Part shown: one piece after another, positions 1-64,000 of the stretch
Layout: every line of letters begins with the position of its first letter
How positions within the stretch are numbered: the first letter of the stretch is position 1
Source: Arachis hypogaea
Lineage: Eukaryota > Streptophyta > Magnoliopsida > Fabales > Fabaceae
Assembly: GCF_003086295.3 (NCBI RefSeq)
Contig: NC_092048.1
Span: 112,484,276-112,548,275, forward strand
Direction of reading: 5' to 3'
Length of the DNA: 64,000 bases
The notes under the pieces: model-generated
What the model saw: only the letters and a program-made list of their open reading frames with translations
The model's database searches: none
What the model was told of the DNA's origin: nothing
Position numbers and translations under genes: made by a program

Positions 1-43
1 TGAGTCCTACTGTCCCTTATTAATTCTCTTTGCCTCCTTCAGC

Positions 44-63
44 TTAGCATGAGGACATGCTAA
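44..63 (+). promoter_or_regulatory. PPT-proximal stem-loop
   Basis: Arms TTAGCATG and CATGCTAA pair perfectly around an AGGA loop. The structure ends 5 bases before the purine tract that precedes the LTR. The same loop type with different stem sequence occurs just before the LTR of two other elements in the window (22143-22160 and 40034-40051). Confidence 0.7.
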
Positions 64-68
64 TGTTT

Positions 69-82
69 AAGTGTGGGGAGGT
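69..82 (+). promoter_or_regulatory. Polypurine tract
   Basis: The purine-rich stretch AAGTGTGGGGAGG abuts the first TG of the LTR. This is where plus-strand DNA synthesis is normally primed in LTR retrotransposons. Confidence 0.75.
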
Positions 83-1487
83 TGATAAACCACTATTTTA
101 TGGTTTATCTTGTGCTAATTTGAGTGGTTTTTATCAGCTTTTCACCCACTTAGTCATATGATTTGCATGGTTTTACAATTCCTTCCTGGATTTATTCTAT
201 GATTGAAAACTTGCTTCCTAAACCTTCAAATTGTGTATTTTAATTTCTCCTTTATACCATTCGATGCCGTTATCTGTGCGTTAAGTGTTTCAGGCTTTAT
301 AAGGCAGGAATGGCTTAGAGAATGGAGAGAAAGCTTGCAAAAATGGAAGGAGCATAAAAGAGACAACCAGCGAGAAGTGACGCGCACGCATGGCTCACGC
401 GTGCGCACAAAACGGAGAAAATCACAGCGACACATACGCGTGCTTGACGCGTACGCGTGGAAGCAGGTCAGCACAACGACGCGAGCACACGCCTGACGCG
501 CACGCGTGGAAAGGGAATTCGGCCAGTGACGCGTACGCGTGACAAGCGCGATCTGCAGAATTAACAGAAATCGCTGGGGGCAATTTCGGGCCGCGTTTTG
601 ACCCAGTTTTCGGCCCAGAAACGCAGAATAAAGCCAGGGAACATGCAGAGACTCAGGGCATACTTGAACACGTTCTCATAATTCACAATTTTAGGATTAG
701 ATGTAGTTTTTAGAGAGAGAGGTTCTCTCCTCTCTCTTAGGTTAGGATTTAGGATTTCTTCTTCTCAATTTCCAGGTTCAATGTCCCTTTATTTATTTTC
801 TCAATTTAGTTTATGAACTCTTTATGTTTATATTGATTTTCTATTTAATACAATTTGAGTTATTTCAGATTTGATTTTGCTTTATTTTATGTTATGGATG
901 CTTTTAATTTAATTTAAGATATTTTCCCCTTTTGGCTTTGGTTAAGTAATTAGCAACACTTGAGTTATCAAACTCAGCTGTTGATTGAAATTGGAATTCT
1001 CTGCTGGTTAATTTGTACTCCAATAACTCTAGTCTTTCCATAGGAGTTGACCAGGACTTGAGGATCAAAATGATTAGTCCACTTGACTTTCCTTTATTTT
1101 GCAAGGGTTAATTAAAGTGGGAGCAGAATCCAATTCTCATCACACCTGATAAGGATAACTAGGATAGGACTTCAAGTTCTTATACCTTGCCAAGAGATTT
1201 TTATTATTATTAATTTATTTTTCTTATCATTTAAATTACTTGTTCCTTATTTTAAAAAAACCCAAAAACATATCTTTTTACATAACCAATAATAAATCAT
1301 ACCTCCTTGCAATTCCTTGAGAAGACGACCCGAGGTTTAAATACTTTGGTTATAAATTTTATTGGGTTTTGTTACTTGTGACAACCAAACTTTTGTACGA
1401 AAGGATTCTCTGTTGGTTTAGAAGCTATACTTACAACGCGATTATATATTTATAAAATTTCTTTACCGATAGAAAATCCGATCGTCA
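83..1487 (+). repeat. 3' LTR, about 1.4 kb
   Basis: Bounded by TG at 83 and CA at 1487. It contains a CpG-dense tract at about 375-545 with repeated GACGCGTACGCGT-type palindromes, then AT-rich sequence. The last 200 bases (ACTTGTGACAACC, then GATCGTCA) look like a typical U5 end. Confidence 0.7.
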
Positions 1488-1805
1488 GTGACTCCCATTC
1501 ACCATATCAAGAGCTAAATAAATGAATCTCACATTACTACTGTCAAAATTATATATTCCTTAAGCTTTCGATTTGAATCATTGAATGCCACTAGCATATA
1601 GTATTGAATCCTTCAACCACCATATTGTCATGAATTAATGTAACTTTACGGATCACTGAAAGGTAGAAGGATTATTTATACTAGCTTGTCTTCCGTTATA
1701 ATTGGTGGAACAAATCTGTAATTTTAAAGTGTCTATTCAAAGATATGTCCCACTCTCAGAAGCTTTTCCTGCAAGACCATACAAAGGAAGATGATCCTAT
1801 TATTC
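1488..1805. other. Unassigned spacer
   Basis: About 320 bases of AT-rich sequence between two LTRs. I see no ORF, RNA gene or terminal repeat. Confidence 0.6.
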
Positions 1806-3040
1806 ATTCATGATGCGCATAAACTTGTTATGCTACGATTTAGGAAATTGCACGATCGGCAAAATTCCTTCCGGCAAGTGCACCGGTTATCGTCAAGTAA
1901 AAACTCACAATAGAGTGAGGTCGAATCCCACAAGGATTGGTTGAGTGAGCAATTCGGATTAGAAGTATGTTCTAGTTGAGCGGAATCAAAATTTAGATGA
2001 GAATTGCGGAATGTAAAATTGCATGAATTAAAGAGCGAGAAGCTAAATTGCTGAAATTAAAAGGGATGGGGTGATTGCATGAATTTAATTGCAGAATGTA
2101 AAGAGAAAGTGGTAGATCAGAAATGGGGAATTCATTGGGTGTTAGGAGATATTGAGATCTCCGAATCAAAACATTTTTATTCCTTCCTCAACCAATGCAT
2201 TCATTGAATTTTGCTTGGCAATCTTATATGATTGGATCCCAATCCCTTGGCTCACCAATTCTCTCTAAAAACGAACAAATTCCCAATCCCTTGGTTTAAA
2301 TGTTCATAAGAAGAGATGATGCTCGATCACTGATTATACCACACAGTTTCATGAACCACAATTTGGTAGGATTACATGTCACAATATCCATCCAAACCCC
2401 AATCCAATTCACTGTGAGAAAGCTTCTCTAGCATGAATCCTCCATTCCTTTCCCAAGGTTCCGAAGGATTCCAATTATGGGTAGTTTCTTTCCCAGGACA
2501 ACTACCCAATGGAATTAGATCGAGAAGCTTTCTAACAAAATTCAAGAGAAAAGATTGAAGAAGAAGATAAAACTATTATTGATTCATTGAATTACAATAG
2601 AGCTCCCTAACCCAATGAAAGGGGTTTAGTGAGTCATAGCTCTGAATTCAATTACAAAACTAAAAGAAAATGATCCAAAGTTCTCTCTATGTCTAAACTT
2701 CCCCCTCAGGGGCTGGATTCCCCCTCAATCCCCCCCCCCCCCGTCTTTCCAATGCAGAAACTAAGGCCTTTAAATAGGCTCCCTAAATTACAAAATGAAA
2801 ATGAAATTCAAAGCAAATTACAATCAAATGAAAATAAACTATTCTAGATGATTCTTGTGGCCTTGATTTGGTGTTGTTGATGGGCCTTGCTTGCTTGAAG
2901 GGTAGAGTGACATAATTGATCCAAAAAGGATAATGATCCATTAAACTACACTCAAACGTTGCACCCCCTTTCTTGAGTCGTCACTTTGTTCTCTTGTCAA
3001 CCTTGCCAATTTGATGCCAAATATAGACTATTATACCTCG

Positions 3041-3264
3041 TTGGAAAGCTATGGATGTCAGCTTTCTAACGCAACTGGAAGCACCTCAATTGGATTTCTA
3101 CAACTCGAGTTATACTCCATGGAAGGTGAAGAGGTCAGCTGGCCTGATTGCATGTTGGTACTATGCTCTTCTATGCACATTACGGGGCTGTTTTCTCCCT
3201 CAATTTTTAGTATCCACCATGCATGCCATATATTCTTGGAAAGCTCTAGATGTCTTCTTTCCAA
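3041..3264 (-). repeat. Two copies of the conserved LTR hairpin module
   Basis: Stem-loops at 3041-3069 (arms TTGGAAAGCT and AGCTTTCTAA) and 3236-3264 (arms TTGGAAAG and CTTTCCAA) enclose a GATGTC loop motif. In reverse complement they align with single copies in the four LTRs of the two Athila-like elements, where the loop reads GACATC. The flanking text is duplicated too, so the module was tandemly doubled here. Confidence 0.75.
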
Positions 3265-3350
3265 TGCATTTTGAATCACCTCATTTGGAGTTTTGTAGCT
3301 CAAGTTATTTATGTTTGAAGAAGGCATGGTCAAGCTGTTCCATATAACAC

Positions 3351-3755
3351 GTTTAAGCTCCAGTTTAAGCTTAAACTGGAGCTTAAACGCTGGCACTCCC
3401 TGGAGGCACAAGCTCGAGCACGTTTAAGCTTCAGTTTAAGGTTAAACTGAAGCTTAAACGTGGAAATGAGAAAGCAACCCTGGAGGAGAAAAATAGTCGA
3501 ACACGTTTAAGCTCCAGTTTAAGGTTAAACTGGAGCTTAAACGTGGAATGCTCCTGGTGCCTTTCTTACTTCTGGCGTTTAACCTCCAGTTTAAGGTTAA
3601 ACTGGAGGTTAAACGTGGAAATGCTCCCCTGGTGAGATTCTCACTTCTGGCGTTTAACCTCCAGTTTAAGGTTAAACTGGAGGTTAAACTTCAATTCCAG
3701 CATTATATGGCTTGGTAGTTTAAGTTCCAGTTTAAGCTTAAACTGGAACTTAAAC
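3351..3755. repeat. Array of six 38-bp palindromes
   Basis: Units at 3351-3388, 3422-3459, 3505-3542, 3577-3614, 3652-3689 and 3718-3755, about 70-80 bases apart. Unit 1 has arms GTTTAAGCTCCAGTTTAAG and CTTAAACTGGAGCTTAAAC. Other units change AGCTCC to AGCTTC, ACCTCC or AGTTCC, and the opposite arm changes to match every time. Units 2-5 have a single G/G mismatch at the centre. Confidence 0.9.
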
Positions 3756-4067
3756 TCCACATGTGATATTCAAGCTTCCTTTATTGATTTTGTTGCTTCC
3801 TTGCCTAGCCTCTTCTTCCCTGAAATCATCCAAACAATTGCATCAAAGTCTTGCAAAATTTCATGAGAAATCTTCCATTCATAGCATTCAAGTAATATAA
3901 CTAAAAACTCATGGAATTTGCATCAAAATCTTCATGTTGAATGATTTAAGACAAGCATGACTATTTGGCCCAAATGATTACTTAAGGCTCAAGAAAATGC
4001 ATAAAACAACTAAAAATAAAAGAAAAAGGCTAGTGAAACTAGCCTAAGATGCCTTGGCATCAATTCA

Positions 4068-4961
4068 CAAGAATAAAATTTCACTCGTCTCTTTAGAATT
4101 GATAAAGTATAGACACTGCAACATTTTTTTATTGTTGGACAAGACCCAAATCAAACACAGAAATTTCTTATTTGCAATTAGCTTTCTGGAAACACGTTGG
4201 ATTTTATCTCAATAAAATCATATTTGAGAAAAAAAACACGACTTATAGAAGAATTAGTCACATTTAGAAGAATGAATATCCTAAATTAAATCCTGATTAC
4301 TAAAGCCTAATAAAGAAGGCATGGAGAACCCTAAGCAGAAAAGAAATAAACTGTATAAAGAAAGAGTAACACAAGTGGTGTTACCTTGTCTACGGAGCCC
4401 TTGCAATCAGCAAGGAAGGATGGGGCTGGCGCAAGCGTGGATAGAATTGCAAAAGCAGAGGATGCTAGCAATGTGATGAGAGTCGCGAGCAGCGAGAATG
4501 CATTGTGTAAGCAATGTGGGTGCGAGTGGCGCGGATTAGACGACGGTGCGACGGGATAGTGGCGATGATGCGAGAGTGCTGCACAGACGATTCACGATGG
4601 AATGTGAGGAGGGTGAAGCAGAAGTGCAATAGTGGTTGTCTTTCCTGTGTGAACGACAAATGAAGCGACGGAGAAGGATGCAAGGACGACCGACAATGGC
4701 ACGCAAGGGCGGTTTATCGGTGGCGCTACGATGGCACGACGAAACCGCAGAAGTGTGGGGCATTCAGAAGAGTGATTAGAATTTGTGGTTTTGTGTGGTG
4801 AATGGTAAGTGAAAGTAAAAATAAATTAAGGTAAGTTTTGATTCAAAAATATCATTAATGTCAATTAATCAAATTTTGAATTTGAAAAATAATTTAAAAT
4901 TAATAATTATTAATTAGAGTTGTTGTCAAAAGTTGCCAGATTCTAATATTCTATCTTGGTC
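4068..4961. other. Unassigned flank of the nested block
   Basis: About 900 bases between the solo LTR and the Copia LTR. 4380-4790 is noticeably GC-rich with short overlapping minus-strand frames (up to 75 codons), but I recognise no protein motif or splice pattern. It could be the remains of a 5' UTR or of another transposon. Confidence 0.5.
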
Positions 4962-4966
4962 ACCAA

Positions 4967-5317
4967 TGTTGTGATAAAAATGGGATGTGCATGCCCATTT
5001 CCTATATGAGGCTTACATTCTCAAGAGAGAATAAAATTAATGAAGGTTGAAAATATTCCTTCTGTATGCCTATAAATAGGAGGTTAAGCCTCTGTTGATG
5101 TTGCACAACAACAAATACTATTCTCTCTCTCTTATACACATCAATAAAATAATATTCTCTCTTATGCTCTTCTCTCTCTTTTACAAACGATCCTACTTAG
5201 TAAAATTACTTCTATTATATTACAATAATTATATTAGTGAACATTAATACTAGGAGTTTTATATTTATATCTTATATTTATATCTTTCTTATTTATTTAT
5301 TTAGTTATTTCACAGCA
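4967..5317 (+). repeat. Copia 5' LTR
   Basis: A 351-bp LTR ending TCACAGCA, one base different from the intact TCACAACA terminus at 48024. TATAAATA at 5071-5078 is a good core promoter. CGTTATCAGCAGGAG directly after the LTR occupies the primer-binding position. Confidence 0.85.
5071..5078 (+). promoter_or_regulatory. TATA box of the Copia LTR
   Basis: TATAAATA lies about 105 bases into the LTR, followed by CT-rich leader sequence. This is the usual plant LTR promoter arrangement. Confidence 0.65.
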
Positions 5318-5376
5318 CGTTATCAGCAGGAGACTCTAACTAAATTTTAGAAGACTCCAGGTAATAAATTTTTATT

Positions 5377-6297
5377 ATGTTGAAGCTCTCTCATCTTGAA
5401 TTTAATACTCTTGATATATATGGAAACAATTATTTATCATGGATACTTGATGCTAAAATTCATCTTGATTCAATGGATCTTGGAGATACCATTAAGGTTG
5501 AAAATAATACGTCCTAGAAGGATAAAGCTAAAGCCATGATTTTTCTTCGTCGTCATCTTGACGTATGATTGAAAAATGAATATCTCACATTAAAAGATCT
5601 TGTAGATCTGTAAAAAGACCTTGAAGAAAGGTACAATCATGTGATACTTCCTCAAGCCCGATATGTTAGAGAAAACTTTCTCAACTTTTCATGTCTCGAA
5701 TGTGCTCCTGAAGAAGCAGTATCAAGAAAAAGGATTTAAAAATATTCTGAGTTAATTTCTTGCCTTCTTGTTGCTGAACGCAACAATGAGTTGCTTTTAA
5801 AGAATCATGAAGCGCGCCCAACTGGCGCTGCCCCATTTCCTGAAGTAAATGCGGAAAATTACCCCAGAAGAGGTAAATGGCAAGGTTTTAATAACAAGAA
5901 AAATTATGGAAGGAAAAGGAATTATATTCAAAAGAGAGGATCTCACCAGAAGTGGGATAAAGAAAGAAATATTGGGCAAAATAAATCAATAGAGGATAAG
6001 TGTTTCCGTTGTGGTGGAAAGGGCCATTGGTCACGTACCTGTCGTACCCCAAGGCACCTAGTTGATCTTTATCAAGCATCTTTGAAAAAGGACGACAAAG
6101 GAAAGGAAACAAATTTTATTTCAAATAATTTCTTTGAGGATTTTGAAGGAAATATTGGCTATTTGATCAATGATGAAATAGTTCAATATGTGTGTTTGTT
6201 AAGTATTCATGTGAATCATTTTACTGTGCATGTACTTTTTCTCATTTTATTATTATTATTATTATTTGTCTTTGAAGAGAATGGCAAGGACATATAG
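5377..6297 (+). pseudogene. Copia gag with CCHC zinc knuckle (broken)
   Basis: The frame opens at ATG 5377 and can be followed to 6297 through several internal stops (near 5518, 5566, 5611 and 5740). The longest clean stretch is 5791-6297. A CX2CX4HX4C zinc knuckle at about 6001-6042 (CFRCGGKGH, then RTC) identifies a nucleocapsid, which binds element RNA in the cytoplasmic particle. The end of this frame overlaps the protease frame (+1) at a stretch rich in TTA repeats, so a frameshift separates the two. Confidence 0.8.
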
Positions 6298-6780
6298 TAA
6301 AGATATTTGCCTTGCGGATAGTGCGAGTTCGCACACCATTCTCAAAAGTGATATATATTTTACCCATCTTGTGCCAAAAGAGGAATATGTTAATACTATT
6401 ATTAGCTCAGGCAAAGTGATAGAAGGCTCCGGAAGAGCTATAATTTTGTTTCCTGGAGGAACAAAATTTATAATAAATAATGCACTATTATCTACCAAGT
6501 CCCTGAGGAACTTGTTGAGTTTCAAAGATACTCGCCGAAATGGATATCATGTTGAGACAATGAATGAGGGAAATCATGAGTATTTATGTATCACAACTCA
6601 TGATTCAAATAAGAAAGTTATATTAGAAAAGTTACCCTCACTTTCATCTAGGTTGTATTATACCAAGATTAGTGTAATTGAATCACATGCCATTGTAAAC
6701 CAGAAGTTTACTAGCCCAAATGAATTTATAACTTGGCACGACCGATTGGGTCATCTGGGAATAACCATGATGAGGAGAAT
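6260..6780 (+). pseudogene. Copia protease and GAG-pre-integrase domain (interrupted)
   Basis: The active-site neighbourhood reads CLADSASSH where Copia aspartic proteases usually have DSGA(T/S), so the catalytic loop is altered. WHDRLGHLG at about 6736-6762 is the GAG-pre-integrase signature. The frame stops being Copia at 6780, where the chromovirus LTR begins; the last codons of the apparent ORF to 6814 are LTR sequence. The reading resumes at 45746. Confidence 0.8.
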
Positions 6781-8130
6781 TGTAACACCCTACCATACAG
6801 AGTCTTATGCTTAAGTCATAATTCAGAGATGGCAAGGTATTAAGACCTCAAAAAAAATTAGTACATATAGTAGTGTGAATAAGAATTATAACTAGGAGCC
6901 TTTGTGGAAAAAGGGGTAAACAAAAATCGCAACTCGAAAGCGCAACACTCCGATCGATAACGTAACGAGCAAAGGATAAGCTAACGCAAGATTATATATA
7001 TATACAAAAGAGTGTCAAAAACGGGAATATCAAAACTCAAATCCGGATGCGAAGATAACCGGTCCAAGCATAGCAATATATACATATAATAAAATAAAGA
7101 AAACCCAAAGGGACACAAATACAGAAACCTATTCTCCAAAAATCTCCTATAAGAGGAGTCATCACAGTTGGTATTATGTAATGGAGATAAAAGTATCTAA
7201 GCAAAACATATAAACCAAAACAGAGTCCCGAGAACAAGAATCTTCGCTAATCCAGAAGCCTCAGCATGCTTCAGCGAGAAACCTCACGCCCTACATCTGA
7301 AAACCACAAAATCCGCATGGGTGAGAACCAGAGGTCCCCAGCATGGTAACAGCTTCCACATATATAATACATAATAATAGAGGAAAGCCGAAGGCAATCC
7401 TAGAACTTCCTCCAGATAAAATCAGAGCTTATAAACAAGCTAAACCATAAAGGGCATCTGACTAAAGATCCTTCAGTCTAACTAATACTTCCCTTTCCAA
7501 TTCCTTCAGACCTCCCAACCACCAGCAGGAGTATAATATAGCAAACACAGTTATATTAGACAAGAGATTTACAAATAGGAACAGATAAGGCATTTAGACA
7601 ATTAGCAAGTAATATGCAGTCAAATAGGCAATCTCAAACAATTCATATAGTATGCATATGATGAATGCCTGTCCCTAGTGGCTGATGATATCATCTGTCA
7701 GTTATAGAGCCAGCCCGACAAGTCCTGGTAGCTAACCATTGGATTGTCCCTCTGTCGCGCATCCCCAACTCGAGTTATACTCATCATAAACTTGATCATA
7801 ATCATGATCCATATCCATCACCCTCACTGGTGAATATTTACGGGGGCGAGCTCATCCGGGACTTTCACAGTGCTCGGCCACACTTACGACATAGGGACAA
7901 AAGAGCTTCGAGTCTCAACTTGGAGCACGTGGTGGCTAGCCACTGCTTTCTCCCAGGGAAACTCTCATCTCCAATAGTGGAAGTACAACATTCACAAATC
8001 ATTCAACAGCATATATGCATTTATACTTAGCCATAATCATGGCTCTGCCGTAACACGACAATAATCTAGCCATCCGGCTCACGGTTAAATCCATAACCAG
8101 CCAATTCATTAACAATTACGGCCCTTCGGC

Positions 8131-8760
8131 CACTACAAAAAAATTTGGTAAAAACGGCGGTTATTTTTGGTATTTACGGCGGTTTGAACCGCCATTATTA
8201 CCAAGAATGGCGGTTTTGTAAAGCGACGTAATTCTGGGCGCCATTCTGGTTATTACGGCGGTTTTTTAAAAACCGCCACAATTCCTTGGGATAAAACGGC
8301 GGTTTTTGAATAGGTTAAAATGGCGGTTGAAACCGCCGTTATTTCCTGGGTTAAAACGGCAGTTTTTGGATAGGTTAAAACGGCGGGTTGAACCGCCATT
8401 ATTACCCTAACAGAGTGGCATTTTGGTTGGTTAAAATGGCATTTTTGGATAGGTTAAAACGGTGGTTTGAACCGCCATTATTACCCTGATAGAGTGACAT
8501 TTTGGTTGGTTAAAACGGCAATTTTTTGATAGGTTAAAATGGCAGTTTGAGCTGCTATTATTACCCTGACAGAGTGACTTTTGGTTGGTTAAAATGGCAT
8601 TTTGAAATGCCGTTTTTACCCTAACAGTGCCATTTTTATAGTTAAAATGGCATTTGAAACTGCCATTTTTACCAAGTTAAAATGACATTTCATGTTATTT
8701 AAAATGACAGTTATAAACTGTTCTTTTTATTGGATAAAAATGACATTTTTTATTATTTAA
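8131..8760. repeat. CACTA subterminal repeats (left)
   Basis: About 600 bases of short degenerate repeats built on GGTTAAAACGGCGGTTT and its partial complement AACCGCCATTATTACC, decaying toward the interior. Subterminal repeats of this kind are where CACTA transposase binds in studied members. The right end (about 25430-25549) has a much shorter version with GCCATT and GCCGTTTTA. Confidence 0.85.
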
Positions 8761-8965
8761 AAGGGTAATATTTACCGTTGTTCTTATCGTTCTAAAAAAA
8801 TAATTTTTTTATTAAATTCCACAATAACAAAATCATAATCCATAGATAATATTATATAACTCAAAGTATTAAACATAATATATGATTTTAGTGTTACAAA
8901 TCAAAAGTAATAACTCCTATACAAAATATCAAACTAAATAAATACTAACTAGCTATCTAGAAACC

Positions 8966-10680
8966 CTAATGTTGCTGCTGCTGCTGGGTGTATGAAGAGA
9001 AATCAAGCTCCACTGATCCAAATGTGTCCATCACTCGCCCCAAGCATTCTTCTTCCGCTAGACGAACCTTTGAGTTGATAAACCAGTTTGAAACCTGCTT
9101 CATTCATTTCCAGACATACATTTACATTTTAATTGACAATGCCCTCTACCTACCATAATAATTGAATGCGAAAAGAAAGAGATGGACGTGCCTGGCTTCT
9201 TGATAGGCCAGTTTGGCGGGCTAGAATATGTTTATCAACGTCGCTTGGGTAACTGCAAGGAATGAAGGTCCAAATAGACGACCTTAGCTTCCATTGAATT
9301 AACGTGACATACATGCATAGTAATTATATTAATTGTAACATGGATGGGAATAATGGTCCCTTAGATGAGATTATACACTGAAATTATAGCATATATATCG
9401 AAAATAACATATATGGTAACATAGCTCTTTCCAAACCCATAGTAACATGCTACGAGGAACTTCTAAAGCCCTAAATCAAGTTCGATCAAGATTTGATAGT
9501 GACTTTTAAGGCATAAACCAACACTACAAAAGGCTAAAACAATGAATTAGCTTTATCTCGTGCCAAGTTAGAAAACACCATTTAGATAAAGCTTAATTTC
9601 TACTCCATAAATCCCTGAACATGTAAAAATACTCATTAACATATTATTCACTCACAGTGCTTGATTTGCAGAAGAGGCTCTTCGGAACTACCAAGCTATT
9701 GTGTTGACTTGCACCAGGATCTAATATCATAAAATCAATCATAAGCATATGTTCAGCATTTCCTTTCTTATTTCAAAGCATGCATAAATAACACTTTTTC
9801 TAAAAACCACACTTTAGTCATTTTCATACTCCAAAATATATAAACAATCAAATACATTCAAACTCTTGTATTAATCTACCAAGAAAGAGAGGTACTTATG
9901 GATGGAGGAAATGCTCAAAGAGCCAAGCACGGAGAACAGAAACGGAGCGCTCGGGAAGGCCACGCTGAGGTTTCCATGGATGAGTTTCCATCATGCTCAT
10001 TTGCTGGAATGCCCTTTGCTGCCTCAAAGCTTGGTCAATGATCTTCAGTCTCAGGGTTTTTCCCTTGGTGGTGCCTGCTGCAACTGGATCTTTCTCTCAC
10101 ATGGCCTTTTTTGTCGCTTGAATCTGCCCCATTATTGCATCCTTCAGGTTCCTAAAATATTTAGACATGGCTTTCTGTGCCAAAGCCGTGTAAACCGTGG
10201 CAGCACCGTTTCCAGCCACCGCCTCAAAGGAAGACACCACTGCCTTCATCTGAATCTGGTAATTCTTATATCTCCTGTCAACCTTCACAAACACAAAAAT
10301 AATGAGTTAAAAGATCTTTTTACTTTGATTTAACAATACAATACTAGATTAAAAAGGGGGAATAGGAAATGACATGTTTGGCAATAAAAGAAAAAAGGGT
10401 AAGTTATTGTCACGAGGTGGTGGCATTAACAAAAAGGCCCACATTGGCTGCTTAGTTAGTTCAAAGAATCCCCAATACAATCCCATCAATCAAACCATCA
10501 AAAAGTTAGCTAGCTAGGGACCTCACTAGGGTTGATTTGCATTGATAGATACTAATAATTCACATACGGAATAAAGACCATTTGACTTGCACCTTTTCTT
10601 TTCCATAGGAAACACATACGCACATACCTCTTCAAGCATGGAAAGCAGTATGGTCTTTCGCTTTTGCAGCTCGACGAATT
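8966..10680 (-). pseudogene. Captured BELL-type homeodomain gene fragment
   Basis: Four exons on the minus strand: about 10680-10628 (end of POX/BELL domain, ELQKRKTILLSMLEE), 10282-9900 (VDRRYKNY, then [22 protein letters not shown]), 9252-9192 (YPSDVDKHILARQTGLSRSQ) and 9094-8966 (VSNWFIN, homeodomain recognition helix). The 61-base third exon matches the exon size I recall for BELL genes. BELL proteins pair with KNOX homeodomain proteins in nuclear meristem regulation. This copy lacks the N-terminus. Exon 2 has lost its donor GT (AT at 9899-9898), exon 3 has GC as donor, and after KVRL the usual WKPMVEE text is missing, replaced by a short tail with a Gln run and a stop at 8966. A captured, non-functional copy. 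Confidence 0.9.
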
Positions 10681-10969
10681 CAATAGAAGTATTTAATTCA
10701 TAGATAAAGTGTTATGGCCTCAACATACAGCAGAAACAAGACAATTTCATCCTAAATTCATAGAAAGATAAAGTGAAAATGCTTGGACATCTCAAATATA
10801 TAAAGACAGTTTTCTCCTCATTCTTCCCCATCCAAAAGATAAATTCCTACTTTAAAAAAGAAAAAAACAATCAATTATTCTTAAAAGAAAACCTATTTGA
10901 ATACAAATCCACTTAAAAGAAACACAATAGTTGCTAATCAAATATTCTGAGAGCATAAATCTTACATCA

Positions 10970-11250
10970 CAAGTCTTCACAAGCTGAGAAATTGTGTTCT
11001 TGTTCAGCTTTCCACTTATTGCTCTACAAAAAACCAACACACAAATAGCCAGGAATCTGATTAGCAATGCCGATGGGAAAGTGTAAAATAGGTTCGGAAT
11101 GTATGAATCTGAGAAAACCTGTTCATGAAGCTTGATAAGTTCAAACAGAGAGTTTATCAAAGCCTCTACAGCACCAGCTGCCATTCCAGCCAAAAGAGCA
11201 TCAGAAGTAGAAACATAATTATCTTCCACCGATCTGCCAAAAATGTAATT
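10970..11250 (-). pseudogene. Captured fragment, probable mitochondrial carrier family
   Basis: The minus strand from about 11250 to 11100 encodes SVEDNYVSTSDALLAGMAAG followed by AVEALINSLFELIKL. This resembles the start of a mitochondrial solute carrier repeat with the PX[DE]XX[KR] signature, except that the Pro is Ser. A second short exon-like piece (about 11027-10975, preceded by an AG acceptor, reading AISGKLNKNTISQLVKTC) is not recognised. Frames outside these pieces are intron-like. Carrier assignment rests on about 40 residues. Confidence 0.55.
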
Positions 11251-11385
11251 GAGCACCAAACTCATTCTCCAAGAAAAATGTGTCACAAAATAACAATATA
11301 ACTATATAATTCACAAATATCAAACTCCAAAAGATACTATTCAATTTTGAAAACCCAAGTCAATTTCCTTGAGGTCAACTAATCA

Positions 11386-12087
11386 AGGAATGCAGCTTCA
11401 GCCAATGCAGCCAAAAGGGTTCCATTTCTTGCACCATCATTCGTAACAGCATATTCACTAACAAACACATGCATTAAAGCCAATAGACAAAGTTGATCCT
11501 TCATTTATCAAATGCATATATATAAATAAAGAATCCATAAATAATAATTCCACTAAAGAAATTAAAAGTAAGCAATATAATCAAACCTTTAGACCTGATC
11601 TTGATGTCTTGTCAAATACTCAGTATTTGGAAAACATGTCCATAGAATTATTTGGATATATCTAACAAATTAAAAAAATCACTAAATATGGCAAGCTAAA
11701 AGAGAATAAAGTTTAGTAGTTATTAGTTTAGTTGAAAAATTACATGGAAATCAAAGAGATCAGCAGGGTGACTTAATGGCATTTTAGAACCATCACAATT
11801 TGAGATAATCCGAATCTCTGGATAAGCACGTTTTATAGCATTATAGAACTTAAAGTACTTTTCTGCTCAGTCAAAATAAATAAATAAATAAATACAAAAG
11901 ATAAATAAATAAAGTAGCTAATAATAATCATAGGCAAAATAAATTAAAGAATGATTGCCTTGATACTGCACTTCATGATGAGGAAAATAATTTTCATTTC
12001 CAACAGCAACAAATTTGAAATCGAATGGTTCAGGATGTCCCATAGAAGGTCTAACAGATCCCCACTTTGAAGAGGGAGAACCTTTAG
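11386..12087 (-). pseudogene. Captured alpha-L-arabinofuranosidase fragment
   Basis: Three exon pieces on the minus strand. About 12087-11963 reads SKWGSVRPSMGHPEPFDFKF then VAVGNEN; 11862-11744 reads KYFKFYNAIKRAYPEIRIIS then NCDG; 11457-11386 reads EYAVTNDGARNGTLLAALAE then AAFLD and a stop. These follow the order of the GH51 catalytic domain, and GNE holds the usual acid/base Glu. The family removes arabinose from cell-wall polysaccharides. The piece ends early and introns intervene; the first exon is followed by GC rather than GT. Both ends of the gene are missing. Confidence 0.87.
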
Positions 12088-12321
12088 CTAAATTTCATAA
12101 ATGAAAATTATATTCAACTTCCCATAAAAATTATATCAAAACTTCAAGCATAATTTTTCACAAACATCGACATGGTAAATGTTAAAAACCCCATCACCAC
12201 TGACCAAGAGTATGAATGCTTTCCAAACTGCAAAAAGAAGGTAATAATTATATTCTTTCATTGCTTAATTATTACATGAAAATTCAATTAATTAATTCAC
12301 ATTTGTACCTACATTACTTTC

Positions 12322-12577
12322 AAGGGTGGCATTGCTTTCAATTCCAGATCTTATGTACCTAAGCACTTTCTCAAATTGCTTTGTGTCAATCTGAGATTTG
12401 AATTTCACCCAATTAATTACATGCATCAGAGTCAACTATTCTAAAAACAGAGGAGTGAATAGATTAGAATAGAGAGCATGCAGCACCTGAGGGCCTTGTT
12501 TAACACCCTTCTTGAATGGATCACCAACAACGCGTCTCAAAGCACGTTTCTTTGACTTCTCCAAGAACTCATCATAG
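12322..12577 (-). pseudogene. Captured ALDH2 fragment, downstream part
   Basis: Exon 12577-12487 reads [20 protein letters not shown] then KKGVKQGPQ, and exon 12390 to about 12327 reads IDTKQFEKVLRYIRSGIESN then ATLE. This is the mitochondrial class-2 aldehyde dehydrogenase segment just after the catalytic Cys. Canonical GT and AG lie at the exon borders. The upstream half of the first exon is at 23722-23768, across an 11.1-kb retrotransposon. Intact enzymes oxidise acetaldehyde to acetate with NAD+. Confidence 0.9.
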
Positions 12578-12582
12578 ATATG

Positions 12583-14122
12583 TGATGAACGGATATTTTA
12601 TACGCTTTTTGGGGTTAATTTCATATAGTTTTGGGTATGTTCTAGTTAGTTTTTAGTCTATTTTCATTAGTTTTTAGGAAAAATTCATATTTCTGGACTT
12701 TACTATGAGTTGTGTGTTTTTCTATAATTTCAGGTATTTTTCTGGCTGAAATTGAAGGAGCTGAGCAAAAATCTGATTCAGGCTGAAAAAGGACTGCTGA
12801 TGCTGTTGGATTCTGACCTCCCTGCACTCAAAGTGGATTTTCTGGAGCTACAGAACTCGAAATGGCATGCTTTCAATTGCGTTGGAAAGTAGACATCCAG
12901 GGCTTTCCAGCAATATATAATAGTCCATACTTTACACAAGGATAGATGATGTAAACTGGCGTTCAACGCCAGTTCTCTGCCCAATTCTGGCGTCCAGCGC
13001 CAGAAAAGGATCAAAAGCTGGAGTTGAACACCCAAACTGGCACAAAAACTGGCGTTCAACTCCACAAATGGCCTCTGCACGTGAATTTCTTAAATCTCAG
13101 CCCCAGCACACACCAAGTGGGCCCTAGAAGTGGATCTCTGCATCATCCATCATAGTTTACTCATTTTTTGTAAACCTAGGCTACTAGTTTAGTATTTAAA
13201 CAACTTTTAGAGACTTATTTTGCATCTCATGACAATTTAGATCTAAACTTTGTAATCTTTGATGGCATGAGTCTCTAAACTCCATTGTTGGGGGTGAGGA
13301 GCTCTGCTGTGTCTCGATGAATTAATGCAAGTATTTCTGTTTTCTATTCAAACACGCTTGTTCCTATCTAAGATGTTCATTCGCGCTTAACTGTGATGAA
13401 GGTGATGATCCGTGACACTCATCACCATTCTCAACCCATGAACGTGTGCCTGACAACCACCTCCGTTCTATATCAGATTGAATGAGTATCTCTTAGATCT
13501 CTTAATCAGAATCTTCGTGGTATAAGCTAGAATTGATGGCGGCATTCATGAGAATCCGGAAAGTCTAAACCTTGTCTGTGGTATTCCGAGTAGGATTCAA
13601 GGATTGAATGACTGTGACGAGCTTCAAACTCCTGAAGGCTGGGCGTTAGTGACAAACGCAAAGGAATCAAGGGATTCTATTCCAACCGGATCGAGAACCA
13701 ACCGGTGATTAGCCGTGCTGTGACAGAGCGCGTGAGCGTAGTTTTCACTGGAAGAATGGAAGGTAGCCATTGACAACGGTGATCCACCAACACAGCTTGC
13801 CATAGGAGGACGTGCGTGCGTGAACAAGAAGACAGAGGAAAGTTGAGATTCAGAAGACAAAGCATCTCCAAAACTCCAACATATTCTCCATTACTGCACA
13901 ACAAGTAACCTTTAATCCATGCTCTCTTGTTTAATTGCAATTCAACTGATAAACATAATTGACTTCCTGACTAAGATTTACAAGATAACCATAGATTGCT
14001 TCAAACCAACAATCTCCGTGGGATTCGACCCTTACTCACGTGAGGTATTACTTGGACGACCCAGTGCACTTGCTGGTCAGTGGTACGAGTTGTGAAAAGT
14101 GTGATTCACAATTTGTGCACCA
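12583..14122 (+). repeat. FIDEL-like 5' LTR
   Basis: 1540 bases, TGATGAACG to GTGCACCA. It contains the GGAAAG/CTTTCC hairpin module (12883-12909) followed by TATATAATA, then CTGGCGTTCAACGCCAG-type palindromes (12956-13060). The U5 end carries GTGGGATTCGACCC and TATTACTTGGACGACC. Confidence 0.93.
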
Positions 14123-14128
14123 AGTTTT

Positions 14129-14146
14129 TGGCACCGTTGCCGGGGA
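14129..14146 (+). promoter_or_regulatory. Primer-binding site (tRNA-Asp)
   Basis: TGGCACCGTTGCCGGGGA starts 7 bases after the LTR. It is complementary, with one mismatch, to the 3' end of plant tRNA-Asp as I remember it. Minus-strand DNA synthesis would start here. Confidence 0.85.
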
Positions 14147-14860
14147 TTGTTCATGTTTGGACAACTAACGGTTTATTTTGTTGCTTAGATTAGAAAAAAT
14201 TTCTCCTTTTTTTGTTTAGAGTCTCTTATTATTGTCGTGTTAAAATTTTAGAACCCTTATTTTCTTTTTAAAATCTTTTTCAAAAAAATAATTTTTCTAC
14301 TAAATTCTGTGCCAAACTTTAAGTTTGGTGTTTTCTTGTTAATTTTTCTTAAAATTTTCAAAAATTTATTTTGGTTTTCAAAAAAAATTTTAAGTTTGGT
14401 GTTCGTCCTTCATGTTCTTGTGTTCTTGTGAGTCTTCAAAGTGTTCTTGAGTTTTTCTTGTGTCTTGATCTTAAAATTTTTAAGTTTGGTGTTCCTTGGT
14501 GTTTTCCCTCCAAAATTTTTGAAAATAAGGAGCATTAGATCTAAAAATTTTAAATCTTGTGCTATCTTATTGTTTTTTCTTTCCTCTTAAAAATCAAAAA
14601 TATCTTTTCTCCCTACTTTAAAAACAATTTTTCGAAATATATTTCTAAAAATTCAGATTTTTATTTCAAAATTTAAAACTTTTTTTTTCAAAATCATCAT
14701 ATCCTTTTCAAAACTTCCTAACCACTTTCTCTCTCCTCAGTTTTTTGAAAATCTTCACTCAATTTTTATTTATTTTAATTTATTTCATTTTCGAAATAAA
14801 TATATAAATAAATAAATAAAAATATTTTTTTCTATTTTACATCATCTCCCTTTCTCCATC
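14147..14860 (+). other. FIDEL-like leader
   Basis: About 700 bases of U-rich untranslated leader with no ORF. The 12-mer TAAGTTTGGTGT occurs at 14320-14331, 14391-14402 and 14481-14492. The same 12-mer lies at the 3' LTR border. Confidence 0.75.
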
Positions 14861-15802
14861 ATGGACCTAAGCGGAAATGAACAGTCCAGGAGGACTCTGG
14901 GGTCATATTCTAACCCCTCTACTGCTTCATATGGGAGTAGTATCTGCATACCTTCCATTGGAGTCAGTAGCTTTGAGTTGAATCCTCAGCTCATTATCAT
15001 GGTGCAGCAAAGTTGCCAGTATTCCGGTCTTCCACAGGAAGAACCTACAGAGTTTCTGGCACAGTTTCTAGAGATTGCTGACACAGTACATGATAAAGAA
15101 ATAGATCAGGATGTCTACAGACTATTACTGTTTCCATTTGCTATAAAAGATCAAGCTAAGAGGTGGTTGAATAACCAACCTAAGGCCAGCATAAAGACAT
15201 AGAAACAGTTGACAGAAAAATTCCTGAATCAGTATTTTCCCCCAAAACGGATGACACAGCTAAGGCTGGACATCCAAGGCTTTAAACAAGGAGATAATGA
15301 ATCTCTTTATGATGCCTGGCAAAGATACAGAGAGATGCTACGAAAATGCCCCTCTGAAATGTTTTCAGAGTGGGTTCAGTTAGACATCTTCTATTATGGG
15401 CTTGCAGAAGGAGCTCAGATGTCTCTTGATTACTCAGCTGGTGGATCTATCCACATGAGAAAGACAATTGAAGAGGCTCAAGAGCTCATTGATACAGTTG
15501 CCAGGAATCAGCATCTGTACCTAAGCAATGACTCTTCCATGAAAGCAGAGGTTAAGACAGCAACTGCTGAACTCAGTCCTATAAAACAAGCTGCTGAATT
15601 CAATCAGCAATTGGACTTTCTAACAAAGCAGTTAGCTGAATTCAAAGAAAGGTTACAAGAGACAAGGATGGCTAATATACATATGGACGAACAGTTTAAG
15701 CAAACAAAGCAGCAGCTGTCAAGACAAATAACAGAAGAATGCCAAGCAGTTCAATTAAGAAGTGGGAAAACATTAAATACCCCACCTCAAGGCAGCAAAT
15801 AG
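14861..15802 (+). pseudogene. FIDEL-like gag (two amber codons)
   Basis: The capsid-type gag starts at ATG 14861. The retrotransposon gag domain runs through FPFAIKDQAKRWL and the region with DAWQRYREMLRKCP (about residues 90-180). TAG at 15200-15202 falls where relatives have Trp, consistent with a G-to-A change. Another TAG at 15800-15802 ends this stretch. The same frame continues past both stops into the protease region, so the ancestral frame was continuous. Gag forms the virus-like particle that packages element RNA. Confidence 0.88.
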
Positions 15803-17404
15803 CTAAGGAATGAGCAAACCACCCAAAATTCACCTGAGGACAGTAAGAGCCCAGGAAAAAATAATTCTGGCACTAAAACGCCAGAAAATTGGTGGAAGGC
15901 TAGCGCTGAACGCCCAGACCATGCCCAAAACTGGCGTTCAACGCCAGAAACAAGGCAAAACTGGCGTTCAACGCCAGAAATGGGCAAGGATCTGGCGTTG
16001 AACGCCCAAACTGGGCAAGATCTGGCGCTGAACGCCCAAAATGGGCACAATTCTGGCGTTCAGACGCCAGGAACAGACAAGGAGTTGGCGTCTAACGTCA
16101 CTCCAGTTTCTACTTCTGGCACTCAATTGCCAGTGAGGGATCAGACACACACAAATACTGATAACAACCCCTCTAAAAAGGCTTCTTCAACCACTTCTGT
16201 AGGCAATAAACCTACAGCAACTAAGGTTGAAGAATATAAAGCCAAGATACCTTATCCTCAAAAACTCCGGAAAGAGGAGCAGGATAAGCAATTTGCTCGC
16301 TTCGCAGATCACCTCAGGACTCTTGAAATAAAGATTCCATTTGCAGAAGCACTTGAGCAAATACCTTCTTATGCCAAGTTCATGAAAGAGATCTTGAGTC
16401 ATAAAAAGGATTGGAGAGAAACAGAAAGAGTTCTCCTCACTGAAGAATGCAGTGCAGTCATTCTGAAGAGCTTTCCTGAAAAGCTTAAAGACCCTGGGAG
16501 TTTTCTGATACCATGCATATTAGAAGGTAATTGCACCAAGACAGCTTTATGCGATCTTGGGGCAAGTATCAACTTAATACCTGCATCCACTATCAGAAAG
16601 CTTGGCTTAACTGACGAAGTTAAACCGACCCGGATATGTCTCCAACTTGCTGATGGCTCCACTAAATACCCATCAGGCGTGATTGAAGACATGATTGTCA
16701 GGGTTGGGCCATTTGCCTTTCCCACTGACTTTGTTGTGATGGAAATGGAAGAGTACAAGAGTGCTACTCTCATTCTAGGAAGACCCTTCCTAGCAACTGG
16801 ACGATCCCTCATTGACGTCCAACAGGGGGAAATAACCCTGAGAGTCAATGATGATGAGTTCAAGTTGAATGCTGTCAAGGCCATGCAGCATCCAGACACA
16901 TCAACAAACTGCATGAAAGTTGATCTTATTGACTCTTTGGTAGAAGAGATCAACATGGCTGAGAGTCTCGAATCAGAGTTGGAACATATCTTTAAAGATG
17001 TTCAGCCTGATTTGGAGGACTCAAAGGACATGAAAGAGCCTCTGAAATTTCTTCTGGAAGAGGAAAAACCTCCTAAACCCGAGCTCAAGCCATTACCACC
17101 ATCCTTGAAATATGCATTTCTAGGAGAAGGTGATACTTTTCCAGTGATCATAAGCTCTGCTTTAAATTCACAGGAAGAGGAGGCACTTATTCAAGTGCTA
17201 AGGACACACAAGACAGCTTTTGGGTGGTCCATAGGTGACCTTAAGGGCATAAGCCCAGCTAGATGCATGCACAAAATCTTATTGGAGGATAATGCCAAAA
17301 CCAGTGGTTCAACCACAGAGGCGGCTAAATCCAGCCATAAAAGAAGTGGTGCAGAAAGAGGTCACCAAACTACTAGAGGCTGGGATTATTTATCCTATTT
17401 CTGA
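15803..17404 (+). pseudogene. FIDEL-like gag linker and aspartic protease
   Basis: Open from after the 15802 stop to 17404. The first third (about 15870-16090) is a repetitive linker in which CTGGCGTTCAACGCCAG palindromes are translated as repeats such as LALNAQ. Protease follows: ALCDLGASINLIP at about 16540-16578, with DLGAS in place of the usual DSGA, then LILGRPFLATGR at about 16771-16806. The frame leaves pol register at the A run 17297-17300, where one extra A moves the RT into the +1 frame. Confidence 0.88.
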
Positions 17405-19970
17405 TAGCCCCTGGGTGAGCCCTGTCCAAGTCGTCCCAAAAAAGGGAGGCATGACAGTGATTCATAATGAAAAAAATGAACTGGTTCCTACAAGAACAGT
17501 TACAGGGTGGCGCATGTGTATTGACTATAGAAGGCTCAATACAGCCACCAGAAAGGATCATTTTCCTTTACCATTCATAGACCAGATGCTAGAAAGACTA
17601 GCAGGTCATGATTATTACTGCTTTTTGGATGGCTACTCAGGCTATAACCAGATTGCAGTAGATCCCCAGGATCAAGAGAAAACAGCATTCACATGTCCAT
17701 CCGGAGTGTTTGCTTATAGAAGGATGCCATTTGGGCTATGTAATGCGCCTGCAACCTTCCAGAGATGCATGCTCTCTATCTTCTCTAATATGGTGGAAAA
17801 ATTTCTGGAAGTCTTCATGGATGACTTCTCAGTATATGGAGACTCATTCAGCTCCTGTCTTGATCACCTGAAACTTGTTCTGAAAAGATGCCAAGAGACC
17901 AACCTAGTTTTAAACTGGGAAAAGTGTCACTTCATGGTGACTGAAGGAATTGTCCTTGGGCATAAAATCTCAAACAAGGGAATAGAGGTGGATCAAGCAA
18001 AAATAGAGGTAATTGAAAAATTACCACCACCTGCCAATGTTAAGGCAATCAGAAGCTTTCTGGGGCATGCAGGATTCTATAGGAGGTTTATAAAGGATTT
18101 TTCAAAAATCGCAAAACCTCTAAGCAATCTGCTAGCTGCTGACACGCCATTTGTGTTTGACACAGAGTGCCTGCAGGCGTTTGAAACGCTGAAAGCTAAG
18201 CTGGTCACAGCACCAGTCATTTCTGCACCAGACTGGACGTTACCATTTGAGCTAATGTGTGATGCCAATGATCATGCCATTGGTGCAGTATTGGGACAGA
18301 GGCATGACAAGCTTCTGCATGTCATTTATTATGCCAGTCGCGTTCTAAATGATGCCCAGAAAAATTACACAACCACAGAAAAAGAATTACTTGCAGTGGT
18401 TTACGCCATTGACAAGTTCAGATCATACTTAGTAGGATCAAAAGTGATTGTGTATACTGACCATGCTGCTCTTAAATATCTACTCACAAAGCAGGATTCA
18501 AAACCCAGGCTCATCAGATGGGTATTGCTTCTGCAAGAGTTTGATATAGAAATAAGAGACAGAAAAGGGACAGAGGACCAAGTGGCTGATCATCTGTCCC
18601 GGATAGAGCCAGTGGAAGGGACGTCCCTCCCCTTTCTTGAGATCTCTGAGACGTTTCCTGATGAGCATTTATTTGCCATTCAGGAAGCACCATGGTTTGC
18701 CGATATTGCAAACTATAAAGCTGCAAGGTTCATACCCAAGGAGTACAACAGGATACAAAAGAAGAAATTAATTACTGATGCAAAGTATTACTTGTGGGAT
18801 GAACCCTATCTCTATAAGAGATGTGCAGACGGAATAATCCGTAGGTGTGTGCCTAGAGAAGAGGCACAGAGGATCCTATGGCATTGCCATGGATCTCAAT
18901 ATGGAGGCCATTTCGGAGGTGAGCGAACAGCCACCAAGGTCCTCCAATGTGGCTTCTATTGGCCCACACTCTATAAAGATTCCCGAGAGTTTGTACGTAA
19001 CTGTGACAGTTGTCAAAGAGCTGGCAATCTGCCTCATGGTTACGCCATGCCTCAACAAGGAATCTTGGAAATTGAGTTGTTTGACGTATGGGGAATTGAC
19101 TTCATGGGACCTTTCCCACCATCATACTCAAACACTTATATTCTGGTGGCAGTTGACTATGTATCAAAATGGGTTGAGGCTATTGCCACACCCATCAATG
19201 ATACTAAGATAGTGCTGAAGTTCCTCCAGAAATATATCTTTAGCAGGTTTGGTGTCCCTAGAGTACTAATCAGTGATGGGGGCACTCACTTCTGCAATAA
19301 ACAGCTTTACTCTGCCATGGTTCGGTATGGAATTCGCCACAAGGTGGCCACTCCATATCATCCACAAACCAATGGGCAAGCTGAAATCTCTAATAGAGAA
19401 TTAAAGAGAATCCTGGAACGGACAGTAAATACCCGTAGAAAGGATTGGGCACGGAGCTTGGATGATGCTCTGTGGGCTTACAGAACAGCATTCAAGACCC
19501 CTATAGGGACCTCTCCATACCAACTCGTGTACGGTAAGGCATGTCACCTGCCCGTGGAACTGGAACATAAAGCCTACTGGGCAACCAGATTCCTAAACTT
19601 TGATGCCAAATTAGCAGGAGAAAAACGATTGCTCCAGCTAAATGAGCTAGAGGAATTCAGATTCACAGCTTTCGAAAATGCCAAGCTTTATAAAGAGAAA
19701 TAAAAAAAGTGGCATGACAGAAAGCTGTCATCTAGAATCTTTGAACCAGGACAGAAGGTTCTGTTGTTTAACTCTAGACTCAGGCTATTCCCCGGGAAAC
19801 TGAAATCCCGATGGAGGGGACCATACGTGATTACAAGTGTATCACCATATGGTTATGTGGAGCTTCAAGATATTGATTCTGATAAGAAGTTCATTGTCAA
19901 TGGACAGAGAATCAAGCACTATCTTAAAGGCAACATTGAGCAAGAATGCTCAAGGCTGAAGCTAGATTAA
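17292..19970 (+). pseudogene. FIDEL-like RT, RNase H and integrase
   Basis: Open from about 17292 to 19703, then continuing in the same frame to 19970 past a TAA at 19701-19703. The RT has VPKKGG, the substrate-binding FPLPFIDQ region and the catalytic FMDD at about 17815. RNase H has [13 protein letters not shown] and [10 protein letters not shown]. Integrase has the HH-CC zinc region ([17 protein letters not shown]) and catalytic D (GIDFMGP), D (ISDGGTHF) and E (NGQAEISN). The tail (19704-19970) encodes the GQKVLLFNSRLRLFPGKLKS binding module. The key catalytic residues I looked for are present, so loss of function is due to the stop and frameshift only. Confidence 0.92.
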
Positions 19971-20922
19971 AAGCTCAGCAAGGTCCAGCTAAAGACAATA
20001 AAGAAGCGCTTGCTGGGAGGCAACCCAGCCATGGGGCAACAATCCTCTAAGCGTTTTGCCCTATTTTTATTTTTATTTTTATTTGTTTATATAAAGTTCA
20101 CTGACACTAAAGGTGAGGAATCATTTACAGAAGACCTCGGCACACAAAACAGAGAAAAAGGAGCTCACTGGCAAGAAAACGCCAGTAATGGTAGCAATCT
20201 GGGCATTCAACGCCAGAAATGGGCACCCACTGGGCATTGAACGCTAGTAATGGCAGCAGCTGGGCGTTGAACGCCCAGGAGAGCAGCAATTGGGCGCTGA
20301 ACGCCCAAAATAGGCAGTGTTTGGGCGTTCAAACGCCAGGATGGCAGGGAGGAGACAAATCTCATTTTTGTTCAAAATTTTTCATTCTAAATCTTGATTT
20401 TCATACTTCAATTCATGATTTCTTACATAAACATGTCAAGAACCCTAATTTCTAAATTCCATAATTTCTAAAAACCCTACCACTGAAAATATCAAATGTA
20501 TTTTAATCCATAAGCACCAGGCATCTTTGCAAATTCAATCCAACTCTTTTCAAAATTCTTTTTTTTTACAAATCTATCTTTTTCAACTCATCAATATCTT
20601 TTTCAAAACCTCCACTTTATCTTTTTCAAAAATTAAATCTATCTTTCTCAAAAATCTTTCATATCCTCTCAATTTTAAACTATATCTTCTCTTATCATAT
20701 CTTCTATCTTATCTTTTCCAAATAAATCTTTGTATCATATCTTTATCTCTGTTTTTCGAAAACCCACCCTCCCCCCCCCCCCTTATAAATTTGAGTTCGG
20801 CCTCCCTCCTCTCCCATCAACAATTGCACCTAGCTCTCCTTCTATCCCTCTCCTTTCTTTTCTTTTGCTTGAGGACAAGCAAACCTCTAAGTTTGGTGTG
20901 TTTATCCGTGATCACTAAGATC
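19971..20922 (+). other. FIDEL-like spacer between pol and the 3' ORF
   Basis: Contains a cluster of GGCGTTGAACGCCC-type palindromes (about 20160-20345), then long pyrimidine-rich sequence and a 12-base C run at 20771-20782. It ends with the hairpin and 12-mer module (20865-20899). The nominal ORF frames here (20010-20455, and 20527 to the real ATG at 20923) look like readthrough rather than protein. Confidence 0.7.
20865..20899 (+). promoter_or_regulatory. Internal copy of the PPT hairpin module
   Basis: Stem-loop TTGCTTG-AGGA-CAAGCAA (20865-20882), then TAAGTTTGGTGT (20888-20899). The same two-part module lies at the 3' LTR border (22143-22177). It sits 24 bases before the ATG of the 3' ORF. 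Confidence 0.75.
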
Positions 20923-21885
20923 ATGGCCCCCAAAGGAAAACAACCCACTCCAAGAGGCAAGAAAGAGAGCGTTCCAAAACCACTTTGGAATCAAGGAAAG
21001 TTCTTATCTAAAGAACATTCGGACCATTATAACAAAATAATGGGTCTGAGATCAGTGATCCCGGAAGTTAGATTCGATCTGAAAGAAGATGAATACCCGG
21101 AGATCCAGGAGCAAATTCGAATCAGGAGCTGGAAAGTCCTAGCTAATCCTGAAACGAAAGTGGGAAGGAATATGGTCCAGGAGTTCTATGCTAATATGTG
21201 GCAAACTGACAAGCAGAAACTATCTGGGACTGCTCTCTATGACTATCGGACCGTGGTCAGAGGAAAGATTGTTCATACCCACCCTGACAGGATCAGGGAG
21301 ATCTTAAAGCTACCTCAGCTGAAGGATGATCCAGACTCCTTCAACAGGAGGATGATGAGAGCAGACAAGGGCCTGGATAAGATTCTAGAGGACATATGTA
21401 TCCCTGGAGCCAGGTGGACCACCAACACAAAGGGTGTCCCAAATCAACTCAAGAGAGAGGATCTCAAACCAGTCGCCAGAGGATGGCTAGATTTCATTGG
21501 GCATTCTCTGTTGCCTACTAGCAACCGTTCTGAAATCACCGTTAAAAGAGCAGTGATGATCCATTGCATCATGATGGGAAAGGAAGTGGAGGTTCATCAG
21601 CTGATTTCAGCTGAACTCTACAAAATTGCTAACAAAAATTCTAAAGAGGCCAGGTTGGCTTATCCAAGCGTGATTTCTCTGCTCTGCAAGGATGCTGGAG
21701 TAAGGATGGGAATAACTGAGTATATCTCAGTTGAGAAGCCAATCACCAAAGCATCAATGGAAAAACAACAAGCACAAGATGATCCCATCAAGAAGAGAGC
21801 ACAGGAATTCCTCCCAGAGATCCCTCAATTATGTGTCTGTGGCATTTATGTATCCGGTGGTATTACTGGAAAACAAAGTGCTTAG
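20923..21885 (+). pseudogene. Env-position ORF, C-terminally truncated
   Basis: Starts MAPKGKQPTPRGKK at ATG 20923. It contains a conserved core (RGKIVHTHPDRI, LPQLKDDPDSF, LKPVARGWLDFIGHSLLPTS) of the type annotated in databases as putative plant transposon protein, common in Athila-related elements. I see no signal peptide or membrane segment, so an envelope role is not supported by the sequence. The last 20 or so codons (from CVCGIYV) are homologous to untranslated sequence 800 bases past the equivalent ORF of the sister element (39721-39790). A deletion has therefore fused the ORF to its 3' UTR and removed the coiled-coil tail. Function unknown. Confidence 0.8.
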
Positions 21886-22142
21886 GGCCACGGCCAAGAC
21901 TCATAAAAAAGCTGTGTTCAAGAATCATCACACTGAAATAGGAGAATCAATAACACTATCTGAATTCTAAGTTCCTATAGATGCCAATCACTCTGAGCTT
22001 CAATGGATAAAGTGAGATGCCAAAACTGTTCAGAAGCAAAAAGCTACTAGTCCCGCTCATCTAATTAGAATCTGAACTTCACTCAAAAACTCTGAGATAT
22101 TATTGCTTCTCAACCTATTAGTCTTCTATTTTATTTGTCTAG

Positions 22143-22177
22143 TTGCTTGAGGACAAGCAACAGTTTAAGTTTGGTGT
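22143..22177 (+). promoter_or_regulatory. Hairpin and PPT-equivalent at the FIDEL-like 3' LTR
   Basis: Stem-loop TTGCTTG-AGGA-CAAGCAA (22143-22160) and TAAGTTTGGTGT (22166-22177), three bases before the LTR at 22180. The 12-mer is T/G-rich rather than a classical purine run. Confidence 0.75.
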
Positions 22178-22179
22178 TG

Positions 22180-23721
22180 TGATGAGCGAATATTTTATAC
22201 GCTTTTTGGGGTTAATTTCATATAGTTTTGGGTATGTTCTAGTTAGTTTTTAGTCTATTTTCATTAGTTTTTAGGAAAAATTCATATTTCTAGACTTTAC
22301 TATGAGTTGTGTATTTTTCTATAATTTCAGGTATTTTTCTGGCTGAAATTGAAGGAGCTGAGCAAAAATCTGATTCAGGCTGAAAAAGGACTGCTGATGC
22401 TGTTGGATTCTGACCTCCCTGCACTCAAAGTGGATTTTCTGGAGCTACAGAACTCGAAATGGCATGCTTCCAATTGCGTTGGAAAGTAGACATCCAGGGC
22501 TTTCCAGCAATATATAATAGTCCATACTTTGCACAAGGATAGATGACGTAAACTGGCGTTCAACGCCAGTTCTCTGCCCAATTCTGGCGTCCAGCGCTAG
22601 AAAAGGATCAAAAGCTGGAGTTGAACGCCCAAACTGGCACAAAAACTGGCGTTCAACTCCACAAATGACCTCTGCACATGAATTGCTTAAATCTCAGCCC
22701 CAGCACACACCAAGTGGGCCCCAGAAGTGGATCTCTGCATCATCCATCATAGTTTACTCATTTTTTGTAAACCTAGGCTACTAATTTAGTATTTAAACAA
22801 CTTTTAGAGACTTATTTTGCATCTCATGATAATTTAGATCTAAACTTTGTACTCTTTGATGGCATGAGTCTCTAAACTCCATTGTTGGGGGTGAGGAGCT
22901 CTGCTGTGTCTCGGTGAATTAATGCAAGTATTTCTGTTTTCTATTCAAACACGCTTGTTCCTATCTAAGATGTTCATTCGCGCTTAACTGTGATGAAGGT
23001 GATGATCCATGACACTCATCACCATTCTCAACCCATGAACGTGTGCCTGACAACCACCTCCGTTCTATATCAGATTGAATGAGTATCTCTTAGATCTCTT
23101 AATCAGAATCTTCGTGGTATAAGCTAGAATTGATGGCGGCATTCATGAGAATCCGAAAAGTCTAAACCTTGTCTGTGGTATTCCGAGTAGCATTCAAGGA
23201 TTGAATGACTGTGACGAGCTTTAAACTCCTGAAGGCTGAGCGTTAGTGACAAACGCAAAGGAATCAAGGGATTCTATTCCAACCGGATCGAGAACCAACC
23301 GGTGATTAGCCGTGCTGTGACAGAGCGCGTGAGCGTAGTTTTCACTGGAAGGATGGAAGGTAGCCATTGACAACGGTAATCCACCAACACACAGCTTGCC
23401 ATAGGAGGACGTGCGTGCGTGAACAAGAAGACAGGGGAAAGCAGAGATTCAGAAGACAAAGCATCTCCAAAACTCCAACATATTCTCCATTACTGCACAA
23501 CAAGTAACCTTTAATCCATGCTCTCTTGTTTAATTGCAATTCAACTGATAAACATAATTGACTTCCTGACTAAGATTTACAAGATAACCATAGATTGCTT
23601 CAAACCAACAATCTCCGTGGGATTCGACCCTTACTCACGTGAGGTATTACTTGGACGACCTAGTGCACTTGCTGGTCAGTGGTACGAGTTGTGAAAAGTG
23701 TGATTCACAATTTGTGCACCA
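22180..23721 (+). repeat. FIDEL-like 3' LTR
   Basis: 1542 bases, TGATGAGCG to GTGCACCA. It is colinear with the 5' LTR, with scattered single-base differences and a short indel near 23392. It contains the hairpin module (22480-22506) and the palindrome cluster (22553-22660). Confidence 0.93.
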
Positions 23722-23768
23722 ATATGCTCATGTACAAAGGTTCGAGACCCAGCACAGCAACATTGTCC
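23722..23768 (-). pseudogene. Captured ALDH2 fragment, catalytic-Cys part
   Basis: The minus strand from 23768 reads GQCCCAGSRTFVHE, the region around the catalytic Cys of ALDH2 enzymes. It starts directly after a TAG acceptor (23769-23771) and ends at the TSD ATATG of the FIDEL-like element. It continues in frame at 12577 once the insertion and one TSD copy are disregarded. Confidence 0.9.
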
Positions 23769-23949
23769 CTACAAATCAAGAATTACATAGACACCATAAG
23801 CATAGACATATTATAATTCACCTATATATTCAAGGGCCTAAGTTTAATAACCCTTTTCTGCTACCTTTCTGCTTTATTTGTTTCATCAGGTTATTACTTA
23901 TTTAGGAACTTAACTTAATTAGTTGAATTTAAGAATATATATATATTTG

Positions 23950-24385
23950 TAGGATGTGGTGGTGACTACATTTTCGACTTGTACTAGTGGAGTGACAGAT
24001 AATAATAACAATATTAATTATAATAATAGTACTCAACAGCAACAGCAGTTTGTGTGCTCTTAGAACCTGACTTGCAACCATTCAATTATTACACAAGGTG
24101 AAATATATTTAATTTCATGCAATCCAACCATTTTAAAGAACATTTTGGACATACTAAGGCTAAGTGCTATATGATACGAAATCAAAGTTTACCAAGTAAC
24201 AGTATCATAGAGTTCTGGATGCTGGCTCTCCACAAAATCCTCTTGATTGAATGTGACCACATCAATCAGAATCTTGGTGGACTCACCAATTTACATTTCA
24301 CTTTCAGCAGCTTTTCTCAAATTCTTATTTTCTCTCTTAACAAGTTCTGCAAAATTGGCCACAACAAGCTATCAGAATTTTCTGT
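23950..24385 (-). pseudogene. Unidentified captured exon-like sequence
   Basis: Between the ALDH and VIM fragments. After a TTTGCAG acceptor at about 24352, the minus strand reads ELVKRENKNLRKAAESE, then a stop, then codons including ESTKILIDVVTFNQEDF. I do not recognise a family. 23950-24060 is rich in CAA and AAT triplets and also unassigned. The splice-like border and position suggest further captured host sequence. Confidence 0.4.
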
Positions 24386-24432
24386 CATTTTTACTTACAT
24401 ATAAATAAAATGTTTGCTTGTGGTATCATAAA

Positions 24433-24775
24433 TTGAAATGGTCAACTGGTTGTTAATCCTAGGGTTTTCGGCCATCTTAGGTGGGATCTGACTCCGACAG
24501 TTTGCACAGGTCCACTTTGCCTGCCCAATCCACTTCTGGAAGCACTTCAAACAAAAGTTGTGACCACACGGCGTCTGCACACCCAACCAAAAAAAAAATC
24601 AGCTCCGTAAAATTGAATGGTGTGAAGATTGACATGAGGAAGCAATCCAGAACAGAACAAACTAACTATCACGGGTCTCTCCGGCAACTGCATGCAGATT
24701 GAGCAGTTCAGACTCACATCAAAGATGTCCTTCTCTGCTTTGCCATTCTCTGCTGCTGCGAGTGGCTTCGATGAG
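24433..24775 (-). pseudogene. Captured ORTHRUS/VIM (UHRF1-like) RING fragment
   Basis: Two minus-strand exons. About 24775-24680 encodes KAEKDIFDVSLNCSICMQLP then ERP. 24574 to about 24433 encodes TPCGHNFCLKCFQKWIGQ then TCANCRSQIPPKM. Together they carry every Cys and His of a C3HC4 RING finger, closest to the VIM/ORTHRUS ubiquitin ligases that maintain DNA methylation. The intron between them starts with GT and ends GTGTGCAG. The PHD, YDG/SRA and second RING domains are absent. Confidence 0.88.
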
Positions 24776-24779
24776 CGAG

Positions 24780-25430
24780 TGGACCAAAATTAAAGTTGAA
24801 AGCCAAAATTAAAGTTGTGGCACAATCACAAAATTAAAAATCGCAGGAAGTGGACCAAAATCAAAATTCGATGGAACCAAAACCAAAATCAAGAAAAGAA
24901 AAACCCTAAATTCGGTAATTTGATAATAACACATTATAAGAAATGAATCAAAATAGAACTTCCATGAAACAACTAGGAAGAAATAAGCGATAAGGAGCAT
25001 CGAGTCAATTATCAAAGCCGCATGAAAGACGAAATGCTAGAAACAATAATTAAGAGTGAATACAAAATCAAAAACGAAATCATTATTGAGAGAGGGTGTA
25101 ATTAGAATAATTAACATATAACAATCATTGAAGTAATTAGAACCAGAGGATGTGAATTTAGTTACAGATCTAGAAGTGAGAAGTTAGAATGCAAACTGAG
25201 AAACCGATCGAGGAGAAGGCATGTTAATGGATGAGGAGAAGCTATCAAAGCAAAAGGTCGAGGAAGGAGGAGAAGCTCGCAGATCTGGAGAAAATCTTGA
25301 CGGAGGAGGAGAAGCTCGAAGGAGCAAAAATGGCGTTTCTGCGAGAGCAAACCCGATGGAACTTAATGTATTTGGATGGAACTTTATATCTGAGAGGCTG
25401 AAATTTCATTTCTCTTTTTAATAGTGTGAT
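24780..25430 (-). other. CACTA right-arm sequence, unassigned
   Basis: About 650 bases between the VIM fragment and the right subterminal region. Minus-strand 25350-25162 is CT-rich like a 5' leader, but no protein is recognisable. This is where a promoter for the minus-strand gene fragments would lie if they are transcribed. Confidence 0.45.
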
Positions 25431-27654
25431 CATAGGGCATTTTGAAACCACTGGAATCATCAACAGTCGCCATTGAAAAAGGAATGAATTACGGCAATCA
25501 CATAAACTGCCCTAATTTTAATGCCGTTTTATACACTTTTTTTGTAGTGGGCCCATGGCATAACAAGCACTTCCACCGCCATCCTCCGCTTCTCACATAA
25601 TCATCTTTGATCCTCATTAATCATTCATTTTTCCCTTGCTTCAGTCGCAAGTTACCACATTTACTAGCTCCTTGTCTCATTGCTAGGCATATCATAATGA
25701 TTTAAGACATAAGTGATGAGATCGGAGGGTTAGAAGTATGAAATTTGGCTTTTAAAACTCAAAAACCAACTTTGGGATGAAAACAGGGCCACGCGTACGC
25801 GCACTCCACGCGCAAGCGCCATACACGCGGACGCGTGGATTGAAAAATAGCCAACGACGCGTACGCGTCACCCACGCGTACGCGCGGGCACATTTGTGCC
25901 CCAGGCATAAAACTGGCATAACTCTGGCACAACTCTCTGAAAAAAGGCTGGGCATTTGGTGCAGCGCATCGACGCGCCCGCGCACACCATGCGCACGCGT
26001 AGATTGTGCCTTCTTGAAGAACGACGCGCACGCACCAAGTGCGCCTACGCGTGGGGGGTTATTCTGCTAAAAATTTTCTAAGTTAAAAGCTGCAGAATTC
26101 ACAAATTCAACCTCCAATCTTCCGAAAGACATAACTTTCTCGTTTTAAATCGTTTTTCGCCCGTTCTTCAAACGGCATGGACATCCCGGATCCAATTTCA
26201 TTTCTAAATAAGTTTGGTACAAAACGGGGATCTGTAGTCCAAGTTATGTTCCGTCAAAGCATGCCCAAAAACCATGTTTTCTTACAAAACCACAAAGTGC
26301 CATTTTCAAAACAAGCCACTTTCAACTATTTTCAAAATCAACCAAAACATGCCAATTTCAACCCTTTTTGAAATCAATCAAAATGTACCAAAATCAACAT
26401 CAAGCCATTCTCAACTCACACATTGACACTTTACCAAAATTCCCAAAACCACCATCCAACCATTTTAACACTTCTCAATCAATGGCTAAAGGACAAACAC
26501 AATATCATGTCATACATCCTTCCTCATCCCAATTTCCAATAATACCATTTCCAATCAACTATCATTATACATAATCATCATCATACTCACCATCAACATG
26601 GTACTACCCACCAATTCAACCTGAATCATTCATCAAGCATATATCACAACATACATTTCTCATATATCACACAATCAAGGCATCAATATTCATAATCACA
26701 TATATGATCACATCATATATCTCAACCATTCAACAACATCATCAATTCAATGCCTATCTTAGGGCCTCTAGCCTAAGTATTTCCTACCACATTACATATT
26801 AGATACGAGAAACTGAGACCATACCTTAGCCGATTTCCCAAGCTCAACCGGAGCACTTCCAAATCACTTTTCCTCAAGCTCTCAAGGTCTCAACACTTCC
26901 AAGAACAGATTTTATCACACAAAACTCTCTCTCCAGATTTTCAAAATCACCAGTCAAGCTCCAATATTCACATACACACAACCTAAGCCACAATCATCAT
27001 ACCCATACACAACATCTCAATACCCAAACATCATAGAACAATAATTTACACTAGGGTTGAGAATCTTACCACACCCAAGGTCCAAGGAGACAATATTAAC
27101 CTCCTCCTTCAAGAGAGTTAGGCCCTATAACATCAAAGAACCCAAAATCTCAACATTTTACCCAAGAAACTCGAAAACAAGGGCTGGAATTTCGAATAGC
27201 AAAACGTGGCTTACCTCAAGATTGATTCTATGGATTTTGTAGAGCTCTTCGCGGTGAACGCATGGCCACAAACGGTGCGGAAATCAGAGCTCTAGATCAA
27301 AAATTATGGTGGTTTGAAGATCAAGTGAGAGATAGAAGTTTGAGAGAGTGTTCTTCCCCTCCCTTACTCTATTTCAGCGTGTGTGTGTGTAACAAATGAG
27401 GAGAGGGAGTGCTGAAAACTAGGGTTTTGGTTTAGTTTAGTTGAGCTAAGGGCCCACTTTGGGTCTGGTTGGCCTGGTTTGGCCCGTTCGGTCCAATCTT
27501 GGTCCGATTTCTATAAAATTGGTACCGAAATTCTCGTCTCAATCTCCTCTATCATATTAAGCCATAAAAATCATTTATGGGTTAATTAGCTGTTAATTAA
27601 CCGGGTCTTACATTCTACCCACTAAATTGGAAATTTTGCCCACAAAATTCAAAT

Positions 27655-28210
27655 TCAATTACCTGAGAATAAGTGCGGATAATCCGTTCGCATCTCCGAC
27701 TCAAGTTCCCAAGTGTGTTCCTCGACACCGCCTCGACTCCAAGCCACTTTGACTAATGAAACCTCTTTTCCACGCAACCGTTTGATACTAGTATCATCAA
27801 TTCTGACTGTAGCCACTGGAAGCATCAAATCTTCTCTTAACTGAACCGATTCAGGTTCTAACACATGGCTAGCATCGGGAGTGTACTTCCGAAGCTGTGA
27901 CACGTGAAACACATCGTGCAGGTTCGAAAGATGAGGTGGTAGAGCCATCCGATACGCCACCGGTCCAATCCTCTCCAGGATCTGAAATGGACCAATGTAT
28001 CGAGGATTCAACTTCTTCGCTTTAATTGCCCTACCTACTCCTGTGGTTGGAGTAACCTTAAGGAAAATATGATCTCCTTCCTCAAATTCCAAGGGCTTCC
28101 GCCTCTGATCGGCATAACTCTTCTGGCGACTCTGCGCTGTAAGCATCCTATCTCGGATTTTCTTGACTTGTTCAGTGGTCTCAGCTATCATCTCCGGCCC
28201 CAACAAGCCT
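27655..28210 (-). pseudogene. Chromovirus integrase C-terminus and chromodomain
   Basis: Open minus-strand frame 28206-27655. It begins [20 protein letters not shown], follows with the GDHIFLKVTP and KLNPRYIGPF binding module, and ends in a chromodomain (KEVSLVKVAWSRG, EEHTWELESEM). The chromodomain targets integration to marked chromatin. It is joined at about 28208-28216 directly to the zinc region of integrase, so the whole catalytic core (all three D,D,E residues) is missing and the frame is shifted. Confidence 0.92.
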
Positions 28211-28977
28211 TTAAATCATGGTACATCTTAGTACTTCCCGGGTGAATAGAGAATCCGCTTTTGTGTGCCTCCTTTAAGATATCTTGCCTCAAAGTGCCAA
28301 CATCCGGCACAATGATCCTACCCTTGAATCTCCATAACCCATCTTTTTCTTCCGACACTCTCCACTGTTTTCCTTGCTCGATAGCCGGTAACACCTTCCA
28401 TAACGCTTCATCATTTTCATGAGCCTTTAGGAGTTCGGACTTAAAGTCACTCGAGATTTCTAATCGGCTCAAACACAAGGTTCCAGATACTTCTCGAGCA
28501 CCAATTTTTAGATTCTCGAATCCCTTGAGCAACTTCTCCTCTTGAAGCATCATCCAAGCCGCATATAACGACTTCCGACTTAACACATCTGCCACTACAT
28601 TCGCCTTTCCCGGATGGTAATTCAACTCAAAATCGTAGTCCTTCAATAATTCCATCCACCTTCTCTGCCTCATATTAAGCTCTTTCTGATCAAAGAGATA
28701 TTTCAAGCTCTTGTGATCGGAGAAGACTTGGAACTTAATCCCATAGAGATAATGCATCCACACCTTCAAGGCAAACACAACCGCAGCGAGTTCCAAATCG
28801 TGCGTAGGGTAACTAACTTCGTGAGGTCTCAACTGTCGTGAGGCATACGCCACCACATTATGATGCTGCATCAGCACGCACCCTAGACCCTTTAATGAGG
28901 CATCACAGTACACCTCAAAAGGCTCGTTCGGCTTAGGTAACACTAACACAGGTGCAGTGGTCAACTTTTTCTTCAAT
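28211..28977 (-). pseudogene. Chromovirus RNase H and start of integrase
   Basis: The minus-strand frame shows RNase H ([18 protein letters not shown], then [20 protein letters not shown]) and the [12 protein letters not shown] part of the integrase zinc region. The HH pair is present; the CC pair is lost in the deletion at about 28210. A TAG at 28980-28982 separates it from the RT, at a codon where relatives have Gln (C-to-T type change). Confidence 0.92.
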
Positions 28978-30104
28978 GTCTAAAAGCTCTCCTTGCACTC
29001 AGGAGTCCAAACAAACGGAGTGTCTTTGCGGGTTAACTTTGTCAACGGCAAGGCTACTTGCGAAAAGCCTTTGATGAACCTTCGGTAATAGCCAGCTAAA
29101 CCCAGAAAACTCCTTATCTCAGTTACTGTAGTTGGTTGCCTCCAATCTATCACAGCTTCCACCTTAGTTGGATCTACGGCTATTCCCTTCTTACTCACCA
29201 CGTGACCCAAAAACTTCACCTCACTCTTCCAGAACTCACACTTAGACAGTTTCGCATAGAGTTTCTTCTCCTTTAAAATCTGCAACGCGGTCCGCAAGTG
29301 TTCCGCATGCTCTTCTTCAGTCTTGGAGTAAATCAGTATGTCGTCAATGAAGACAACAACGAATTTATCCAGAAACGGACGGAACACTCTATTCATGTAA
29401 TCCATAAACACTGCAGGAGCGTTCGTCAACCCAAAAGACATTACAGTGTACTCGTAATGACCATAACGAGTCCTGAAAGCGGTTTTAGGGATATCCTCAC
29501 CCCTCACCCTTATCTGGTGATAACCGGATCGCAAATCGATCTTGGAGAAAACCCCAGCTCCTTGTAACTGATCCATGAGATCATCAATCCTCGGCAATGG
29601 GTACTTATTCTTTATGGTGACCTTGTTCAGCTGCCTGTAATCCACACAGATTCGCATACTTCCATCTTTCTTCTTTACCAGTAACACTGGAGCACCCCAC
29701 GGGGAAACACTTGGTCGGATAAAGTTCTTACCCAATAATTCCTCTAACTGAGACTTTAGCTTGGCCATCTCTAACGGTGACATTCTATAAGGAGCACTTG
29801 AGATTGGTCCCGCCTCAGGCACCAATTCAATAGCAAACTCGACCTCTCAGTTAGGTGGAAATTCCTCAATATCATCGGGAAACACTTCCAGAAACTCACA
29901 CACTACCGGAATCTGATCCAACCTTTGGTCATCACTCGAAACACCCGCGGTTAACAACAGGATACCCTGACATTCGATTCCAGAACAGTTCACCATCATC
30001 GAATTCAAGTAATAATTATTTACCACAACCGGCCCTTCTGTATCTTCTGGCATAAAGTACACCGACTTTGTAGAACAATCAAGCAGGACATGGTTCTCAG
30101 TTAA
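28978..30104 (-). pseudogene. Chromovirus reverse transcriptase
   Basis: The same minus-strand frame carries PVVCEFLEVFPDDI, then [45 protein letters not shown] and the catalytic [10 protein letters not shown] (about 29335-29365). The RT core is otherwise intact. Nonsense codons near 29848 and 30105 interrupt it, each explicable by a single C-to-T or G-to-A change. Confidence 0.92.
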
Positions 30105-31142
30105 TCAGTCCACTCCCAAGATAAGATCAAGACCGATCATCGGTAAGCAGATTAAATTATGGACAAAGTCACGCTGCTTGAACCTAAACGAAACTTTCGG
30201 GCATCCTAGCTTAGTTACCATGGCTTCATGGGTAGCATTATATACTTTTAGGTCATAACCTAAGGTTACGATCTTCAATCCTGACTCATGGGCTTTTTCA
30301 AATGCAATGAATGAATGCGATGCTCCCGAATCAAATAAAGCATTTAAAGTTTGACCAGCCATTTCACAGTTACCTCGAATGAGTGTCTCGGATCCCTCTG
30401 CACCCTTAGCTAAGGTGGCAAACACCCGACCACTCTGTTGTGCTTTCCCAGCACCTTGCTTCTGCTGCTCCGGACAACTTGCGGCTCTATGCCCTGCCTT
30501 TCCATAATTGTAGCACAAACCCCATCCGGCCTTGCATGGTACTCCCGGATGGTGACTTCCACACCTAGTACAAGCTTGATCATTCTGAGGCTGCTTTCCA
30601 AACCTTTTCCCTTGGGAGTAGTTGTTGTTGGGCCTCCTAAAGGAACCTCCCCTCTTGAAAGGCGGGCCTCTAGGTGCAAAACTCTTCCCTCGGTTCTGTG
30701 GAAATGATCCTTTGTGACTTCTTTTCTCAGCGGCTACCCTCTTCACACACTCTTCAGCAACCCTACACTTGTTCACCAACTCGGAGAGAGTCCTAATCTC
30801 CATTGGTCCCACTGAACTGAAAATATTGCTCCAAAGTCCTCCTTCGTACTTAACACACTTCCATTCCTCATATTCCACCTGAGTCCCTTGACACATACGA
30901 GAGAATCTAAACAGCTCCTCAAACTTGTCAGTATACTCAGATACGGACATAGTACCCTGCTTCAGCTGCAACAATTTGAGCTCCTTGGCCGTCCTAGCAG
31001 AAGTCGGAAAGTACTTCTTATAGAACTCCTCTTGGAAGACATCCCAGGTGATATAATCATCACCCTGCTGCAGGAGGCGTCGGATTCCTTGCAACCAATG
31101 CGACGCTTCCCCAGTGTAAAAATAGGTAGCGAACTCCACACG
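30105..31142 (-). pseudogene. Chromovirus gag C-terminal part and protease
   Basis: Minus-strand frame 31142-30105. The gag domain (FATYFYTGEASHWLQGIRRL, PTSARTAKELKLLQLKQG), a basic Gly/Arg linker and a zinc knuckle read CYNYGKAGHRAASC, in which the second Cys is Tyr, so metal binding is probably lost. The aspartic protease follows with LFDSGASHSFIA at about 30310-30345. Its N-terminal partner lies at 41731-42049, on the other side of the inserted element. Confidence 0.9.
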
Positions 31143-31147
31143 CTGCC

Positions 31148-32773
31148 TGATGAGCGGATAATTTATACGCTTTTTGGCATTTTTTTAGTATGTTTTTAGT
31201 AGGATATAGTTACTTTTAGGGATGTTTTTATTAGTTTTTATGTTAAATTCACATTTTTGGACTTTACTATGAGTTTGTGTCTTTTTCTATGATTTCATGT
31301 ATTTTCTGGCTGAAATTGAAGGACTTGAGCAAAAATCAGATTCAGAGATTGAAGAAGGACTGCTGATGCTGTTGGATTCTGACCTCCCTGCACTCAAAGT
31401 GGATTTTCTGGAGCTACAGAAATCCAAATGGCGCGCTCTCAACGGCGTTGGAAAGTAGACATCCAGGGCTTTCCAGTAATATATAATAGTCCATACGTTG
31501 CTCGAGTTTAGATGACGCAAAAGGGCATTGAACGCCAGTTCTATGCTGCAGTCTGGAGTTAAACGCCAGAAACACGTCACGAACCAAAGTTGAATGCCAG
31601 AAACATGTTACGACTTGGTGTTCAACTTCAAAAGAAGCCTCTGCCCGTGTAAACTTCAAGCTCAGCCCAAGCACACACCAAGTGGGCCCCGGAAGTGGAT
31701 TTATGCATCAATTACTTACTTCTGTAAACCCTAGTAGCTAGTCTTGTATAAATAGGACTTTTTACTATTGTATTTACATCTTTGGATCATCTTGGGACGT
31801 CTAGTTCTTAGATCATGGGGGCTGGCCATTCGGCCATGCCTGAACCTTTCACTTATGTATTTTTCAACGGTAGAGTTTTTGCACTCCATATATTAAGGTG
31901 TGGAGCTCTGCTGTTCCTCATGATTTAATGCAAAGTACTACTGTTTTATATTCAATTCAACTTATTCCGCTTCTAAGATATCCATTCGCACCCAAGAACA
32001 TGATGAATGTGATGATTATGTGACGCTCATCATCATTCTCACTTATGAACGCGTGCCTGACAAACACTTCCGTTCTACATGCAAACAAGCTAGAATGAGT
32101 ATCTCTTAGATATCTAATACAGAGGACCGAGTCCGAGATATTAGAATCTTCGTGGTATAAGTTAGAACTCATGGATGGCCATTCCTGAGATCCAAAAAGT
32201 CTAAACCTTGTCTGTGGTATTCCGAGTAGGATCTGAGAAGGGATGGCTGTGACGAACTTCAAACACGCGAGTACTGGGCGTAGTGACAGACACAAAAGGA
32301 GGGTGAATCCTATTCCAGTATGATCGAGAACCTCCAGATGATTAGTCGTGCCGTGACAGAGCATTTAGACCTTTTTCACAGAGAGGATGGGATGTAGCCA
32401 TTGACAACGGTGATGCCTTACAGAAAGCTTGCCATGGAAAGGAGTAGGACTGGTTGGATGAAGACAGCAGGAAAGCAGAGGATCAGAGGAACGAAAGCAT
32501 CTCTATACGCTTATCTGAAATTCTCACCAATGATTTACATAAGTATTTCTATCTTTATTTTCTGTTTATTTATTATTATTATTTGAAAACTCCATAACCA
32601 TTTGATATCCGCCTGACTGAGATTTACAAGATGACCATAGCTTGCTTCATACCAACAATCTCCGTGGGATCGACCCTTACTCACGTAAGGTTTTATTACT
32701 TGGACGACCCAGTGCACTTGCTGGTTAGTTGTATCGAAGTTGTGACAAATTATGAATTAAGATTAGAGCACCA
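31148..32773 (+). repeat. 5' LTR of the pol-less element
   Basis: 1626 bases, TGATGAGCGG to TAGAGCACCA. It carries the hairpin module (31449-31475), a cluster of GGCATTGAACGCCAG-type palindromes (about 31520-31630) and TATAAATA at 31747-31754. Confidence 0.92.
31747..31754 (+). promoter_or_regulatory. LTR TATA box
   Basis: TATAAATA lies 600 bases into the LTR and is repeated at 40671-40678 in the other LTR. The sister FIDEL-like LTR has the weaker TATTTAAA at this position. Confidence 0.65.
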
Positions 32774-32779
32774 AGTTTT

Positions 32780-32797
32780 TGGCACCGTTGCCGGGGA
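32780..32797 (+). promoter_or_regulatory. Primer-binding site (tRNA-Asp)
   Basis: TGGCACCGTTGCCGGGGA, identical to the PBS at 14129-14146 and one base from the complement of the tRNA-Asp 3' end. Confidence 0.85.
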
Positions 32798-34626
32798 TTG
32801 TTCAAGTTTGGACAACTGACGGTTCATCGTGTTGCTCAGATTAGGTAATTTTCTTCTTATTTTATTTTCAAAAAGTTGTCAAAAATTTTTCAAAAATATT
32901 TTCTTCTTTTTCGTTTTTCCCAATTAATATTCGAAAAAAAAATATTTTCAAAAAAATAAAATATATTTTTCTTCAGAATTTTTAAGAATGAATTCTAGTG
33001 TTTCATGATGATTTGTTGAATCCTGGCTGGCTGTAAAGCCATGTCTAAATTCCTTTGGACTGAGGATTCAACTAATTACTTCAATGCATGTAATAGCATA
33101 CTAAAGCTTGGCTGGCTATTAAGTCATGTCTAACCCTCAGATTGGAGCTTTAGACTAAGAGTGCAAGATTCCTGGAATTCATATTAAAATTTTTGGAATC
33201 TTTATTTTTCTTTTTCACATTAATTTTCGAAAAAATAAAAAAAAATTTATAAAATCATAAAATCAAAAAAATATTTTGTGTTTCTTGTTTGAGTCTTGAG
33301 TCAATTTTTAAGTTTGGTGTCAATTGCATTTTTTTCTAAAAATTCTTTATGCATATTCTTTCGAAAATTCATGCATTCATAGTGTTCTTCATGATCTTCA
33401 AGTTGTTCTTGGCCAGTTTTCTTGTTTGATCTTTATATTTTCGTGTTTTGTGTCTTTTCTTGTTTTTCATATGCATTCTTGCATTCATAGTGTCTATGCA
33501 TGAAAAATTTCTAAGTTTGGTGTCTTGCAGGTTTTCTTTCATTAAAAATTTTCAAAAATAAGTCTTGATGTTCATCTTGATCTTCAAAGTGTTCTTGGTG
33601 TTCATCTTGACATTCATAGTGTTCTTGCATGCATTCATTGTTTTGATCTAAAAATTCTTATGTTATGAGTCTTTTTCATGTTTTTCTCTTTCATCATTAA
33701 AAATTCAAAAATAAAAAAAAAAATGTTTCCCTTTTTCACTCATAAATTTCGAAAATTTGGATTGACTTTTTCAAAAATTTTTAAAATCTAGTTGTTTCTT
33801 ATGAGTCAAATCAAATTTTCAATTTGAAAATCTTATCTTTTTCAAAATCATTTTCAAAAATCAAATCTTTTTCATTTTTCTTATTTTTCGAAAATTTTAA
33901 AAATATTTTTCAAAAAATATTTTTCTTAATTTTATCTCATAATTTTCGAAAATATCATCAAAAATTAATGTTTTGATTCAAAAATTTCAAGTTTGTTACT
34001 TGCTTGTTAAGAAAGATTCAAACTTTAAGTTCTAGAATCATATCTTGTGATTTCTTGTGAATCAAGTCATTAATTGTGATTTTAAAAAATCAAATCTTTT
34101 TCAAAACTAATTTCAATCATATCTTTTCAAAAATATCTTTTTATCTTATCTTTTTCAAATATCTTTTCTAACTTCTTATCTTCTTATCTTTTAAAATTTG
34201 ATTTTCAAAATTTGTTTCAACTAACTAATTAACTTTCTGTTTGTTTCTTATCTCTTTCAAAACTACCTAACTAACTATCCCTCTCTAATTTTCGAAAATA
34301 CCTCCCTCTTTTTCAAAAATTCTTTTTAATCAATTGATTGTTTTAAATTTTAAATTTATTTCCCCTTTAATTTTCGAAAATCATCAACTCCTTTTCAAAA
34401 ATTATTTTCGAAAACTTCTCTCTCTCATCTCCTTCTATTTATTTAATTACTTACTAACACTTCTCCTCACCTCATATCTCTGCTCCTATCCTCACCCTTG
34501 TGTTTGGATTCTCCTCCCTTCTCTTTCCTTACATTACAATCTTCTTTTCTTCTACTCACACAAGGGAACCTCTATACCGTGGTAAAAAGGATTCTTATTA
34601 TTATTTTCTATTTCTTTCTTTTTCAT
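32798..34626 (+). other. Long U-rich leader of the pol-less element
   Basis: 1.8 kb without an ORF, dominated by TTTTTCAAAAAT-type sequence. TAAGTTTGGTGT occurs at 33309-33320 and 33512-33523. Two related segments, each mentioning TGGCTGGCT and AAGCCATGTCTAA-like text, lie near 33020-33130. Confidence 0.65.
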
Positions 34627-36961
34627 ATGAGCAGGAGCAAGGACAAGAACATTCTTGTTGAAGCAGACCCTGAACCTGAAAGGACTCTGAAGAGAAAACT
34701 AAGAAAAGCTAAAATACAACAATCCAGAGACAACCTTACAGGAATTTTCGAACAGGAAGAGGAGATGGAGGCTGAAAATAATAATAATGCAAGGAGGATG
34801 CTTGGTGACTTTACTGCACCTAATTCCAATTTACATGGAAGAAGCATCTCCATTCCTGCCATTGGAGCAAACAATTTTGAGCTGAAACCTAAATTAGTTT
34901 TTCTGATGCAGCAAAACTACAAGTTTCATGGACTTCCATCTGAAGATCCTTTTTAGTTCTTAACTGAATTCTTGTAGATCTGTGATACTGTTAAGACTAA
35001 TGGAGTAGATCCTGAAGTCTATAGGCTCATGCTTTTCCCGTTTGCTGTAAGAGACAGAGCTAGAGTGTGGTTTGACTCTCAACCCAAAAATAGCCTGAAC
35101 TCTTGGGATAAGCTGGTCACGGCTTTCTTAGCCAAGTTCTTTCCTCCTCAAAAGCTGAGTAAGCTTAGAGTGGATGTTCAAACCTTCAGACAGAAAGAAG
35201 GTGAATCCCTCTATGAAGCTTGGGAGAGATACAAGAAACTGACCAAAAAGTGTCCTTCTGACATGCTTTCAGAATGGACCATCCTGGATATATTCTATGA
35301 TGGTCTGTCTGAATTAGCTAAGATGTAATTGGATACTTCTGCAGGTGGATCCATTCATCTAAAGAAAACGCCTACAGAAGCTCAAGAACTTATTGACATG
35401 GTTGCTAACAACCAGTTTATGTACACTTCTGAGAGGAATCCTGTGAGTAATGGGACGCCTCAGAATAAGGGAGTTCTTGAAATTGATACTCTGAATGCCA
35501 TATTGGCTCAGAATAAAATGTTGACTCAGCAAGTCAATATGATTTCTCAGAGTCTGAATGGAATGCAAGCTGCATCCAACAGTACTCAAGAGGCATCTTC
35601 TGAAGAAGAAGCTTATGATCCTGAGAACCCTGCAATAGCAGAGGTGAATTACATGGGTGAACCCTATGGAAACATTTATAATCCCTCATGGAGAAATCAC
35701 CCAAATCTCTCATGGAAGGATTAACAAAAGCCTCAACAAGGCTTTAATAATGGTGGAAGAAACAGGTTTAGCAATAGCAAGCCTTTTCCATCATCCACTC
35801 AGCAACAGACAGAGAACTCTGAACAAAATACCTCTAATTTAGCAAACTTAGTCTCTGATCTATCTAAGGCCACTCTGAGTTTTATGAATGAAACAAGGTC
35901 CTCCATTAGAAATTTGGAGGCACAAGTGGGCCAGCTGAGTAAAAGGATCACTGAAATCCCTTCTAGTACTCTCCCAAGCAATACAGAAGAAAATCCAAAA
36001 GGAGAGTGCAAGGCCATTGAATTGACCATCATGACCGAACCCACAAGAGGGGAGAAGGACGTGAATCCCAGTGAGGAAGACCTCCTGGGACGTCCAGTGA
36101 TCAATAAGGAGTTTCCCTTTGAGAAACCAAAGGACTCTGAGGCTCATCTAGAGACCATAGAGATTCCATTAAACCTCCTTACGCCTTTCATGAGCTCTGA
36201 TGAGTATTCCTCTTCAGAAGAGAATGAGGATGTTACTAAAGAGCAAGTTGCCAAGTTCCTTGGTGCAATCATGAAGCTGAATGCCAATTTAATTGGTAAT
36301 GAGACTTAGGGAGATGAACCTCCCCTGTTCACCCATGAACTAAATGCATTGGATCAACTGAGATTGCCTCAGAAGAAATAGGATCCTGGAAAGTTCCTAA
36401 TACCTTGTACCATAGGCACCATGACCTTTGAGAAGGCTCTATGTGACCTTAGGTCAGGAATAAACCTCATGTCACTCTCTGTAATGGAGAAACTGAGAAT
36501 CTTTGAGGTGCAAACTACTAGAATCTCATTAGAGATGGCAGACAATTCAAGAAAAGAGGCTTATGGACAGGTAGAGGACGTGTTAGTAAAGGTTGAAGGC
36601 CTTTACATCCCTGCTGATTTTGATAATCCTAGATACTGGGAAGGATGAGGATGAATCCATCATCCTTGGAAGACCCTTCCTAGCCACAGCAAGAGCTGTG
36701 ATTGATGTTGACAGAGGTGAACTAGTCCTTCAATTGAACGAGGACTCCCTTGTGTTTAAAACTCAAGGACATCCTTCTGTAAACATGGAAAAGAGGCACA
36801 GTAAGCTTCTCTCAAAACAGAGTCATACAGAGCCCCCACAATCAAACTCTAAGTTTGGTGTTGGGAGGCCACAACCAAACTCTAAGTTTGGTGTCGAACT
36901 CCCATATCCAAACTCTAAGTTTGTTGTTGGGAAGTCTCAACAATGCTCTGAACATCTGTGA
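34627..36961 (+). pseudogene. gag-protease of the pol-less element
   Basis: Starts MSRSKDKNILVEADPEPE at ATG 34627. The gag core matches the FIDEL-like one (LMLFPFAVRDRARVWFDSQP, ESLYEAWERYKKLTKKCP). One frame can be followed from 34627 to about 36640, broken by stops at 34954, about 34975, 35326, 35722, 36307 and about 36379. A frameshift near 36640 then leads to the protease end (SIILGRPFLATARAVIDVD). The protease active site reads DLRSGI instead of DLGASI, so it is damaged. The last 90 codons contain three copies of a repeat coding NSKFGV that embeds the 12-mer AAGTTTGGTGT. Confidence 0.88.
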
Positions 36962-37970
36962 GGCTCCATGAGAGCCCACTGTCAAGCTATTGACATTAAA
37001 GAAGCGCTTGTTGGGAGGCAACCCAATTTTTATTTATCTAATTTTATTTTTGTTTTATTGTTCTTTCATGTTTTATTAGGTTCATGATCATGTGGAGTCG
37101 CAAAATAAATCAAAAAATTAAAAATAGAATAAAAAATAGCAGAAGAAAAATCACACCCTGAAGGAAGGACTTACTGGCGTTTAAACGCCAGTAAGGAGCA
37201 TCTGGATGGCGTTCAATGCCAGAACAGAGCATGGATCTGGCGTTGAACGCCCAAAACAAGCAGCATCCTGGCGTTCAGATGTCAAGAATGCACACTGAGG
37301 AAAACTAGCGCTGAACGCCAGAAACAAGCATAGAATTGGCGTTCAACGCCAGAAACATGCTGCATCTGGGCGCTGAACGCCCAGAACAAGCACCAATTCG
37401 GTGTTTAAACGCCAGAATTGCATTCAAAGGCATTTTACATGCCTAATTGGTGCAGGGATGCAATTTCTTGACACATCAGGATCTGTGGATCCCATAGGAT
37501 CATCTCAGCATCTGTGGACCCCACAGGATCCCCACCTACCTCCACTCATACTCTTCCCTCTTCTCATTCATCCTCTCTTCCCAATAAACACCTTTCCCCA
37601 AAACCCTTCACCAATCACCTCAATCTCTCTTCCCTATTACCTATTCACCACTCACATCCATCCACTCTTCCCCATAAACCTACCTCATAAACCCCACCTA
37701 CCTTCAAAATTCAAAATCACTTTCCCACCCAAACCCACCCTAAATGGCCGATCCTAACCCCTCTCCCTCCACTATATAAACCCTCCATTCTTCTTCATTT
37801 TCACACAACACAACCCTCTCTTCCTCTTCTTGGCCGAAACACAAACCTCTCTCCCTCTCCTCCATTTCTTCTTCTCCTTCATCTCTTCTTTCTTCTCTTG
37901 CTCGAGGGCGAGCAAAATTCTAAGTTTGGTGTGGTAAAAGCATAAGCTTTTTGTTTTTCCATTACCATTA
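36962..37970 (+). other. Post-pol spacer with palindrome cluster
   Basis: 36990-37030 aligns with the sequence right after integrase in the FIDEL-like element, which marks where pol is missing. 37170-37420 holds about eight GGCGTT/AACGCC palindromes, including CTGGGCGCTGAACGCCCAG. A CCT-rich stretch follows (37520-37870). The hairpin and 12-mer module (37898-37932) ends the region. Confidence 0.75.
37898..37932 (+). promoter_or_regulatory. Internal copy of the PPT hairpin module
   Basis: Stem-loop TTGCTCG-AGGG-CGAGCAA (37898-37915), then TAAGTTTGGTGT (37921-37932), 38 bases before the ATG at 37971. Compared with the other copies, one stem pair changed from T-A to C-G on both sides, so pairing is kept. 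Confidence 0.75.
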
Positions 37971-38920
37971 ATGGCACCTAAGACCGGAGAATCCTCTAGA
38001 AAAGGGAAAGGGAAGACAAAAGCTTCCACCTCCGAGTCATGGGAGATGGAAAGATTCATCTCCAAAGCCCATCAAGACCACTTCTATGATGTTGTGGCCA
38101 AGAAGAAGGTGATCCCCGAGGTCCCTTTCAAACTCAAGAAAAATGAGTATCCGGAGATCTGACATGAGATCCATAGAAGAGGTTGGAAAGTTCTAACAAA
38201 CCCCATCTAACAAGTCGGAATTCTAATGGTTCAAGAGTTCTATGCTAATGCATGGATCACTAAGAACCATGATCAAAGTAAGAACCCGAACCCAAAGAAT
38301 TATCTCACCATGGTTCGGGGGAAATACTTAGATTTTAGTCCGGAAAATGTGAGGTTGGCGTTCAACTTGCCAATGATGGAAGAGAACGCACGCCCCTACA
38401 CAAGGAGAGTCAACTTTGATCAAAGGTTGGACCAAGTCCTCATGGACATATGTGTGGAAGGATCTCAATGGAAGATTGACTCAAAAGGCAAACCGGTTCA
38501 ATTGAGAAGACTGGACCTTAAGCCTGTAGCTAGAGGATGGTTGGAGTTCATTCAACGCTCAATCATTCCCACTAGCAACCGGTCTGAAGTTACTGTAGAC
38601 CGGGCCATCATGATCCATAGCATCATGATTGGAGAAGAGGTGGAGGTTCATGAGATTATACCTCAAGAACTCTACAAGGTGGCTGACAAGTCCTCCACTA
38701 TGGCAAGAACTTTTGGGAGCAAATCAATACCTCCCTAGGAGAACTGAGTTCCAACATGGGACAACTAAGGGTGGAACATCAAGAGCACTCAATCATCCTC
38801 CATGAAATTAGAGAAGATCAAAGAGCTATGAGGGAGGAGCAACAAAGACAAGGAAGAGACATAGAAGAGCTCAAGGACATCATTGGTTCCTCAAGAAGAA
38901 AACGCCACCATCACTAAGGT
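37971..38920 (+). pseudogene. Env-position ORF with coiled-coil tail (broken)
   Basis: Starts MAPKTGESSRKGKGKTK. Its core matches the 3' ORF at 20923 (FISKAHQDHFYDVVAKKKVI, LDLKPVARGWLEFIQRSIIP). Stops at 38160 and 38208 and a frameshift near 38715 interrupt it. Beyond the shift, another frame to about 38917 reads a Glu/Gln/Arg-rich heptad-like tail ending RRKRHHH, likely a coiled coil with a basic end. No signal peptide or transmembrane helix is seen. Role unknown. Confidence 0.78.
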
Positions 38921-40033
38921 GGACTCATTCCTTGTTCTCAAATCTTCTGTTTTTTGTTTTCTCTATGTTAAGTGCTTATCTATGTTAGGTATTATTACAT
39001 GATCATTAGTATTTAGTAACTTTGTCTTAAAGTTATGAATGTCCTATGAATCCATCACCTCTCTTAAATGAAAAATGTTTTTAATTCAAAAGAACAAGAA
39101 GTACATGAGTTTCGAATTTATCCTTGAACTTAGTTTAATTATATTGATGTGGTGACAATACTTTTTGTTTTCTGAATGAATGCTTGAACAGTGCATATGT
39201 CTTTTGAAGTTGTTGTTTAAGAATGTTAAATATGTTGGCTCTTGAAAGAATGATGATAAGGAGACATGTTATTTGATAATCTGAAAAATCATAAAATTGA
39301 TTCTTGAAGCAAGAAAAAGCAGTGAATACAGAAAGCTTGCGAAAAAAAAAAGAGAAAAATGGCGAAAAAAAATAATAGAAAGAAAAAAAAAGCAAGCAGA
39401 AAAAGCCAGAAGCTCTTAAAACTAAAAGGCAAGAGCAAAAATCCAATAACCCTTAAAACCAAAAGGCAAGGGTAAATAAAAAGGATCCCAAGGCTTTGAG
39501 CATCAGTGGATAGGAGGGCCTAAAGGGATAAAATCCTGGCCTAAGCGGCTAAACCAAGCTGTCCCTAACCATGTGCTTATGGCGTGAAGGTGTCAAGTGA
39601 AAACTTGAGACTGAGCGGTTAAAGTCAAGGTCCAAAGCAAAAAAAGAGTGTGCTTAAGAAGCCTGGACACCTCTAATTGGAGACTTTAGCAAAACTGAGT
39701 CACAATTTGAAAAGGTTCACCCAGTTATGTGTCTGTGGCATTTATGTATCCGGTGGTAATATTGGAAAACAGAGTGCTTAGGGCCACGGCCAAGACTCAA
39801 AAAGTAGTTGTGTTCATGAATCAACATACTGAACTAGGAGAGTCAATAACACTATCTGAACTCTGAGTTCCTATAGATGCCAATCATTCTGAACCTCAAT
39901 GGATAAAGTGAGATGCCAAAACTATTCAAGAGGCAAAAAGCTGCAAGTCCCGCTCATCTGATTGGAGCTATGTTTCATTGATAGTTTGGAATTTATAGTA
40001 TATTCTCTTCTTTTTATCCTATTTGATTTTCAA
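38921..40033 (+). other. 3' untranslated region of the pol-less element
   Basis: About 1.1 kb without an ORF, with an A/G-rich stretch at 39330-39400. 39721-39950 matches 21826-22060 of the FIDEL-like element, which shows where that copy suffered its internal deletion. Confidence 0.7.
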
Positions 40034-40068
40034 TTGCTTGGAGACAAGCAACAATTTAAGTTTGGTGT
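40034..40068 (+). promoter_or_regulatory. Hairpin and PPT-equivalent at the 3' LTR
   Basis: Stem-loop TTGCTTG-GAGA-CAAGCAA (40034-40051) and TAAGTTTGGTGT (40057-40068), two bases before the LTR at 40071. Confidence 0.75.
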
Positions 40069-40070
40069 TG

Positions 40071-41725
40071 TGATGAGCGGATAATTTATACGCTTTTTGG
40101 CATTGTTTTTAGTATGTTTTTAGTAGGATCTTGTTACTTTTAGGGATATTTTTATTAGTTTTTATGTTAAATTCACATTTCTGGACTTTACTATGAGTTT
40201 GTGTGTTTTTTTGTGATTTCAGGTATTTTCTGGTTGAAATTGAAGGACTTGAGCAAAAATCAGATTCAGAGGTTGAAGAAGGACTGCTGATGCTGTTGGA
40301 TTCTGACCTCCCTGCACTCAAAGTGGATTTTCTGGAGCTACAGAACTTCAAATGGTGCGCTCTCAACGGAGTTGGAAAGTAGACATCCAAGGCTTTCCAG
40401 CAATATATAATAGTCCATACTTTGCCCGAGTTTAGACGACGCAAAAGGGCATTGAACGCCAGTTCTACGCTGCAGTCTGGAGTTAAACGCCAGAAACATG
40501 TCACGAACCAGAGTTGAACGCCAGAAACACAATAAAACTTGGCGTTCAACTCCAAAAGAAGCCTCTGCACGTGTAAACTTCAAGCTCAGCCTAAGCACAC
40601 ACCAAGTGGGCCCTGGAAGTGGATTTATGCATCAATTACTTACTTCTGTAAACCCTAGTTGCTAGTCTAGTATAAATAGGACTTTTTACTATTGTATTTA
40701 CATCTTCGGATCATCTTGGGACGTCTAGTTCTTAGATCATGGGGGCTGGCCATTCGGCCATGCCTGAACCTTTCACTTATGTATTTTTCAATGGTAGAGT
40801 TTCTGCACTCCATAGATTAAGGTGTGGAGCTCTGCTGTTCCTCATGATTTAATGCAAAGTACTACTGTTTTATATTCAATTCAACTTATTCTGCTTCTAA
40901 GATATCCATTCGCACCCAAGAACATGATGAATGTGATGATTATGTGATGCTCATCATCATTCTCACTTATGAATGCGTGCCTGACAAACACTTCCGTTCT
41001 ACATGGAAACAAGCTAGAATGAGTATCTCTTAGATATCTAATACAGATGACCGAGTCCGAGATATTAGAATCTTCATGGTATAAGTTAGAACCCATGGAT
41101 GGCCATTCCTGAGATCCGGAAAGTCTAAACCTTGTCTGTGGTATTCCGAGTAGGATCTGGAAAGGGATGGCCGTGACGAACTTCAAACTCGCGAGTACTG
41201 GGCGTAGTGACAGACGCAAAAAGAGGGTGAATCCTATTCCAGTATGATCGAGAACCTCCAGATGATTAGCCGTGCCATGACAGAGCATTTGGACCTTTTT
41301 TACAGAGAGGATGGGATTTAGCCATTAACAACGGTGATGCCTTACAGAAAGCTTGCCATGGAAAGGAGTAGGACTAGTTGGATGAAGACAGCAGGAAAGC
41401 AGAGGATCAGAGGAACGAAAGCATCTCTATACGCTTATCTGAAATTCTCACCAATGATTTACATAAGTATTTCTATCTTTATTTTCTGTTTATTTATTAT
41501 TATTATTATTCAAAAACTCCATAACCATTTGATATCCGCCTAACTGAGATTTACAAGATGACCATAGCTTGCTTCATACGATCCCATTACTCACGTAAGG
41601 TTTTATTACTTGGACGATCCAGTGCACTTGCTGGTTAGTTGTATCGAAGTTGTGACAAATTATGAATTAAGATTAGAGCACCAAGTTTTTGGAGCCATTA
41701 CCAGGGATCACAATTTCGTGCACCA
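40071..41725 (+). repeat. 3' LTR with aberrant terminus
   Basis: Colinear with the 5' LTR up to 41683 (TAGAGCACCA), apart from a small deletion near 41580. The element then continues for 42 bases: a degenerate copy of the post-LTR and PBS text (AGTTTTTGGAGCCATTACC, then AGGGA) and a second LTR-like end TCACAATTTCGTGCACCA. The TSD CTGCC follows that second end, so the extra bases belong to the inserted DNA. Confidence 0.88.
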
Positions 41726-41730
41726 CTGCC

Positions 41731-42049
41731 CTTCAGGTACCACCTGCGCTTGCAGTGCTCGTTCCATGGCCTGAAACCATGTTTCGGCCTCAGTCGGGCT
41801 AGTGGTTCCCTTGAACTTAGGTGGATTAACCTTCAAAAAGTTTGCCAGTGTCATCGGGCCCTGAACTCCACCTCCGTCATTACCATGGTTGTTTATCTGT
41901 TGACCAAGAGCCTCAGCCGTGGCTTGCATAGCAGCAGCCATGTTCTCCAACGCAGTCATAAAGTTCACCGGGTCATTATGGTTAATCTCCGGCGCACGAG
42001 CATTCGTATGACCTCTCCTACGACCTCTATCGCGTCCACGAGACGCCAT
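41731..42049 (-). pseudogene. Chromovirus gag N-terminus
   Basis: Minus strand from ATG 42049: MASRGRDRGRRRGHTNARAP, then an acidic-neutral segment and FLKVNPPKFKGTTSPTEAET, the usual start of plant chromovirus gag. Codons after 41731 belong to the inserted element; the gag frame resumes at 31142. Confidence 0.9.
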
Positions 42050-42251
42050 CTAGTTCCTATACACACCAAACAATCGATATTAAGTTGATCAATCTCAATA
42101 TCGGAAGTCTAGTGCTTCAAAGTCCCAAATGCATGCTCATGAACGTTTATGCCAATTATATCAAGCAGATATACTAATAGCACATAACACACATACAGAG
42201 AATGCACAGAAGCATAGTCAGTCCGTCCCTCAGGCTCTACAAGAACGAACT

Positions 42252-42263
42252 GCTCTGATACCA
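42252..42263 (-). promoter_or_regulatory. Chromovirus primer-binding site (initiator tRNA-Met)
   Basis: The minus strand reads TGGTATCAGAGC three bases inside the right LTR, the classical plant initiator tRNA-Met PBS. It fixes the element's orientation. Confidence 0.92.
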
Positions 42264-42266
42264 TAC

Positions 42267-45200
42267 TGTAACACCCTACCATACAGAGTCTTATGCTTAA
42301 GTCATAATTCAGAGATGGCAAGGTATTACGACCTCAAAAAAAATTAGTACATATAGTAGTGTGAATAAGAATTATAACTAGGAGCCTTTGTGGAAAAAGG
42401 GGTAAACAAAAATCGCAACTCGAAAGCGCAACACTCCGATTGATAACGTAACGAGCAAAGGATAAGCTAACGCGAGATTATATATATACAAAAGAGTGTC
42501 AAAAACGGGAATATCAAAACTCAAATCCGGATGCGAAGATAACCGGTCCGAGCATAGCAATATATACATATAATAAAATAAGAAAACCCCAAAGGAAACC
42601 TAAAGGGACACAAATACAGAAACCTATTCTCCAAAAATCTCCTATAAGAGGAGTCATCACAGTTGGTATTATGTAATGGAGATAAAAGTATCTAAGCAAA
42701 ACATATAAACCAAAACAGAGTCCCGAGAACAAGAATCTTCGCTAATCCAGAAGCCTCCAGCATGCTTCAGCGAGAAACCTCACGCCCTGCATCTGAAAAC
42801 CACAAAATCCGCATGGGTGAGAACCAGAGGTCCCCAGCATTGTAACGGCTTCCACATATATAATACATAATAATAGAGGAAAGCCGAAGGCAATCCTAGA
42901 ACTTCCTCCAGATAAAATCAGAGCTTATAAACAAGCTAAACCATAAAGGGCATCTGACTAAAGATCCTTCAGTCTAACTAATACTTCCCTTTCCAATTCC
43001 TTCAGACCTTCCAACCACCAGTAGGAGTATAATATAGCAAACACAGTTATATCAGACAAGAGATTTACAAATAGGAACAGATAAGGCATTTAGACAATTA
43101 GCAAGTAATATGCAATCAAATAGGCAATCTCAAACAATTCATATAGTATGCATATGATGAATGCCTATCTCTAGTGGCTGATGATATCATCTGTCGGTTA
43201 TAGTGCCAGCCCGACAAGTCCTAGTAGCTAACCATTGGACTGTCCCTCTGTCGTGCATCCCCAACTCAAGTTATACTCATCATAAACTTGATCATAATCA
43301 TGATCCATATCCATCACCCTCACTGGTGAATATTTACGGGGGCGAGCTCATCCGGGACTTTCACAGTGCCCGGCCACACTTACGACATAGGGTCAAAAGA
43401 GCTTCAAGTCTCAACCTGGAGCACGTGGTGGCTAGCCACTGCTTTCTCCCAGGGAAACTCTCATCTCCAATAGTGGAAGTACAACATTCACAAATCATTC
43501 AACAGCATATATTCATTTATACTTAGCCATAATCATGGCTCTGCCGTAACACGGCAATAATCTAGCCATCCGGCTCACGGTTAAATCCATAACCAGCCAA
43601 TTCATTAACAATTACGGCCCTTCAGCCCATGGCATAACAAGCACTTCCACCGCCATCCTCCGCATCTCACATAATCATATTTGATCCTCATTGATCATTC
43701 ATTTTTTCCTTGCTTCACTCGTAAGTTACCACATTTACTAGCTCCTTGTCTCATTGCTAGGCATATCATAATGATTTAAGACATAAGTTGTGAGATCGGA
43801 GGCTTAGAAGTATAAAATTTGGCTTTTAAAACTCAAAAACCAACTTTGGGATGGAAACGGGCCACGCATACGCGCACTCCACGCGCACGCGTGGATGGCC
43901 ACAAATCTTATCGGCGCGCAAGCGCCATACACGCGGACGCGTGGATTGAAAAATAGCCAACGACGCGTACGCATCACCAACGCGTACGCGCGGGCACATT
44001 TGTGCCCCAGGCACAAAACTGGCATAACTCTGGTACAACTCTTTGGAAAAAGGCTGGGCATTTGGTGCAGCGCATCGACGCGCCCGCGCACACCACGCGC
44101 ACGCGTGGATTGTGCCTTCTTGAAGAACGATACGCATGCACCAAGTGCGCCTACGCGTGGGGGTTATTCTGCTAAAAATTTTCTAAGTTAAAAGCTGCAG
44201 AATTCACAGATTCAACCCCCAATCTTCCGAAGGACATAACTTTCTCGTTTTAAATCTTTTTTCGCCCATTCTTTGAATGGCATGGACATCCCGGATCCAA
44301 TTTCATTTCTAAACAAGTTTGGTACAAAACGGGGATCCGTAGTTCAAGTTATGTCCCGTCAAAGCATGCCCAAAAACCATGTTTTCATACAAAACCACAA
44401 AGTGCCATTTTCAAAACAAGTCACTTTCAACTATTTTCAAAATCAACCAAAACATGCCAATTTCAATCCTTTTTAAAATCAATCAAAATGTACCAAAATC
44501 AACATCAAGCCATCCTCAACTCACACATTGACACTTTACCAAAATTCGCAAAACCACCATCCAACCATTTTAACACTTCTCAATCAATGGCTAAAGGACA
44601 AACACAATATCATGTCATACATCCTTCCTCATCCCAATTTCCAATAATACCATTTCCAATCAACCATCATTATACATAATCATCATCATACTCACCATCA
44701 ACATGGTACCACCCACCAATTCAACCTGAATCATTCATCAAGCATATATCACAACATACATTTCTCATATATCACACAATCAAGGCATCAATATTCATAA
44801 TCACATATATGATCACATCATATATCTCAACCATTCAACAACATCATCAATTCAATGCCTATCTTAGGGCCTCTAGCCTAAGTATTTCCTACCACATTAC
44901 ATATTAGATACGAGAAACCGAGACCATACCTTAGCCGATTTTCCAAGCTCAACCAGAGCACTTCCAAATCACTTTTCCTCAAGCTCTCAAGGTCTCAATA
45001 CTTCCAAGAACAGATTTTATCACACAAAACTCTCTCTCCAGCTTTCCAAAATCACCAATCAAGCTCCAATATTTACATACACACAACCTAAGCCACAATC
45101 ATCATACCCATACACAACATCTCAATACCCAAACATCATAGAACAACAATTTACACTAGGGTTGAGAATCTTACCACACCCAAGGTCCAAGGAGACAAGA

Positions 45201-45740
45201 TTAACCTCCTCCTTCAAGAGAGTTGGGCCCTATAACATCAAAGAACCCAAAATCTCAATATTTCACCCAAGAAACTCGAAAACAAGGGCTGGAATTTCGA
45301 ACAGTAGAACGTGTCTTACCTCAAGATTGATTATATGGGTTTTGTAGAGCTCCCCGTGGTGAACACGTGGCCGTAAACGGTGCGGCAATCGGAGCTCTCA
45401 AAAGTTATGGTGGTTTGAAGATCAAGTGAGAGATAGAAGTTTGAGATAGTGTTCTTCCCCTCCCTTACTCTATTTCAGCGTGTGTGTCTAACAAATGAGG
45501 AGAGGGAGTGCTGAAAACTAGGGTTTTGGTTTAGTTTAGTTGGGCCAAGGGCACACTTTGGGTCCGGTTGGCCTGGTTTGGCCCGTTCGGTCCAATCTTG
45601 GTCCGATTTCTATAAAATTGGTACCGAAATTCTCGTCTCAATCTCCTCTATCATATTAAGCCATAAAAATCACATTTTTGGCTTTCTAGAATAAATTATC
45701 ATTTATGGTTTAATTAGTCGTTAATTAACCGGGTCTTACA
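42267..45740 (-). repeat. Chromovirus 5' LTR (right copy)
   Basis: 3474 bases, uninterrupted, TGTAACACCC to GGGTCTTACA. It includes a CpG-dense tract (about 43860-44160) with ACGCGTACGC motifs and the empty CACTA target site at about 43621-43636. No ORF of note. Confidence 0.92.
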
Positions 45741-45745
45741 AGAAT

Positions 45746-46560
45746 TATTGAAAACTCTCATGGACATTCACTAAAGAACCAGAAGATTCTTAAAACTAGT
45801 GAATTTTGTTGTGTTGCATGTTCTCAAGGGAAGTTAATTTTAAGGCCATCACCAGTAAAGATTGGATTTGAGTCCCCTGAATTCCTAGAAAGGATTCAAG
45901 GTGATATATGTGGACCTATTCATCCACCATGTGAATCTTTTAGATATTTTATGGTCCTGATAGACGCATCTTCGAGATGGTCACATGTGTGCTTATTATC
46001 TTCTCGCAACCTGGCGTTTGCGAGATTACTGGCTCAAATTATTCGATTAAAAGCACAATTTCCAGAAAATCCAATCAAAGCAATTCGTCTTGATAATGCT
46101 GGTGAATTTACTTCCCAAGCCTTTGATGCTTATTGTATGGCTAATGGAATAAGTGTTGAACATCCAGTAGCTTATGCCCAGACACAAAATGGGTTTGCAG
46201 AACCACTTATTAAACGCCTCCAATTAATTGCTAGACCCTTGCTTATGAGAACAAATCTCCCAACCTCGGTTTGGGGCATGCTATTTTACATACCGCATCA
46301 CTTATTCGTTTGAGGCCAACGAGTTACCATCAGTTCTCTCCTATGCAATTAGCATTTGGCCAGCAGCCAAATGTTTCCCATTTAAAAATATTTAGGTGTG
46401 CGATATATGTTCCCATTGCACCACCTAATCACACCAAAATGGGACCCCAAAGAAAATTGGGGATATATGTTAGATATGATTCTCCCTCTATAGTGAGGTA
46501 TCTTGAGATACAAACTGGAGATGTATTTAAAGCCCGGTTTGCAGATTGTCATTTTGATGA
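45746..46560 (+). pseudogene. Copia integrase (broken)
   Basis: Continues the Copia frame after the chromovirus: GAG-pre-integrase end, zinc Cys pair (CCVACSQGK), then the catalytic core with D in GDICGP, D in DNAGEF and E in NGFAEPLIKRL. A frameshift near 46300 moves the C-terminal part (QLAFGQQPNVSHLKIFRCAI) to another frame ending at 46564. Confidence 0.85.
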
Positions 46561-46564
46561 ATAA

Positions 46565-47879
46565 AAATTTCCAACATTAGGGGGAGAGAATAAGCTTCCT
46601 GAAAAGGAACTTAATTGGAATGCATCATCGTTGATGCATTTAGATCCTCGATTAGGGCAATGTGAACTAGAAGTTCAAAAGATTATACATTTGTAAAGAA
46701 TAGCAAATGAATTGCCTGATGCATTTTTCGATACAAAGAGGATAACCAAGTCGTATATACCAGCGGAAAATGCCCCAATTCGAATTGATGTCCTAGTTGG
46801 ACAAATTGCCACCAAAGCAAATACACGCCAGAAGCGTGGCAGGCCTGTCGGTTCCAAAGATAAAAATCCTTGAAAGAGAAAAGAGATAAATACTATTCCT
46901 GTTGAAAAAGACAAAGTAAAGACACCTGCAGTTGTCCAAAATTCTGATATAGTTTTAACGCCAGAAGACGTTCAGGTACCTGAAAATTATAAAAATGACG
47001 AGATCTCGATAAATTATGTCTTTACAAGAGAGAAATGGGACCGAAATAAGACAATTGTCAATGAAATATTTGCATATAATGTGGCATTAAATATCATGCA
47101 TGAAAGTAAGGATCTTGATCCAAGATCAGTCGAAGAATGTCGACAAAGGAATGATTGGCCAAAATGGGAAGAAGCCATGAAGGCTGAGCTAGACTCACTT
47201 GCAAAACGTGAAGTCTTTGGACCTGTAATCCGTACACCTGAAGATGTAAAACCTGTTGGATACAGGTGGGTATTTGTGAGAAAACGAAATGAGAAAAATA
47301 AAGTTGTGCGCTACAAAGCCCGTCTTGTGGCACAAGGTTTTTCATAAAGGTCCGGTATAGATTATGAAGAAACGTATTCCCCTGTAGTGGATGCGATAAC
47401 ATTGCGTTATTTGGTCAGTTTATCTGCATATCATAAACTGCATATGCATTTAATGGATGTGGTAACAGCCTATTTATACGGCTCATTAGATCGGGATATC
47501 TATATGAAAGTCCTTGAAGGGCTAAAGAAATCTAAACCATCCAATGAATATTCGCAAGGGTTATACTCAGTCAAATTGCAAAGATCTTTATATGGTCTAA
47601 AGCAATCTGGACGAATGTGGTATAATCGTCTTACTGAGTATCTGGCCAAAAATGGATTCAAGAATGATGATATCTGTCCATGTGTTTTCATAAAGAAAAC
47701 TGCATCTGGATTCATTATTAATTGCTGTGTACATTGATGATTTAAATATCATTGGGATTCCTTAAGAGATTCCAACAATTATAAAAACTCTAAAAGAAGA
47801 GTTTGAGATGAAAGATCTTGGAAAGACTAAATTTTGTCTCGACCTACAGATCGAGCATATAAAAAATGAGAGTTTTATA
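46565..47879 (+). pseudogene. Copia reverse transcriptase (truncated)
   Basis: RT begins near 47130 (WEEAMKAELDSL, then YRWVFVRKRNEKNKVVRYKA), with a stop at 47345, and continues DVVTAYLYGSLDRDIYMKV, SLYGLKQSGRMWYNRL. The metal-binding segment near 47725 (YIDDLNIIG) is in a shifted frame. Sequence stops inside RT at 47879, where a deletion joins it to the last part of the 3' LTR. RNase H is gone. Confidence 0.87.
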
Positions 47880-48024
47880 TACGATCCTACTTAGTAAAAT
47901 TACTTCTATTATATTACAATAATTATATTGGTGAACATTAATACTAGGAGTTTTATATTTATATTTTATATTTATATTTTATATTTATATCTTTCTTATT
48001 TATTTATTTAGTTATTTCACAACA
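47880..48024 (+). repeat. Truncated Copia 3' LTR
   Basis: The last 145 bases match the end of the 5' LTR (from ACGATCCTACTTAG, about 5187) and end TCACAACA. The first two-thirds of the LTR, with its promoter, are deleted. It carries an extra TTATATTTATATT-type repeat unit. Confidence 0.88.
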
Positions 48025-48029
48025 ACCAA

Positions 48030-48292
48030 TACTTTTTCTAACTCAAAAAATTAGCCACAAACTTAAGAATAGTCGCCAATAACTGTTTGTACTTCACCCA
48101 GTTAACAAATAACAAAACATAAAAGAACAACCACTGGTTCATATTGTCGCCAAAAAACAAGTAACCATGTCATACTTTACACACACATACATGATAATTG
48201 ATAAAGGATTAACAGAAACAAATTCATAAGAAGGTCCAAACGGCAGAAACATGATACAGAACGAGCATAGAGCATGTCTAATCGCTTTGAAG
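48030..48292 (-). other. 3' flank of the aquaporin gene
   Basis: About 260 bases separate the Copia TSD from the PIP1 stop codon. This must hold most or all of the PIP1 3' UTR. I see no certain polyadenylation signal. Confidence 0.6.
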
Positions 48293-49324
48293 TTAAGCCC
48301 TTGTCTTGAACGGAATGGCTCGGATCACTATCTGGTGATACACGGCAGCAAGAGCAGCTCCTATGAAAGGTCCAACCCAGAAAACCCACTGTAAAACAAA
48401 AAGCATAAAAATTTTACTGAAGTGGTTTGGTTAAAGGGAACAGAATTTCAAGGGTTTAGATCTTACATGGTCATCCCACGCTTCGTCCCTGTTGTAGATA
48501 ATGGCAGCTCCGAGACTCCTTGCTGGGTTAATGCCAGTTCCTGTGATGGGAATGGTAGCCAAGTGGACCAAGAACACAGCAAAGCCAATGGGGAGAGGGG
48601 CCAAAACCTACATTTATACCATTTAAAAAAGGTTATATTCCTAAATACAAACAATAGAAAAGTGGTACAAGAGAAGAGAGTAGAAAAGAGTACATACAGG
48701 GACATGAGAGTCCCTAGCGTTTCTCTTGGCATCAGTAGCAGAGAAAACGGTGTAGACAAGGACGAAGGTGCCAACAATCTCAGCTCCAAGGCCATCACCC
48801 TTGGTGTAACCATGGTTGACCATATTGGCTCCTCCTTTTAAAATCTCATAGCGAGCATTACCCTCAAATCCCTTCACTACACCAGCACCACATATAGCTC
48901 CAAGACACTGCATGACTATGTAGAATATTGCCCTTGTGAGGGACAACTTCCTTGCCAAAAAGAGTCCAAAGGTGACTGCTGGGTTTATGTGTCCACCTGA
49001 GATTCCAGCAGTGCAGTAGACAAGGGCGAAGATCATGCCACCAAAGGCCCAAGCAATACCCTGGATTCCAACAGAGGAGCACATGGAGGGCTCCCTCTTG
49101 ACACCCATTACAGTCAAGACCGTGATGTAGAGGAACAAGAAAGTGGCCACAAACTCAGCAATGCCTGCTCTGTAGAACGACCATGACTTGAGCTCACCTG
49201 CCTCAAACAATGGTGCTGCTGGTGCCTCCTTGTAGTCTCTCTCTGTTTGTGCTGCTGTCCCTATTGCCTGCCTCTCTCTGAACTTGCTTGCTCCTACCTT
49301 CACATCTTCCTCCCTGTTTTCCAT
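48293..49324 (-). CDS. PIP1: PIP1-type plasma-membrane aquaporin
   Basis: Three exons on the minus strand: 49324-48698, 48607-48467 and 48388-48293, with GT-AG introns. They sum to 864 bases (287 residues), the usual PIP1 length. The start [19 protein letters not shown] is the PIP1 N-terminus; an upstream in-frame Met (49357) would add 11 Lys-rich residues and is unlikely. Six membrane helices are expected. The two NPA boxes are at residues 114-116 ([12 protein letters not shown]) and 236-238 ([11 protein letters not shown]). The C-terminus is IPFKTRA. PIP1 proteins form tetramers with PIP2 and conduct water, and sometimes CO2 or small solutes, across the plasma membrane. The first exon equals exons 1 and 2 of the four-exon gene plan I recall from Arabidopsis, so one intron seems absent. 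The gene looks intact. Confidence 0.96.
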
Positions 49325-49447
49325 CTTTCTTTCTTTCTTTCTTTTCTCACACCTCACAACACAAGTGCTCTCTTTTTTTCTCTGCTTTTCTCCCTCCTCC
49401 TCAGTCTCAACAATCTTGATATGTTAGGATAAGAATTAGGTCTCTCA

Positions 49448-49454
49448 CATTATA
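49448..49454 (-). promoter_or_regulatory. Candidate PIP1 TATA box
   Basis: The minus strand reads TATATAA about 125 bases before the start codon. The leader between them is rich in GAAA repeats on the minus strand (49325-49350). Confidence 0.5.
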
Positions 49455-49459
49455 TATGG

Positions 49460-50917
49460 TTGGAAACAAGAGGATACCAGATAATAAATGAATTTAACTA
49501 ACATGTGTAAATGTTTTCCAAGGTACATAACTACATACTAAAATTATTAAGGAAAAGTATAGGTAACCAACAAGATTTTTGAACAATGTGTAAACAATGT
49601 GAATTAATAGGGTTAAAAGAGTAAATTTAATTAGTAGCATTAAATTAGAGTGTAATGTATTTTCATTTGATTGGTGGTTGTTCATGTTGTTCAAAATTTT
49701 CATTGTTCCCCTAGCACTCCCCAATTATTAATTCAAATTTTTCTTATGAAAAATATATAAAACTTCATTTTTTAATTTATTTACTATACATTTAATATAT
49801 GAAAAAATCAAAATTTTTTATGAATAATAAATTAAAATGTTCTTAAATCTATAATAAATATATTCAAACTCAAGCAAACAAAAAGGTCAATTGTGGTTGT
49901 TTTTTCTTTTTAGCATCATAACTGGAATTGTACTTTAAAAAATGAGTTTCTAACTTTATTACTTTACTGTAATGTTATCATTGGGAGATATATATGTTAT
50001 GTTATATATCTTATATTTTGACATTTTGTATACCATTGAGAAACACATTTTTGTTATTCAATAATAAAAAAAAAATTGTATTAATTAAACAAAATATTTG
50101 TTTGGAATTTCACTATAGCAACCTTTTGGATAAGTTAACCAGAAAGATGGGGATTAAACTGTTATATTAGAAAAGAGAATAGCATTTTTCAATTTTTATT
50201 TTTTAAGTTTATAGAGGAATCACATAAGTAGGCGAATGGAGTATTCTGGAAAGTCATGAGCGGGTTCTGGCTGGTTCCTTTCCTTTCCTTTGTCTTGTTA
50301 TTATCCGCCACAGACCACACAACATGTCTTTGCTGTTTGCAATGATTCGTTTCAAAGAAAAGACATTGAACAGTTACACTCCAAAATCAGCTTACTTTTA
50401 AATCGATTTAATTGAATCATCATCTAAAGTGAATTACCTCATTACATAATTACATTCAACTACACCCGTTATTGAAGTCTCGTGTTGTGTCAAAGTACGG
50501 GCTACTCTATGTGACTCAATAGTCTACGGCTCTACGTAATGTTAGGTATGTGATAAATTGTATCAACATTTCTTCTTGCCAGATTTGAAAAAAAAAATGC
50601 AAACAAAGGTAGTCTTAACGGTAGGAAAATCACAGTCACGGGGATCAAAATTCAAGGGTTGTTGTTTTTGACCGTTGGGAATGAAAGAGACAGCATTCAC
50701 TGGGCACATGGACACGGCCATGAAGGTTTGTTTTCTCCTCTTTGGTCATAATCATACACTGCAGTTTGTAGTTATTGTACCCTTTTCTGTTCCTACTTGC
50801 ATTGCAACAGTTTACGTTAGCGTTATATATAACTAGCTTCTGTCGCCGTTCTTCTTTGGTCACCGCTCTTCTTGTACCCGTGATTCTTAATTATCGTAAC
50901 TCTGCGAATTAGGATCT

Positions 50918-50971
<54 letters not shown>

Positions 50972-52408
50972 CCCTGATGAAAGATAATATTGGAATAAAA
51001 GTTTGAATATCAAACTAAAGCTGAGTTGATAATAAAGAAGACTCGTAATAACAAACGTTTTCTTTGCGTTGAAGCAGCCTGATTCAGTATTTTTAAACCT
51101 ATGTGTCCAAAGAAGGATATCATTCGTATTAGCATAACATAGTCCGCAAAGCACATGCATTTTCTAAAGTTGGATGCTTTTAGGGATCGTTATCTTTTTT
51201 ATCTTAAGTATTACTTAGATGATGACCATGAAGAATAATGAATCTAACAAATGATGTGCATTTGTTTTGTCTCAAATATTCCACCAATTATCGTATGATA
51301 CGTATCAACACAATCACATTCGGATACAAGGAGTGAAGGAGGGTTTATATTTTGTGAAGCCAGCTCAGACTCATGGGATACCCAACTGGCAATTGGCGAG
51401 TTGCGTCAACTCACACACACTGATGCAGTTGTAGACATGCCAGGAACAACTACCCCACCCCGCACCACTAACATTCCTTTTTCCCTCTCTTCTCACTCAA
51501 AAATAAAAAAATCTTATTATCATCTTCTTCCATATATCAATGTCATTCAATATGCATACAAGTAAATATTACATTCTTAGGGTTTTCAGGGGAGAATATA
51601 TTATAGTTGTGAAGTAAATATAAAAATATTAAGGATCTTGACGAATTTAAATTCAAAATTTTGATCAAATTAGAGTTTATAAAAAAAAGGAGTAAATTAG
51701 GCTTCAATTAGAAAATCGTACATGCTGGCAGAGGATTTAGATTATGATTTGTTTCATTCAAGTACAGCAAAATTTCTTTATAAAACAATTGGTGACCGTC
51801 TACATATAGTGAAATTGTTTTTATATGATTGTGAATTTGCAAGAACACTTTTCTTCCGCTCTGCATCTGCTGTTCATTGATTTAGTTCGTCGTTCTTGTC
51901 TGTTTCTTTGGTTTTCTTTCTTGTCTTCAATGTGTTGTTGGAAGTACTTTTACTTTTGGCGCTGCCGTGTAATAGGCCGTCATATTAATACTGAGTGGAT
52001 CTTGGGCCTACTCATACCCAAATAATTTGCTTCATATTTCAGATGCTTTCCCATTCTCACTGTGACTCAAAAGCAAATCAGACATTCAATACCACTAAAG
52101 AAAAAAAAAAAAAAAAAAAAAAAAAGAGAGGACGACTACTCCATCACTCTTCATTAATTAATTAATTAAATTATGTAGAATTACAGTGAGAAGGACATTG
52201 CAGGCAGCAAATGGGGTAGGAAAAAAATATTACACTTCTATTAACAAAAATATACGGTTAGATAAAACTGTAGTATGCTGAAGTGCTAGTAACTTTGGGT
52301 TGGAACTCTGAAGATCATTGCTGAAATTGCATAGGCCAGTGAGCATCTAATCAGGGAAAGGCTTTCTTTAAACACGCTCAATTTGTACAGCGGAACAAGT
52401 AAATGCGA
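49460..52408. other. Intergenic region between PIP1 and MURE
   Basis: About 2.9 kb, AT-rich, with no ORF I can support. It holds the PIP1 upstream region, a TAA microsatellite (50920-50970), a 25-base A run (52101-52125) and the MURE 3' UTR (ending at 52408). The 83-codon minus-strand frame at 50909 is translated microsatellite. Confidence 0.7.
50920..50970. repeat. (TAA)17 microsatellite
   Basis: Seventeen uninterrupted TAA units, likely polymorphic between lines. Confidence 0.95.
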
Positions 52409-55400
52409 TCAGTGGCTCTCTGGTAACCTGCGACACGATATGCATAACAAAATTATAAAAAGAAGCAGGTGACTTTTTTTTTTTTTGACTTCGTAACAGA
52501 TAATTCTTATTCCCTGCTTTTCTTCACATTTGCATTGGGTAATGCCAGGAACCAGCCTTGCCACGTTACAGAAAGCACTAAAAGAGGAAAACATACCTCC
52601 ATGGAAATTCACTTGTATCTATTCCAGCTTGGTGAAGCTCATCTACGTACTGCAATGCCTCTCGGCACTCTTCCCGATCATCAAAGAAGTCTTTCTTATC
52701 ACCTTCTAACTGATATGTTTCATGACCTTTGCCGGCAACCACCTGTACCATGCATATTTAAAATACACGAAAATTAATAACTACTTTTTCTTGTATATTA
52801 ACATAATAGGACAAGGATTACTTGTTTCGTATCTTAATAGGAATTAGGCAGAAAGGCAACTAAAATGGGAAATATGGTGGAATTCTACTTTTTCTAAGTA
52901 CTAGATAGGTCAAACTGATATTTCAACGAGGAACAAAAGAAGGGTGCAACGTAGAAGGCACTTTGATAACTTACAACTACATCACCCTCCTCTCCCATTG
53001 CAACTGCAGCTCGCACAGCTACCCTCCTAATGTCGTGGAGAAAAAGCCTATGACCATTTGGAAGAGGTGGATAATAATCATTCTCTCCATGTTTCAGGTA
53101 GTCCTGCATTGACCATCCTACCCCAGCCAGCATATCATCCAAAATATCCACTGCATAGAAGGTGAAAGTTAGTAAGTCAAAATTACGACGAGGAAGGTTG
53201 CCACTTTCTTTGCATCTACAAACATTGATATGTCTCCAAGAAGGATATTCCATGCTCAAAATACATACATGGATCTTCACTCTTGGGATTGTCAGATGTC
53301 AGCATGGTCACTTCACTTTTATCTGTTGCTATCTTGGTCATCATAGGTCTCTTCCCCCTGTCGCCCTCACCGCAGCACCCAATAACTTCAATAGAAAGAA
53401 ATTTTGCAACATAAGCAACAACTTTTAGTCAAGGAATGCATGTCATTGAACTTATGCAATTTCAAATTTCGACAGAGAATGATTTGTTTGTTTTCTTCAA
53501 ATCCCAAAAAAAGCAAACAAAGAAGGAAGTTTGCACACAATTAAGAGAAATGCAAACCTACCAGTTATAATCCTGCGAGGTCCAAGCTCTCTTACACTAT
53601 CAAGCAATCTAGAAAGGGCATCGGGAGTTTTTGCATAGTCCACTATCACCCCAAATGCTTGTTCTTCATCAATTAACTCACACCTACCAGGAACTGCATC
53701 AACCTCTTCAACCCCTCTAACAATATCCTCTAAGGGTGCCCCAACAGCAATTCCAACTGCCACTGCAGCAAGAATGTTGTAAATATTATGCTTTCCGAGC
53801 AAACCTGAAGAAATTTCTAGTATGCCAGTGGGCGTATTAACCAACACCTGCGTCTCAAACAAGGAGAGTTCAAACTTCAAGGGATGAACATCCGCACTCT
53901 TATTATCCAATGCAAACGTTACAACGGGAACTTCTGGAGTTCCCTCGGAAATGAAGAAATGTGCATTTGGATCATCAATGTTAACAATCTTCCTATGCCG
54001 TTCAGGATCCACCATTCTTGAGAACAATTTAACCTTCGCATCTCTATCTGCATCCTCACTCAAATTTGTAAAGACCGCAATATCAAAATCAACCTCATCA
54101 CACTTCCCTTGAGCCAATACATCAGAAGAAGTCTCCATGACTACAGCTTCAGTTCCATTGTGAAGCATCTTCGCCATCAAATTCTGAACTAAAACAGCAT
54201 CTGGGGTTTTATTATGTGACTCCAACTGATTATCCCCGTGCACATAACAAGCAACCGAGTTGAACATCCCTGTCCGTAGCCCCATCGCCTCATACATACT
54301 CTTTATCAAATATGTGGTGGTTGTCTTCCCATACGTCCCAGTGATGCCAATAACGGCCATGTTCTTGGAAGGATGCCTATAAAACGAGGCGGCCAACGCA
54401 GCAAGAACTGCATTAGTGTCTTCCACAATGACCAAAGCCTTGCAACCCAAGGTTTCCTCAATGTCAATCTCTTTACTGGCCACAACAGCAACAGCTCCTC
54501 GCTTATCAGCTTCAGTCAAGAACAAATGCCCATCGGTTTTCCTCCCAACACAGCACACAAACAAGTCACCGGAAGTTACTATCCTCGAATCGTGCTGAAT
54601 CCCAGTTATCTCAACCTCCAAGTTACCATACACAGAAACAGGCACCACCTTGCTCTCATCCAAAAGTTCAGCTAAACTCATCCTAAACTTAGGTTCCACA
54701 ATCCTAGCCTTACTCTTCCCATACATATCGAAATCTAAATCAAAAGGAGACTGAGATTCAGATACCGAACCTCGAATTTTTTGCCCATGGAATTCACCTT
54801 CATTTAATAACGGTTCGTCGGAATCATCCGCGGAAACCACCCGGAGACCCTGAAGCTCACTGATTTCCTCCAAATCAACGACCTCCTCGGGCTGAAGCTC
54901 TTCGATTCCCTCAATTGCGGGATCTTTCCTTGGATTGGGCGGAAGAAGCCCCTCCTTGACGAACTCCTTGCGCTTCAAAGCAATTGCCTTGTCAATTTCG
55001 CCGAACAGGTCGTCCCCGGAGTTGTCAGAATCGATAAGGGAGGTGTTATCGGGGGCATCCTCGACGTCAGCTATGGCGGCGAGGTATGTGGACTGGTTCT
55101 TCTCGAAGTCCTCTTCCTGGAGCTGGCGGGCACGGTTGGCCTGCGCTTGGATTTGGTGGAAGGTGGAGAAGCCGTGGGAGGAGTCGTCGAGGACCTCAGG
55201 GGGGTCATCGTCGGCGGAGTTAGGGTAGAACTTGCCGTCGGGGCCAATAGCTCCGGGAGGTCGAGAGCGAAGAAGCGTTGGGAATGGAGTGGGATTGAAA
55301 GAAGGAAGGAAGAGTGTGGAACGAAAATGAAAGTGTGGGGAGTTAATTACAGTTATGGAGTTCTTTGTTGTTTTAGGAGATAGAAAGTGTGGAACAGAAA

Positions 55401-55416
55401 GGAATTGCAATGCCAT
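52409..55416 (-). CDS. MURE: MurE-like ligase homologue, chloroplastic
   Basis: Five exons on the minus strand: 55416-53562, 53385-53269, 53150-52975, 52742-52597 and 52427-52409. Total 2313 bases (770 residues), close to the Arabidopsis homologue. The N-terminus (MALQFLSVPHFLSPKTTKNS) is Ser/Thr-rich like a chloroplast transit peptide. Next comes an acidic plant-specific region (to about residue 230), then the Mur ligase N domain, the ATP-binding GITGTYGKTTTT at about residue 355-366, the central domain (NLSEDADRD, NIDDPNAHFF) and the C-terminal domain (VIVDYAKTPDALSRLL, GCCGEGDRGKRP, LTSDNPKSEDP, VVVAGKGHETYQ). It ends SEFPWRLPESH. In bacteria MurE adds diaminopimelate to the peptidoglycan precursor. 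In seed plants the homologue is associated with the plastid-encoded RNA polymerase complex and is needed for chloroplast development (established for Arabidopsis MURE/PDE316). Intact. Confidence 0.97.
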
Positions 55417-55817
55417 GGAGATGGAGGGAAACGGGCGAAGTGGAAGTGGTAAGGCCTAAGGGGTTTTAGCCTTTGGACTTACGACAACCCAGACAAGATG
55501 GATAGAGACTAGGGAGTGACAGGGTTTTATGACTTTCTTAATTAAAAAATCAATGTCACGTTTTGATTAAACTAATTGCAACCTTTTTTCTTTTTTGGTC
55601 AGAACTCATTGCAAGCTTCTATGCTGTTGCTTTCCATCCATGGAGTGGGCCTTAATCTGGATCATTTCATTATTGTTGTCCACTAGCACTGTAGTCATCC
55701 TTTCTTGATCTCGGCCCTATCCATTTCCCAAAAATTGAAAATCCCATTTGTGGGATAAGTTTTTGTTGACTAAAACATTATTGGTTCAATCTGGACTTTG
55801 TCCAAAAAAAAAAAAAG
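55417..55817. other. Upstream region of MURE
   Basis: About 400 bases, presumably the MURE promoter and leader. I see no strong TATA box. A run of 13 A's at 55804-55816 lies next to the SINE. Confidence 0.5.
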
Positions 55818-55829
55818 ATTATTGGGTAA

Positions 55830-56008
55830 ACCAACTTGGGTTGGTTGAGTAGTTAGTTCACTCGTTTAAGTAAGTGTCGAGAATTTGAATCCCACATTGT
55901 GCATGCAGAATTTTATTGGCCAACCACAGACCTTTAAATAAAAATTAGATCCGTGACAGAATAATTTTGGACCTGTCGGACTAAAGAATACCATGAACAC
56001 AAAAAAAA
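55830..56008 (+). mobile_element. tRNA-derived SINE
   Basis: Starts ACCAACTTGGGTTGGTTGAG. A box-A-like TGGTTGAGTAGTTAGTTCA and a box-B-like GAGAATTTGAATCCC are the internal Pol III promoter elements of a tRNA-related head. A body and a terminal A run (56001-56008) follow. The copy is flanked by a perfect 12-bp TSD ATTATTGGGTAA (55818-55829 and 56009-56020). A long TSD plus an A tail is diagnostic of LINE-mediated retroposition. The B box has drifted from GGTTCGAATCCC, so the copy is not fresh. Confidence 0.88.
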
Positions 56009-56020
56009 ATTATTGGGTAA

Positions 56021-56290
56021 TACCGTAATACTACCGTGCATAATTGTTACTTATTTATTTATTATTAATTGAAGACAAATTATAATATATATTACAGACC
56101 TTAATTTGTTACCAATATTTATATTGATCTCGACAAATTTAAATGAGAAGTCATATTTTACAAAAATACTAAGATCATGAGTATATATATACTTTAGTTA
56201 AATATATTAAATTACTTAAAAAAATTTAATTATCATATTTGTATAACTTTTATATGGATACTTACCTAATTAAATATATAAGTATAATAT
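56021..56290. other. AT-rich spacer
   Basis: About 270 bases of AT-rich DNA between the SINE and the Gypsy LTR; nothing recognisable. Confidence 0.55.
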
Positions 56291-57083
56291 TGTTAGTACA
56301 AAATTCAGACCAATTGAAAATTTGACCATGACAAAATGTCGACTATGAGAAGAGTCGAGTCGAGAAGGACTTAAGTCGAAATTTGATAATTGTACGTGGT
56401 TTTATCTAATAGCACTATATAAAACATGGGGTTTGGAGATCAAGGTAAAAGTAAAGACGTGGGGTGTCCACTTTGGAGAACAAAGTCATTCATAGTCAAG
56501 GTAATTAGGCAAGATCGCGGGTTGTGAGAGTTTGAGAAAAATGGGAAGTTAGATCGTGGAAAGAGAGAAGCATTCTGTAATCCATCTTTGTATTCTATAA
56601 AATAAGAGAAATTTGGAAGAGTTAAGGGACTTCAATCTGAACACTTTATCATCACACAAAATTATGTAAAATCCAAGTTATGTTGACGCTAAGGAGAATT
56701 ATGGAGTGCAAGTATATGTAAGTGTTTGGAGTCAACTTTTAATTTATTTATATTTCTTTTGTTTTCTTTTCTTTGAGTATTTTTCTTTTTTTTCTTCAAG
56801 CATTCCGTTTTCCTTTCAATTGCTATTTCACTTTTCTATTTGTTTAAAATTTTCATTTATTATATATATATATACATATTATTGTAATTCTTTACATTAT
56901 TTGTCACAATTTCACCAAGTCCTTTTCATGTATTTCTTGCAAATAATCGTTCGATAAATACACTAAGTAAATTCTAGGTTGGGTCCACTCTTTTAAGAGA
57001 AGTCGTATTTGCTCCCTGAATTGAAATCTTGATACAAGCTTGATTCGACACCCTGTCGAGGTTACCAAAAATCAAGTGAAACA
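56291..57083 (+). repeat. Probable 5' LTR of the decayed Gypsy element
   Basis: TGTTAGTACAAAATTC to GTGAAACA, about 790 bases, with TATATAA at 56416-56422. TTGGCACGCCTAGTGAGACC starts three bases later in the PBS position. Borders are not confirmed by a second LTR copy. Confidence 0.5.
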
Positions 57084-57308
57084 AATTGGCACGCCTAGTG
57101 AGACCCTGGATTAAGTTAACGTGTCAAACTTTACATGCGATTACGCAGTAAAAAATTAATAATGTCTAATAGAGCCTCTACTTTGACTAATACATCAAAT
57201 AATGATACTGAGGAACATACGAGAGGCTCAGAGACAGAGGCTGCTCCGTCAGTGGGCATTTCAAATCGAAGGATGAATCTAGTGATCACATAAAGAATCC
57301 CTTCGACT

Positions 57309-58745
57309 GTGGCCACTACATGGCCTCCATATAGATTACCTCCAAATTATTTTTCACCGTTAAAAAATTTCAACATGGACTATATAGGAGGTACAACCGC
57401 TACAAGGAATAACCCCTTGTATAACCCTAGACCTTCACCAGGTTACCCTCCAATGGGTATACCAACTAATCCTATTATGACAAATCATAATGCTTATCAA
57501 TATTTGATGAATAATCTACCATATTTAGATTTTGTTCCCATGTCCTCTCAACCTACCTTAATGATGTCAAATGTGTTTTCGATACAAGGCACAATGACAA
57601 CCGCCACAAGGTCACCAACCAGAATAGGAGAGTCTATATTTTCAGAGATGTCAAAATAGGTTCCTGTCGGAACAACATCTCTAAATACAGTCAAATTCCT
57701 GGCCATGTTTACGCAACAAATAGAAGATAACAATCATGATCTAGTAAATATGCTCACTCAGCAGATGGATATAGTTTTAAATCCAATAGTGAAAAATAAT
57801 AATGCGAGAATAGAGCAAATAGCTCGACGTGTCGATGACATTGCAGGGGCAATTAATCGATGGTTTGTACCACTCATAGGTGTAATAATGCATGGATTGC
57901 ATGCAAATAATTTACCAGTAATTATAGAGGAGATGATCCAAATAGAATTTTAAACGAGGTTAGAGCAAACAATGCTGCTCAAGCGTATGGTCAAAACATA
58001 ACCCAAGCTGTCGAGCAAATCTTGAATGGGGGAGGATTTAATATAGGGGTGAAAAATCAACCCTATTTTATCTCTCCCTTTCCATATTTTATTTTGTAAG
58101 CTGAACTCTCTTGGGGAGTCAAAACCCCCCAAATTCCTCACTAAATTTGTAGGTAAGAGTGTGAAATTTACTGTCGAGCTTGTAGCTCATTATACAGTTG
58201 AAATTGGTGAACTAGTTAGTAATGAATACTTGAAAATGAAATATTTTTCCTCTTCTCTGACAAAGAATGCTTTTACATGGTTTTCAATTTTGTAACCTTA
58301 CTCAATCCACAGCTGGGTTCAGTTAGAAAGAAATTTTCATGATCAATTCTTTAGAGGTAAAATGAAAATAACTTTATCTGACTTGTTCACAGTGAAAAGG
58401 AAAAAATCCGAGTCGATCGATGACTATTTGATACAATTCAAGAATATGTGAAACATATATTTTACTCTTATTCCTAAACCTGAAATAGTCAAAATGACTA
58501 TCAATGGTCTCGACTTCAGTATTAAAAAAATAGTAAACCAAAATTTTCTAGACTTGGCTGAGTTAGCCGATAAGGTTCAACAAATTGAAAAGTTGAACAA
58601 AGAAAAAGAAGAACATGAGTCAAGCAAAAGAAAAAATTTCTTCAACAAAAAAGTGAATTATGTTTATTTTATGAGTGAAGAAGAGTTGAATAATGAATTT
58701 GCTTTTGCTGTAGAATTAAATGATGAACCTTCTTATGTGTTTTGA
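57309..58745 (+). pseudogene. Decayed Gypsy gag
   Basis: Pro- and Asn-rich N-terminal piece (57309-57659), then a region with FSSSLTKNAFTWF and QLERNFHDQF (58240-58350), the retrotransposon gag domain, continuing to 58745. Several stops (58293, 58449 and others) break it. Confidence 0.7.
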
Positions 58746-58775
58746 TCTCTTAATCCAGCAAAAGACAAAACTCCT

Positions 58776-60250
58776 TTGTCCGAAGGAAGAAGTTATTATT
58801 ATTTCGACTTGACAAAAGTAGAACAGATATTCCACATGCTTTTAAAAGACAAACAACTCATACTTCCTGAAGGGAAAAGAATGCCATATGTTTCTAAAAT
58901 TAGAAATAAAAGTTTTTGTAAATTTTATCAAGCTCTTAGCCACTATACTAATAATTGTGTATGATTTAGGGACTTGATACATAAGGCAATCAAAGATGGT
59001 CGACTAAAGTTCGCAGAGAAACCTGAGATGAAAGTGGATTCTAATCTTTTCTAGGTCATGTCGTACTTTGTTGAAATTAGAAAAATGGTTTTCTCAATCA
59101 ACATGGCTTCTGTTAAGGCTATAGGAAAGGATGATCAATTAGAACTTGATATGTTCGGAGAAGAAATGCCTATTTACCCAAAGGCAGGAGAGGACCTGTT
59201 GGTTTTTTTGCTAAAGAAAAGAGAAGAAGGCAACGTTGCTATATGCCCTCGATGCAGTGCTTTATTCGACACTTCAGCTACTAAGGCCTTCAACTCCTAC
59301 AAATATAGTAGAGAACACATCAAGAAGAGCTGAGGCAAGCTCAACTAAAGCAACGAGTAAGAGTCAGGACTCTGCAAGCATTGCTGTTAAGCAGCAAATG
59401 CACACGGTGGAAGTCAAACTAGTTCTCAACACAATTTTCAAAATAGAGCTCCCTTCATTCTAGGAGCTGTGACTCAAGCACAAGGGGTTTATGTCGACAG
59501 AAGGTCTGTATCCATAATTTAATAAGGAGAGAAAATTACCTAGCAAGCAAAAATAAAAGAAGGATAAAGCATCTTCGATCAAGGGCCAAAAATCAAAGGA
59601 TGTGTCGAAAGATACATCGACAACCAATCCAATTACCAAGGATAAAGAAGAGGAAGAGGCATCGACAAAAACTTTCAATTCTGGATTCAAAGATTATTTG
59701 GATGTCATGTTTGGCGAAACTGGTTTTGGTTATGTGGCTACGGTGTCGGTACTCCCTTTCGACTTCTAGGGTAACCCTAAAAGCCCTTGGAATTGTCTCG
59801 AAGGAGATTGCGATGATGTCATCCCAGGAGACGAGTGTAGGTTTGTCAAAAATAGGTTGATTAAAGAAATTGTTATTTGAGAGGTGTGATGAGATAATTA
59901 AGGGTCACCTTCAACCGTTGCATATCAAAGCCACGGTGGAAGGATTGGTAATCAATCACATCCTAGTGGATAGAGAAGCAGTGATTAATTTGCTTCCGGA
60001 AAGTATGCTACCGTTGTTTCAAAAGACATTCGAAGATTTTATCAAGACAAACCTTGTTGTTATTGGATTCAATGGTAAATCAACAACTGTCCTGGGTATG
60101 ATCCTGCCAGGGTGAAGGTGGGAAGTGTCGAAAGACCAACGGTATTCATAGTGGTACCTACCAAGGCTACTTTCAATATACTGTTGGAAAGAGATTGGAT
60201 CCATGGAGTAGGACAATTCCCTCAACCCTGCATAAAAACTGGTGCTTTGG
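58776..60250 (+). pseudogene. Decayed Gypsy nucleocapsid and protease region
   Basis: Short open pieces, including FCKFYQALSHYTNNC (58911-58955, a degenerate zinc-knuckle-like segment) and 59870-60115 (ATVEGLVINHILVDREAVINL), an aspartic protease fold in which DSGA has become DREA. Frames change repeatedly. Confidence 0.6.
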
Positions 60251-60699
60251 GATAAGGATGGCAAGATTGAGGAGATCGAAGCTGACGACAACCCCCACTA
60301 TGTTGAACAGATGAATGTCAGTTTCAAGGAATATCATGCTAATAGCTATGTTGAGGCCCATAGTATGAAGTTGGTCCCTAAGTCCAAGGAAGGCTTGGCC
60401 ACACAACCCATTTAATGGATATATCGAGCCACTAGGCTCAACTCTCAGCCTATATGGCTGAGAAAAAGGAGTGTACAAGTGAGCGTGTATTAGATTGTAT
60501 ATATGATCTCGATCCCTTAGGATTTGAGAAGTTCGATTTATTTTCAGTAGATTTGCACAATAAAAAAAGTTAAAGTACAAGACTCTCTCGAGAAATTCGA
60601 TATTGGTGGAAAAGGTCGAGTTACTTATGTAAGTAAATGCTTAGACCCTGTTTTCAAAGAGGAGTTAATAGAGGTATTGAAAGAATATCAGGATTGTGC

Positions 60700-61900
60700 T
60701 GCCTAGCAATATGAAGAGATGCTTGGGTTGGATAGATCGTTGGTCGAGCACAAGCTCCCTATCATCCTTAATGCTTGACCCATTAAACAAGCCCCTAGAC
60801 GCTTTGCACCTGAGATCATGGTCAAAATCAAGGAAGATGTCGAGCGTTTACTGAAAGTGGGATTTATTGAACTGCCAGGTATGTCGAATGGATTTCTAAT
60901 ATTGTACCTGCAATTAAGAAAAATGAAAAACTAAGAGTGTGTATAGATTTTAGGGATTTGAATAAAGCTACTCCAAAAGATGCGTATCACATGTCAATTG
61001 TAGAAATATTGATCAACTCTGCAGCAGGAAGCGAAGTTCTAAGCTTCATGGATAGATACTCGGGATACAATCAGATATTCATGTCCTAAGAAGATGTATC
61101 GAAGACTGTGTTTTGATGCCCAGGAGCCATCGACACCTATGAATAGCTAGTCATGCCATTTGAGTTAAAGAATGTAGGGGCCACTTACCAAAGAGAAATG
61201 AACTCTATTTTTCATGATTTCATTGTAAGTTTATGAAAATTTACATTGATGATGTGGTTGTAAAATTGGAGTTGAAAAAGTCTCATTTAAGTAATATAGA
61301 AACTGCTTTTAAATGAATGAGACATTATCGACTTAAGATGAATCCATTAAAATGTGCTTTTGGTGTGTCTGCATGAAACTTCGTGGGATTCATTGTGCAG
61401 AATAAGAATTCAAACAAAGATAGGCTATTTTTGATTTAGCACCTCCTAAGAATAAGAAAGAGCTTCAATCTTTTTTAGGTAAATTAAATTTTCTTCGATG
61501 TTTCATTTCGAACCTTTTAGGTAAAACAAAAATATTTACTCTTTTGTTGAAATTAAAATAGGGAGAAGAATTCAAATGAGAGGATGAACATCAAAAGGCA
61601 TTCGACCAGATAAAGTGGTATTTGACTTCACCACCAATCCTAGCACCTATCAAGCAATGTCGACCATCAAAACTTTATATAGCTAGATTAGAAACAACCT
61701 TAGGGAGCATGCTAGCCCAAGAATATGAAGATGGTAATGAGAGAATAGTTTACTATCTAAGTTGAATATTGACTGACGTAGAAATTAGATATGGTGTAGT
61801 CGAGAAGCTTTTCTTAGCCCTCTAATTCTCTTGTACTAAACTTAAAAGTTATTTATGATAAAAGCTCAACTACTAGCATAATTTAACTCTATTTCAATAA
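60700..61900 (+). pseudogene. Decayed Gypsy reverse transcriptase
   Basis: Fragments in different frames: KIKEDVERLLKVGFIE (about 60827), KNEKLRVCIDFRDLNKATPK (about 60919), then a catalytic piece near 61238 (KIYIDDVVVK-like with substitutions) and RNase H traces to about 61850. Too degenerate for a clean frame. Confidence 0.65.
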
Positions 61901-62039
61901 AGCATATATTTTGAGAGTCAAATCAGGAAACTAATGAGTCAATTCAAATGGCTTCTGGTTATAAAGTGTCTCCCAATTTGATGAAAGAATTTTGTGAAAT
62001 CGAAACTAACTTAACTCCTTTGGAATTAAGAGGGGTTTG

Positions 62040-62671
62040 TTGTGCGAATCCACTTGATCCAAATGATTGGAGATTTAGTATCATCGACTTCCTACTATGC
62101 ACAGGCTAATGGCCAAGTCGAGACTGTTAATAAAATTTTGATAAGTTTGATTAAAAATCATATAGGGAGACAGTCTCGAAACTAGCATAATACCTGAAGC
62201 AGGTGTTATGGGCATATAGGTGTTCACCAAAAGAGGCTATAGAATCGACACCCTATGAACTTGTATGTGGCCATAAGGCTATCCTACCACTTGAGATAGA
62301 TTTTCAATGCATAAGAGTGGCAAAAAAATGATTTATCTGTTGAACAGTACTAGTCGAGTATGATAGATGAATTAAATGAGTTAGATCAAGCTCGACTAAT
62401 GGCTTTAGATAGAATAATTCGACAGAAAGAATCTATAGATAAGTCATACAATAAGAAAGTAAAAAATAAAAAATTTGCAGTTGGTGACTTAGTTTTAAAA
62501 TTAATTCTTCTCACTAAGCAAGTTAAAGGAAAGTGGTCACCTCCATGGGAAGGATCTTTTAGAGTTGACAAGGTGTTTGATGGCAATGTGTATGAGTTAA
62601 AAGATATAGAAAATAATCGACAAATAGAGCACAAAAATGAAAAATATCTTAAACCATATCGTTATCATTAA
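62040..62671 (+). pseudogene. Decayed Gypsy integrase C-terminal part
   Basis: Integrase-like pieces near 62095-62290, then an open frame 62360-62671 with the ELNELDQARLMALDRIIRQK and GKWSPPWEGSFRVDKV modules that end Gypsy integrases. The catalytic residues are not all recognisable. Confidence 0.75.
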
Positions 62672-63161
62672 AAACAAAAAGGTCAATGTTCAACTAAAGA
62701 TACAAATTAAAATAAAGTCCTAAACATAAGTTTCAAATCTTCTTTCCGTCGACCTAGGGCATGTGATGCTTGAGAAACTTCATCTCTGACTTGAGTGACA
62801 TGAGCGACCGTTTCGACAAAAGTAGGGCAACTAGATGTCCTAGATGTATACGCCTTGCTAATTTTTTGAAGTCGAAGTGTGAGAGTTGCATTAATTATTG
62901 CAAATTTTTCTTTGCAAGCTTTAGCTCTCCCAATTCTTTTTCAAGAGCTTTGAGTCTTAATGCCATGGTCCTTTCTTTGGTTTAGCTTTCCGACAAGACT
63001 TCTTCGATTTAGACTTTGACTGTTTCACATTTCTTCACTTGAGCATCATGATTAGTCAAAGTCCCAATCGACTTATTCAAGTCTTCTTCAGTATCTTGAG
63101 ATTTAGAGATATGAATATAGATATCTTCAATAAAAGTACCAAGAGTTGCATGAATGTTAAT
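62672..63161. other. Unassigned sequence before the last LTR
   Basis: About 490 bases, possibly the decayed Gypsy element's tail. The 71-codon frame at 62770 shows no motif. Confidence 0.5.
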
Positions 63162-63569
63162 TGTAACACCCTACGATATAAAGCTTTATGACTCGGTCAT
63201 AAATCAAAGATGGTGAGGCACTACGACCTCTAAAAACAAAAATACGTATGTATATATATATATATATGAAAGATAGTTTAACTAGGAGCCTTGAAAGAAA
63301 GGTTAGACAAAATAGAAACAGAAAATCGCATCACACTCGTACGATTAAGAATAAAACGCATAGATAACAGTGAAACAGAAGAGACATAATATATATGGAT
63401 AAAGAGTTCCAAAGGAAATACATATCAAGCTCCAGCCTCGACCTGCGAGGCAGAAGGAGGCTTATATATATATATAACCCAAAACATACCAAAAGACAAA
63501 TACAAATCCTGATTCTCCGAAGTCAACCTCTAGGAGAGACAATACAAGTTTTATACAAAAGTGGAGAAT

Positions 63570-63609
<40 letters not shown>

Positions 63610-64000
63610 TACATAATATGAAATCCCCAAAATGTAGATCTTTGCTTCCAAGAATTATCCAACACGCTCAACGAGGTTATGTGTACGCATGCCACTAAAG
63701 GAATAGTTAAAAACTCAAAAATACAATTTCTGCAAAACAAGGTGGTCATGCGTACGCATCCCACCCACGTATGTGAGCATGCTGGTCAGAAGAGGTTTCC
63801 CATGTCGCATGGCAGTGCCGCATATGCGAGATTTGAAGAATGACAGTGCCGCGTACGCATGCATCTATCTGCGTACGTGAGAATTCAACATTTATAGTGC
63901 CGTGTACGCGTGTCCATGTCCGCATACACGAGAGTACTGAGCAGAGCCCAATACTCGTGTCTCGTAACACCTCCGTGTACGCACGCATATCAATTTTCTA
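63162..64000. repeat. Partial LTR of a second chromovirus-type element
   Basis: Starts TGTAACACCCTACGATATAA, clearly related to the chromovirus LTR at 6781 and 42267 (shared TGTAACACCCTAC, AGATGG, ACGACCTC, AGGAGCCTT). It continues to the window edge, so the other end and orientation cannot be fixed. A CpG-containing GCGTACGCAT tract (63690-63990) parallels the CpG tract of the other LTRs. Confidence 0.7.
63572..63605. repeat. (AC)17 microsatellite
   Basis: Seventeen AC units inside the partial LTR. Confidence 0.95.

Follow-up and report, generated by a model that had tools for sequence, protein, structure and literature searches.

A non-autonomous CACTA element in peanut assembled from fragments of six or more unrelated plant genes

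The way in which DNA transposons acquire gene fragments is still debated. Maize Helitrons transpose by a rolling-circle mechanism and have neither terminal inverted repeats nor target site duplications (TSDs), unlike the peanut element described here. The successive gain of several gene pieces among related copies has been described for them (PMC3288121), and in this the peanut element resembles them. In soybean, Zabala and Vodkin described Tgm-Express1, a 5.7-kb CACTA element that carries parts of five unrelated genes together with introns; these parts are spliced as exons of one transcript (PMC1947982). From this single transcript we infer that the pieces apparently lie in one orientation. 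For the Pack-CACTA (Pack-TYPE) elements of Arabidopsis, non-autonomous CACTA ends were reported to enclose host coding DNA of several loci (PMC8903248), as in peanut, and tandem insertion has been proposed as the model (PMC8903248, PMC13317346).

The element studied here lies in a stretch of 64,000 nucleotides from Arachis hypogaea (the window). It is the peanut counterpart of Tgm-Express1, being likewise a CACTA element of a legume in which parts of several unrelated genes are found with their introns; compared with Tgm-Express1 as described, it has several copies or sisters in one genome and at least one piece on the opposite strand, and is known from sequence alone. It occupies positions 8131-25549, with a net length of 6,276 bp without a nested retroelement (Table 1). 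As the first-pass annotation had claimed, its ends are of CACTA type, and they are inverted: CACTACAAAAAAA was found at 8131 on the plus strand and at 25537-25549 on the minus strand, and nowhere else in the window (chance expectation 0.01). The 3-bp TSD and the empty site in a partner LTR that it had proposed were also recovered. Positions 6781-8131 align with 42267-43627 at 96.9%, and 25551-25818 with 43625-43891 at 94.8%; because both insertion flanks align there, the partner repeat represents the empty site. The left end contains 11 exact subterminal repeats (six GGCGGTT and five AACCGCC), which are absent from the interior and from the right 170 bp, where two degenerate copies were seen. 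The nested retroelement is flanked by ATATG (12579-12583 and 23722-23726), and its LTRs are 98.1% identical (K2P 0.0185).

Table 1. Positions of the element, its cargo and its surroundings in the window
Feature	Position	Strand	Remarks
Host LTR-like repeat	6781-8130, resumes 25553-27573	+	insertion target, left and right parts
Left TSD	8128-8130		GGC, identical to 25550-25552
Left end	8131-8959	+	CACTACAAAAAAA plus ~830 bp with subterminal GGCGGTT/AACCGCC repeats
BELL homeodomain-end piece	8960-9359	-	donor C15:16139354 / C5:41707810 (92-97%)
C7 piece	9357-9869		C7:32773628 / C18:65124018; inside BELL, substitutes part of its intron
BELL POX-domain piece	9866-10691	-	introns present; Pfam POX
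Inter-donor ~20 bp	10692-10711		filler or untraced; junction display
Module	10712-11094		common to repeats on C11, C1, C4
Mitochondrial-carrier-like piece (weak)	11092-11388	-	C13:140810667 / C3:138661117 (93%) and C11 repeats
GH51 arabinofuranosidase piece	11386-12094	-	introns present; donor C6:87285632 / C16:116052935 (94/92%)
Inter-donor ~58 bp	12095-12152		also in C3 element
GH28 polygalacturonase exon piece	12153-12306	+	donor C11:142055807 / C1:101379444 (95/93%)
ALDH2 piece, first part	12316-12583	-	rest at 23727; donor C1:86918771 / C11:111908474 (95/94%)
Nested LTR retroelement	12584-23721		later, foreign to the CACTA element; LTRs and TSD
ALDH2 piece, second part	23727-23830	-	continues past the nested retroelement
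Piece resembling C3 loci	23871-24440		C3:99465200 and C3:122022070 (92-93%); sequence comparison
VIM/ORTHRUS-type RING piece	24437-24779	-	donor C7:406289 / C17:580752 (94-95%)
Right end of the window's subfamily	24792-25549	-	terminates in TTTTTTTGTAGTG; putatively promoter/5'-UTR-like read inward
Right TSD	25550-25552		GGC
Partner repeat, empty site	42267-45672	+	flank alignment

The interior is a patchwork of pieces from at least six unrelated plant genes: BELL, a C7 piece nested in a BELL intron, a carrier-like module, GH51, ALDH2, a VIM-type RING gene and GH28. Traced donor loci lie on separate chromosomes, mostly as homeologous pairs, and the alignments extend across introns. One contiguous host region is thus ruled out by the unlinked donors and capture of cDNA by the introns, in line with the earlier proposal of genomic pieces. 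Five gene families had been named from the letters, all on the minus strand, and this strand was recovered for each. Pfam supported BELL (POX, E 2e-23; Homeobox_KN, 0.008, below its cut-off), GH51 (ASD1, 4e-5) and RING (zf-C3HC4, 5e-5), whereas the ALDH2 piece gave only a sub-threshold Aldedh match (0.038) and the carrier label is weak, being based on a Mito_carr match of 0.006, below its cut-off, in the corresponding stretch of another locus (L044). The names ALDH2 and VIM are those we presume from recognised residues. The first-pass annotation had also expected a further captured piece, and GH28 (Pfam 0.012, plus strand), the C7 piece and the piece at 23871-24440 are present. No Pfam match was obtained for the C7 donor (L038) in any of the six frames, nor for a locus resembling the 23871-24440 piece (L048) in the four frames scanned (three plus, one minus). 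Compared with the gene, the homeodomain-end piece has lost internal sequence near 9052-9057; the C7 piece has an 82-bp internal deletion with 5-bp microhomology, and the POX-domain piece a premature stop that is absent in the C17 copy.

The ends recur as a family, so that neither of the two outcomes by which the first-pass annotation would have fallen, a single contiguous host region or ends that do not recur, was observed. Genome-wide, 210 matches to the left end were found, with none for a reversed-pattern control; both ends were located in 15 of 20 fetched copies, all 15 with identical 3-bp TSDs, and a looser end pattern gave 3-bp TSDs for two more (L012 and L041). Copies on C13, C17 and C18 have the cargo junctions of the window in common; those on C13 and C18 have both ends and TSDs, as for a unit that moves with its cargo, and for the C17 copy the right end was not found. 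Six-frame translation of 8900-12583 and 23727-25300 showed no transposase domain, which agrees with the description of the element as transposase-less, and a regular expression found no transposase motif in the loci to which it was applied. Transposase_21 is abundant in the genome (2,557 candidates). None of 148 of the 150 places listed lay within 20 kb of the 100 left ends listed among the 210, and the two others (C14:61694148 and C8:29089784) were by eye not near a listed left end. Since the closest of the 148 places was 27 kb away, no autonomous partner was assigned. The element appears to belong to a non-autonomous CACTA family whose transposase would be supplied in trans.

Sister copies show that cargo was gained stepwise, newer pieces being inserted within older ones and replacing them. 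The junction between BELL and the C7 piece was found only in the C13, C17 and C18 copies; the older BELL-deletion junction also occurs on C5 and C9, and an element on C2 has BELL with its native intron. The carrier/GH51 junction is present in the same three copies and on C4, and the GH28/ALDH2 junction also on C3. A recent event is seen in the C18 copy, where net positions 4000-5707 (1.7 kb of cargo) are lost and replaced by 868 bp of a gene at C20:141873189 (98%; homeolog 96%). Two exact matches lie in the 35-bp lead-in to this fragment: 13 bp that repeat sequence from the right-hand part of the element itself, and 15 bp of the donor in inverted orientation. Neither was reached in any of 5,000 shuffles, and the left junction itself runs on for 13 bp at that inverted position of the donor. 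The K2P distance between the fragment and its C20 donor is 0.0187 (868 sites); that between the C18 copy and the window copy is a little smaller, at 0.0125 (3,240 sites), a difference within sampling error by our own estimate.

At six modelled junctions, of 13 displayed, microhomology was modest, at 3, 5, 4, 3, 3 and 2 bp (3-5 bp in five of the six), with a chance probability per junction of 0.01-0.17. For the Y/RING junction the lower of two figures was used (4 bp by eye, 2 bp with L041 as the parent). Because the extra stretches of L041 relative to the window include later insertions, two of them with duplications of 8 bp and 9 bp, they were not treated as losses; the exception is the longer RING-gene part of L041, which was. 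The other seven junctions comprise four with untraced filler (~58, 40, 20 and 10 bp), the BELL deletion, which is not a clean one, and two ambiguous cases. Microhomology and templated fillers together point towards template switching during gap repair. Breakpoint microhomology, fillers and gap filling are also described for animal Pack-TIRs, which favour nearby donors, whereas the peanut donors are on other chromosomes (PMC8277862).

This is a multi-gene Pack-CACTA element, and we consider it likely that its cargo came by gap repair and that its right end is the promoter end. Transposase supplied in trans would recognise both ends, leaving the interior as replaceable cargo. In the usual step, a double-strand gap would arise within the element, and the repair polymerase would change template where a few bases match some unrelated gene, and later return; plain microhomology-mediated deletions may trim the cargo between captures. 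Under the published Pack-CACTA model, two related elements would land near each other, lose their inner ends and mobilise the intervening DNA by the outer ones (PMC8903248, PMC13317346). Some family members do have common right ends and differing interiors, but the C7 piece lies within a BELL intron and the C20 piece within older C18 cargo, with no recognisable CACTA end, and the donors are on other chromosomes, so we regard this origin as improbable. Neither exact CACTACAAAAAAA nor an exact subterminal repeat was found between the cargo pieces, and such nested, end-free junctions suit gap repair better than the tandem insertion described for Arabidopsis. Exchange of modules among existing Pack elements could alternatively have made the window element mainly a recombinant rather than a product of direct gene capture: the C4 element has only carrier/GH51 in common with it, the C3 element only GH51 to VIM, and C11 repeats the carrier module. 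As the C18/C20 and C7-in-BELL events stem from donor pairs, we think it rather unlikely that exchange is the main source; direct capture and inter-element recombination probably both act.

The claim that all pieces share one orientation did not hold, as GH28 is on the plus strand and the C18 sister copy has a plus-strand gene piece. A bias was nevertheless seen across the window and 10 other elements, with 11 Pfam-supported cargo genes on the minus strand and one on the plus strand (E up to 0.01). Here the homeodomain and POX matches count as a single BELL gene, the two SecA families as one gene and the RING models as one; duplicates (L013, L015, L023, L025), the short L028, and L011, L026 and L027 (right end not found) were excluded, and L009, L020 and L041 (window's lineage) lay outside the scan. 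The sole plus match was LRR_R13L1 (4e-4), mapping to elements having covered the minus matches; minus HLH in L019 (0.044) and the window's GH28 and Aldedh fell outside the threshold. Adding pieces whose strand is called from their donors, two minus (carrier, ALDH2) and two plus (GH28, the C18/C20 piece), brings the count to 13 to 3 (p 0.02). ORFs of at least 60 aa (56 plus, 75 minus) and acceptor-like sites (24 plus, 60 minus) were given no weight as evidence, the latter not being independent of base skew, and splice donors were too few to use.

This bias may be a sampling accident or reflect A-rich sequence common to the family and unrelated to gene orientation, a reading that we find somewhat doubtful. 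It fits the small number of genes (12), the plus-strand GH28, C20 and LRR pieces, a plus WEMBL match that barely misses the threshold (0.011), the overlap of interiors (L017/L024, 2.2 kb; L014/L018, 1.5 kb) and the A-richness of the GH28 plus piece. Against it, all 11 interiors tested were rich in A along the plus strand of the element, compared with 6 of 10 flanks, as were 97 of 114 interior blocks compared with 48 of 98 in the flanks, and A skew was positive in all five minus pieces and negative in the C20 plus piece. The look of the right end and loose TATA-like motifs at 162-167 bp in 8 of 18 right ends, with similar motifs elsewhere in these ends, suggest that this is the promoter end and that most cargo is sense to the element's own transcription. 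Only tentatively do we propose that capture or survival after capture is orientation-selective, keeping cargo mainly sense to right-end transcription. Template switches during gap repair might favour transcribed DNA of one polarity, or antisense cargo might draw silencing and loss.

With the element, its donors and intermediates in one genome, the junctions reveal in which order pieces were captured and by what kind of repair, and the 210 left-end matches make both gap-repair capture and the bias in strand directly testable.

The window element begins and ends with CACTACAAAAAAA, whose sole positions within the window are 8131 and, inverted, 25537-25549, and is flanked by the 3-bp GGC on both left and right. 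An LTR-like repeat at 42267-45672 represents the empty site: it lacks the element, and both 6781-8131 and the sequence from 25551 onwards align there. On the evidence of these ends, flanks and empty site, the element proposed in the first-pass annotation is real. A younger LTR element (12584-23721, duplication ATATG) lies inside it, and its net length, i.e., with the nested element left out, is 6,276 bp. The nesting order is loosely matched by K2P distances (0.021 and 0.039 for two parts of the host LTR; 0.0185 for the nested LTR). A second LTR-like repeat pair was observed at 31148-32798 / 40071-41708 (94.5% alike), related at ~81-82% to a portion of the LTRs of the nested element. The window corresponds to C13:112484276-112548275. 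Contigs are numbered C1-C20; the species, subgenome pairing and chromosome names behind these numbers are presumed.

The family was surveyed genome-wide using a 32-base left-end pattern (<=2 mismatches), which gave 210 matches, while the reversed control pattern gave 0. Both ends were located by pattern in 15 of the 20 copies examined, and the 3-bp flanks were identical in 15/15, demonstrating that the ends recur as a CACTA family; L012 and L041 also pass for both ends with a looser pattern. About 700-800 bp, chiefly the left end, is common to 16 bounded copies and the window, and the interiors are mostly unlike. After accounting for pairs (L010/L013, L014/L015, L018/L025, L021/L023), common sequence (L009/window 4.5 kb, L017/L024 2.2 kb, L014/L018 1.5 kb) and the short L028, nearly all contained in L022, 10 other, mostly distinct cargoes were left. 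Domain searches detected no transposase in the window element, as first described, or, at E <=0.01, in the ten other interiors. L011, L026 and L027 are longer or interrupted members, with the family left end present and the right end undetected in the 9.5 kb examined. Three same-strand left ends on C12 (6371231, 6391897, 6412568; 20.67-kb spacing) suggest a tandem array containing a family member.

Cargo of the window copy (strand relative to the element; ALDH2 and VIM named from recognised residues, carrier label tentative)
Piece	Position	Strand	Donors or other occurrence
BELL	8960-9359 + 9866-10691	minus	C15/C5
Piece from C7/C18	9357-9869		C7/C18 (donor alignment)
Module	10712-11094		also in repeats on C11
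Carrier-like piece	11092-11388	minus	also in repeats on C11
GH51	11386-12094	minus	C6/C16
GH28 polygalacturonase	12153-12306	plus	C11/C1
ALDH2	12316-12583 + 23727-23830	minus	C1/C11
Piece matching two places on C3	23871-24440		
VIM-type RING	24437-24779	minus	C7/C17

The cargo had been described as all in one orientation, which the GH28 piece contradicts. Its Pfam match is weak with the short piece as query (0.012) and was not seen with the whole plus frame as query; its donor locus (L047) has a clear match (E 1e-19) and aligns at 95% in the same direction. The window BELL piece contains a premature stop that is absent from the C17 copy. At L044 (C11:84163000-84164900), the carrier module adjoins FPL-like (E 2e-5, just below the Pfam cut-off) and CER1-like (E 2e-4, below it) pieces; the repeats on C11 and C1 thus resemble a further multi-gene mobile element.

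Strands were counted for Pfam families at E <=0.01 in the window and ten other elements, minus being sense as read from the right end. The ten others hold eight minus genes in 6/10 elements (FBPase, SET, HLH, SecA, AAA, kinesin, RRM, DCP1) and one plus LRR family; the window adds three minus (BELL, GH51, RING) and no plus, a total of 11 versus 1 (two-sided sign p 0.006), or 13 versus 3 with donor-based calls included (p 0.02). Introns are T-rich on the sense strand, and plus-strand A-richness is therefore expected if they would be sense on minus. Interiors were A-rich on the plus strand in 11/11 (0.07 to 0.17). Skew was positive in 97/114 interior versus 48/98 flank blocks (Fisher p 2e-8, blocks not independent), with flanks positive in 6/10. 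It was positive in 5/5 window minus pieces and negative in the C20 plus piece; in the short GH28 plus piece it was positive, against the expectation set by strand. Within the sample the minus-strand bias holds, though with exceptions, and pieces inside one element are possibly non-independent. To the eye, the right end read inward resembles a promoter and 5' UTR, and loose TATA-like motifs occur at 162-167 bp in 8/18 right ends. The promoter end of En/Spm is the end with the shorter repeat region, as is the family's putative promoter (right) end. No such bias was found stated for CACTA, Pack-MULE or Helitron in passages of PMC8903248, PMC13317346, PMC1947982, PMC3288121, PMC8978399, PMC2773423 and PMC8277862; other primary papers may report one.

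Sister copies indicate an order of captures. The BELL internal-deletion junction has matches on C13, C18, C17, C5 and C9 (<=3 mismatches); at C2 and C20:16245570 the alignment runs uninterrupted through the deletion point. Matches to the BELL/C7 junction are limited to C13, C17 and C18, and the C2 element (L034) retains the native BELL intron at that position; the C7 piece thus arrived later, replacing ~180-200 bp. The carrier/GH51 junction is present on C13, C17, C18 and C4, and the GH28/ALDH2 junction on C13, C17 and C3. The C3 element (L041, TSD ACA) retains a longer RING-gene piece, whose extra part, presumably resembling the SRA region, is gone from the window copy. Two extra stretches in the C3 element (L041:3189-3766 and L041:3998-4170), with 8-bp and 9-bp flanking duplications and inverted-looking ends, are probably small insertions of hAT-like and Mutator-like type. 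The C17 copy corresponds to net 1-5530 before passing into other sequence, and no right end was detected for it in the 4 kb examined beyond.

The C18 copy (K2P 0.0125 to the window copy) has net 1-3999 and the right end in common with it, and 903 bp instead of net 4000-5707. Within these lies an 868-bp stretch with matches at C20:141873189-141874056 (98%) and C10:115110223 (96%), its only ones in the search. In the 35 bp ahead of the C20 donor stretch, 13 bp are identical to sequence from the right-hand part of the element itself and 15 bp to inverted donor, neither attained in 5,000 shuffles; the left junction continues for 13 bp into the inverted donor spot that the 15-bp filler also matches.

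Template switching during gap repair would join unrelated donor DNA into the element, and the features seen here, namely nested pieces, substituted stretches, microhomologies and templated fillers, are the traces expected of it. Among 13 distinct junctions displayed, six without filler were modelled for microhomology; their overlaps of 3, 5, 4, 3, 3 and 2 bp have probabilities of 0.06, 0.01, 0.02, 0.07, 0.08 and 0.17, respectively, of arising by chance. Four others carry filler of ~10-58 bp without traced source and the remaining three are ambiguous; the junctions therefore provide support, not proof. Tandem insertion of two elements, a published model of Pack-CACTA capture, predicts end remnants at junctions, according to passages of PMC8903248 and PMC13317346, but no recognisable remnant (exact end or exact subterminal repeat) lies between the window pieces. 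The junction evidence favours template switching in gap repair.

Among the titles surveyed, none pointed to a report of this peanut family. The window element is a further Pack-CACTA of an already known type, and the finding is well founded; its worth lies in the record of captures that the copies preserve and in the strand bias across the family members sampled.
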